DNA from: Apostichopus japonicus
Lineage: Eukaryota; Echinodermata; Holothuroidea; Aspidochirotida; Stichopodidae
Length of the DNA stretch: 64,000 nucleotides
Reading direction: 5' to 3'
Assembly (NCBI RefSeq): GCF_037975245.1
Contig: NC_092562.1
Location: 24,723,554-24,787,553, forward strand
Part shown: in pieces, positions 1 to 64,000 of the stretch
Position numbering within the stretch: the stretch's first letter is position 1
How the letters are laid out: every line of letters begins with the position of its first letter
The notes under the pieces: generated by a model
What the model was told of the DNA's origin: nothing
What the model saw: the letters and a program-made list of their open reading frames with translations, nothing else
The model's database searches: none
Program-made: the position numbers and the translations under genes

Positions 1-2024
1 TCAATAACATAAATTTAAAGTTGCACAACCAATGTTCTCTAAAGTCTGTATATATGTAAACCTATTGGAAGGAGAACTGAAAGAAACTTCATTAAACCGG
101 GCCAGCTAACCTGATTTACTTGGCACCGATATACACATTATCATGGCACACATATGTAGTTTCGTGTTATACGACAGCTTCGGACAGCTCGACATGAAAG
201 TACATTATTCGAGCCGTATATGGTACTATGCATATATGATAATATTTCTAACTGGCTGATAAAGACACCCGATGTGTACGAATTGAGTTAGCTTAGTACT
301 GGGAGAGAAATGTATAAGTTTGTATAGTTATGTATACCTATGGAAATTATACATCTTCAACGATTCAACAAGTATGTTCGGCATAATTCTAGAGGCATAG
401 TTAGTCTGCGAATTTAGCGACTTGACTTCATTGCAAACGTATACGTATAGATAAGGGTTCTGTCTTGGACTTGTTCACCACGACCTCTATTCGTGTAACC
501 GTTGACTTATTGTAATATTGTGACGAGCCCGGCTCCTCCGATAGTAAAACTATATCGGGACTCGCGATAGAAAGGTACTGGGATATCTTGATGCCGTATT
601 TATGCTTCTTCAGGAGATGTCTCGAACGGAAGAAAACAATGAGTTCACACAAAAACAATTTGACGAGATAGGATTTGATTTAATGATTCGGTATAATTTC
701 TTCTCTGTCGATTCTCTTTACAAATAAAACTAAATTACAATGATTTGACTTGACTTGACTTGACTCCGTCAATTAAACAATTAGAAAGAGTGATGAAATG
801 GTGACGAAGCAATGACGAAGCGACGAACTGATCACGGAGCGCTGACGGAGTGATAAAACTTTCGGCCCCATGCCCTTTTATACCTTACTTCTATAAAATC
901 CCTCTGCGCATAATCAGTAGGCAGCCAATAACCTGACCATCCTGTATTAACTTAATGATATAAAAATAAGTGCGCTGGCACTGATCTGCCCTGATTGGTT
1001 GGGAGTTTGGAAGTCCATCCCCTTTCTATGGAAACTTCCATACCACGTGAGAGAACCTTCTCGAATGTTCCACAGACATAATGGAATCTATTTTGGGAAA
1101 AGGCCCTGTACCAAGATTCAATAAGATAGTTAAAACTTCTCGTGGGAAAACTGAATCCATGACCTAGATAAATACATAAGAGGCCTGTAAGGTGTCTCGA
1201 TGGAGTGTTTCGGTAACATCAAAGAGATGGTATCACTATTTCATAACATTATAGCTCCATGGACTATATAGTCCGTTTTATTAGGAAAGTATATACTTTC
1301 CTAATGTAAGCTGTACCACAAAATTACATAATTAAAAAATACATAATTATGTCAATTTGTAAGTTATTCACAGGTTTTGTGAACGATTATATTTTTCTTC
1401 CATGCCCTGACCTGTTTTCTATTTGTTTGTTTTTTTTATGGACAAATAAAAGTCCAAAGTTACGCGTCCCTATTAACGAGTAATACACTACTCACTATTG
1501 ATAGCCATGCATATAGTACTTATACCTAACATCTTCAGAATAGCAAGAGGTTTACAATACGTTATCAGTATTAGCATATAAAGTCCCTATAATTCTTATT
1601 TTATATTGACATTACACAAATCAGGCAATAGATGAGAAACTGTCTAGTTCTGATGGATGAAGCTGATAAGAGAGACCCTCAAATCGTAAATTCTATTGTT
1701 GCCTTGTGGACTATCCGAAGAGACCCACTTAACCCTGTCGTTTTTGTCTTGAATTGATCTACCTGCATGCAATCATATACGTTCCTATGGAAAGCGTCTG
1801 CAAAACATATTATGATATTTACTACATATTAAAGACTTACGGAGAATGGACCTATATCATTTTGTGAAAATGCAACTTATATACTCCGTGCATATACAGT
1901 AACTCTAATATAGAAACGGAAAGAATTGCAGAATTAACGTTATTTGTTCTGATTTATTTCAAATATTTCGACTAACTTTCATTCGTTAGAGAAGAGGTAG
2001 ATATATATAGCATCCTGTGACAAG
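1..2024. other. Intergenic region, no gene seen
   Basis: I see no convincing coding exon here. A TTGAC-type short tandem run at about 746-765 follows an AATAAA-containing stretch (about 721-728). That is how tails of some LINE retrotransposons look, but no reverse-transcriptase remnant is readable, so this is only a hint. A perfect inverted repeat (attaggaaagtatatacttt and its complement) lies at about 1281-1306. The sequence just before the first transporter start has a TATATATA run about 20 bases upstream of the ATG, too close to be a normal TATA box unless the leader is tiny. Confidence 0.5.
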
Positions 2025-2594
2025 ATGGCGACACCTGAATACACTCTAGGTGTTTGGGATTACGTAATACTAGTCGGACTATTACTAGTCTCTGCTGCTA
2101 TTGGTGTTTTCCACGCTCTCCGCGGCGGGAAACAAAAAGATTCCAAAGAGTATTTCCTTGGCAACAGGAAGATGGGAGCGTTTCCTGTGTCGATGTCTAT
2201 CATCGTCAGCGTTATGTCGGCTGTTACTTACATCGGTACACCGGCAGAGGTATATCGACACGGTCCTATGTATTGGTTAATGAGCGTTAACAAGATTGTC
2301 GGTGCCGGTTTGGTCACTACCTGCTTCCTACCGGTATTTTATAATCTTGAAATCACTAGTGTGTATGAATATATTGACATGCGGTTTAATAAATTTGTCC
2401 GGTACGGTGTGATTCTCGCCGATTGTTCCTATACATTCATCTACATGGGGATCGTGATGTACACTCCAGCTCTCGCGCTGAGTACAGTCACGGGAATAAC
2501 TCTAACCGGATCCATTCTAGCCATTGGGTTAGTATGTACCTTCTATACAGCGATCGGTGGAATCAAAGCTGTCATTTGGACTGATGTTTTGCAG
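2025..2594 (+). CDS. SLC5-family sodium/solute symporter 1, exon 1 (residues 1-190)
   Basis: This is the first coding exon of a sodium:solute symporter of the SLC5 family, closest in style to the monocarboxylate/multivitamin branch (SLC5A8, A12, A6, A5). The start ATG at 2025 is followed by a hydrophobic segment (WDYVILVGLLLVSAAIGVF), the family motif KEYFLGNRKMG, and PVSMSIIVSVMSAVTYIGTPAEVY, which corresponds to the broken helix that lines the sodium site in this fold. Helices continue to GSILAIGLVCTFYTAIGGIK and WTDVLQ. The exon is exactly 190 codons and ends in phase 0 at CAG|gtaagc. The reading frame runs into the intron, so the open frame to 2696 overstates it. The substrate cannot be told from sequence; a plasma-membrane Na+-coupled anion or vitamin carrier is likely. 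Confidence 0.9.
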
Positions 2595-2878
2595 GTAAGC
2601 GCCTTCACTTTTATTGTAGTTTATCGTGTTGCTTTTATAACTTTTTATGTTACAGAGTTCGTAAAACCTTTCCTGCTATGCGACCTGGCAGCCTGATACC
2701 CACAGAGTATTGTCATTCGGAATATACCCACCAGTACTGCATCCACCCTCCTTCCTCCCTCCTCCCTCCTCCCAGACTTCCACGTACAATTGAATAAGGC
2801 ACGACACCATTAGAGTAAACCCAATGCTTAGTGCGACATAACTTTTATGAGGTAGCGGTGGTGTGTTTCCATTTTCAG

Positions 2879-2879
<1 letters not shown>

Positions 2880-2918
<39 letters not shown>

Positions 2919-2947
2919 GGTGTGTTTCCATTTTCAGTATAAATATG

Positions 2948-3000
<53 letters not shown>
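2880..3000. repeat. Two (TA)n tracts with duplicated flank
   Basis: Two TATATA runs (about 2887-2916 and about 2957-2998) are each preceded by the same 20-base flank ggtgtgtttccattttcagt (about 2859 and 2919). The tract lies directly beyond the 3' end of the antisense Penelope-like element, so the microsatellite and element are contiguous. Confidence 0.85.
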
Positions 3001-3003
<3 letters not shown>

Positions 3004-3105
3004 TGTCTGATGGCGTGTGTTGGAAAGTTAAGAATATCCACAAGAAAAAAATGATACTTTCATTTCCAACTTTATTACTTAGAACGTTAAATAGGTAACA
3101 AAATA

Positions 3106-3134
3106 TTTCGAGCGTTTACACGGCTCTTCTTCAG
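3106..3134 (-). ncRNA. Hammerhead ribozyme core in Penelope-like element
   Basis: Read on the minus strand, the sequence has CTGAAGA (3134-3128), then A, GAGC (3126-3123), a loop, GCTC (3113-3110) and GAAA (3109-3106). This is the conserved CUGANGA / helix II / GAAA core of a hammerhead ribozyme with a 4-bp helix II. Hammerheads are known in the terminal repeats of Penelope-like elements. The cleavage side and helices I and III were not modelled, so activity is unknown. Confidence 0.75.
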
Positions 3135-3157
3135 TAGTACTAATGAAATGGAAGAAA

Positions 3158-3584
3158 CTAGACCTTATTGGTATTTAGCTTAGCATGTATGCTCATAAAA
3201 GAGAGATCCCTGTTGAGCCCATTGTTGTGTGTGTTGAGGCGTAAGATGGTTTTTAGTTCCCGGTTGCTTCTTTCATGAGCGGTTTTGAAGAAGCCGTATA
3301 GAATGACAAATTTGAGGTCAGATAAGTTGTGATTGGGGAGATTAAAATGTTCGGCAACAGGGAAACCTGGGTTATTATTGCGGATACTTAGTTTGTGATT
3401 ATTGAAGCGGAGTCTGAACTTTGTGCTGGTTTCGCCAATATAGGTGAACCTGGGGGCACTTGCAACAATACAGCAGGTAGATGACATTGGCTGAGTCGCA
3501 ACCAAATCTACCAGGTCTCATGGTAGTGCCTGAGGCCGGTGGAGGAAAGCGGGGGAGGGGTCGAGGTGTGTGCACACCAAGCAT
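3158..3584 (-). pseudogene. GIY-YIG endonuclease remnant of the Penelope-like element
   Basis: Two overlapping minus-strand frames (3399-3584 and 3158-3505) each hold half of a GIY-YIG nuclease. The first holds the GIY-side strand (VIYLLYC) and the preceding Cys residues. The second holds YIGETSTKFRLRFNNHK, with the YIG motif and the Arg/His typical of the domain, and continues through FNLPNHNLSDL and RELKTILRLNTHNNGLN. A single frame change near 3440 separates them. GIY-YIG at the C terminus is diagnostic of endonuclease-bearing Penelope-like elements. Confidence 0.85.
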
Positions 3585-3744
3585 CTTGGTTTGTTACAGG
3601 GGATGTTACCACTGTCAGGTTCATTACTGGGTGGGGCGAGATTAGTGCGAACCAGCACTGAGCGGATGTTACGGGGTTGTCTATATGCTATGACTGGGGG
3701 GGGGGGGGGGGCTTTGAAGAGCTCAGCTATTGTGGGGTCCGAAC

Positions 3745-5421
3745 CTAGAGTGCCCCAAGATTGTTTGATTTCATTGAAAAGGGGGCGAAGGGAGCCGGGT
3801 GGTAGGTGACAACGAGGGGTAGTCTATCAGAAACAGATTTTGTACGATAGGTAAGGAGACTAGATCGTTGTAGAGACAGAACCCGTTTGAGGTGGAAGTT
3901 AAGTATACGGTATGGGTATCCCCTTTGAAGGAAAAAATCAAACAGTTCAATGGCCTTATTAAGAAAAGTTTGGTCATGTGAGCAGATACGCCGGTATCTG
4001 AGTAACTGGCTATAGACAATGGAATTTTTGGTGTGGCGGGGATGAAAACTATTAAAGTGGGGATAAGAGTGCCTATCAGTGGGTTTGGCATACACCGATG
4101 TCTCTATTTTGTGATCATCGATCATGACGAGTACATCGAGGAAGGGGATTTGCTTAGTGGACCGTTCGGTGGTAAACTTTATGGAATCGTGAAAATCATT
4201 GGCCAACGTGAAAAAGTTGTCAAGTTCTTGTTCGCCCTTATCCCATAACATAAAAATATCATCAATATATCGTACATAGAGACATGGTTTGTAAGAGGAT
4301 GAAGAAAGTAATTCTTGTTCCAGGTAGTACATAAAAATATTAGCATATGAGGGGGCCATTCGGGTGCCCATGGCTGTGCCTTTGGTTTGCAGATAATGAC
4401 GATAATGACGACCATTGAAGGTAAAATTATTATGCTCAAGTATAAACTTAATGAGCTGCGAGATCTCATCATGTTGGGTGACATCATTAGTCGCCATCAT
4501 CTTATTACAAGCCAGGACACCTTCGCTATGGGGGATGTTGGTGTACAGGGCAGAAACATCCATGGTTACCAGAATGGCGCCTTCAATGAGGGGCGGGACT
4601 TCCTTAAGTCTGTTAAGAAAGTGGGTGCTATCTTGAATATAGCTGGGTATGTTGGGGAGAAGAGGTTGTAAAAAATGGTCAACATAGGCGGAAATGTATT
4701 CTGTAAGGGTACCAATACCAGACACAATAGGCCTACCAGGGGCGAATATATGTTGTTTACGAGCGATTTCGAACACCTCGTGGTCTGACAGTTTATCAGC
4801 ATTCTCATGTTGATTGCTGACAAGGCCTTTAAGTTTATGTATTTTGGGGAGTGTGTAGAAGGGTGCGGGTGTGGGGGCGGAGGGTATGAGCTTTACAACC
4901 TCTTCTCTTACCTTAACGTTAAACGAATTTACCAAAGAAATTAGGTGTCTGTGGTATTGAGAGGTGGGTTCGTTGTCCAGTAGTTCGTAGAAACGGACGT
5001 CAGAAAGTTGCTTTTGCGCCTCTGCGACATAGTTGGTGGTGTCCATAACCATAATGGCTCCTCCTTTGTCTGCTGGTTTGATAATTATATCTGAGTTGCG
5101 ACGGAGTTCGTTTAGGGCTTTGTGGTCGGATCTGTCAAAGTTGCTGGGTGCTGGTGTTTTGGTGCAAATGGACGAGAGAAATGAACTAAGATGCGAGTTG
5201 GCTGTATTAACAAAGCTGTCTATAAATGCGTTACGGTTGTCAGGTGGTGTCCAGGTCTTCTTGGCTATGTTGCGTTGTACGATAAGTGGGCGGTTAGACG
5301 GTTCTTTACTGTCTGCCCATTCTCGGAGGCGAACTTTCCGGGTGAATTGGTTAAAATCATTGGTCAGTTCCACGGGGTCCACCTGAGCTGTAGGGCAATA
5401 TGAAAGCCCTAGTTCCAACAC
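3745..5421 (-). pseudogene. Reverse-transcriptase frame of the Penelope-like element
   Basis: This 558-codon open frame covers the reverse transcriptase core. In order it has an N-terminal region rich in charged residues, the block DKGGAIMVMDTTNY (residues about 120-135), LPKIHK (about 190), the palm motif MDVSALYTNIPH (about 290), GTAMGTRMAPSYANIFM (about 350), YIDD (about 385) and a thumb region. The YIDD aspartates are intact. The frame ends early relative to the family, and the nuclease part is in other frames, so the element as a whole is broken. The named start is simply the first ATG; conserved-looking sequence extends upstream of it. Confidence 0.88.
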
Positions 5422-5482
5422 ATGCGCCTGTCGTGAGGTGAGTTCATGGCAAGAAAGATTGACAACCTGGGAAGTCTCAGAC

Positions 5483-5484
<2 letters not shown>

Positions 5485-5541
<57 letters not shown>
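5485..5541. repeat. (TA)n microsatellite at the 5' end of the Penelope-like element
   Basis: This is a pure TA dinucleotide tract of about 55 bases. It abuts the truncated 5' side of the antisense Penelope-like element, mirroring the (TA)n at the other end. Confidence 0.9.
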
Positions 5542-5542
<1 letters not shown>

Positions 5543-5900
5543 TTGTTTCTCAGGGGACACGACTGGTAATTCTTACCACATGCACGCCATACATTCGCCG
5601 GGTACAGTTATAGTATATGCCGTTCGGACAGGTATATGTGTCATGATTCCGAGTGTGAGGGCACAAAATATTTGAAAAGTGGTCTGTTTCAATTATTGAA
5701 TCACCACTACAAACTTGATGTTTATAAGAACATCAAAAGTTCCTTCTCCCGTGTCTCCCTCAGGTCACCCCTAGCTATTTCCAACCCCCTGTCAACCCCT
5801 CCCGCCGTCCTACCAGATTCTATAATTCTCAAATTGGCATTAATGTTTCGCACATGAAACTCATTTAAATATAATTATGGTTGTTCTTTAAATCTTGCAG

Positions 5901-7145
5901 GCGCTGGTAATGTTTTCCGGTTTGCTCATTATCTCTATCGCGGTGTGTATGGATATCGGCGGCGCATCTGAGGTATGGCGACGAGCTGAAGCCGGGAATA
6001 GGACAGACTTGCTAGACTTCAACATCGACCCCACGTTAAGATATTCATTCTGGACGGTGATGTTAGGAGGCACGGTGTCGATAGTATCGAGCGTCGGTGT
6101 CAAGCAAAGCTTTGTACAACGGTACAACTCCTGCAAAAGTGAATTACATGCTAAAGTAGCGGCATGGATAGGCATTGTTGGTATCGGCGTTATCGTAGTT
6201 ATCGCGGTGCTTACCGGTTTGACAATGCACGCCTACTATTACGGTTGTGATCCATTAACAACAGAGAGAGTGTCTCGCTCGGATCAATTGATTCCTCTTC
6301 TAATAGTCGATTTATTCCACACGGTTCCCGGTTTACCGGGCTTGCTTATTGCCGGTGCATTCAGTGCTTCGCTGTCGTCGGTATCTTCACTCGTTAACGC
6401 TTTGGCCGCGATAACTGGGCAAGATATTGTCAAGACCATCTGGAAAGACATACCAGAAGCAAGATACACATTGGTCGTGAAATTGTTGTCGGCCTTTTAC
6501 GGTTTATCGGCAATTGGTGTTGCCTTTATCGCTTCTAAGTTAGGTGACATCATCCAGGCAGTCCTGAGTTTTGGAGGGATATTTAGTGCACCTATCTTAG
6601 GGGTGTTTACTCTGGGTCTGTTTTGTCCAAGAGCTAACTCCAAGGGGGCGTTCGTCGGTCTCTTACTGGGGGTGGCAGTTGGTATCACTTTGAAAGTAGG
6701 CTCTGGATATTTCCCTCCATCACATGCAGCCCCACCCCTTTCAGTGTCAGAATGTGACGTCACTACCACGGCCAATCCCCTGCTTGCGTATTCTTGGACC
6801 AGTACGTCTAATGTGACATCTGCACATAATGACGTAACTAACACCGTGATTCCACAGACAGAGCCCTTCCCGGCAACCAAGATATTTTCGGTCAGTTTTC
6901 TCCACTACAACACAATCGATTGGTTAGTAACCGTGTTAGTCGGTTTAATGGTTAGCTACCTGACCGGTGCGACGGATCCTGCTACCATCGACCCTAAACT
7001 ACTAAGTCCAGTCGTTTTGAATGTCTTTTCCTGCTGTTGGCCTTCCAAAGGTGGCACAAAGCTCAAAGATACAACTATCGATGCTGTAAAGGAAGAGCGT
7101 AATACTGATATGATCATTGAAGAGGAACATATTAAAAGAGTATAA
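5901..7145 (+). CDS. SLC5-family sodium/solute symporter 1, exon 2 (residues 191-604)
   Basis: This is the second and last coding exon. The acceptor is aatcttgcag|GCG, phase 0. It encodes the rest of the transporter: VMFSGLLIISIAVCMDIGG, a loop with DPTLRYSFWTV and QRYNSCKSE (strongly conserved in SLC5A5/6/8/12), DLFHTVPGLPGLLIAGAFSASLSSVSSLVNALAAI (the region with the sodium-coordinating serines and the SSF signature), and further helices ending at DWLVTVLVGLMVSYLTGATDP. An extracellular loop with several Asn-X-Ser/Thr sites sits around residues 455-485. The joined protein is about 604 aa, close to the usual 600-640. The tail is charged and shows no PDZ-binding end. An AATAAA at 7315-7320 is a plausible poly(A) signal. 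Confidence 0.9.
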   Translation, partial: ALVMFSGLLIISIAVCMDIGGASEVWRRAEAGNRTDLLDFNIDPTLRYSFWTVMLGGTVSIVSSVGVKQSFVQRYNSCKSELHAKVAAWIGIVGIGVIVVIAVLTGLTMHAYYYGCDPLTTERVSRSDQLIPLLIVDLFHTVPGLPGLLIAGAFSASLSSVSSLVNALAAITGQDIVKTIWKDIPEARYTLVVKLLSAFYGLSAIGVAFIASKLGDIIQAVLSFGGIFSAPILGVFTLGLFCPRANSKGAFVGLLLGVAVGITLKVGSGYFPPSHAAPPLSVSECDVTTTANPLLAYSWTSTSNVTSAHNDVTNTVIPQTEPFPATKIFSVSFLHYNTIDWLVTVLVGLMVSYLTGATDPATIDPKLLSPVVLNVFSCCWPSKGGTKLKDTTIDAVKEERNTDMIIEEEHIKRV

Positions 7146-7314
7146 TCCGTGCTAGATTGTCGTTCTTTTTATGATCATCATTTTTATTTTACAAATTTCA
7201 TAGTTATTGTATTTACGGTATCGGTAGAGTGAGGCATTGAAAATCTGTCCGAAAGAATACGGCATGTAGTGAAAGAATCATACCTTGTACTGATATATCA
7301 ATTTTGTTTACATT

Positions 7315-7320
7315 AATAAA
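7315..7320 (+). terminator. Poly(A) signal AATAAA of SLC5 gene 1
   Basis: AATAAA lies 170 nt after the stop codon of the first transporter and is the first canonical poly(A) hexamer downstream on the plus strand that I noticed. Confidence 0.5.
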
Positions 7321-7454
7321 TTACTTGCTATATAATAATCTATGTTGTACACTTAAAGTTAAAACGGTTACAAATTTAGGTGTTCGGTATTAACCGTTTT
7401 GTATGATCTTCTTGAGTGATATGCCTGTTTTGCTATGTTAAGTCAATGATTTTA

Positions 7455-8080
7455 TAGGCGGTTCGCAGATATTACTGAAAACGCAATTGCTCCAGGTTAT
7501 TATGATAAAAAAGAAAAAGAAAAATTACAGTTGTTTCATTCTTTTGAAAGGCGGTAACTTTAACATAACGCAATTGCTCCAGATCGTTATGTTCAAAAAG
7601 AAAAAAAAAAGTTACAGTTGTTTCATTCCTTTTAAAAGGCGGTAACTTGTTTCTGTTGAATAATACAAGTGGATATTACATGCGGAAGACAATATTGGAT
7701 ACGCTGATTGGGTTGTGATCCCTTAGCAACGTGTATTCTAACATATAAGGTAACTATATACCTACTTGTAATCTTACATGACCTAGTAGTGGATCTGTTT
7801 CCTGTTGTATATAAGCGATTCGCAGGTAGCCTATTACTGAAAACGCAATTGCTCCAGATCGTTATGTTCAAAAAGAAAAAAAAAGTTACAGTTGTTTCAT
7901 TCCTTTGAAAGGCGGTAACTTGTTTCTGTTGAATAATACAGGTGGATATTACATGCGAAAGACAATATTGGATACGCTGATTATGTTGTGGTTCCTTAGC
8001 AACGTGTATTCTATCATATAAGGTTACTATATATACCTACTTGTTCCCTTACAGGACCTCGTGGATCTGTTTTCCGTAGT
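7455..8080. repeat. Direct repeats in the 3' flank of SLC5 gene 1
   Basis: Sequence beginning cgcaattgctccag recurs at about 7480, 7569 and 7842. The last two copies (about 7569-7840 and 7842-8075) match over some 230 nt, including the A-rich run, ggcggtaacttgtttctgtt and acgtgtattct. The first copy is short, about 85 nt. There is no coding content; the short open frames here are incidental. Confidence 0.8.
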
Positions 8081-8982
8081 CTGGGCATTTTGGAATTATA
8101 GTATATATACAAGCACACGATGATGTACCCTCAATTAGAACCAATCAGAATCCTTCGTATACTACCAAGAGGCATACTACTATGGCCGACAATCGGCACC
8201 ATAAATTATATGGAACGCGGAAAGGGTCAACATGAGGCGCCGTCCACTCAGAAATGGTCGTTCGCTCAGAAACCGTCCACTTAGAGAACGCCGCTCAAAT
8301 ACAGCAACCGTCCATTTTGAAATCGCCGTTTAACGTGAGGCGCCGTCCACTTAGAGATGGCCGTTGATACACAGACCGTCTAATCAGAGATTGCCGCGCA
8401 AACACACCCAACTTTTCGGGACCCGTCCATTCAGAAATGGCCGTTGACTTAGAAACCGTCGCGACTGAGAAATGGTCGTGATTCAGAAATCGTCCATTCA
8501 GAGATCGTTCACTCAGAGATCGTCGTCTCAGACATCGTCCATTTGAGTGACAGCCAAACTTGCATATTTATATCGTGGGCGGGGCGTGAACGTGTCAATC
8601 ACAGAGTCGAGGTGCGTCGACCGTTCGCACTCGTACTCGTTCATTGAATTTTCAATCACAAATTAAAATAGATCAAAACGATGATATACAACCCAGTAGT
8701 ATAGTATGCTCTTTTCGCACCCCTTTGGAGGCGAAGGCTGGATGAGGTGGAAAATTTGGGGGCGTCCTTCATGTAGGGTTCGGTGCTGACAGCCCTATGA
8801 GAGGTGCGAACAATATGCACTCATTGCATTTAATATAATTATTATTTTTAACTTTGCTTTATCCTATTTAAGTATTAAAAAATAATATAATAATAATAAT
8901 AGCTTATGAAACTTCATGATTGTTAAAACAAAACAAATGCAAACAAAACAAAACAAAACAGATAACATAAAATGTTGGGATA

Positions 8983-9013
8983 TTTAAAACATTTATTTTC
9001 CTTATATATATAT

Positions 9014-9101
<88 letters not shown>

Positions 9102-9126
9102 AATAACGGAAAATAAATGTTTAAAA
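8983..9126. repeat. (TA)n tract flanked by a 19-nt inverted repeat
   Basis: tttaaaacatttattttcc (8983-9001) and its near-complement ggaaaataaatgtttaaaa (9108-9126) flank about 100 nt of TATATA. The arrangement would extrude readily as a cruciform and is a likely place for polymerase slippage. Confidence 0.8.
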
Positions 9127-9199
9127 TGTTTTAGAGAAAGGCTGGATCTCGAGTGAGATACAATAATTAAATTATGTAAGTGATTGGAAGTAAAACAGC

Positions 9200-9300
9200 C
9201 AATGTTTGGTTTTTGCAGAGCTTTCGAGCAAAACTAGCTCTTCTTCAGTGCATGATCACCGAAAGTGACAAGGAGTAGCAGGAATTGAAACTATTTTATA
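9200..9300 (-). mobile_element. Second Penelope-like element remnant with hammerhead core
   Basis: On the minus strand CTGAAGA (9248-9242), A, GAGC (9240-9237), loop, GCTC (9229-9226) and GAAA (9225-9222) repeat exactly the architecture of the ribozyme core at 3106-3134. The surrounding sequence, including the plus-strand word gctcttcttcagt, is related to the end of the element at 3060-3140. No coding part is left. It lies between two (TA)n tracts inside the foldback element. Confidence 0.65.
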
Positions 9301-9328
9301 GAGAAGATTGTCGGCATGGTTGTAAAGT

Positions 9329-9532
<204 letters not shown>

Positions 9533-9874
9533 AAATATTGTACAGGGAGGACGAATGCTAAGTAGGCGTGGCTCAGCATCGACCGGCGATTTGTAAATTG
9601 ACGATTTCTTTGTCAACGGCTATTTCTGAATGAACGGTTTCGGTACTTCAACGGCGATTTCAAAATGGGCGGCTGTTGCATTTGAGCAACGATCTCTGAG
9701 TGGACAGTCTCTGAGTGAACGACCATCTCTAAGTGGACGGCGCCTCACGTTAAACGGCAATTTCTAAGTGGGCGGCTGCTTGCATTAGAGCGGCGATCTC
9801 TAAGTGAACGGTTTCTGGGTGAACGACCATTTCTGAGTGGACGGCGCCTCACGTTGACCCTTTCCGCGTTCCAT

Positions 9875-10060
9875 AGAATTATGCCTCGAATGACGCTCCA
9901 TTGCCAGTTGATTTATAGCGAGATGACCTTTAGCATAAACAGTTGTAATCACAAGATATGTAGGCAAAAAGTTCAGGGCCTCTTTCAGAAACCGTTGAAG
10001 GAACATTGAACAATCCCAATGGAAATTTAGATGTGATCAAATCGGTCAGAGAGATTCATC
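9875..10060 (+). promoter_or_regulatory. Short 5' flank of SLC5 gene 2
   Basis: Only 186 nt separate the end of the foldback element from the second transporter start. The promoter or an untranslated exon must lie here, within the element, or upstream. I see no clear TATA box or initiator, so this is a positional inference. Confidence 0.3.
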
Positions 10061-10630
10061 ATGGCTCTGAACACGTTCGTGCTAAACGTTTGGGATTACC
10101 TAATCATAGCAGGCCTGTTCGTCTTTTCCTCAACGGTTGGATTGTATTATGCATTTCGAGATAGAAAGCAGCAGACGTCCAGAGGCTATTTTCTCGGTAA
10201 CCGAAACATGAGCATCATACCGGTGTCTTTGTCTATTGTCGTTAGTACGTTGTCGGCTATTACATACATCGGCGTACCGTCTGAAGTCTATAGTCACGGT
10301 CCCATGTTTTGGTTAATGTCTTTATCTTACATCATTGGAGCCAATATGATCGCGACCGGTTTTGTACCGGTGTTTTACAATCTCGATGTTACAAGTGTGT
10401 ACGAGTACTTAGACATTCGCTTTAATAAGCATGTCCGCTATATGGTCATTTTTGTTGAATGTTCTAACATATTTATTTACATGGGGATAGTTATTTATGC
10501 GCCTGCGCTAGCGTTAAGCACGATGACAGGATTAAGTCCAACCGGATCCATCTTAGCCCTCGGGCTAGTTTGTACCTTCTACACTACGATTGGTGGCATC
10601 AAAGCTGTCATATGGACTGACGTGCTGCAC
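10061..10630 (+). CDS. SLC5-family sodium/solute symporter 2, exon 1 (residues 1-190)
   Basis: This is the first coding exon of the tandem paralogue of the transporter at 2025-7145. It has the same length (190 codons) and phase, with the family blocks GYFLGNRNMS, SIVVSTLSAITYIGVPSEVY, DVTSVYEYLDIRFNKHVRY and STMTGLSPTGSILALGLVCTFYTTIGGIKAVIWTDV. The exon ends CTGCAC|gtacgt, so the usual Gln at the junction is His and the last exon base is C rather than the consensus G. Exon 1 differs from its paralogue at many synonymous and non-synonymous sites, unlike the middle of exon 2. The product should be a plasma-membrane Na+-coupled carrier; the substrate is not assignable. Confidence 0.9.
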
Positions 10631-11128
10631 GTACGTATATATGTACAGTATATCACCTTATATGATATTATATGCTAATGTGCATAGCTATAGTCTATAC
10701 GAATATATTTTATTCATATCGAGAACCTCTCTCTTCATATAAAGCATTTTATATAGAACAAGGTCCATCTATATATGTGAAGAGTGTACATGTGTTATAA
10801 CCCGTGATTTATTGCCCAGTAATTAAAACCAAGTTTCTGCCCTGACTTTACTTCAAAACTATTTGCTTATTCAGCACTTAAGAAACATGGTAGTTTGATC
10901 GATGGGGTTATTTCTGTTTGGGTGTGGGGTGTGTATGTTTATATATGGTGACCATATTTAAAGAGTTGGTTCAGTTGTCATACATGTTTATGTTATATGA
11001 AAGAGGACAATAAAAGAAACACAATGGTGGAAAAAAACTGTTCAAATATCTTTTTTCGGTTAAATTAAAGAGATATTCAAGTGTAAAGTTTTATCAGATT
11101 GTGTAGAAAATGCTGAAATCTGACTAGC

Positions 11129-11373
11129 TGTGATGTCACATCCTCACATTCCTGAAAAGTCTTTGTTTTTTTTCTTCTAAATATTTTGTGAGATTTCATG
11201 ACTTTCAACCAAAAGATATGTCAGGAGATCTCATATTTGTCAAAGGAAGTATTTGAGATTAAACATCTGAAGAATTTTTGATTATATTATTTTCAAATGT
11301 GTTAAAAAATGTAAATAATTTTTAAAGAAATATAATAACAAATGTTAAGGAAGTGAGGATGTGACATCACACC
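11129..11373. repeat. Short inverted-repeat element, MITE-like
   Basis: tgtgatgtcacatcctcac plus ttcct near 11129-11153 pairs with aggaagtgaggatgtgaca plus tcaca at about 11347-11373. The arms of about 25 nt enclose about 195 nt of AT-rich sequence. Each arm carries a TGATGTCA word close to a CRE. There is no coding content. Target duplication is not clear, so a non-autonomous transposon is likely but unproven. Confidence 0.6.
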
Positions 11374-11853
11374 CTCACAGTAAGTCTTTCTACCAGTCTT
11401 TCTACCAGTTTCAGCTAGTCATTTTCAAAGAAATTTTGATATCTTCAAAGTGTCATATCTCCTTAACAGAGCATGCTATCATGGTAGTTTCTTCACTGTT
11501 CTTTTTGTCTTTTTGTGTCCTTTCATACCAAAAAGACATGTCAAACACCTGAACCAATCCTTTAATGTAAATGCCGTAAACCGACGAGATCTTTATTATT
11601 TCTCAAGAATCAGTACGTCCTCAGAAGAATTCTATTGTTAAGGGGTATCATTAAGGTTAGGGTACATGAATTTGAACAATGGAAAAAACAATGGGATCGT
11701 CAGTCTGAATGTAAAACACACCTGTGTGTGTGTGTGTGTGTGAAGTAAGACAACCCACCAGAAAAGAAAATGCACTTTACGACCGGTTTCAACGTGTCAC
11801 AGATGTGAGATCATACCATATGAAGATGCAAAGAGAAGTGCATATTTATTTAA

Positions 11854-12216
11854 AGGGTGTGAAGACTCGCGCAAAAAGAAACGTCTAATGCCGGTTATCT
11901 GACCTAGTTTCGAATGAGGTGTAGCAGAAGTGTTAGACTCCACCATCGATCCCAGAAAATATACACACTACTTGCTACCGTAGGTAATTAGACACTATAA
12001 TTGTACATTCAGTACATACAGCTGCGGCCAATACCCACAGTACAGTGTACAAACGATACAGGGATGGACATCTCAGGTCCAGCTTAAGTTAACAAGGTAT
12101 CACGTTTCATTACTGTCTGCATTTTGAAGCGACACGAGCAAAATGTCACTTGCAAGCAACAGAAAGTTAACTTTTTCAGATGGCCGCATGCGGTTTGGGG
12201 CGAGTCTTCAATGCCT
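11854..12216. mobile_element. TTAA-flanked MITE, copy 1
   Basis: This 363-bp element starts agggtgtgaagactcgcgc and ends with the imperfect inverse gggcgagtcttcaatgcct. TTAA lies on both sides (11850-11853 and 12217-12220). Two further copies are at 17112-17508 and 63290-63649. All share the internal words ggtaattagacacta and acaaggtatcacgtttcatt. TTAA duplication is typical of piggyBac-type transposition, so this is probably a non-autonomous derivative of such an element. There is no open frame of note. Confidence 0.8.
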
Positions 12217-12271
12217 TTAATTAACCCCTTTCAGTGACTTCAATTTTCTCTCTCTTTTATCTTTGGGACAG

Positions 12272-13522
12272 GCGGCGCTTATGTTCTCCGGTTTACTGAT
12301 AATTTCCGTCACGGTTTGTTTGGATATGGAAGGTGGAATCGCAGAAGTTTGGCGAAGATCAAAGGAAGGGCAGAGGAGTCAGTTGACAGAATTCAACCTA
12401 GATCCAACTTTACGGTATTCCTTCTGGACGGTTATAGTGGGTGGAACGATAAATATCTTATCATTTGCCGGTGCAAAGCAGAACTTAGTACAGCGATACA
12501 ACTCCTGTAAAAGCGAATTCCAAGCAAAGATGGCCGCATTCATTGGTTTTCTCTTTGTCGGTGTGGTTACGTTAGCTGCTACATTTACAGGTGTCACTAT
12601 GTATGCATATTACGCCGGTTGTGATCCAATAACAACGAAGAGAGTGTCTCGCCCGGATCAATTAATTCCCCTTCTAATAGTCGATTTATTCCACACGGTT
12701 CCCGGTTTACCGGGGTTGCTTATTGTCGGTGCATTCAGCGGATCGTTATCATCGGTATCTTCACTCGTTAACGCTTTGGCCGCGATAACTGGGCAAGATA
12801 TTGTCAAGACCATCTGGAAAGACATTTCAGAAGAAAGATACACATTGGTCGTGAAAATATTGTCGGCCGTTTACGGTCTATCGGCAATTGGTGTTGCCTT
12901 TATCGCTGCTACATTAGGTGACGTCATCCAGGCAATCCTGAGTTTTGGAGCGATATTTGGTGCACCTGTCTTAGGGGTGTTTTCTCTGGGTCTGTTTTGT
13001 CCAAGAGCTAACTCCAAGGGGGCGTTCGTCGGTCTCTTATTGGGGGTGGCAGTTGGTATCACTTTGAAAGTAGGCTCTGGATATTTCCCTCAGTCATATT
13101 CAGCCCCACCACTTTCAGAGTCAGAATGTGACGTCATCACTATGCCAACTTCTGCACTTGCGTATTCATGGTCAAATACATCGCATACTACTGCGATCAA
13201 TGACGGAATCAGCCCGACACTGTCAATAGAGAAACAGCGCCACCCGGTTACCGAGATATTCTCCGTCAGCTACCTACACTACAATACTATTGATTGGTTA
13301 GTGACCATGGTGGTCGGCTTAATAGTCAGCTACTTGAGCGGTGCGACGGATCCTGCCACCCTCGACCCTAAACTATTAAGTCCAGTCGTTTTGAGTGTAT
13401 TCAGTTGTTGCTGGCCGAAAACTGGAGGCTCGAAAATGAACGACCGTAATCAAGATCAACATGAATACAATATGTCCGTCACGGATAATTCTGGGGGAGA
13501 TAAAAATGTTGATATAGCCTAG
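12272..13522 (+). CDS. SLC5-family sodium/solute symporter 2, exon 2 (residues 191-606)
   Basis: The acceptor is tttgggacag|GCG, phase 0. The exon encodes helices from ALMFSGLLIISVTVCLDM through RYSFWTVIVGG, QRYNSCKSEF, LFHTVPGLPGLLIVGAFSGSLSSVSSLVNALAAITGQDI (sodium-site region and SSF signature) to DWLVTMVVGLIVSYLSGATDP. The polar tail of about 55 residues differs from that of paralogue 1. The extracellular loop around residues 455-485 also diverges and has candidate N-glycosylation sites (NTS). Nucleotides about 12650-13100 are nearly identical to 6280-6730 of paralogue 1, including third positions. An AATAAA at 13527-13532 lies just 5 nt after the stop. Confidence 0.9.
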   Translation, partial: AALMFSGLLIISVTVCLDMEGGIAEVWRRSKEGQRSQLTEFNLDPTLRYSFWTVIVGGTINILSFAGAKQNLVQRYNSCKSEFQAKMAAFIGFLFVGVVTLAATFTGVTMYAYYAGCDPITTKRVSRPDQLIPLLIVDLFHTVPGLPGLLIVGAFSGSLSSVSSLVNALAAITGQDIVKTIWKDISEERYTLVVKILSAVYGLSAIGVAFIAATLGDVIQAILSFGAIFGAPVLGVFSLGLFCPRANSKGAFVGLLLGVAVGITLKVGSGYFPQSYSAPPLSESECDVITMPTSALAYSWSNTSHTTAINDGISPTLSIEKQRHPVTEIFSVSYLHYNTIDWLVTMVVGLIVSYLSGATDPATLDPKLLSPVVLSVFSCCWPKTGGSKMNDRNQDQHEYNMSVTDNSGGDKNVDIA

Positions 13523-15371
13523 ATACAATAAATGTTCCATCTTAGAAACTCTTGTGAGTTTCGGTAATGAGATAGGTAGCGTATTAATGTATCACTATCT
13601 TAATATTGTTTCTTATCACATAATTCATCGGCTTGCATTATAGTAAGTATATATAACCAGGCTCGGATCGATCCATATACAGAGGTGGTGCACATCATTT
13701 TTTGGAAACTGACCCAAACTTCAACATTTTGATGTCAATGAAAATTTTAAAAGTAACGCTTCCATGGATACATCAGACATATATTTGTACTATATAATAT
13801 TTACCCTGGAAAACATGTATAGCTCTCAGGTGTGTTATAAACACATGACTTCAAGTGCAAAAAATTCAAGTGCAAAAACTACAAAATACAAAATTATTTT
13901 GCTTATTATTTTATTCTCTCTCTTGATGTTATATGTACAAAGGCTTGATCAAAGCTGCATCCGGATATGATAAAAGCATTTCATATTATATCATAGAATA
14001 TCAAACAACTTCAAGAAAAGATGACAAAGTTAAAAGCAAATGAAAAAAAAAAATTAATTTGAAAGACAACAGTAAAACATTTCAAAATTAATCACCAAAG
14101 AATAATTGACTCAATAGACCTAGTTTATGTACAGTAATAATATTGATAATTATGTTAACATTTCACCAAAATAACGAATAAGAAAGTTAATGCAACAACA
14201 ATAACAAAAGCAGCTACGAAAATCTCCAAGTTTAAAAGATTATAAAAGCTTGTCCTACCATTGTCCGGAATAATGTTTTGCCAGTCAATAATCACACTAA
14301 TTTTAAACAAATGTTTTACTCAAATGTTATAACAAGCGATCGAGGAACCACGTCCATTTCCATTTTTTTTAAAGGCAAATTTCACAATACATACATAATA
14401 GAATAATTGAAATTTCAACTTTACCTGGCCCTTTGCCAAGGTTCGGTTATTATTTTATTATATTTATATTTTTTTTATTCATTTTATAAAGGTGGGGGGG
14501 GGGGCACCTATATGATTTCCGTCCCAGGGAATGGTATAGTTGGTTCTCTGAGGGGTTGATATTTGGGTGAGAGGGATTTAGATGCAAAATGGTGCTATCA
14601 TTTCCATTAATTTAATTACATTTTTGTAGTACAAGCGTTCATTTTTTTGTGGAGTGTGTTATCAAATGTAAGCCATTTGGAAGAATGTCTGAATTTATCG
14701 AAGCCCCTCCCACATGCCCATTGCGCACCATCTTCGCTACGGCCCTTGCTGTTGATTGAAGTTGTTTTTAAAAGCTTGATATCAAATGAATTTAATAATC
14801 CTCTTACTTGCCAAGTTACTTCAATTTTAGTTGTGTTGTAACTGTTCGAATGTCATACTGTATGTGCCACGTGAAATCTGCTTGCATAACGCTATACTCT
14901 CAGACTAACTTAGGACTACACAAGAGGGTAACGGGGTGTGAGTAGAAAACATATTTCAACTCAGTCTTAACCTGATACGATTTACTCCCCCCCCCCCACC
15001 CCAACCATGAATATATAATGGAGTTCCATGGAAGATTGGATTTACCTTCCACCAAGGCCACACAGCCGCATAAAAGCTAAGGTTCGAAGTTTGAGCAACA
15101 AAGACGTTGTTTACATGTACAACAGGGTGTGCAGCAAATGTATATTGCATCAGTTATCGATCAGACGTTGAAAACCGTTCCCGCGGGTAACCACGTAACA
15201 GACGACATGTTGTACGTGATTAGGGACTATGCTACTGAAGAATACCACTGTGATTGGTTCACGAAGACAGCATGTTGGTAAAATTCATACACACGTTCCT
15301 TTCCAGAGTTTTTTTAACCTCGATCGATCGAAGTCGCTATAGGTGTTCAAATTCTAACTCGTTCGATTCCC
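13523..15371. other. Intergenic region between SLC5 gene 2 and the lipase
   Basis: No gene is seen in this AT-rich stretch. A G run lies near 14494-14505, a C run near 14988-14996, and poly-T/TTTATT runs near 14440-14490. The two convergent genes' 3' untranslated regions must fall here: the transporter's from the left and the lipase's from the right on the minus strand. Confidence 0.6.
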
Positions 15372-15671
15372 TCAGTACCTTCGAACACAGAATGGACTCT
15401 TTCGATGTGTACTGAGAAAGAAACTGCCAGCGTACGATGTGTTATGTAAGTAGTAACCCATAGATGGACACGCGCCCTCCTCGCAGGGAGTGCAGTCGCC
15501 ATGGCGATAACTGGTCTCGTTCGAACAGATGACGCTGTCGAAGTGACACGATGGATTCATCAAGCTTTCGATGAAGTAAGTGTAGGATCGAGCATGGTTA
15601 CAACCAATCTGCCAAAACCGACAGCCAGGCTGGTCGTGGCCTCCGTTGGGATAGAAATCGCAATCACCAAT
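15372..15671 (-). CDS. Lipase exon 6 (catalytic histidine, stop)
   Basis: This 300-nt terminal exon (acceptor ctattctag) encodes [17 protein letters not shown], a six-residue lid, then [10 protein letters not shown] with the triad His, several paired Cys, [12 protein letters not shown] and a short basic end before TGA. There is no PLAT domain downstream. Confidence 0.92.
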   Translation of the reverse strand: MGDCDFYPNGGHDQPGCRFWQIGCNHARSYTYFIESLMNPSCHFDSVICSNETSYRHGDCTPCEEGACPSMGYYLHNTSYAGSFFLSTHRKSPFCVRRY

Positions 15672-18600
15672 CTAGAATAGATGGTAACAAATTAAAGTTA
15701 CAATGTCGTAATGTGAACACGATGAGCGACGATGGCTTAAAGGGGACATATTAGTTAGTTTCAGGTAGAAAAAAAGCTCTCGCTCAGGTAGAAGTTAAAG
15801 TAGAACATTAAATAAAGAAATGAAGATAGTCGGTTCGCAAAATGTCACCTATCGGCATCCTGACAAAAAAAAAAGCGACAGAGAAAGGGAAGCCTGTGAT
15901 ATTTCTCAAGTTTGAAATGAGCTTTTATCCTCTTTTAATAATCATATACAGCTCGCTGATTTCGTCATTATTTTTCTTCTGTAAACATCGCCCTCTAATA
16001 AACAGAAGCATTCCTGGGTCCCAATTGAGTTGCTTAGGAACTGACTTAAACGTCTTTGTGTTAAACTCACTTATTTCGGTCATTTTGATTGATGATTCTA
16101 CGATGTGCAAAGAAACTTTTTTTTATCAAGAACTTAAATTGGAATGGCAATGTAAAACTCTAGCGTTGAAAATAAAGTTGCTTTAACTTGTTTAAGCCGC
16201 AGATCAGTAAAGTAACCCATAAAAACAAGTTTCGTTACCCTTTGAGCGATTCCAATCCCATTGCTTTCAGCAGTAGATGAATCTGTATGAATAGCGTCCA
16301 CAAACAAAGCGTCTGATTCATCAAGTCTACACTTCGGTTCAGTTCCTTCGAAAGCTGGTCCTGCAGCGTCTAGGGCTATGGAGGTGAAATACGTATACTG
16401 TTACATTGTGTGAGGAGTGAAAGTATTACCCCATAATTACATGGTGATATCATAATTCCATGGTGATATCATATAGGTCCTATATATATATCATGTCATA
16501 TAGGCATCGCTGCTGTTTTTCTTGTTCGGGCGAAAGGCGGCCACCTCCCGCACATCATATTACCCCTTATTAATCTTTACTCAATGATCAAAAGTACTGG
16601 TAACTTATACCTGTTATTCGCCCGATCCCTTGCAAGAATTCTCCAGCGTAGCCGGCAACATGTGCCCCCAAACTGTGTCCAATAATATGAACATCGGACA
16701 AATTGCAGCCATTTTCTTCTGTTAGACTGTTAATGAGTAGCGCCACCTCTCGACCGACTACTCGAATGTTCTGTACTGCTTTCATATAGTTAAGTTCATC
16801 AGCGCCCTCATACCAATCGACCAAAACCATCGTCTTATTGACCTGTTTGGGAAGGAAAGAAGAGTAAAAAATAAAGCTTGATTCTTTCCTCATCATTTTG
16901 TTTGATGGTAGTATATCCAAAAGTCAATCGTTCGAAATCCTTACGAATTTGCGAGTTATTTCATATTTCGAGAATAAAAGGAACATTTTGCTACTTTAGG
17001 AAACAATCCAAAGAGAACAAAGCACTAAACTTATTTATTTGTTATAGTCAAAAAAAAAAAAAATACAATCTCATGATTCTTCCACATCTGCGCAAGAACA
17101 GGCTAACCTAAAGGGAGTGAAGACTTGCGCACAAAGAAACGTCTGATGCCGGTAATCTGACCTAGTTTCGAATGAGGTGTAACAGAAGTGTTAGACACCG
17201 CCATCGGCGATCCCAGGAAACACACGCACAGCTTGCTACCGTCGGTAATTAGACACTAGTGTACAGTCAATACATGCCGCTACGGTCAATACCCACAACA
17301 CAGTGTACATATAGCAGGATTGGACATCTCAGCAGGGAGTTGTTATGGAACTCCCTGATCTCAGGTCCAGATAAAAGATAACAAGGTATCACGTTTCATT
17401 AATGTCTGCATTTTGTAGCGAAAAGTAGAAAACCTCACTTTCAAGCAACGGAAAGTTAACTTTTTTTTCCGAGGGCGGCACGCGCTTTGGGGCGAGTCTT
17501 CAATGCCTTTAAGTAATTAGAAGTCGGTAGGATATCCGCACAAATGTAACAAGAAGTTGCTCACAAAAACACACTAACAAAATATTCATATAAATTACCT
17601 GTTAATTATAATACATTACAATATTGACATCCGCCCGATTCATATATCAGCAAAGTAAGTTAGCCAATTATATACATTATGCGCCAAACGAAAGTGCTGC
17701 GCAGGCCATGTCGATTAGTGTGGATGTTTACAATAGAAATACCTGTGTTAGATATGGTAAGATTATATAAGCAATATAGGCCGACAATAGTGTTTTGCAT
17801 AACATGGCGACATTTCGTAACTAACTTATACCGGCCTCAACAAGTTTCTATATGTAACAAAACCATGCCTGATGTATTCGATTCCACAAAATGACACATA
17901 TATATCTTCTTTTTGTTTCTTGTTGCCATATTTCCCGTTTAATAAGTGGTGAAGTAACAGGTAAAAAAATGAAAATAACTTCATGTTCATAAAACTAACT
18001 TACATTTGTCAATATAGCCTTGGAAAGCTCCTGTATCCATTGTTTCTGACAACTTTCTCCCCAACCGTGTATGATTATTACAATTCCGTCTGTTTCATTG
18101 ATCCCAATTGGTGACAACTTGTCTGTTTCATTTCTTTGAATAATGATTGACGCTGGATGATACCTGGAAGTGACGTAGAATGTCGTCATGATTTCTTCTG
18201 GTTGCATTGGCGGGAAGAACGCTTGGTGGCACTCCAATGTATTTTCAAAACAGCCGAGTTCATCGTAGCACACTTCACTGCACCACCCTGTGAATCAAAC
18301 ATGAATACGAGTAAAAATGTAATAATATTTGGGAATAACGGGATATCCGTTTACTATTGCTATGTTAGCCGTGATCAAAAGATGCCGTAGTGCACGCTAT
18401 ACTTCAGAATGTGGAGTAGGGCCGGCCAGTTGGTAAGATGGGAACTTTCAGTACCACGGAATAATTAAAAGATAAAGAATATTAAAGTTGTTGATTCGTT
18501 TCATTTTCGTACCCACTTCCGTTTCATCTCTTCCCCTTCTCTTTACCTTAACGGCTCCCTCCACCCCTAACCTTCACTTGCGAATATCACAAGTTTTTCG

Positions 18601-21063
18601 TGCTCGTTCTGGAACTGCATCCAACCCGATGGAGGATACATTTGGACTGAGACAGAGCTGGCCGTTTGCTATATGCAGGAATATGTTTCTTCTCATGCAT
18701 TACGTAACATGCATGTAGTGATGTGTAATTGGTTGGGAAGCAGTTACGATATTTACGGTAAAGCCTTCTGTCCCATTCCGTCACCCATATCCTATAACCC
18801 ACCTCCCCGTCCCCACCCCGACCCCGAACCCTCATACCCGTACGTGAAGTCACGTCATACTACGTGAAGTCACGTCATACAATTAAGATCTAACTGAATA
18901 CGAGCTTTATCGATAAATGATGTACATGCGGCCTACTCAGGTTTGCTCTTTGACATTGTCCACGTTCGTGCGTAACGTTGCAAAACCGTGTGCACTCCTT
19001 TGAATCCCCAACTATTTTTTATTAGCACCAATCCATCGGTTGATCGTTAAAAGATAGTAACCCGATCAAATCTAATACGATAAATATAATGCATAGCCGT
19101 GAACACTAAGTCTGGACTGATACTAGAAATTAGGCCTACCTATCATGAGATCAGTTTATCTTTAGGGAAGAATTTGTTTGTTATGTCATATCGTCGGAAG
19201 TAATTTCTAACCATGCAATGACGCTATTGCATCCTTCGTTTGCATCGTTCGATGATCAATCAAATATCGAATATAATGTACCACGATACAGATGTGGAAG
19301 GAGCACAACTGCACATATATGCATGGTACGGAAGTATTCGACGCATCTCACAGATATGATTATGTGTAATAAAGAGTTGCGAAACTTCAACCGTAAACAC
19401 GTACAGAAACAAAGACTTATCTTCCAGAACTTTCAAAATGAATGCCGTTTCAAGAACACAGTGGTTATAACGCCGCTAGAACCGATACATCGGTCGATAT
19501 CCGTGTTGAAATCACAGCCATAACTTAGGACAAAATGGATGTTTATATATACTTCTACTCACCAATCCAATGACAGATCTCTTTGGTCCAGTGCGAAAGG
19601 CCCCAGTCTCCAAAGTGAAACCAGCCGGTAGATCCAGCAGATACGTTGTCTGAAAATAAGTAGGAAACATTGGTTCAAACGGCTGAATTACATCTACATT
19701 ACCACCCAAAACAATTCCATGTTTCTCGATTTTGTGCTCATTCTTTAACAAATGTAACCCACCCCCCCCCCCCCCGTAAAAACCTCTTTTGTTTCTACCC
19801 TGAACGTGGCACAACTAGGTGGAGTAAGTACAAAGAAACATCACCACCCCCACCCCCACCCCCACCCCACCCCCACCCCCACCCGAAAAATAAATAAATA
19901 TAAAACAAACACAAAAACAAACAAAACAATTCAGACAATTTGAAATTTACGTAATGTTTAAACAAGTTATATATAAAGGCTATACGTAATATTCCAGAAT
20001 ATACAATAAAAAGATCAAAGTTTTCCTCCTCTCTCCAGAAACAGTGAACTTTTAAAGTTTATGTCTTTCACCTAATTTCAACATTTCAAATATGTTTGAA
20101 CGATAAAGAAATTTTCTTCAGCTGGTGGGGTGGGTGGGTGGGTGGGTGGGTGGGGTGGGGTGGGTGGGGTGGGGTTGCATCTCGAGTCATGGCAGTGCTC
20201 CTATCCTACTTATTCACCGGAAGACCACTAAATTAAAATATTTCGTTTCTCTTGAAAAGCGCGGCTCCGAAGAATCTAGAATTTATTCTTTTCCTCCTTG
20301 CTTTTAACACCTCCAGTTTCCAAATTGCAATTCCCTGATCACCATAAAAGTATGTGTATATAGGTTTCATTTTAAAATAGCAATTCCATTATATGACTTC
20401 AGCTTAACCCTTTACTTTCCCTCTCCCTGCCCCTCCCAGTTTGTTTCTGTCCCATAACGTGGAGATTCTCCTGCGGGCAGGGCTGAACAATAATATTCTG
20501 GTCAAGATAAACATTTGACGGTTTACAATGTTAATACTACCGTCAGTGATTAAGTATCAAACGCAAACTTTGTGTAAGAACATATTTAGACCAATAATAA
20601 TAAGAAGTTATATTCTTGCGTTAACATTTATGAATGTCTAATGTTTACCATTTCTACTGTTAAATGTGAAATATAGATAGAATGCTGAAACATCATCAAT
20701 TAACCTGTGGTTCAAAAATATCGCTGTAGGAGAGATGAAATACAAATACTAAATAGTTTTACAAAAATAAAATGTTAAAGTGTTACATTAATCCTGTTTG
20801 AATAATAAATGGCTTGTTCAGAATAGAAATCATAATGACAAGAATGATAAGAACAAAATACCTAATTCACATGAAGGAGACATGGGGGGGGGGGGGTAGG
20901 GTTTTGGGCGTCGGCGTGGGCGTGGGCGTGCGAGGAATATATAGGAAATCCGGAAAATTAAAATTTATTTGCATGCAGTACCCATGTCTTTCATTTCGTA
21001 CTTACCGAAGGCGTGTGAACTCAGTATAATGACGAGTGACGTAACGACGACGGATACCCTCAT
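15372..21063 (-). CDS. Secreted lipase of the pancreatic lipase family, six exons
   Basis: Minus-strand exons 21006-21063, 19563-19649, 18004-18287, 16611-16842, 16239-16375 and 15372-15671 join in frame to about 365 aa. A signal peptide ([20 protein letters not shown]) is followed by the family's N-terminal VCYDELGCF motif. HGWG (the oxyanion region) lies in exon 3. The nucleophile Ser is about residue 200 in GHSLG, Asp about 223 in LDAAG, and His about 292 in CNHARSY, giving a complete triad. The family's usual lid loop between two Cys is only six residues here (C283 to C290). The chain stops soon after the CPSMGYY block, with no PLAT/C2-like C-terminal domain. The enzyme should be an extracellular triglyceride lipase or phospholipase A1; the short lid and missing PLAT favour phospholipid or galactolipid action (inference). 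Confidence 0.9.
16239..16375 (-). CDS. Lipase exon 5 (catalytic aspartate)
   Basis: This 137-nt exon (acceptor ctccatag, donor AAGG|gtaacg) encodes [20 protein letters not shown] and [10 protein letters not shown]. The Asp of LDAAG is the triad acid; FVDAIHTD is a family hallmark. It is phase 1 to phase 0. Confidence 0.92.
16611..16842 (-). CDS. Lipase exon 4 (catalytic serine)
   Basis: This 232-nt exon (acceptor ccaaacag, donor ACAG|gtataa) encodes [11 protein letters not shown] and [17 protein letters not shown], with the catalytic Ser in GHSLG. It ends in phase 1 inside the conserved GRIT block. Confidence 0.93.
17112..17508. mobile_element. TTAA-flanked MITE, copy 2
   Basis: This 397-bp copy, in the lipase intron between exons 3 and 4, starts agggagtgaagacttgcgc and ends gggcgagtcttcaatgcct. 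The right flank is TTAA (17509-17512); the left is CTAA, one base off. It is longer than the other copies mainly because of an insertion near 17335-17360. Confidence 0.8.
18004..18287 (-). CDS. Lipase exon 3 (N-terminal Cys motif and HGWG)
   Basis: This 284-nt exon (acceptor gattcacag, donor AAAT|gtaagt) encodes [16 protein letters not shown], typical of the start of mature pancreatic lipases, and [12 protein letters not shown], the strand before the oxyanion hole. It ends in phase 0. Confidence 0.9.
18840..18880. repeat. Two tandem copies of a CACGTCA-bearing 20-mer
   Basis: tacgtgaagtcacgtcatac occurs twice back to back. Each copy contains the near-palindrome acgtgaagtcacgt, made of CRE/E-box-like half-sites. 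It lies in the lipase intron between exons 2 and 3. Confidence 0.7.
19563..19649 (-). CDS. Lipase exon 2
   Basis: This 87-nt exon runs between ttattttcag| and |gtgagt, phase 1 to phase 1. It encodes [19 protein letters not shown] and a Cys-containing end (EICHWIG). The region is less conserved in the family; it is supported by phase and consensus splice sites. Confidence 0.75.
19843..19884. repeat. C-rich (ACCCCC)n run, G-quadruplex potential on the minus strand
   Basis: Repeated CCCCCA units (at least six C-runs of four or five) sit in lipase intron 1, just upstream of exon 2. The transcribed RNA would be G-rich and could fold as a G-quadruplex. A C14 run is nearby at about 19761-19774. Confidence 0.8.
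20121..20176. repeat. G-rich (GGGT)n run, G-quadruplex potential on the plus strand
   Basis: Some ten GGG/GGGG runs are separated by single T bases. The run is in the same lipase intron as the C-rich run 240 nt away and is roughly complementary to it, so the two could also pair in the pre-mRNA. Confidence 0.8.
21006..21063 (-). CDS. Lipase exon 1 (signal peptide)
   Basis: The start ATG at 21063 encodes 19 codons plus one base, a hydrophobic signal sequence ([12 protein letters not shown]). The donor is CTTCG|gtaagt, phase 1. Frame and phase match exon 2, which supports this otherwise short exon. Confidence 0.8.
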
Positions 21064-21300
21064 TTTAGGATGATTTTAAGCATATAATTATCGTTCGTAA
21101 AAATTTGTTTTATTTTCCACAGTCACGTGACACAGCTGTCGAGAGCTCCTTCTCGGAAGTTCGGAACACGTCTTGTTGCAGCAACTTATCTTCACACGTT
21201 AAATTGTGTTTATATCTGTGCAACGGGTAATAGGTATGACCAAGCGGTGTAGCTATGGATGTGTTCTTATATGCCAGCTATAGTAATATGTATGGCCGTA
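21064..21300 (-). promoter_or_regulatory. Lipase upstream region with E-boxes
   Basis: About 60-75 nt upstream of the lipase ATG, read on the minus strand, are CACGTG (21124-21129) and CAGCTG (21133-21138). No TATA box is evident. This is a positional inference for the promoter or 5' untranslated region. Confidence 0.35.
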
Positions 21301-24183
21301 TCACGACTGTACAGGGATGGTCGTGGCATGTACAACTGCACGTGGACCGTTGACTGGTATCCTTCACTGGTATCGTTGCCCGTTATAGTCCACGACGACT
21401 GTATACAGAGAACAAAATGATTTCCTTTGTCATTTGTAAATTAAACAATCTAGCATAAAGTTGATTTTCTTCATATTTAATTTTATTTAAATCTTATGTA
21501 TACATAAAAAGTGTTAATTGTCAGTTATAAATGTTAAAAAAAGTGCACGTGACAATATGGTTATGACCTGAATCGTGATACATTAGAAGGGGGAGGAGGG
21601 GAGGAGGCGGACGGGGAAGGGGAGGGGGAGGAGCGGAAGGGGGACTTTTCAATCTAATCTGATAGCGTCGCAAAGAATATCAAATCTTTAAATATTTTGC
21701 TTTGTTCCCGGTCCTTTTTCTGTTGTTACTTATTTATTGATATTTTACTATTCTTTCTAATTTCATAGTTAAATGCCGAAAAGAAACAAAGAGATTTTTC
21801 TCAATCCAAAAGAATTTGATTTCACTTCCATGTTAGCCTATATGCTTACAGTATGTTATCGTTGTATACAGGGGCATCAATCCCGATTGAAAAGTGTGAA
21901 GGGGAGGGGGGGGGGGGTGAAAGACTCACATCTAGAAATCGTCAAGTTTGCTTCTGTTTTGGTCCCTGGTCATAAATATTTCTAACAAAGGTCACATGTG
22001 ACAAGTGATTAGACTTAAATTAAGAAAGACTTATCTATTTAAAATCCGGGTGTTAGTTAGGGCCTTTATGATGGTTAATGAACTTGAAACTGAACCTAAA
22101 CACGGAAAGATTCTTAAACTTTGCACACAATAATTAATCTATGTTGTTATACAGATGTCTACAACATGTACACATGGTATCATAAGTACACTGTTGGATA
22201 TCTGAGCACATTCACTTTATCGGAAACATAAAAAACCTATAAAATAAAGATACTTGGCATCAGCTAACTTTATCATAAATAAAATATTTTGTGAACATAT
22301 GTACGTAACTGGTTAACTAGAACTTGAGGTATAATGAGTAACATTGTTATAACAACAACATAACTAGCAGCTCAGCACCCCAGACTTAACATCCTAAATG
22401 TATCTCAAAACTTCTATGAAATATATAATTATCTCAAAAAATTAACTATCATGAGTGGCATTGCTAACTAGACTGAATGCATAATATAATGTACATATAG
22501 TTTTATATTGCTTGTATACGTTCAATACAGCATTTATAAAGCTTGTGGAACTTGATGTATCACGTCTGCCATCTAATTATAATAAAGAGTGAAGCTTTTC
22601 TACAAACGTTACAGATGTTAAATGGAGTAGGCAGTGGCCTACATGAAATATATCTTGCCAAGGATCTTGTACAGCTCTTTCACCTTTGTCTGAAGTAGAC
22701 CACAATATATTTAACATTCAGTCGTCTTAATCTTAACTCAAAATGCTTAGCAGATAACCTCATTTAACATAAATGAAATTCGTAATTGTTAATTCAACCC
22801 AGTTGAAAAGTTCTATTCTTCATCTGGGGGTGGCGGGGAGGGGGCGCATTAACACTACTAATCTCATAGCACAATGTTTGGGCTCCCATTATGAGATATA
22901 CGACTCGTTATGGGCCTGATAGGCCTAACGCCTACACGAGTCAGTCACGAAACCTTACAGGGGATGGGGGGGGGGTTGATATTCTGTCCTCCGCCCTCCG
23001 CCATTGATTGACGCCCCTGTATTGAATAGTTCTCTTAATGTGACATTAATCAGTTTGCTTGATGACTTTAAATGACAGAATGAAAGCTTAAAGTGTTTAG
23101 TTCTGAGTGCGACACAATCTGTTGTTATCAAATCATGATCGTTAAAGAAATGATCAGGTAAACATAGCATATTTTTACTTTAGCGTACACTGACAACACC
23201 CCCCCCCCAAAAAAAAAACAAAAAAAAACACAACTTATACTTATGGTTTGCATAAAATTAGTACAAATTTACATTAACTTTGTGGGACACAACACAAATT
23301 ACATTGTAATTGGAATTGGCCACTCTTAGCCCCAATTCCCCTTACATCGCGACTGTTACCGTATGATCATGAAAATGTTACCTTAAGTAAGTATCACTAT
23401 TCTATTGGAAAGGGAACAGATACTTTTTGTTTTAGAAAAGTCACACAACATAGATCCTAGGCACAAAAAACCGAACAACTAAACTAATCCGCTCTCAACC
23501 CCAATCCCCTTACATCGGGACTATTACCGCGTGATCATGGCGTTGCGACCTCAAGTGAGTCTCACGAACCCCTTGGAAAGGGAACATATAGAACAAAAGA
23601 TCCGGATTAATGTACTTCGGAAAAGATCAAAAACTACATACATATACATATATTTTACATAGCGCATAGCTTTGATTTACCATACAACTCATGAGAGGTC
23701 ATCAATGTGGGTGTACAATGAACTACAGAGGCAACCCTATAGGGATATAGCCTAATCTGATACGAAGACTATTTATTCTGCTTATAAACCCAGTAGGGAT
23801 TATCCAACACAGCCTAATCCCCCGAATATGCAACAAATGACCTTAATAAAGTACATATTAGCTCTTCAAGTATCTAAGATGGCTCCCGAAATACTTCAAG
23901 AATCCACGTACCCTGACCAATAGTCATGCTGCGTTACTATAAGTTAAATATTTAAATTACTACATTAAGCCAATTCCACCCCCCCCCTGCTCCCTCCCCC
24001 ACCACTCCCCAAAAATCACTTCAATCAACTTCAAGATTTTGAGCAAACTTTAAGGACAGGCACATATGCCCTAATCTGCTCGTCTCCTGGTAAAATTCGA
24101 AAGGTCACAAAAGACCCTTATGGTGCAATACAGGTGGACGAACAAATCTTCTTATAATATGAGGAAAAGTTAGAATAACTCAC
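21301..24183. other. Intergenic region with simple repeats
   Basis: No coding gene is recognised. Contents are an A/G-rich run (about 21591-21640), poly-G or poly-C runs (about 21903-21917, 22963-22975, 23200-23208), and a diverged direct repeat of about 100 nt at 23327-23423 and 23493-23592 (ccttacatcg ... aaagggaac). Confidence 0.5.
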
Positions 24184-24293
24184 CGTGTGTTTGACAAAGG
24201 GGTGAAGATTTCTTTCGCTTCGATTCTTTTGGCAGTAAAACAGCGTTTTCTTCGGTGATTGATTTCGTCAAGTTTCTTTTCGTTGTTTACCAT
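24184..24293 (-). CDS. Possible first coding exon of an unrecognised gene
   Basis: On the minus strand an ATG at 24293 opens 36 codons rich in Lys, Arg and Glu (for example NEKKLDEINHRRKRCFTAKR) and ends at a good donor, ACACG|gtgagt. I recognise no family and could not find a convincing next exon toward 21 kb. About 315-340 nt upstream are CACGTG (24610-24615) and TTACGTCA (24623-24630), compatible with a promoter. It may be a real start exon, a non-coding exon, or chance. Confidence 0.25.
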
Positions 24294-27200
24294 TCAAGTT
24301 GCAACCGTAAAGTCCAAGTCGTTGTATCCTTAGTTCTTCCTTATATAACAAACGGTTATGAAACCTAAGTGCTCTGAAATATTTGGCAGGCTAATTGCTA
24401 AATTCTGTTTGTTGTATTAAAATGAATATTTCAAGTTCGTCTAGAAAAACGATATAACAAAGATGTTTTTTCCGTCTCGGAGATTGGATAAAAATGGAAC
24501 TGTGATTCGAATTAAACTCATTTGAATCATTTTCTCAGCTTTGTCATTATGCAACAGGCAAGAAGTAAAACAAGGGGGTGAGGGAGTGATAAAAAAGCCC
24601 TGATAGTGCCACGTGACTAAAATTACGTCACCACATTGGTCGTGATACAGCTATGCATATTCATAGAAATTTACCTTCCTGTCAAACTTCCTATGTTGAA
24701 ATATGTTCCATTTCTGACATAATGAATAACCGTTAACTGTTAATGAATAGATTCCTCCGGTAACCAGCGGCAATGTAATAGGATGCTATCAATCATACCT
24801 TGCTCTCCTAAAGTTGTCTTTACATCAAAAGCAAATGCGCAGACGACAAAACGATACGATTTGATTGGTCGAAATAATCTTTGCCTACTATAACTTTTTA
24901 CATCACACATATTAATTGACAGCCCTGTATATGATTCCATTGCCGTCTCTGCACTGACACATTAATTAGGACTACGAATCGCTTAAAGGAATATTCACTG
25001 AAATTAAAATTGATTGCTTAACAAACTTGCTGCAAAATGTTCTGTAGCTAATTTTGGTGATACCCATCTCCATCATTTTGTATTGCGAAGATATGAATCG
25101 TTTCAAATTTGATATATTTTGTGAATGCATCTAGCGAGAGCAGCATGATTGATACCGCCTGGTAATACGGCTGAAAATGTTTTTGTGTGTCTTAATATGA
25201 TGTAATTCATTTTTCCACTAAGTAAATATATCTTTATACAAAACACTTTCATTCGTGAAATTCTAAATACAGGGATCATTGGCAACTTGAACAAACATTC
25301 CAAACGTATCATATTTAAGGACATACTTTTCAAATGTTAAGTTGAGTTATTACGATTTATAAGCAAAGTTTTAACATTAACATTTAGGCCTGCACTGATG
25401 ACCTGATGTCAACACAGATTTAGCCTTAAAGGAGCAGTCCAAAGATTTAACTTTTTTTTATAAAGGTGAATAACTTGAAAACCGGAATAGCTATAGACAC
25501 ATTAGTGGCACTAAACACCTTTTCTTTTTTCCTAGATTAATGATATCTCAAGAGGAAGATTCTGCCTACAAGTTATACTTTAGTTGGGTAACACTTTCCA
25601 GATCTAGACACCAGTTTTCAGAGATTCTGAACTCCAAGAAATTTGAAGGAGCTTATGAAATTGAATTTAAATGGAGTGCGGGTGGGGTGGGGTGGTTGAT
25701 GGGGGGTGGGAGCAGGACCTCGAGATCACAGGAGGATGGTAGAAGAAAGGAAGGATGGAAGGAAGGACATATTAGGATCGGGGGACCGGGAGAGAAAACA
25801 GGGAGGAGAACCTACACGGTAAACAAGTTCATTTTAATTGGGTTCAATTTGCGTCTCTTTCACCCCAAACTTCAGTGACCTTGTTATAGCTATGACAATA
25901 CAGGAAATCATGTTAATTCAAAGGAGACAGAACGAAGACAATTTCTCTCTGTAAACAAAAAAAGTTAGCTGCTACCCATCTGTTTTCCTGAGATTAGGTC
26001 CATTTCGAGGTAATTATCATAAGTGTAGGAAGTATAACTTGAGACCGACTGTTAGGCAGTCGCCGAGTTTGTAATATACACAGCAAAGCATATAGTGAGG
26101 ATTTTGGCATCCCCAAGTTTAGCCGAGATGAAAACAAATGCTTATACTTTTTGAGAATAACTTCCAGACGTTTCTCATTTGGTTCTTGAACATTGCTCAT
26201 TGTTTCAGCTGATAATCTGATGACAGACAAAAAAGCAGTTATCTTTAATATAATCATCTTCCTGTTCGGTGGAAACCCCATTTCAAAGTCGTGTTCCCAA
26301 CTCAAGATGCGGTTGATGTTGACGTCCAAATCCTCCCTGTTTCTACAGGAAGTGCGTCACAGCTGCCGGTCTGTGACGTCATCAAAGTAGTTTTTTTCTA
26401 GAATAATCATACTTGTTGAATTATTTTTGATTATGTAATACATTTGAAATGTTCTTTTTTTTCCTTAATTGTCAGTGTATTGTGTATTTGGACTTTCATA
26501 TTTAATGCAACTTTCCTTTAGAAATGCTATATGTTTAATTTATGAGGAGAAACGGTGTAAATGTTATTAATTGGGGAAAAAAGACATTTACAGTTAAAGA
26601 TACCAGACTCCTTTACGAAATATCTTCAGATAAAAAAAAAATCATATTTTTCACAATATTGAAATGCTATGAAGATATGGTTTAACCTCAACTCTCTCAA
26701 AACTTGCGTTAATTTGGCAATCAACTTCAGTATATCTTTAAGTTTAGATGGTAAGATTATCCCAGACAAGGTTAATATATAATTATATCAGTGGCCATTA
26801 TCGGACTTTGTATATCATATTTACGATAATAATAACCTATATGAGACCGTTAAACCAAGAAACAAACTTGGGTTACCAAAAAAAAGTCGGAAGTGTTTAC
26901 ATTTCGAAACGAGACTCAGTCGATTTGATCTTGACAACTTATTCAACGTCATTATCAATTTCCCATGAGCGGATAATATGGTTATCTATGAACATAATGT
27001 CAATATACCGAAATTGTATGGATCATAACAATAATATCCTATCATTTAATAGCATCTGTAGATACATTAGAGCCCGCTATAGGAGGTATATTAAGATTGA
27101 AATCTCTATGACTCATCTTTTATAACAATGACTTCAGAAAACAATTCGTTCCAAGCCACTAAAGCCGGCCGGTTGCGTGTCATTATTAAACTTATATAAA

Positions 27201-28260
27201 CTTATAGTGAACTTCCCATCTCAGAATAGTTTATTATCTTTTCTTATTACTTGTTTATACGTTTTATGATAATGTAAGCAGCTTGTTTCTTCTTTCTCGT
27301 ATCATATTAGATTTTAAACATAGTTATCGGCATACATTTATCCCTTAAATTGCATTCTTAAAGTCAACACATCTTGATTATAGTTGCCAAGGTAATATTT
27401 ATCCGCAGGGAATTTGCATATATACAAGCAGCAATCCGATGCAGGAAATTATGTTGCGTAGATACGAGAAAAAAACGATTATCCCTGATTGAAACTTGTA
27501 CCCTTCTTATCCCGCCACCTTTCCGTCCCTCCTCTCCCATACCCTCCCGCTTCCTCCACCTTTCACACAATCTCTTTTCCTTTCTCTGTCTCCCGTCGAA
27601 ATTGAGACTTTGTATGATGTATCGTGGATATTATCTTTTCAGGACACAGAATACCAATTCGTTTGTCATAGCAAAGCTATAGTCCGCCATAGTAATGACT
27701 CTAAGAAAATGTTTCCTTCACACAATTCCATCAATGTTATGGTTCTCCCACCCGTCTGATCGTGATGTGAAACCAAATCAAAACATATTTTCTGTCATTT
27801 CAGGGGACAGGCCGACAGGGAAGGTGGGAGGGGGGGGGGGTTGTCAACTTAGATAATGTATTATTTTGTTTTACCCATCACAGTCAGGGAGGGCATGATG
27901 AATTGGTGTTTGCTTTTCCTTTATACAATACCAATGAGCAGAACAATAAAAATCGATGCTGTTATTCCTAATGGAGTGGGAGACAGCTATTACTTCAAAC
28001 TCTTTTAGTGAATAATTCAAACTTTTGCCCTTTATTATTACTAATACAGACATCATTATTACCTGAAGAGAATTTACATGAAAACTTTTAATCGCCTATA
28101 AAACAAAATGTCAAATTTTCAGCTTACATTATGTAAAGAACACTGGGTCTATTTTGTGATAGTTTAAAATTTGTTCCTTGACTGTCAATCTCTTCACTTA
28201 TACTTTAATGTAGTAGACCTATAAGAGCGCGAACAATCAACACCTACGTAATTTAAAATA
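24294..28260. other. Gene-poor region
   Basis: No recognised gene. One minus-strand frame of 111 codons at 25994-26329 is described separately. There are low-complexity purine runs (about 25680-25800), poly-T/poly-A tracts, a poly-G run at about 27828-27840 and a C/T-rich segment at about 27510-27595. Confidence 0.5.
25994..26329 (-). CDS. Weak candidate small secreted protein
   Basis: An open frame of 111 codons. From an internal Met the sequence MIILKITAFLSVIRLSAET resembles a signal peptide and is followed by a dibasic site (EKR) and a basic segment (KKYKHLFSSRLNLG). About 50 nt upstream of the frame, on the minus strand, is a perfect CRE, TGACGTCA (26374-26381). I recognise no family and see no supporting splice structure. 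A chance frame in AT-rich DNA is quite possible. Confidence 0.15.
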   Translation of the reverse strand: MDVNINRILSWEHDFEMGFPPNRKMIILKITAFLSVIRLSAETMSNVQEPNEKRLEVILKKYKHLFSSRLNLGMPKSSLYALLCILQTRRLPNSRSQVILPTLMIITSKWT

Positions 28261-28266
28261 AATGAT

Positions 28267-35059
<6,793 letters not shown>

Positions 35060-37470
35060 AACTGTAGACCCCCATAATTCCAGTGTAGGGTGGTTGTACT
35101 ATTGGCTAACCAGCACCTGATTATTTCAAAGTCTGGGATATTTACAACTGAATAACCCACAATTCTAGTGTTGGAATGGTTGCACTATTAGCTAACCAGT
35201 ACCCCAGTATTAGAAGTCTGGGATATTTACAAAGTTCTGTAGACCCCCACAATTCCAGTGTTGGATGGTTGCACTATTTGGCTAACCAGTACCCCATTAT
35301 TAAAAATCTGGGATATTTACAACTGTATAACCCACAATTCCAGTGTTGGATGGTTGCACTATTGGCTAACCAGTACTCCATTATTAAAGTCTGGGACATT
35401 TACAACTTTATAACCCAGTTCCAAAGTGGGATGGCTGCAATATTGGCTAACCAGTACCTGATTATTTCAAAGTCTGGGATATTTACAACTGCATAACCCA
35501 CAATTCCAGTGAATGATGGTTGCACTATTTGGCTAACCAGAACCCCATTATTAAAAGTCTGGGATATTTACAACCGCATAACCCACAATTCCAAAGTGGG
35601 ATGGCTGCACTATTAGCTAACCAGTACCCCATTATTAAAAGTATGGGATATTTACAACTGTAGACCCCACAACTCCAGGGTAGGATGGTTGTACTATAGT
35701 TAACCAATACCCCATTATTAAAAGTCTGGAATATTTACAACTGTAGCAATTCCAGTGTAGGATGGTTGTACTATTAGCTAACCAGTACCCCATTATTAAA
35801 TGTCTGGGATATTTACAACTGTATAACCCACAATTCCAGTGTGGGATGGTTGCACTATTAGCTAACCAGTACCCCATTATTAAAAGTCTGGGATATTTAC
35901 AACTGTAGACCCCCACAATTCCAGTGTAGGATGGTTGTACTATTTGCTAACCAATACCCCATTATTAGAAGTCTGGGATATTTACAACTGTATAACCCAC
36001 AATTCCAGTGTGGGGTGTTGTACAATTAGCTAACCAGTACCCCATTATTAAAAGTCTGGGATATTTACGACTGTAGACCCCCACGATTCCAGTGTAGGAT
36101 GGTTGCGCTATTAGCCAACCAGTACCCCTTTATTAAAACTCTGGGATATTTACGACCCCACAATTCCAGTGTGGGATGGTTGTACTATCAGCTAACCAGT
36201 ACCCCAGTATTAGAAGTCTGGGATATTTACAAAGTTCTGTAGACCCCCACAATTCCAGTGTTGGATGGTTGCACTATTTGGCTAACCAGTACCCCATTAT
36301 TAAAAATCTGGGATATTTACAACTGTATAACCCACAATTCCAGTGTTGGATGGTTGCACTATTGGCTAACCAGTACTCCATTATTAAAGTCTGGGACATT
36401 TACAACTTTATAACCCAGTTCCAAAGTGGGATGGCTGCAATATTGGCTAACCAGTACCTGATTATTTCAAAGTCTGGGATATTTACAACTGCATAACCCA
36501 CAATTCCAGTGAATGATGGTTGCACTATTTGGCTAACCAGAACCCCATTATTAAAAGTCTGGGATATTTACAACCGCATAACCCACAATTCCAAAGTGGG
36601 ATGGCTGCACTATTAGCTAACCAGTACCCCATTATTAAAAGTATGGGATATTTACAACTGTAGACCCCACAACTCCAGGGTAGGATGGTTGTACTATAGT
36701 TAACCAATACCCCATTATTAAAAGTCTGGAATATTTACAACTGTAGCAATTCCAGTGTAGGATGGTTGTACTATTAGCTAACCAGTACCCCATTATTAAA
36801 TGTCTGGGATATTTACAACTGTATAACCCACAATTCCAGTGTGGGATGGTTGCACTATTAGCTAACCAGTACCCCATTATTAAAAGTCTGGGATATTTAC
36901 AACTGTAGACCCCCACAATTCCAGTGTAGGATGGTTGTACTATTTGCTAACCAATACCCCATTATTAGAAGTCTGGGATATTTACAACTGTATAACCCAC
37001 AATTCCAGTGTGGGGTGTTGTACAATTAGCTAACCAGTACCCCATTATTAAAAGTCTGGGATATTTACGACTGTAGACCCCCACGATTCCAGTGTAGGAT
37101 GGTTGCGCTATTAGCCAACCAGTACCCCTTTATTAAAACTCTGGGATATTTACGACCCCACAATTCCAGTGTGGGATGGTTGTACTATCAGCTAACCAGC
37201 ACCCCATTATTAAAATTATGGGATATTTACAACTGTAGACCCCCACAATTCCAGTGTGGGATAGTTGTACTATTAGCTGACCAGAACCCCATTATTTCAA
37301 AGTCTGTGATATATACAACCGCATAACCCACAATTCCAGTGTGGGGTGTTGTACAATTAGCTAACCAGTACCCCATTATTAAAACTCTGGGATATTTACA
37401 ACTGTAGACCCCCACAATTCTAGTGTGGGGTTTGTACCATTGGCTAATCATACCCCATTATTAATAGTAT
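35060..37470. repeat. Minisatellite, unit about 85 bp, with an exact 1000-bp higher-order duplication
   Basis: Some 27 units of about 80-95 bp share gggatatttacaactgtaga, cccacaattccagtg, ggatggttgcactatt, ggctaaccagtacccc and attattaaaagtctggg. Positions 35190-36189 and 36190-37189 appear identical base for base, a 1000-bp higher-order repeat of about eleven units. Open frames within it, on both strands, repeat the same short peptide and are artefacts of the unit. Confidence 0.95.
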
Positions 37471-38179
37471 TGGATATTGACTTCCTAGTAACCTACAATT
37501 CCAATGCAAGATGGCGGCACTATATAACACCACCAAAATAACCCTACTGTAGAACACTTGTTTCGTGCTGTTTTTTGAGTAACCTGCCAATAAAGCGTGA
37601 ATGGTTGCAGTTTATTTATTATTCATAAATCCAATATTTGTAGCACCACAAATAAACCCCCCTAAGAGTTTACTATCAACTTTGTACCAAAGTATTCATG
37701 GAACCACAAGTAAAATGGTTATAATTTGGCAGAGACTCAATTGCATATTCCATCAATTTTCCAGAGAGAGTTTCTGAATCTGTGGACAGTGCATCTGTCC
37801 TGACGCAAGTTAACATTTTTCTAATATGATTAATCTACTAATTTATCTATTTTTTCTTTATCTTTTTGTAGAACTTACTGATGAAGATTTTTGTAAATCC
37901 ATGTCATTTGTTTGAACATTCTAATACCAACATTTACTAAATCAAGTTTTATCTGTTTAAAGCTACCTCTACATTACTATGAAATGAAAACCCATGATAG
38001 ATTAATAGATAGGGGCATTGGCAGACTACAGGGATGAGCCTGGGGTAAAAAAAAAAAACGGAACTTGGCAAAAATTACGGTATAGGCTCCAGTTTTCATA
38101 TGCTACAGTGTGTTAGGATAATAGTTTTTGTCCCCGAGGTAGAAAAGAAATCACGGATATTCCGCGAATTCACGGATAA
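37471..38179. other. Flank between minisatellite and LINE fragment
   Basis: AT-rich sequence without a recognised gene. It could hold part of the UHRF 3' untranslated region, which is transcribed leftward from 38784; TTTATTTATT near 37611-37620 would read AATAAATAAA on that strand. Confidence 0.4.
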
Positions 38180-38465
38180 AGCTCATGCCTGAGACTAAGA
38201 CTTCCTCAACTTAAGATTAACCGGCACCGCAATTCATTTATCCCTCGTGCAATAAAACTTTACAATAGCAATTTGAGTCGTTAGGTGGTTGCCTAGTCCT
38301 AGGATGGGTAGGCTCTCTCTCGTTTACTATTTAACTTGATCTTACCTTCTTTAGTTATTAATTGTAATATTAATATAGTTTTATATATTTTTTTGTATTT
38401 CTGATAAAGTGCGAGTATCGATTTTCCGATCTTATGGAGCAATAAAGTTTAACTTACTTACTTAC
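38180..38465 (+). mobile_element. 3' end of a LINE (CR1/L2-like), 5'-truncated
   Basis: A short plus-strand frame ending at TAG 38282-38284 encodes RHRNSFIPRAIKLYN, a phrase typical of the C-terminal end of CR1/L2-type ORF2 proteins. About 180 nt of 3' untranslated sequence follows, with AATAAA and a (TTAC)n tail at 38452-38465. It lies antisense just downstream of the UHRF stop codon. Confidence 0.7.
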
Positions 38466-38680
38466 TGAAACGAATATCAAATCTAAACTAGCCGATACCT
38501 GGATAGCAAAAAAGGTATCTGCTGGTAACTAATTTATATAATAACAAGGTTGTAAACTTCTCTTGACAAAAGAAGAGCAAATATCAAATCTAAACTAGCT
38601 GATACCTGGATAGCAAAAAAACTATCTGCTGGTACTAATTTTTATAATAACAAGGTTGTAAAATTCTCTCCACAAGAAAC
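38466..38680. repeat. Tandem duplication of about 108 bp
   Basis: Two copies share aaatctaaactagc, gatacctggatagcaaaaaa, tatctgctggta and ataacaaggttgtaaa. They lie about 100 nt downstream of the UHRF stop codon and are probably in its 3' untranslated region. Confidence 0.8.
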
Positions 38681-38783
38681 AAGAGCAGAGAAGTACGTAA
38701 CAAAGTTGTAATGCATAAGGAAAGAACACTGCCCTCTGTGAGGTAAACTGACCGCCGTTCAAACGACTTCAGAACTATTTGGA

Positions 38784-38930
38784 CTAACGTCCGGCCTCAT
38801 AACCGGGGAATAACTCGCAGAGGATCTTGGAGAGGCAAGTATTCACGGTCATGCTGTAACCTTTGCCAAGTTCGTGGCGACAGTACGGGCAGGAATGGAC
38901 ATCGGCTTTGAAGGACCGCTGCAAACAGGA
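38784..38930 (-). CDS. UHRF1: UHRF terminal exon, second half of RING and stop
   Basis: 147 nt including TAG (38784-38786), acceptor ccgacag. It encodes [20 protein letters not shown], the last zinc ligands, and ends [11 protein letters not shown], nearly the same C-terminal phrase (LFPGY...GR) as vertebrate UHRF1. Confidence 0.96.
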   Translation of the reverse strand, partial: SCLQRSFKADVHSCPYCRHELGKGYSMTVNTCLSKILCELFPGYEAGR

Positions 38931-41900
38931 CTGTCGGTGCGGAGAGAGAAAAAGAAATCTGTGATGATTCAAAGAAAGACGAAAGGTGCATACTCGTACA
39001 TCTCTTCCCATCAAGCTACTGTACCTCACGATTCAAAGATTTGTGACTGCCACATCGAATATCGGTACCGAAAAAAAATATGTCCCACTTTGCACGAAAT
39101 GAAAAAAAATTTGTATCTCGTCTCTCTGTTACCATTACAGGATATATGTATAACTTGATCACCTCTGCATCATACTTAAGATTACGACCACTTTCGTAAA
39201 ACACGAGGAAATTCTATGAATCTTTAATAAACACCTGCAAGAAGTTTCTGTCACACATACAAGACAGTTGTGTAATGGTTCACACCCCCGGTGCATGAAA
39301 AGTATAACACCTGAATCAAATCTGTTGTCACAAGTTCATGGATATATTAGCTGTTTATACAACATTCCAATCAGCTGATATCGTGAATCGATCATTAGCA
39401 AAACAACTGACTTTGCACTTCATCGTACTGTGGGCCTATCACTTGATAGATTTTTGCGAAATAAAATTCCTTCCTACACATTCACCATTGCTATTGCCAT
39501 GTATCTTTACTTCAGTGTCATTAAGCTCATAGAGCTTGCCCTGCGGATATTCCTCAGATTATACAAGGCAACATTTAGGAGGGAGTTTACTTCCCATTTT
39601 CTCACAATCCATCATAAAGAACAAATTAAGAATCTAAACATGACCTACATGAACAATAAGATTTCAGATTTTTTGCATGATGTTATGTCCATGCTGGCAC
39701 ATATGTGGTGGTGGGCAGAGTGAGAGGAGGGTTATGCGAAAAGTTTTCATCTTCACTTGTGAATTGACTCTATGAAGCAATTTGCTAATTAACAAAAAAA
39801 CAAGTGTGCTTTAATTCTACCAATTACCACACTTGAAACAATCTCCCGAAATATTATCCCCCCTCAAATTGGCAAGGCGACTTTTACAGCCATCGCACAC
39901 TTACGTTGGGTCCACTTAAAACAACTGTCTCACCGTCATCATTACCCTGATCGATATCCCTTACCCCTCCCCCTCCCCTGCCCCCAGCCCTGTGATTGAT
40001 CAAGGCTATGTTTTTATATGTATGAGCAACATCAGACCACAGAGAAACTTTGAATTTTTCAATGGTTTTGTCTCCTGTTAAGTACTTTCCCTTATTTGGT
40101 AAATATTAGCAAATGTTGTTCATAGAACTGTTAACAAAGTACATTTATTTACAGGAACTACATTCTCTAAAAATTCCCATCAAAAGAACCAAGGAATGGA
40201 TGAAAATTTACCCATAATGCATTGTGCATGAACCATGTAGCACTTCAATGTCGCATTTTGCCAAAATACTATCCTAACTTTTGATCTTGAGTTTAGTTCA
40301 TAGTCAGCATCTTTATGATACATAGATGACAGTTGGATATAATATCTCCTTTATCTTTAACAACAATAATAATTTGTTCTTGAGTGAATTATCTTCTTCT
40401 TAATACATATTTCATGTCGATGATGAAAGGTAAAGTTATTTCGAGATTTTCACTTACCTTGCAGACGTTATGTTTACATGGAGTTGTAACTGGTTTATAC
40501 GCAACCTCTTGACAACAGATACAGGTGAACGCCTCCTCCACGGCAGTTAACAATTTCTTCACAGACAAAAAGAAAAGAAAGTAAAAACTTATTTCTATAA
40601 CCATTACAAACTAAACAGCAAAAAACCAACTTGTTCTTAAATACACAGAATGCTTTAGTGTCATTTGATTAGAATAATGATGAAAAATATTAATGAACAA
40701 AGTGCTTCTTAATCAACAAAACCAATTACAACATGTCCACCTTCGATTGGTTAATTTGATCTGGATTTCTGGAATCATGTTCTTGACCTAGACAAACTGA
40801 TCAGTTTTGCTTCTCAGAAATGTCTATTGTGTGTACAAGAAAAAAAAACCCCTTGCATTGTATTAGTTTGAGCAATGATGGTTAGAGAAAAGGACAGAAT
40901 TATGAACAACAGATTGAATGAACAGACTTATGAATCCTTACAGATTTATGAAGAATAAGAGACTACTAACAGACTTATGAAGTTGCAATCACAACAGTTT
41001 AAATTAAAAGACATGAACATTTATTTCCCATTTAATTCACCTCTCCTTTTTTGATGGCATCAAGGACATCCTTCCATAACTTGGCATTCTCTTCATCCTC
41101 CTTCACTTGTTTCTTAAATTCCGATGAGATTTCATGCTTCACTTTCTTGGAAGACGGCGAACCCCTTTCTGGGGTACCTTATTATAAGAGCAAAACAAAT
41201 TCATAAGTCAGGCGATTGTAAAATCATGATTTTCAATTCACCAATGATCATTTCAATTGGGAGTTAAATCCATCCAAATTACAGGAATGATAATCATTCC
41301 ATTCTCAAAGGAAAACTATGACAAAAAAGCTTACAGGAAAATGTCACTTTGAGATGCCAATATTGACTAGGTATAAATTAGCAGAAACGTAGGCCACTTA
41401 TGTATGGGCATATATACGGCTGTTGCGATACGAATCGATAAAAGAATCTGTGAGTGGCAGTATCATATGGCTGTACTCCCGTGCCATGTTTGAACTTGTG
41501 TGCAGCATTACCTGTTCTTAGTTGCCACAAATGAGCCTATGATCGACTCTACTCCGTACCATGTATGAACAACCTGTGTGCAGCAATATCTCTTCTAAGT
41601 GTGTTCTTAGTTGCCACACATGAGCCTATGTCCGACTCTACTCCGTACCATGTATGAACAACTTGTGTGCAGCAATATCTCTTCTTAGTGTGTTCTTAGT
41701 TGCCACAAATGAGCCTATGTTCGATCTACTCCGTACCATGTATGAACAACCTGTGTGCAGCATTATCTCTTCTTAGTGTGTTCTCAGTTGCCACAAATGA
41801 GCCTATGTTCGATCTACTCCATACCATGTATGAACAACCTGTGAGCAGCATTATCTCTTCTTACTTGCCACAAAATGAGCCATGTCCGACTACTCCGTAC

Positions 41901-44900
41901 CATGTATGAACAACCTGTGTGCAGCATTATCTCTTCTTAAGGCCCGGTCACACTACAGCGATATTTTATCGAAATACGGTCCGATTTTTCCGATTTAAGG
42001 CCGAAGAGTGAGGTTTGTGGTAGTGAATGTAATGAATGCAGTAGAATATTCGAATACCTACTTCAAATCTGAGGGGTTCTAGAACTGACTACATTCTGAA
42101 GTGACGTCACATAGAAAAGCGATAAAAATCGGAAGAGAAATCGGATAGCTAACCGATAAAAGGAAACGGAGTCAATATCAAAAGTTAGGAGAGGGCTATT
42201 CCACATCGGAATGGCTCAACAGATAGCAAATCAGGTCCTTTATCACTGTGGCTAGAAGACCCGAACGAAAAACTGTCTGTTTCGATTCCTCTGGGAAAAT
42301 CGGATAGTATTCCGATAAAATATCGGTATAGTGTGACCGGGCCTTTAGTGTGTTCTCAGTTGCCACAAATGAGCCTATGTTCGATCTACTCCGTACCATG
42401 TATGAACAATCTGTGTGCAGCATTACCTCTCCTTAGTGTGTTCTCAGTTGCCACACATGAGCCTATGTGCGACTTTACTCGGTATCACGTTATGAATATG
42501 TGAGAACACATACATGGATGTACAAGTCCAGTAATTATGTAGGAAAAAAATTAGCGTTCACACTTTTGTGTGGCATTTTCAAAGGTACGGAATTCTTCCT
42601 CTCCTTGAATACATCTTTACACTTGTACAGCAACTTGAACAATTTGTATAACATTTTGCAATGCGATCATGGATAAATTCCCGTTTTTTCTTGACTCAAG
42701 CCAAATTAAATGATAAGTCACTGTACTGTATTCTATCGGTAACAAATTTTCCAAAATTTATTAGTTTCTTTCTAAAAAGGGAAATTGGCTGACTAAAGCC
42801 AATTGTTCATCTCACAAAACTTACAGAGACAAAAACTAATTGTTTGAAAGTCAATCAATCAATCAATCATATCTGTGTGAAACAACCAAACATACCTTTG
42901 CTCAATTTCCTCTTGCCTTTTGCATTTTTCTCTGTTATTTCATCGGACTCTGAATTGTTGTTGTTTTTCTCTTTCTCCTTCTCTTTGGCAGCCATGGCCT
43001 CCAGGTAACCCTCTGGATACTGAGAATAGAACAAAATATAGAAACTTGACAGAAAAAGAAAATAGGATGGCAGGTCATAGAGTCTGGAATTTCATCAAAA
43101 CTTAACAAATATGGGTGGATAATTTAATAAGTTGTAACTAGGACAAATGGAAGCAATGGCAAATTGTGAGGCATTTGCTACAATACAAAACCACACATGT
43201 CCTTTTAGGAACTTCTTTAGTACTAAGTCAGTTCCATAACCTAGATGAACATGTTTAGGATTTACAGATAGAAATACTTAGGTTAGATTGATGATGGGGT
43301 GGGATGAAAGGGGGTGGGAGGGGGGTGGTAAGAGCGTCAGTATTTCTCAGCTCAGCTTTACTATAAATTGGTTGATCTTAGTTGCTTAATACATATACTT
43401 CTCACCCATGCAGCAGAATAAACCACTTTTGCTAAAATAATAACATTTAGAGATGTATTTCTGTCGGATTAAACAGCTCTCATAAAAATCTGAATTCAAC
43501 TTAGCTACATAAAACTACTATATGCTAGGTCACTACATCACCAGTTATGGTGATTATGGAACCCTAGCTAAATATTTTCACAGAATGTCTGAATAGTTCC
43601 CTCCCTTTTACTATAAATGCAAAATTAAAACTGCAAATGCTTGCAGATTTAAACCTATCTGCTCCCCTGTATAATATAATGGAATCACCTGTACTACATA
43701 CCTCAACGGTAAGCCCCAGTTTCTTGACTCTTTCTTTCCCTGCTCTGCTCCAGGGAGCTGCTTCGGGGTCATCCCTCCTCAGGAGATATCGCCAAACTAA
43801 GAATCCACTCTTCCCTCTCTCCGGCCAATATTTCACGACCTTTAAGATAGAATAGTTAACTGTTACACAATAGCTCCGACTGACATCTCAGAAAGAAAAA
43901 CAGCCCAACCAAAATCACCCATGCCCCCTCCCCTTTCCCAGAGAAAAAATACAAGAAATTGCATTCATTTCACAATTTCTGACTTTTTATATTATATGCC
44001 AAAAATAAAATCTGTCAACCTTATCATGTTAAATCCAAAATTTAATCTAAGCCTTTTAAGGGTCAGCATTTCCTGTTCGTTGCAAGAAGGTGTGTAAAGT
44101 TTATTTTTTATTTTTCGAGCCAGAATTTGGCCGAGAGGCTGCCTATTGAGAATTCCCCCCCCCCTCCCTCTGTGGACAAACCTCACTGCTTTTAATTGTC
44201 ACTTTGTATATTATTGTCATGTCTTACCTTAAATATCCCATCATATCTGTTACCCTCCTCGGGGGCGTACTTGGAGTGCTTTCTACCTTTGCAGTTTCGG
44301 ACCACACGGACCGGTTTACCCCCTCTCCAGTCTTTGGCTTCATTGCCGTTCACCTTATCCAGTGATGCATTGCAATTTCTAGCCAATGCTCTGAAAAATG
44401 ACAAAGAGAAACCAAAAAATAGAAAAAAAGGTACAAATTTTTTCTTTAAAAATCTCAGAAAGTCTTTTAGAAACTGTTGCACATACTCTAGAAAACTATT
44501 GTAATTTGATCGTTAATAGAATTGTAAAATCTGGTGTGACATTAGATGCAACAAATTAAACAGCAACATTAACATTTTGTTCCCATATTTTACACAAGTC
44601 ACAAGTCGCAATCGACTATTTAAAACATAGTGTCATTACATAACGGACAACACACTATAATACTCTCAGGTGACATCTCACACTTATTAATATATGTGTC
44701 ATTGTTTTGAAAGATTCTATTTCTCATAATAACATAACTTAAGAAATGTTACAAACTTATTCTTAACAGAATCTGAATCAAGTCTGAAGAAGTGAAACAT
44801 TAAGAATCACCTAAAACCCCTTCCCTCCACACACCTATTTACCTTGACCTCCACTGCCCCTCCCCCTCAACCTACCCTATCAATTCCCACTCAACCTCTC

Positions 44901-47900
44901 TCTCATCCTACCCTTCACGATACCCATTCCACCCCAACTCCCCAAGTCAAACAAAATCTGTTACTGCTTACAGATTCATTTTCGCCAACTTTTGATCACA
45001 AGACTGCTCAGCAGTTCTCTTGTTTCCCGAAAGGTCACGACCTCCACTTCCTGTGTAAGTGAAGTCATCACCATTATCCTGTTATGAAAGAAAATTTAAA
45101 ATTGTCAACAACATATTAATACTAACTGAGGTCAAAGCATCAACAACAATGTTTCTTTCTGAAACATACATAATCATTGTCAACAATCAAGTAATCAACA
45201 AACAGATTAACACATAGGTCAAAGCATCAACAACAATGTTTCTTTCTCAATCATTGTCAACAATCAAGTAATTAATCAACCAACATATTAATTACCGAGG
45301 TCAAAAGCATCAACGTTTCTTTCTGAAACATACACAACCATTGTAGTTCTGAACTCACATTTTCTCGTCCTTAATGACGAACAAGGAAAATTCAACTGTC
45401 CACTGATGTTTGAGGGTGATATTTGTCTCCTAATGAAATTTGACTGAAAGATATTTCACAATAAATTCTTTGGGGGCCTGATGTGTTTTGAACTTTTATC
45501 AGATGTTAACTGTCAGAATTTAAATGTCAGGTTTCTGGTATCTCATCAAGGACGATATTCATATCAAGTGTTTAACTTCCAACAGCCGTAACTCATCTCA
45601 GCTTTACAAGGTATTATCACAACGTTGACCTTTAGGTGACCTTGGATTTACTTAACACACGACATGTACTCTAAAATTCAAACAAATTTAAACTACAGTC
45701 TCAAGTAAAAACTGTACGGTATCAATCTGAGTCACGCCAGCAGCAACATTGAAAGTTTTTTAAAGCTCTGCATATTTTTTTCAAAGCCAAGGATAGAGGG
45801 CAGCTCTACAGAGAAGTGGTTACTCTCTCTACAAAAGACAGATTTATAGAATGCACCCATGGAAAGCAAGTCTACAGATTAACCCTTCACCAGTGTACGA
45901 TGATAATAATAAGAATTAGAATGATTACATCCGTCTGTGCGCAGGGTGGATCAACCCGGTTAGCAAACCCAACTGAAGCTCGGACTGCATAACTGCTATA
46001 GCAAGACGGGGTGGGTACGATACTGTCACGGCAGGGCCGTGGTGAAGTGTTTTACCCAACGTGCGTCTCGCAACACGTACAGTACAGATGTACCTTCTCC
46101 CATGAAATGGAAAAAATGGGCATTTCAAAGGGATATGAAACTTCTACGTACATGTTGCCCATTTGTGATATTGAAAGATCTTATCATGAGTAGGAGCTAT
46201 AATCGAAACTTCTCAAACTATGCATTCTTTCCTGTCTTTTGTTGCTATTGTGCATTTGAATGGAATTATTCATTATGCAATTAGCTTAAACTTAAACAAA
46301 TTATTAACTGTTTTTTTCTTTTTTTTCCAAGTCAAACTTGTTTAACATGTGTAATGGGTATGTTACAAGTTACTCTCTACCATGGTGCAATGATCCACTA
46401 AACAAGATTATGGACAATAGAAACACTAAAACAAAAATTTACCACTTCACACCTAGAAATATTTCATTTTAATAAATATCTCAACAAAATAGGACCAAGA
46501 ATACCAAAAAGAGCATGCATAGGTACACTAGTAATATGAAGAAACCTTCAGAGAAAATTTCTTTGTTTTGGTTCATATTTGCCAGGTGCTCAGAATTAGA
46601 ACCTTGGATACTGATCGAAGCAGCGAATCATGACAGACAACATCCAAATTCTTGTTTGTTGGATCAAATGCTCAGTTCCAATTGGATCGTTTTTAAGATT
46701 TTCAAAGATATGGGATTGGAAGTGAACCAATCATAGAATCAATCTATCAATTTAAATTTCACTATTAAAAAATTCCATGGAAATTCCATGTTTGTGTTGG
46801 TTTAAATGCACCCTGTGGAAAACTATCATTTTGAATAATCTCTGCAAATCAAATATAACAACAATAGAATGAGCATGCAGCAACTGATGTTTATATGAAA
46901 GACTAATTAACAAATCTAGAAAACATAACAACCATGGAGAAATGAATGCCACACTATCTAAAGATTTTGCACTGATGTACTACGCTGTAAAATAAGCACT
47001 ATGCTGACAGATGCGTTTCTGTGAGATAACACAAGATAGTATGTTAGGATACATCAATTTGTGAGCCTAAGCTCAAAACTCTATGCTGAAAGACGCCTTT
47101 CTGCAAGATGGTTATTCATTAAGGCTATCAACTCTTGCATTTGAAAACCTTGACAGAAATTAAGTTCTTGTGAGAATACCTGAGCCAGATAATGTTAGGA
47201 TACCTCAATTTGTGAGCCTAAGCTCAAACCCAGTATGAAATATGAATGCATTAGGATAATTTTGCATAGCCTGCCAAAGGTTAGCACTAGGGAGGCACAT
47301 TACTTTGCTAAAAAAAGAACAAAAAAAATCTCCTTAGCAACCAAAAGTGAAGAACTGAATTATCAAATTCCTCAGAAAGTCCAAACTTTGGGATCCCATC
47401 TGGCAAAGAGATGAGAATGAATTTAATTAAATCCTTACAAAGAGCAGAAAAGCTGAATCCCATCTGTGTATAAAAGAGCATGAGGAAGTAATAAACCCTT
47501 TCATGAACTCGGGTAAATAAAGATAAACAAGGACACAAAGTCAAAGGTCATTTGAAAGCAAATGACTGGCACTGATGCTGATGTAAACCAAAGCCTTTTT
47601 CGATATCTACAAAAACTCAGTTCCAACTCAGTTATGACAGATTACACCACGAATGACTCAGTTGACAAGAATGTTGTGATTTTGGAAGAGATTTTAATTG
47701 TTCACCCTCTTGTGACTCTCTACTCACCAGAGGGTAAAAGAGCTTTGAGTAATCCCCACAGTGCCCAACTTTCGGAACCCTCTCTTTCGTTCATGAAACG
47801 GCTTATTGTCGAGTGTTACGTGTAAAAGATGAAAAGAGGACTACAAGCGAGGGGTTAGCAGGTTTGTGAGGGCATGCAACTTAGTTACGAGTCACCTCTG

Positions 47901-50900
47901 ACCTGCTCGTCAGCAAAGGCGCCCGACAGGACTATTGAAAAGGCTCCTTCGTTTTCTCGGCCGTGAATCCCGCCGACTTGCGGCCTATGCACGCCGACCT
48001 CACTTACCTACAGAGTCAGGGTAGAAAATGTGAAACAAAAAATTTTTTTAGGGAAGAAAAATTAAAAAAAAGCGCCAGTGATACTGGATCTAACCTCGTC
48101 GTCCTCGTACCCTCCGGCCAAAACAATGGAATAGGCGCCCTCTGTCTCCCGACCATGGATGCCAGCTACATGAGGCCTGTGTACACCTGCTTCACTCACC
48201 TATTATCAGAGAAGAGACGACTTTATTTATCGCTACTGAGCTGACAAAGAGGCCAGTCAAGTTACAGTAAAAGAACATACCTGTATGTAACACAGGGAGG
48301 GGTATACTTTTGAGCAGCTACGAAAAAACAACAAAGTCACAACAAAATTATGGTTTTAGTAAATACCATTTTTGTGGGGCGTTGAATGTTTTCATCAATA
48401 CACACTAATGGCATGATGTTAGCACATAGATCACACAGGAGACAGGGGGAAAAGAACATACCTGTATGTAACACAGGGGTATACTTTTCAGCAGCTCTAA
48501 GACTTGAAGACAACAAAGTCACAACAAAATTAGGGTTTAGTAGATACCATGTTTTCGGGGCATAGAATGTTTTCATCAAAACACATTACTGGCACGAAGT
48601 TTAGCATATGGATCACACTTAACATTTGAACAAACAAGACATTTGTTAGAAAAACTATTGGGTAATTATCATCTCCCTAGCCACTCTCCAACCCGAGTAA
48701 AGGTAAAAACTTTCAAGGGGGGTGTCCATACTAAGGCAGCTTAAGAAGACTTGTAACTTGCAATTTTAGATTGATCAGCTCAATGGTTATTTTGTTTTAT
48801 TGGCCAATAATGAAGAATGAACATATCTTATTATTCTCTCTAAACGTTCCTACGTGTCGGTCATAATTGTTCATCGACACGGGAGACTATTTGCAACTTT
48901 CCTCGTGTGAACTGCAGATTACTCATTATTTTAAGGCAAACTGCGTCGTGATGGGTAACACAACGAAGTCGATACTGACCATGGTACTTCTACAGAAATT
49001 TCCCAGCGATTCAACAAAGTTTCATCTAAAATATGTAAAATATAGATGTATTACTTAGCTTAACACGTTTCAAAAGTTGGTAATAATCTGATTTTCATTT
49101 GATGAGGAGTAAAAGCTACCCTTTCAAAGGGCGCCATAATTCTATAATCCATTCAGGTCAAATTTTTAATGGTGGTCCGAGATGTTCACATTTCTATTTG
49201 GACGACCAAAATCAGCTTAAGGGAGGGTCATCCATTAGCAACAAGATGTTCACATCAAATTCAGATTGCATTGCATCTAAATACCCCCAAAATAGGTAAC
49301 ATGATAAATTGATATCACTTTGGAGATACTTAAATGAAGCAATAATTTAGTGTAATGCCTACTTTATAATCCACCCAAGAGGGAGTTTTACTGGCCCAAA
49401 GCTGATGTTCTATTTAATAAGCCTACACATCTCTCCTACAGTGTGTACATATTGATGTTCTGTTTAACAAACCTACACATCTCTCCTAGAGTGTGTACAT
49501 ATTGGTCAATCTTTCTTATATTGCTACCTTCTTTCAGACAACCAAATTTTACTGTTTGGACAATTAAAAAGTTTAGCATGGTTACCACGGCTATACAATC
49601 GTGGCTTGCCATGTTATGATACTGAAGGCAAGTTCAGTTCAACTACAAAATGAGAGTTATGCCACTATGAGCACGTTGTACATGTGCTATACAACACAAG
49701 TTAAAAATAAAACTCCTTATTGCCAAACTATCTATAAAAAAGTCTTTGCGGTATATATTCTAAACCAATAACCGATGAGACTTCCACTTGAAATCTGCTG
49801 GATCAACACATACTGATCACATGCATGTTTCATGTGTAGCAAAGCAATACTTCATGAAGACGTTAAATGCTGTGATGAACTGAATTTACCTTCACTGTAC
49901 TTGTTGAAATTCATCTTTTAGAAACAAGCTTTAACTGGTAACAATTACATATAAGACTTCATATAATATGCTGCATATATCTTAACAGGAAGATAGAATC
50001 AATATTAAGAAACATGAACTTACTTGGACCCTGAATTTCCACATTTGGCCAACATGAATGCCTGGAATGGTTCCAAAATGGTTCGGCGGCACAATCGTGC
50101 AGACTTTCGTCCTACCCTGGCATGCCATTCCCTGCAGAAGAAAAAGACCCAATATAAACGAAAAACATAAATCGTTTTACTCAACCGCTTTTGAGATACT
50201 ATCATTACTTAAGAAAACTGACCGATGCTAAGCTTTGGTGCAATGTCACTCATACAATAAGAAACAGACATAAAGAATAAAAGAAACAATTCCTAATTAA
50301 TACAGCTTAAGGAAAACTTAAGTCAGAATAATTAGTTGACTACATCTCCCCCCCCCACCCTACTATACATGTCACTTCTTGAGACAGTCTTAACGGAATG
50401 CCCACATATCGTACAAATGATAACAATGGTGTCTTGCATACACTGCAGTTAGCACTGTCATATTTCAGGGGGAAAAAATTGCGGAAATGTCAGACGGCTT
50501 CGTACATTACATTTCTAAAACTATATTTACAACATTCCCCTTCCCCCAAGTTGATACACTATGGCAATTCGTTTCCCGCCATAGATGAAAGTATTATTAG
50601 TAGTTACTTGGCATTACCTGGCCAAGTTCCACCATCTAAAGAAGGCTAGGCCTACATATCTGGTGTTTTAAGACCCAATGAAGTGCTGATACTTTCTATG
50701 AACGGTGCAAATTCAATCAATTGATTTAAAGGTTTTTCTGGAAATAAAATTAGATCTAAATCTTTGTTCATTTAAAAAACAAAAATAGGCAAACCCTCGA
50801 CTTTGTTACCTTTCCCCAATCTCGGTTAGACGTTGATTTCGCTGAGGCCATCTTTGCTTTCTTTTTACTGCCTTTCAGTTTCTCTCCAGCGTGGACGACT

Positions 50901-51524
50901 TTGGATGTGTCATTCTTGCATATTGGGCAGTACCTAAATGGTGAAAGGTCATAACAGCAAACTATTCACTAGAAAGTTTGATTCAAATGTACAATCACTT
51001 AATGAATTTGAGGTAATAATGATGTTGTTCACTGGTCTTCTTGTTTCCAAACTGCTCAATATATATATATATATATTGGTTGGTTGGTTGGTTCGATCCC
51101 GTCATGACTGACAGCTCGTGACGTCAACAATGGCACGCCATTTCTGACGATCCTTGGCAAGAGAATAAAGATCTTGAAGAGAACTTGATCCGACCAAAGA
51201 TTTTAATTGGTCAAACCATCTGGTTCTGGGTCTACCAGGTTTTCTGCTCCCTCCAACTCGACCTTGCATGATGACTTTCTCAATACAGTCTCCTTCTCTT
51301 CTTGCAATGTGACCAAAGTAGCTTAACATTTGGCTCTGGATGATGCACAAAAGAGGGTTTTTTGGCTGGACCTCCTGCAGAACACTATCATTAGTTCTCT
51401 TCATGATCCAGGATATGCGGAGCATCCTACGCCAACACCACATTTCAAATGAATTGATCCTCCTTTGGTCAGATTTCACATCCATAAATGGCTATTGGAA
51501 AGATAAGTGCTGAAACCAGCTGTG

Positions 51525-51555
<31 letters not shown>

Positions 51556-54500
51556 CTATATCTATTTATATATACATATATATATATATATATATAAATA
51601 GATATAGATATATATATATTTATGGGCCAGTTTGTGTCACAGGTTCTACGCCACATCATGACATTTTCCCTTAGCAACAGATATGAATGTTAACAAAGAT
51701 TGGCCAGTGACTGGGTTGGTCTGCTGTAATCATTTTGTTACATTGGGAAAGTAAGGATCAAACATCTTGACATGCATGTGCACTGAAAGTGATGATGTAG
51801 GTTGACATGGTAATTCCATACTGTAACCAGATTTTAACTTTCACATCAAATATTTACCCTTACCTTTAAAAGAATACCCCCATTAGAACACATATTATGA
51901 AGTTTCACTGTCTGCTACAAAATGTGAAATGACAATTCATGATTCGGGTTTTGAGCGATTCAACTCACTCAGGAAAATGTCCTTTTTGAAAATGACAAAA
52001 ATGAACTTTGGCTTTACCATTAATGTTCTGCCCACTTAGGCACCAATAAATCATAACACCACAGCATCACCTATGTTACAAGCTAACAGATCGAGTGAAA
52101 TTGCAGTTACCCAGACACAAACGGTCGGGCTGACATATCCACAGCTAGTAGTCAGCGATATTGATGATTCTGTCAATGAAAACAAAGACCTACCATTCAT
52201 CGACGTCGGGTATGTCTGCTAACGGAGGGTCCAAGCAGTAGATGTGGTAGGCCATGTCGCATTCGTCACACATGATCTGTTTCTCCGGTTCTTCTTTACC
52301 ACCGCATTGATGACAAGAGCAATATTTACACTTTCTGGACGGCTTGTCTTTACAGTGGTCACACTCTGGCTGGGTAGTTCCTATTGACAGTCAAAAATTG
52401 TACAAAAGATTCCAAATAGGTTTAGTGTTGGTATAAATCTGGCATCTTGGACAAGGTATTTTTTAAAACAATCAGCGTTCTTTTATGATGATGTTTAGCG
52501 TGTCTAGCCCCTCTACAATAGGTAACCTTCGCCCGTCATACCATTTCCAGCTACCATCACCAGCCCGATCCTGCTCATTGATATCACCGAGTTATAATGA
52601 TATTGCTTTGAGCACTAAGAGCCGAGATTGATACCTGTGGATCCCTCCTCTCAACCAATGTCACACATATCGCATACTTACTCTTAATGGGTGATCCAGA
52701 GGCAGTCAGTTCCCGTGGATCACTCCTCTCAACCAACGTCACACATATCTCATACTTACTCTTAATGGGTGATCCAGAGGCAGTCAGTTCCTGTGGATCA
52801 CTCCTCTCAACCAACATCACACATATCACATACTTACTCTTAATGGGTGATCCAGAGGCAGTCAGTTCCTGTGGATCACTCCTCTCAACCAACGTCACAC
52901 ATATCACATACTTACTCTTAATGGGTGATCCAGTCGCACTCAGCTCCTGTGGATCACTCCTCTCAACCAACATCACACATATCACATACTTACTCTTAAT
53001 GGGTGATCCAGTCAATTCCTATGGATCACTCCTCTCAACCAACATCACACATATGATATACTTACTCTTAATGGGTGATCCAGAGGCACTCAGTTCCTTT
53101 GGGTCACAAGTAACGTCTCCTGCTCTCTCTATTTTAAATATTTCATCTGTAAATCTAACTCTACAATCTCGTAGCGGCTCCACTGCCGGTCCTAGTCTTA
53201 TATTACCTATCACCTCTTTCACGGTTCTGCCATTTTTCTGCAATAAAAAAAAGAAGAAACAAATGAATAAAATAGAAAAAAATATCTCATATACTGCCTA
53301 CAATGTTGAGGAATGTGAACAATTTGTTTTTTAAACGTTGCTTGTAGAAAGTGTGATAGAAGGACACTTTTACTTTCAGAAAGGTTTGTATTTCAGTATC
53401 ATCAAGGACAGGAAAGCAATGATAGCCCACATATCTTCTCTTATGAATCAATAATGATACGACGAAAGCGACCAACCACACATAAATAACAGATATGTAC
53501 CATGAATGTGAGTTTTCACAGTAAACCATTTTATGTACCAAATTTGATGGAATTGTGCGGAAAAAATATTGACATATAAGAATTTTGAATTTCTCCCTGC
53601 TGTCTCATTAAGCTAAGTATAGAACACTAAGAGGACATCACCAAACACATTACAATTGGGATCTTCAGCACTCCTGTAGAGCATGTTGTCATTTTGGTCT
53701 TAATGGTGCCATAGATACTGCTCTGGGTTCTAATTTATGCACATAATCTATCATGTTCACAGAACTACAACGACTTTGTAAAGTGCCATAACATATCTCA
53801 ATTTATATGCGTTGTGAAAATACGATTTAAATATCTTGTCTTCAGTAAGCACAAGAAGAATCGCAGGGGTAAATCCAGAAAATTCCATTTCGGGGACCTG
53901 GATTAAACTTTACTGATGCTCGAAGCTTCAACTCAGTTTAGCGGACGTGACTGAAAATACCTCAAAAGAAGCTCTCTGACTGGTTGATGGCCAGACATGT
54001 ATAAGGTAGCCAAACGAACGGTGGCAACATTTGGTTGTTAAAATAAGCTAGTTGTGAGTAAACTTTATGTTAATTGGAATATGTCAAACTATGCAGAGAC
54101 TTGGAGACTGAAAAAACAGCTGTCCTTTCAGACACCATGCATCCTTCATTTGCAGTTTAACTTCCATCTTTTTAAGACTGGTCACAGCAGTGCCTGAATC
54201 CCCATCCAATTCTCATATCCTTTAGTTACAGTGCCACCATTCGCTCTTCCAGCAGGTTACAAGGGTACTTACAAGATTCCTTACTTCCACAGTGCCACAC
54301 TTTACCCTCCCAGCAGGTTACAAGAGTACTTTCAAGATTCCTTAGTTCTACAGTGCCACTGTGCGCTCTCCCAGCAGGTTGCATGGGTACTTACAAGATT
54401 CTTTACTTCTACAATTCCACACTGCGCTCTCCCAGCAGGTTACAAGGGTACTTACAAGATTCCTTACTTCCACAGTGCCACACTGTACCCTCCCAGCAGG

Positions 54501-57500
54501 TTACAAGAGTACTTTCAAGATTCCTTATTCTACAGTGCCACACTGTACCCTCCCAGCAGGTTACAAGAGTACTTACAAGATTCCTTACTTCTACAGTTCC
54601 ACACTGTACTCTCCCAGCAGGTTACAAGGGTACTTACAAGATTCCTTACTTCTACAGTGCCACTGTGCGCTCTCCCAGCAGGTTACAAGGGTACTTACAA
54701 GATTCCTTACTTCTACAGTTCCACACTGTGCTTTTCCAAGGGTACTTACAAGATCTGTTACTTCAACATCGTACCAGAACCCCCTCTCCGTTGGTTCATC
54801 GCAGTTATAATTCGCCATCACCACATCGCCAATCGAGACATCTTCGAACGCAATGAGTGTCCTAGCCCTTGGTCTGAGGTAGTTGCTAGTGAGTTGCACG
54901 ATACCCTGTTCATCATAACTACGACAGACCAGAAAAGGAAAACGTAAGGTGGTTACGATGCCTAACCATATTCACGGTGTGGTAGTAAGCCATACATGTT
55001 CATATGCACACTTTGTGCACACCAAAATGAAGAAGATTATCTATTGACTAATGTGGTGGCCATATCAAGAAAGGTATAAGGAATCAGTTATCATGTTGAC
55101 AAAGCATCCAACCATTTAATTCACTGGTAAGGATTTTACAGAATAGAACTTTTATGCCAATTCCTAATGTGAAATGTACTGTAGACACATAGATGTCAAT
55201 GTTTTTTTCCAGCATTTCACAATTTTTTTTTAAATAACTCCTCCAAAATGTGCTCATTTAACTTCATAAAACATCAAAGCACACTATGAGGACATTCAAC
55301 TTGCACTTGTTTGTTGACCCATTTGAAATACTTATGTTATAAAATGTTATTAACAGTCATACAGTATAGGTCTTGTTTGCCTATCATATTTTGAGTTCCG
55401 AGGAACAGACCTTAAAAATGCTTTGTGTGTTAGACTTAGCAGTCCAGCCACTTTTTAACTGCTGTGCCACAGATGTTGAAAACTGTGTCACTCGCCAACA
55501 ATTACAAATGGTATAGAAATACTGAGGAGGGTTGCTATACTCACTCTTCAAACCTCACGTGGTATATAACGCAGTCAGTTTCTTTGGTTTTAGTTTCTGT
55601 TACTTCCATTGGTTCCTCTTTGCCATCTACAGTATTAGATGTTGAAATACCGCCCTCTGTGCCATTTAGACCACTTGCGGTCTCTCCATCCTCCTGGTTA
55701 TTGTTTATTTCCTCTTTATCCGTAACTTTCACAATTTCAGCCTCAAACCAAGCACCGACGCTGAGATCCATTGCATCTATCACATCTCCAATCTAAATTG
55801 AAATCAATTTTTTTTCAATTACAATTAATTGGAAATTAACATTAACACGGTCATCAAAACAAACAAACATTAGGGACTTGAACAGATTAACTTGCGATGA
55901 ACAAATCTTACGGCACTGTTAAGCTTCAGACATTTTTCCATTGATCTTGTGAGATCTATCACAAATATGAAAACTTACTCTTATATGCTAAACGTTTTTC
56001 GTTCAGGCTTGAAACATAAATATGGCATTGAGTCTATACCCTCCAGTGCTGTATTAAGCCCGCATACAAACATATGTAGTGTGAGCTTTACCATCAGGGC
56101 TGGAAGAAAGTCTGGCCATTTTGAACGAGAAAGTAGCTCAGCAGCGTCTGGCACATGTTTGTGATATCAGGGTAACCCTGATACCAAAAAGACTAACTAG
56201 ATGTGTTTGCCAACAATGCTGTGAATTTATCCCCATTATTGTAAATTATTCAAGTTCTTCAGACTGCCATTTTTTCCCAAGAAAGCAAAAAAGGCTAACA
56301 AGCATCTTTCAAAACAAGTGGAACCAATGTCTGTCATTTACTCTCCTGCAATATCGTTCGTACAATTTTTGGACCATTGTTAATTTAGGTTTCTAGTACA
56401 TGTGACCATAAATTTTCTTTCCATAACCTCAGGCTGACATACCTTATATGCTCCTTGTGGACCACTTGTTGATGGCGCATCCTTTCTCTCTGTTTCCTCT
56501 TCCTCCTCCTTAGCAACCGTTGCAGGTAACGTTTGTTCCGTGTCGCTGCCATCTGATGCGAAGCCGCTGTCTGCTTTGCCTGGTAACGAGAAACAGATCG
56601 CAATGAATTTATGTTAGGTAGCCTTATAGTAGGATACAATGAATGACTGACTCTCCACTTGATATCACCAAACAATTGATTTCTAAATCAAGACAAACTC
56701 ATTCTGATTAGATTACTGTATATATGATAAAAAAATAATTTATAAAGAAAACTTGAAAAATAAACAGTGCCTGTACTTGAACAACGGAAGGAAACAAATG
56801 AACATTCACTCCAACTTTTGCCCTGAAGATCCTGCTCTCTGGATGAAGAATCGTCAGACCATCTGACTTTTACATATTTACCTACACCAGGCTTGTTGCA
56901 GTAGATATAAGCAGTTTGCTTTACAGTTTCTTCTCACTTTCATAACAAATATTGTAATCTTTCATAATGGCAAGGTTATGTCCAATTCACATGACTCTAA
57001 TGATGTTAATTGAAAAACATATGGAGTAACCAGATGGTAAATATATATTTGCTAGATAAACAGCAAACTAGCAACAAAAAGGTCTCAACTGTCATATTTC
57101 AAGGGCCTCAAATCTGCTAGAAAGTCAAATAATGGCCACCAATGCTCAAACTTATGTAATGTAGTACTTTACAGTATATCCCCATCATATCACTTTAAGC
57201 TTGTGCTTTAATGCCTCTTTGTGTAAAGAGTAACTACTATACTTCCTGTTTCCGAGTTTATTCACCTCTCACCCACATCATAGTCGTACAAGCCCCCTTT
57301 GTCTTAATTTCCATGAAATCCTCATGCTTTACCACAGATGACAACCTGTTGCATCTCATGTTTATTAAAATGTGGTTAGTCATAGTCCTCTCCTATGTGC
57401 CTTAGCATATATTTAATTAAATAGTTAAGACAAAGAGTCTAAATTTCACAGAGGTTATTGCCCATTTTCAGGAAGTTTTATTGACTTAAATACTGTAGTT

Positions 57501-60500
57501 TTTTTTAGTATGAAGAAGAACTACTGTACAGTAGCATTCCAGACTACAGAGAGTGCAGTTCAGATACACTATTCTGGATCTGCACTCCAGCAACAATCTT
57601 ATCTCAGAAGAATATAAAGTTTAGGTTCTACAATGATATCTACGTCTGGAGTTCTCTTTAACTGCTGTTAATTCTACTCATTTAATAATGGAGCCCTGAA
57701 CTTATTGAATCAGAACACCCCAATACACAGTAACACAGCGCCCAACGAGGGGCTTGAACCCATGACCCTCAGATTACGAGTCTTATGCTCTACTGACTGA
57801 GCTAACCTTATTGAGCCGGAGCACCCCATGATATCGTAAACACTTAAAGTCTCAATTTGCGCGTTTGCTTCGGAATTTTGGAAAACAAAATTCCAAAGCA
57901 GATTCAATGTGTCTTATTCTAAATGCGCTCTGACCAGGTGGGTTTAATGGAGAAAAGCTGTCGCAATTGCAAGAAAGAAACTTATTTTCTGTTGCCCTTA
58001 TGGCACGGATTACCGTAAAATCACTGCAACCAACCATATCAACATGTTCATTACACAAATGTAACCTACTGTACATATACTCGGATCGTCCACTTTTTTA
58101 CCCAATTTCACAGAGGAAACGTCTGAAAACACCTGTTTAATCCATGCGATGGAAGGAAATGACAAGTATTGCAAGCTACTGTACATCGGTAAGGCCAAAA
58201 AAAAGATACTATTCAAGAGAAGGGACCTAACACAGGCTAGCCACGAAAGTGAAAGTATAGAAATTTGATTGGCCCATGATCTGTTGGGCGGGACTTTTGA
58301 TTGAAGTTTGTAGAATCTACGGACCCGTTAATAAATCTGGCGTATTTTATTCAGGCTCAAAATGTTTAACGACAGGTAACTCAATAAAAAATATAATGAA
58401 TATTGATATGGAAATTGCATGGAACGGTGTCATTTTCACTGAGCTTTTAGTGCAGTAAGCTGCAAAGGTTGAAGGTTAAATTTGGCAAACATGTACTGTA
58501 CCGAGACTTTAACACAGTTAATTTAAAGCTTTCTCAGCACTTAATCTTTCTTAGAGCATTGCATCTTGTCTTACTTAACACTTACGAATATTTGGCCATA
58601 ATTAGTAGGATCTCATAAGTTCTCTGGAACTTTTAGCAATTTTGCAGCACAACCAAGTGGCAATGCCAATGACCCTTCAAACACTTGTTATTTCATGTTC
58701 TGCACCACCCTCACAATGAAATCTCAGAGCCATGTGATAAATACTTACCATCCTGGTTGCTCAATCAGGTCTTGAAGAAACAATTGACAACAACTGATGT
58801 TGTGACTTTTGGATAAAAATTGATTTCCCCCATTAATGAAACATCAAATGTATTCAACGAGGGGAAAAATTTTTCACAAATTTCATACTGTTAAGCAACC
58901 ATAGAAATGAAACGACTGCCATCATAACGTGATTGCAGACAGTACTCACAGTACAGTAGTGAACAAATATTGTGTGACTTTTTCTTAAGTAATAATTATG
59001 TAATCCCTAAGCTATCTAGCAAATAGTTTTTTATCATTCTGTCATCTGTAATAGAATTTGATAATATCTTGATCACATTTGATAAAAGTGACTTGTGTTG
59101 ACCTTCCTTGCTTCTAAATTTGGTAACCTCAAAATTCCGACTCTTTGCCCATACCTATTTCGACATCCAAGTTTTCAGGATGTTACCAATCAACAAATCA
59201 TCATGTGAATCTGGGGGTATCATTTGCAATGTTACTACGAAACGAAATATTTTAAGTATAAGGAATATCTTCAAAAGGTAATTCATAACATTGAAGAATC
59301 ACAAGTTCAGAACATTTCTGAGTACCTAGTAATAGCTACAAAAAACAACTTGCTTCAACTCACTCTTGAACTGTATGCTACTATACTGGATCCTACTCTA
59401 TACTGAATCCTACTAGACTGTTTCCTAATTTTGTGAAATCCTTTGGCAAAAAAAAAGGATAATTCAGATTGGTCACTCTTACAGTACCAGGATACACTCA
59501 TTTTAAGTTTAGGGAATATGCTAGTAGTTCTAAATTTCAATTGAAAAAAGAAAAAGAAAAAAAATTTAAGCAAAGCCTGAAACACTTAATTGGACTACCA
59601 TACTTTCCTCATTCTACAGTAGCATTGTGGAACACACTCCTACGGTGCTACAGCATCCCCCCCCCCCAAACAAGCCCTGATACTGCCAACAGACAGAAGT
59701 TGTGGTTTATCACACTTCTATTCAGCCAGAGAAGATTATAGCCATCAGTTCACCCTACAACAATAAACACTGCATTCAGACAGAATCGAAAAGTGTAATC
59801 CCGACATTTGTGGATCGAATGTAATTCTATTGAGAACAGGATTAAAGCAGCATTTCTTTTTCATGTTAAAAAAGAAATGTTAGAAAAGAAAAGAAAGATA
59901 CATAGGATAATCCGACTGTACAGAGAACTTGCCTTGGATGCAAGCAACCTAGTTCTTGGTCATTCAGAGGTATACCAGGCAAGCCTGGAACCCTACTGTA
60001 AGCCTACATGCAGGACGTACCGTAGTTTATAATTGATTGAAATTTTAAGGGTTATGTTTGTAATTGGGTTCTCTGGGTTTGAACTTGCACCTCGGGACAT
60101 TCTGGTACTAGTACAGACACTAGTGTGCAAAAGGTTACTACCAAATTTGCACTTGGGAGCTTTGACGAGGCAAATTTCCATTTGTACTCCGGCTGATGAC
60201 GCTGCTGTTGTAGTTATTGTACAAGGCTGTTAAAGACATTAAACTTGAGTAAACATGTAATACAAAGTAACTCCACACTTTCAACATGTATCTACAGTAT
60301 GTACAGTACTTTCTTGGCATTAAAATAATTGCTGTTCAGATTGGCTACTTCTATACATGAATTCAGAAAGCAAGAAAAATAGTCCAAATAACAACCACAT
60401 CAAGTTTCTCTCTTGAAAAATGCCACAGGCACCTGCCAAGCAATTTGTCAAAAAATGAAAGGTACATCCTTGTACCCTTCTGAGTAATGTTGTTATAAAG

Positions 60501-63271
60501 AAAACATTCAACTTATAGCAATCTGGGAATCCCCAAGAATTTTTTTCCCTTAAGTATCTGTTTATAATTCCATGCCCTGGCAAGAGAATGAAACCAGGCA
60601 TTAGCAATCCAACTGATCACATCACGTTTTTCATTGAACAATACAGACCAATTCATTTTCACTAGCTGCAATCATTCCGCCCGGCTACATAATAGAAATA
60701 AATGATTCATAATTCATATTTATACAAAAAAAAAAATGAAATTCTGGGAAGCTGAATGTCTCAGCGATCAAGGGGAAAATGATAATCTTCTTCAAACTTT
60801 GATCTGTCTTAACTAAATATCATCTCATCTTTCCATTTAAAAAAGGCAATAAAGAATACATCTCTGAATGACAAAGAGTAATCATCTACATATTGGTTCA
60901 AAACTCCAAGTTAACTTAACAACAACTAAACAGCCTTAATTATCCAGGCCCTCTTTTACACAGTTCCTGGATTATGGGGATCCAAAACTCCTTCACCCAT
61001 TCCTCTGTTCATAATTGCTTCAGACCTAACAGCCATTAATCAAGAAATCACAGGATATTTGAACCCCTAACATGAGCGAAATATTGACTGTTAATTATCA
61101 GCAAATATTAATTGGCTGCACCCCTAATTGCCTATACAGTATAAACCAAAGTTTGTTGTAATTCAGGAAATATCCCAATGGGAACTTAATTTTAATCAGT
61201 AGATTTTTTCAACAACTATGAAGGATATTTTTTTGCAGCATAATGACCAAAATTGTGAAATTTTAAGCCTGTTCAAAAAGAGTGCACATTTTTCTACAAT
61301 ACTCCAATATTTTCAAATTCCCATCTGATAACAGCATGTTTTGTTACAATTATAACTGCCAAAGCATGTTTTGGACAGTTATTTAGTTACTGCAGTTAAT
61401 AACTTTACAAAACATATATTTATTTGGACAATAGCAAACTTGTAAACTACACTAAAGTAAAGGAAACTTTTGTAGCCAAATCTTTGTCATATCATGATAA
61501 AGACCCCATACTAATAATAAAACCGGAAAATCATATGTATACAAAAATCAGGGGTGATCCTTTCGGAGTAAAAAAAAAACTTAAAAATACATGAAAATTT
61601 CAAGGAAATTCATGTGCAGAATTCGTTGTAGATGTAGTAGGACAAACACAAAATGAAGACTTCCAAAAAGAATGAAAAAATGAGCAGAATTCTGGTGGAT
61701 AAAAAGCTCACACTAGAATCTTGGAGAGGGGGTGGGGGAGGGGGAGAGGGGGGTGGGGGCAGTGCAAGAATGTTACCAAGTTGTAGGTATGTTAATATGG
61801 AGTGTGTATACACAGAAGACTCAGATAAGAGAGAGAGGATCATTCGGTGTCAAATCAAGGATGGCTGTTGCTGGACCCTCTCCAAAAATTACCACCCTCA
61901 TGACATGTGCATACAGTATTTTGAAAATTTCTGTTGCATTGCTTTAAAATTGTATATTGCAAATATGAATTGTTTATAGGACATTGAATTCTGCACATTA
62001 TTGAATTGAATGACTTTGAAGTACAATACCTAGGCTAAAAAACATATGGAATAGCAAAACAGGCAAAACCATTTTTTTGTAAAAATTCCAAGCTTTGAGG
62101 ATTTTTCATTTAAAAACAGAGCAAAATACCCTCCTGAATTTATTTTGTACAAACAGGGTGGTACTATATATCTCTTCTAGAAAAAATAATCAGATTTTTG
62201 CAATGTGACTCATTTTGAATTATTGGCTTTCAAAGACCTCTTTTGTACATCGGATCTACTTTACAATACAACCTCATAAAATTAATATTGAGAATAGCTA
62301 GTACCCTGAAATTTGTTAAGATGTAAGAACTTTACACATTATAATAAAATTGAAAAACCCTCAGAGCTCTCACATGGTTGCGTGTGTAAAAACTTGGCAA
62401 CAAAGACCCTCCCTAATGCTGAATTGCAGCATGAAATAGCAACTTAAGTGTTGCAGAACTTACCAATATATATTTAATACAGGAAAGCATTGTAATCATT
62501 ATTTTGTATTACTGGATTTAATAATCTCTGCAAGAATCAAGTATCCTGAAGCAATAGTTTAGGAGCAATTCATCACCAAAAAGAGCACATTTTATAGGGA
62601 AAAATACCAAAATTGAATATTTTGACCTAACTTCACAAGACAATGCCTTATAGTGTATTTGTTATGTTTCCATATATATGGGATAGAATCTATGGGCTTC
62701 TGTAATAGGAAGGTAGTAGGATGTTTAATTGCTGAGAAATGAGACCACAAAACTCAAGAAAATACCATGAATATGTGATATTTGATATGTGATATATTAT
62801 TATTATAATTTTGAAGCAATGCAACAGATATTTTCAGGATATACTTATTTCATGGTGTTTCAAGCATACCATAGTGGTAAGTTGGTAAGAATTAGAAGGG
62901 GTCGAACTACAACATTCTCCAAAAATCTGGTGATTTTTATATCGAATGACCCTGAAGTTGATCCATTGATCAGAACTTTCCATGTTTTACAGCAAATTCC
63001 TTATCCATACTGTACATTTCAAAATTACAACTGTCAGCATTCTGTGATTGGTGTACTGAGGAGCCCTTACTACTCCTTGTGGAGAAAGTGCTTAACTGTG
63101 CTTAACTGGTGCATGAAATTTACCGAGTAAAATGTGGGTAAAAAACTCACCATTTGTAACATCTGTGGCAGTGGATTGGGTCTCTGGTTCCACAACTGCC
63201 TTCCTCACCATCAGTTGAATGATATTGTTCAGCCCAACATCGTAATCAAACAGTGTATGGCTTTTTTCCAG
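38784..63271 (-). CDS. UHRF1: UHRF1/UHRF2-type E3 ubiquitin ligase (gene; 5' exon(s) outside window)
   Basis: Sixteen coding exons placed by homology and GT-AG sites join without a frame break to 761 codons plus stop; about 50 N-terminal residues lie beyond the right edge. In order: the end of the ubiquitin-like domain, an acidic linker, the tandem Tudor domain (GAWFEA ... NYN ... RGFWYD), the PHD finger, the SRA domain ([12 protein letters not shown] finger, [25 protein letters not shown]) and a C3HC4 RING. UHRF1 reads hemimethylated DNA and histone H3, ubiquitinates H3 and recruits DNMT1 during replication. Length and domain order match vertebrate UHRF1. The outgroup gene precedes the vertebrate UHRF1/UHRF2 split, so the symbol is for orientation. 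One SRA exon is duplicated (48095-48199 and 47903-48007). Confidence 0.95.
40458..40556 (-). CDS. UHRF1: UHRF exon, first half of RING
   Basis: 99 nt (33 codons), acceptor tctgtgaag, donor GCAAG|gtaagt, phase 0 to 0. It encodes [20 protein letters not shown] and CKHNVCK, which supply the first Cys pairs and the His of the C3HC4 RING. Confidence 0.94.
41041..41177 (-). CDS. UHRF1: UHRF exon, linker before RING
   Basis: 137 nt, acceptor tataataag, donor GAGAG|gtgaat, phase 1 to 0. It encodes [11 protein letters not shown] and [20 protein letters not shown], matching the conserved helix before the RING in UHRF1. Confidence 0.93.
41458..42490. repeat. Intronic minisatellite, unit about 85 bp, interrupted by a MITE
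   Basis: Six or seven units share tagttgccacaaatgagcct, atgttcgatctactccgtac, catgtatgaacaacctgtgt and gcagcattatctcttctta. The array lies in a UHRF intron and is split by the transposon at 41940-42344. Confidence 0.9.
41940..42344. mobile_element. Harbinger-like MITE with TTA duplication
   Basis: This 405-bp element has terminal inverted repeats AGGCCCGGTCACACTA and TAGTGTGACCGGGCCT and is flanked by TTA at 41937-41939 and 42345-42347. Because it sits inside a minisatellite, neighbouring units show the empty site (ctcttcttagtgtgttc with one TTA), confirming the 3-bp duplication. A TWA duplication is the hallmark of PIF/Harbinger elements. There is no transposase. Confidence 0.85.
42896..43019 (-). 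CDS. UHRF1: UHRF exon, charged linker after SRA
   Basis: 124 nt, acceptor tattctcag, donor AAAG|gtatgt, phase 0 to 1. It encodes [18 protein letters not shown], then a polar linker with NNNNSESDE and a basic KGKRKLSK end, probably part of the polybasic region or a nuclear localisation signal. Confidence 0.93.
43702..43839 (-). CDS. UHRF1: UHRF exon, SRA end
   Basis: 138 nt, acceptor tcttaaag, donor TGAG|gtatgt, phase 0 to 0. It encodes [40 protein letters not shown] and LTVE, the C-terminal part of the SRA domain. Confidence 0.96.
44228..44390 (-). CDS. UHRF1: UHRF exon, SRA C-terminal part
   Basis: 163 nt, acceptor atttttcag, donor TAAG|gtaaga, phase 2 to 0. It encodes [31 protein letters not shown] and [11 protein letters not shown], all strongly conserved. 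Confidence 0.96.
44972..45078 (-). CDS. UHRF1: UHRF exon, SRA pocket and NKR finger
   Basis: 107 nt, acceptor tcataacag, donor ATCT|gtaagc, phase 0 to 2. It encodes [20 protein letters not shown] and [12 protein letters not shown]. It contains the stacking Tyr and Thr of FTYTG and the Arg of the NKR finger that fills the gap left by the flipped base. It is shared by both SRA versions. Confidence 0.95.
45120..45345. repeat. Intronic tandem repeat, unit about 85 bp
   Basis: Three partial copies share gaggtcaaagcatcaacaac, aatgtttctttctgaaacat and cattgtcaacaatcaagtaa. They lie just upstream (in the transcript) of the SRA exon at 44972-45078. Confidence 0.8.
47903..48007 (-). CDS. UHRF1: UHRF SRA exon, version B (UHRF2-like alternative)
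   Basis: This is a second open version of the same exon, again 105 nt and phase 0-0, with acceptor gactctgtag|GTAAGT and donor AGCAG|gtcaga. It encodes [20 protein letters not shown] and [13 protein letters not shown]. It matches version A at 24 of 35 residues. The changes fall on pocket positions: the A463-G465 loop becomes S-G-A, Y466 becomes F, E467 A and D469 E, in human numbering. VGG and FADE are the vertebrate UHRF2 states as I recall them. There is no stop, frameshift or splice-site loss. Mutually exclusive use with version A is the simplest reading. Confidence 0.88.
48008..48094 (-). other. 87-nt intron between the two alternative SRA exons
   Basis: It starts gttaga and ends ctctgtag, with a T-rich stretch in the middle. 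It is short relative to the other introns of the gene (hundreds to thousands of nt), which could make splicing of A to B inefficient and favour inclusion of one exon only. Confidence 0.75.
48095..48199 (-). CDS. UHRF1: UHRF SRA exon, version A (UHRF1-like)
   Basis: 105 nt, 35 codons, phase 0-0; acceptor tgataatag|GTGAGT, donor ACGAG|gttaga. It encodes [20 protein letters not shown] and [13 protein letters not shown], matching vertebrate UHRF1 at the thumb Val of HVAG and at the pocket residues Tyr and Asp of AGGYEDD (human Y466, D469). The partner pocket residues (YT of FTYTG) and NKR finger come from the next exon at 44972-45078. Confidence 0.95.
48262..48580. repeat. Duplicated segment carrying AG|GTATGT junctions
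   Basis: Two copies about 180 nt apart share aaagaacatacctgtatgta, acacagg, tatacttt, gcagct, acaacaaagtcacaacaaaa and tttagta. On the minus strand each holds cccctgtgttacatacag|gtatgttc, a 3' splice-site-like sequence fused to a 5' splice-site-like one (junctions at 48281/48280 and 48462/48461). They lie in the intron before SRA exon A. Confidence 0.75.
50024..50131 (-). CDS. UHRF1: UHRF exon, start of SRA domain
   Basis: 108 nt (36 codons), acceptor cttctgcag, donor CCAA|gtaagt, phase 0 to 0. It encodes [20 protein letters not shown] and [10 protein letters not shown]. It can splice in frame to either of the two alternative SRA exons. Confidence 0.95.
50810..50933 (-). CDS. UHRF1: UHRF exon, end of PHD and basic linker
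   Basis: 124 nt, acceptor catttag, donor GAAAG|gtaaca, phase 2 to 0. It encodes YCPICKND (last PHD ligands) and [20 protein letters not shown], the conserved linker into the SRA domain. Confidence 0.95.
51060..51530 (-). mobile_element. 3' fragment of a LINE (endonuclease-reverse transcriptase type)
   Basis: The minus-strand frame 51102-51485 encodes [39 protein letters not shown] and [14 protein letters not shown], the C-terminal signature common to many invertebrate LINE ORF2 proteins. Upstream sequence reads on in another frame (IAIYGCE-like), so there is a frameshift, and the 5' end is cut at a (TA)n tract. A (CCAA)n plus (TA)n tail follows at about 51060-51092. It lies in a UHRF intron, in the same orientation as the gene. 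Confidence 0.85.
51528..51620. repeat. (TA)n with palindromic interruptions
   Basis: TATATA runs are interrupted by tctatatctatttatatata and its inverse aaatagatatagatatat, so the tract as a whole is an imperfect palindrome. It abuts the truncated 5' side of the LINE fragment. Confidence 0.85.
52194..52380 (-). CDS. UHRF1: UHRF exon, PHD finger
   Basis: 187 nt, acceptor tcaatag, donor AATG|gtaggt, phase 1 to 2. It encodes the pre-PHD and PHD cysteines ([20 protein letters not shown]) and [18 protein letters not shown], with the acidic residues that bind the H3 N terminus. Confidence 0.95.
52600..53065 (-). repeat. 78-bp minisatellite made of an exon end plus 5' splice site
   Basis: Five tandem units follow the UHRF exon 53066-53237 at the start of its intron. 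Each contains a copy of the exon's last 40 nt (for example gcctctggatcacccattaa, then ga) plus gtaagtat and about 30 nt of intron. All five keep GTAAGTAT at or near 52676, 52754, 52832, 52910 and 52988. The unit is mostly 78 nt (26 codons), so the exon's frame reads on until a TAG in the first unit. Confidence 0.9.
53066..53237 (-). CDS. UHRF1: UHRF exon, Tudor-PHD linker
   Basis: 172 nt, acceptor ttttctgcag, donor AAGA|gtaagt, phase 0 to 1. It encodes [30 protein letters not shown] (conserved end of the tandem Tudor) and [10 protein letters not shown], the linker that packs into the Tudor groove in vertebrates. Its last 40 nt and donor are tandemly copied into the intron. Confidence 0.93.
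54235..54749 (-). repeat. 61-bp minisatellite made of an exon end plus 5' splice site
   Basis: Eight tandem units follow the UHRF exon 54750-54918. Each holds gtagaagtaaggaatctt|gtaagtaccc, matching the true exon end gttgaagtaacagatctt|gtaagtaccc. Six units keep gtaagt; two (near 54325 and 54508) have gaaagt and have lost the donor. The open frames seen on the plus strand here are repeats of the unit, not genes. Confidence 0.9.
54750..54918 (-). CDS. UHRF1: UHRF exon, second Tudor part
   Basis: 169 nt, acceptor tgtcgtag, donor TCTT|gtaagt, phase 2 to 0. It encodes [20 protein letters not shown] and [20 protein letters not shown], with the cage Tyr in NYN and the conserved RGFWYD. The donor-containing end of this exon is the seed of the minisatellite that follows. 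Confidence 0.94.
55545..55792 (-). CDS. UHRF1: UHRF exon, first Tudor domain
   Basis: 248 nt, acceptor aatttag, donor AAGA|gtgagt, phase 0 to 2. It encodes [20 protein letters not shown], with the Phe of the H3K9me3 aromatic cage in GAWFEA, a long polar insertion ([15 protein letters not shown]) and CVIYHVRFE. Confidence 0.93.
56443..56579 (-). CDS. UHRF1: UHRF exon, acidic linker
   Basis: 137 nt, acceptor gttaccag, donor TAAG|gtatgt, phase 1 to 0. It encodes [14 protein letters not shown], an acidic [12 protein letters not shown] stretch and GPQGAYK, leading into the tandem Tudor domain. It is supported by exact phase and the family-like Asp/Ser-rich linker. Confidence 0.85.
57696..57827 (-). 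repeat. tRNA-Lys-derived sequence (SINE-like or tRNA pseudogene)
   Basis: The minus strand reads ttagctcagtcagtagagca (D arm, A box), ctcgtaa as anticodon loop, and gggttcaagcccc (T arm, B box), closely resembling eukaryotic tRNA-Lys(CUU) but with CGT in the anticodon position. The acceptor-stem halves (ataaggt and gttgggc) do not pair, so it is not a working tRNA gene. Related 26-nt sequences flank it (57696-57721 and 57802-57827). A tRNA-derived SINE head or decayed tRNA copy fits best. Confidence 0.65.
57828..63150 (-). other. Large UHRF intron (56580-63150), remaining part
   Basis: No exon is recognised between the linker exon (56443-56579) and the UBL exon (63151-63271). The intron is about 6.6 kb, with a C run at about 59659-59667, a purine-rich run at about 61725-61760 and otherwise AT-rich sequence. 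Open frames here are short and without family features. Confidence 0.6.
63151..63271 (-). CDS. UHRF1: UHRF exon, end of ubiquitin-like domain
   Basis: 121 nt, acceptor ttccctacag, donor AATG|gtgagt. It encodes [20 protein letters not shown], the C-terminal half of the UHRF ubiquitin-like fold, then the start of the linker ([15 protein letters not shown]). Phase 0 to 1. The preceding exon with the start codon is not in the window. A MITE ends 18 nt upstream of this exon. Confidence 0.92.
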
Positions 63272-63289
63272 CTGTAGGGAAGAAGTTAA

Positions 63290-63649
63290 AGGGTGTGAAG
63301 ACTCGCGCACAAAGAAACGTCTCATGCCGGTAATCTGACCTAGTTTCGAATGAGGTGTATAACAGAAATGTTAGACACCACCATCGATCCCAGAAAATGC
63401 ACACACAGCTTGCTACCATCGGTAATTAGACACTAGTGTTCAGTCAATACATACAGCTACGGTCAATTCCCACAACACAGTGTACATAGCAGCAATGGAC
63501 ATCTCAGGTCTAGATAAAAGATAACAAGGCATCACGTTTCATTGCTGTCTGCATTTTGTAGCCACAAGAAGAAAACTTCACTTGGAAGCAACGGAAAGTA
63601 AACTTTTTCAGAGCGCGGCACTCAGGTTTGGGGCGAGTCTTCAATGCCT
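63290..63649. mobile_element. TTAA-flanked MITE, copy 3
   Basis: This 360-bp copy starts agggtgtgaagactcgcgc and ends gggcgagtcttcaatgcct, with TTAA on both sides (63286-63289 and 63650-63653). It sits in the UHRF intron so close to the UBL exon that only 18 nt separate it from the exon's first base. Confidence 0.85.
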
Positions 63650-64000
63650 TTAAAGGTCCAGATTGCAATGACAGGACTTTTTTTAAATTCATCCAATATT
63701 GTTTGTCCGAATCAGGATGTATTTATCTGCAGAGACACCGACCATGACAATATATTACGTTATCATCATCAATCAAAAGAACTAACTAGATCAAAACTGA
63801 AAATACACATTTAAGGGTTATATTGTCATTTTTGGGGTTAAAAAGTAAGGCACATACTGTACAACTAAGCTAATTTTTGGAGTGGATTTTAAAGAATGAT
63901 TTAAGAAAAAAGATCCATTGTTTTCCAAATAACAAAATGTCCCATGATATGAGTTAAGGTTTTCTTTCTAAGGTTTTCTTTCTAAGGTTTGGTTTAAAGG
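63650..64000 (-). other. UHRF intron continuing out of the window
   Basis: I looked for the first UBL exon (a start codon followed by the typical MWIQVR-like phrase) on the minus strand and did not find it. The 5' exon lies beyond the right edge. Confidence 0.6.

What the first reader, a model, noticed from the sequence alone, without database searches (positions are those of the whole stretch)
47903..48199. Duplicated SRA exon in UHRF: one UHRF1-like, one UHRF2-like version
Seen: two adjacent exons of identical length (105 nt) and phase (0-0), both open with usable splice sites, encode the same SRA segment with 24 of 35 identical residues. Version A has HVAG and AGGYEDD; version B has QVGG and SGAFADE. 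Known: in human UHRF1, Y466 stacks on the flipped 5-methylcytosine and D469 contacts it. Vertebrate UHRF2, reported to favour 5-hydroxymethylcytosine, has VGG and GGFADE here (recalled, not looked up). Inference: this single gene makes two SRA isoforms with different modified-base preference. The vertebrate UHRF1/UHRF2 difference may then be an ancestral alternative exon pair split between paralogues, or a parallel invention.
Basis: partly seen in the sequence, partly recalled or inferred. Interest (0 to 1): 0.93.

Follow-up and report, generated by a model that had tools for sequence, protein, structure and literature searches.

The report
One gene, two DNA-mark reader exons
A sea-cucumber gene that reads chemical marks on DNA carries two interchangeable versions of one exon, one with key residues of human UHRF1 and one with those of human UHRF2, so a single gene may make two kinds of mark reader where bony vertebrates use two genes.

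Summary
On the minus strand lies an intact UHRF gene, very probably of the sea cucumber Apostichopus japonicus. Two adjacent 105-nt, phase 0-0 exons, A (48095-48199) and B (47903-48007), encode the same 35-residue SRA segment. They share 24 of 35 residues; synonymous sites are saturated and amino-acid change is low, so both are old and under purifying selection.

Four sites split A from B as they split human UHRF1 from UHRF2; three are published UHRF2 base-pocket residues (Gly476, Phe495, Glu498). Alternative use is strongly suggested but unproven: no RNA was available.

An ancestral exon pair split between the vertebrate paralogues is not favoured: the three other informative sites group A with B and UHRF1 with UHRF2, which suggests parallel evolution. 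Only seven sites bear on this, and no second invertebrate could be searched.

New here: both exons begin with strong 5' splice-site sequence, so the e8-A, e8-B and A-B junctions recreate 5' splice sites that score above the exons' own donors. This recursive-splicing layout, with an 87-nt intervening intron, could make the choice exclusive. The 5mC/5hmC difference is inferred, and the binding literature conflicts.

The parts
48095..48199 (-). Exon A, UHRF1-like version of the SRA segment (human UHRF1 residues 436-470): A447, Y466, E467, D469 states
47903..48007 (-). Exon B, UHRF2-like version of the same segment: G, F, A, E at the four sites (UHRF2 476, 495, 496, 498)
   Evidence: best PDB match of the exon alone is UHRF2, 49.4 bits against 41.6 for UHRF1
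48008..48094 (-). Intervening intron, 87 nt; the other 14 introns of the 16-exon model are 388 to 2824 nt
50024..50131 (-). Exon e8, common SRA exon upstream, ends CAA|gtaagt
44972..45078 (-). Exon e10, common SRA exon downstream; carries the NKR finger (UHRF1-like) and the serine equivalent to UHRF2 Ser510
48194..48202 (-). TAG|GTGAGT: 5' splice-site-like sequence over the acceptor of exon A; e8-A junction CAA|GTGAGT scores 9.18, A's own donor 6.0
   Evidence: recalled, approximate donor matrix
48002..48010 (-). TAG|GTAAGT: 5' splice-site-like sequence over the acceptor of exon B; junctions e8-B 9.48 and A-B 11.64, B's own donor 7.0
   Evidence: recalled, approximate donor matrix
38784..56579 (-). 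UHRF gene from TTD to RING, 16 exons, GT-AG introns, open reading frame in the A, B, A+B and skip forms
63151..63271 (-). Second UBL exon of the same gene (LEKSHTLFDYDVGLNNIIQLMVR...); the first, MWIQVRTFDGK..., lies just beyond the window end

Best explanation
A tandem exon duplication inside a UHRF gene of an echinoderm produced two alternative versions of the SRA base pocket. Exon A keeps the UHRF1-type pocket, which most likely serves maintenance methylation. Exon B carries a UHRF2-type pocket (G, F, E) on an otherwise UHRF1-like SRA, NKR finger included, and most likely widens or shifts recognition towards 5hmC, perhaps hemi-5hmC. The exons are most likely used one at a time. Reading frame does not enforce this, since A+B and skip are both in frame. 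Candidate enforcers are the short intron between them and recursive splicing: both exons start with GTRAGTG, so the e8-A, e8-B and A-B junctions recreate 5' splice sites scoring above the exons' own donors, and a joined A-B would tend to lose B again. The likeness to UHRF2 is most probably parallel evolution under a similar binding demand. Shown: gene, exons, selection, residue states, splice-site sequences. Inferred: expression, exclusivity, its mechanism, the binding difference, the origin.
For: Selection: saturated synonymous change (26 differences over 25.7 sites), dN 0.17, 0 of 20,000 neutral simulations as conserved; 20 of the 24 shared residues use different codons; flanking introns show no similarity. 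Either exon completes the SRA profile (to position 145 or 146 of 148); skipping both leaves positions 54-145 and 104 bits against 175 and 171. Pocket; chance match of the four states 1.5e-6 to 8e-5 under simple models. Splicing layout; the two junction sites with e8 score above 10 of the 15 donors of the model. A TET gene, needed to make 5hmC, is present.
Against: No RNA evidence that B is used, or that A and B exclude each other. Only one species could be read. The donor matrix is recalled and approximate; e10's donor (4.2) is weaker than either exon's, and e3 (6.84) and e7 (6.92) score below B's (7.0), so weak donors are not special to the pair. The GTRAGT starts are partly forced by the residues Val-Ser (about 6.5% by this gene's codon use). 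PMC3120858 reports similar 5mC and 5hmC affinity for the Uhrf1 SRA; PMC6212794 says the aromatic's pose depends on its surroundings, not on Tyr or Phe; PMC7034832 saw for UHRF1 only a 1.5-fold hemi-mC and a 2-fold symmetric-caC preference, and 2-fold symmetric caC for UHRF2 too.
Confidence: 0.68

Rival explanations
1. Ancient exon pair split between paralogues: the ancestor of echinoderms and vertebrates had A and B in one UHRF gene; after the vertebrate gene duplication UHRF1 kept A and UHRF2 kept B.
For: Four derived states shared by B and UHRF2, one of them not a named pocket residue (467 E/A); with all 35 sites this tree is best by 2.5 log units, not significant. Single uhrf is described as the likely ancestral animal state, with two genes in bony vertebrates (PMC8330077, passages).
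Against: Sites 453, 455 and 460 group A with B; without the four sites the AU test rejects it (p = 0.028). UHRF1-UHRF2 identity is 30/35 in the exon against 111/154 elsewhere and against 24/35 for A-B (p = 0.13 and 0.15). Gene conversion would have to be assumed.
Confidence: 0.18
2. Both exons are functional but not exclusive: A+B joined, or one constitutive and the other rare, and B differs in something other than base preference (for example DNA affinity or protein stability).
For: A+B is in frame and open; an 87-nt intron may be long enough to splice, with a branch-like site about 63 nt from its donor; seven further A/B differences have no link to UHRF2, or only to lineage.
Against: A+B would put a second copy of a strand-and-loop segment inside a compact domain (inference; no model was run); the A-B junction recreates the strongest 5' splice site of the set.
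Confidence: 0.2
3. B is a dead copy or an assembly or haplotype artefact.
For: None found, beyond the lack of RNA.
Against: No stop inside the exon, usable splice sites, saturated synonymous but constrained amino-acid change; 64% nucleotide identity rules out a haplotype duplicate.
Confidence: 0.03

Closest known systems
Vertebrate UHRF1 and UHRF2 paralogues
   Same: Same domains; exon A has the UHRF1 and exon B the UHRF2 states at 447, 466, 467 and 469
   Different: Here one gene with two exons instead of two genes; the rest of the SRA is nearer UHRF1 (116 of 154 identical) than UHRF2 (104 of 154), finger included
Mutually exclusive tandem duplicated exons (for example OGDH 4a/4b; the 236 human events of PMC9741552)
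   Same: Adjacent homologous exons, ancient divergence, mostly conservative changes, functional residues altered; a short intervening intron as in OGDH (PMC7969005, abstract and two sections; PMC9741552, passages)
   Different: In a DNA-modification reader; frame does not enforce exclusivity; expression not shown; the word UHRF does not occur in the main text of PMC9741552
RS-exons (recursive splicing, PMC6224609)
   Same: Exon starts recreate a strong 5' splice site at the exon-exon junction; annotated RS-exons are reported as similarly frequent in the deuterostomes examined, from sea urchin to human (passages)
   Different: Here two duplicated neighbours both have it, so recursion could choose between them; no lariat or junction data
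Alternative isoforms later divided between duplicated genes
   Same: Would be the pattern if the ancestral-split reading were right; PMC9741552 discusses outcomes for tandem exons when genes duplicate (passage)
   Different: Sequence evidence here leans against the split

Membership tests
UHRF family | UBL, TTD, PHD, SRA and RING in this order | tested here: met
   TTD, PHD and SRA over the Pfam cut-offs, RING models just below (26.0 against 27); UBL exons read by eye
UHRF2 (as orthologue) | Whole SRA nearer UHRF2 than UHRF1 | tested here: not met
   With exon B the SRA still scores higher to UHRF1 (223.7 bits) than to UHRF2 (214.7)
UHRF2-type base pocket | Gly, Phe, Glu and Ser at UHRF2 476, 495, 498 and 510 | tested here: met
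   G, F, E in exon B, S in exon e10
UHRF2-type base pocket | Preference for 5hmC over 5mC | not testable with these tools
   Needs binding assays; literature conflicts
Tandem duplicated exon pair | Adjacent homologous exons of the same phase, both open with splice sites, under selection | tested here: met
Mutually exclusive exons | One and only one exon in mature RNA | not testable with these tools
   No RNA data held
RS-exon | Junction with the preceding exon recreates a strong 5' splice site | tested here: met
   e8-A 9.18, e8-B 9.48, A-B 11.64 on a recalled donor matrix; the first two lie above 10 of the 15 donors in the model; of the 13 other consecutive junctions three begin with GT and score 0.63 to 3.85
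RS-exon | Junction 5' splice site actually used | not testable with these tools
   Needs lariat or nascent RNA reads

The most novel reading that the evidence does not exclude
An alternative exon pair giving a 5mC-type and a 5hmC-type UHRF existed before vertebrates and was kept exclusive by recursive splicing. The vertebrate UHRF1/UHRF2 split is then that pair separated into two genes, with gene conversion between the exons explaining the non-pocket sites that now point the other way.
Probability: 0.18. Interest if true: 0.93.

Novelty: new variant of a known kind. Interest (0 to 1): 0.76.

Why it matters
UHRF1 carries methylation through replication; what the UHRF2 pocket is for is unsettled. 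A gene that encodes both pockets at one locus is a natural exon swap: same protein and same finger, with only the pocket wall and thumb changed. It makes the role of the UHRF2 pocket directly testable in an animal where no second UHRF-type gene was found by the search made here. It also suggests that the same pocket change was reached twice, once by gene duplication and once by exon duplication, or else that the vertebrate pair began as alternative exons.

Tried and rejected
Dead copy or artefact: rejected on selection and 64% identity. A second, UHRF2-like gene: the SAD_SRA search of the assembly, which works exon by exon, scores only its best candidates and gives lower bounds, scored 9 and matched 4: both exons here and two pieces of an SRA gene on C17 with VAG/GGYEDD. 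A third exon copy in the window: next best score 16. Long AG-free zone before B as a sign of a distant branch point: 74 nt, but e3 (82) and e14 (124) also have long ones, so not distinctive. TGCATG (an RBFOX-like motif, recalled) 25 nt into the intron after B: noted, weak alone. One scan each of bacterial/archaeal and viral contigs gave no confirmed relative (17 and 1 pattern matches). In ten literature searches no listed paper announced a UHRF exon pair by title or abstract; six lists were cut (for example 12 of 550) and only open-licence papers are held. The UHRF2 structure paper (Zhou 2014) was not looked up and is known here only through papers citing it; Vaughan 2018 is not held.

Full report
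What is there. The window lies on contig C2 (24723554-24787553) of a 671,581,487-base assembly in 35 contigs. Contig C35 (16,099 nt) is mitochondrial: its first 9,900 bases carry COX1, open over 517 codons under codes 9 and 5 but not under 1 or 2. That does not by itself fix the phylum. The published Apostichopus japonicus assembly has 671.6 Mb, 34 scaffolds and 23 pseudo-chromosomes of 18.21 to 46.02 Mb (PMC10344927, passages); here C23 is 18.20 Mb and C25 is 65 kb (C24 was not seen), and 34 nuclear contigs plus a mitochondrion give 35. The species is therefore very probably A. japonicus, by agreement of numbers only.

The gene. On the minus strand a UHRF gene reads open through 16 exons from 56579 to 38784, all introns GT-AG. 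TTD, PHD and SRA pass the Pfam cut-offs and RING models fall just short. The second UBL exon is at 63151-63271 and the first just beyond the window end. A SAD_SRA search of the assembly (exon by exon, lower bounds) scored 9 candidates and matched 4: both exons here, and two pieces of another SRA gene on C17 that has VAG and GGYEDD. A TET gene is on C6 (two matches). DNMT1 and further TTD genes could not be checked.

The exon pair. A (48095-48199) precedes B (47903-48007). Of 35 residues 24 are identical, and 20 of those 24 use different codons. Synonymous change is saturated (26 differences over 25.7 sites), dN is 0.17, and none of 20,000 neutral simulations kept 24 residues. The neighbouring introns show no similarity. 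The duplication is old and both copies are constrained. Either exon completes the SRA profile; skipping both does not.

The pocket. In the full-length human UHRF1 chain of the PDB the segment starts at residue 436. Four sites split A/B as they split human UHRF1/UHRF2: 447 A/G, 466 Y/F, 467 E/A, 469 D/E. Three sites (453, 455, 460) group A with B and UHRF1 with UHRF2. Seven more vary otherwise. PMC4740795 (passages), comparing UHRF2 with plant SUVH5, names Gly476, Phe495, Glu498 and Ser510 of UHRF2 as pocket residues and says the loop 490-499, which lies in this exon, is moved away from 5hmC. PMC6212794 (passages) names Tyr466 of UHRF1 and Phe495 of UHRF2 as the aromatic that collides with or clears 5hmC, and Asp (UHRF1) or Glu (UHRF2) as the carboxylate on the base, but adds that the aromatic's pose depends on its surroundings and not on Tyr or Phe. 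The serine is in common exon e10. A's states are most likely ancestral: TagI has Tyr55 and Asp58 and SUVH5 Tyr416 and Asp418, and the C17 gene has VAG and GGYEDD. So B and UHRF2 share derived states. Rough odds of this by chance are 1.5e-6 (35 equally mutable sites) to 8e-5 (only the 14 variable sites).

Shared ancestry or parallel change. With all sites the tree joining B with UHRF2 is better by 2.5 log units, not significantly. Without the four sites the tree joining A with B wins and the others are rejected by AU (p about 0.028) and, barely, by KH and SH (0.0498). UHRF1 and UHRF2 are identical at 30 of 35 residues here, at 111 of 154 in the rest of the SRA (p = 0.13), against 24 of 35 for A and B (p = 0.15): no sign that the exon difference is older than the gene duplication, but no strong test. 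By the genetic code each of the four states can arise by one base change. I favour parallel change at moderate confidence; conversion between neighbouring exons in the vertebrate stem could mimic it. PMC8330077 (passages) describes a single uhrf as the likely ancestral animal state and two genes in bony vertebrates.

Splicing. A+B and skip are both in frame, so frame does not enforce a choice. Among the 15 donors of the model only those of A and B have a pyrimidine at +3 (read by eye); they score 6.0 and 7.0, but e10 (4.2), e3 (6.84) and e7 (6.92) also score low. Both exons start with GTRAGTG, so the junctions e8-A (9.18), e8-B (9.48) and A-B (11.64) recreate 5' splice sites, while three other junctions that begin with GT score 0.63 to 3.85 (matrix recalled). 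Given Val-Ser, this gene's codon use predicts GTRAGT in about 6.5% of cases, 0.4% for both if independent, which homologous exons are not fully. PMC6224609 (passages) reports that such exons can be expelled from part-spliced RNA unless the exon junction complex blocks it, that a strong junction site must outcompete the exon's own donor, and that annotated RS-exons are similarly frequent from sea urchin to human. My model: e8 joins A; if the junction site is blocked A stays; if not, A is expelled and e8 joins B; an A-B product recreates the strongest site and tends to lose B. OGDH 4a/4b (PMC7969005, abstract and two sections) offers the alternative of steric exclusion by a short 5' splice site to branch-point distance. 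The 87-nt intron may suit that, but a branch-like site about 63 nt from the donor exists, so it is not certain.

Function. Isoform A should serve maintenance methylation. Isoform B joins a UHRF2 pocket to a UHRF1-like finger, a combination seen in neither human protein. PMC4740795 links finger engagement to hemi-modified sites, so B may read hemi-5hmC; this is inference. Against a clean switch: PMC3120858 reports similar 5mC and 5hmC affinity for the Uhrf1 SRA, and PMC7034832 saw a 1.5-fold hemi-mC and 2-fold symmetric-caC preference for UHRF1 and 2-fold symmetric caC for UHRF2.

Verdict. Observation confirmed. Two constrained exon versions with UHRF1-type and UHRF2-type pockets in one gene are real at the sequence level. 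Use, exclusivity and binding remain to be measured; reads for this species should settle the first two. The protein database that could have shown other animals was switched off.

Noticed in passing
window 52634-53107: Minisatellite (78 bp, 6.2 copies, 91%) that starts inside the 3' end of exon e5 and repeats its donor: CCCATTAAGA|GTAAGTAT occurs six times, one of them the exon's own.
   Followed up: partly
window 54227-54728: A second minisatellite (61 bp, 8.2 copies, 88%) directly after exon e4 that repeats its donor region: ATCTT|GTAAGTACC occurs six times, one at the exon border. Two neighbouring exons with multiplied 5' splice sites in one gene.
   Followed up: partly
window 48269-48618: A 181-bp direct repeat (1.9 copies, 83%) in the intron just upstream of exon A.
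   Followed up: no
L001, L005, L006 (C17 about 1305400-1309460): A second SRA gene on C17, seen only as SRA pieces with VAG and GGYEDD; other domains not looked for.
   Followed up: partly
window 51207-51329, minus strand: Open stretch MLSYFGHIARREGDCIEKVIMQGRVGGSRKPGRPRTRWFDQ in the intron before exon e7, which looks like the tail of a non-LTR retrotransposon reverse transcriptase (recalled likeness).
   Followed up: no
window 47873-47878: TGCATG, an RBFOX-like motif (recalled), 25 nt into the intron after exon B; two more lie further on in that intron.
   Followed up: no
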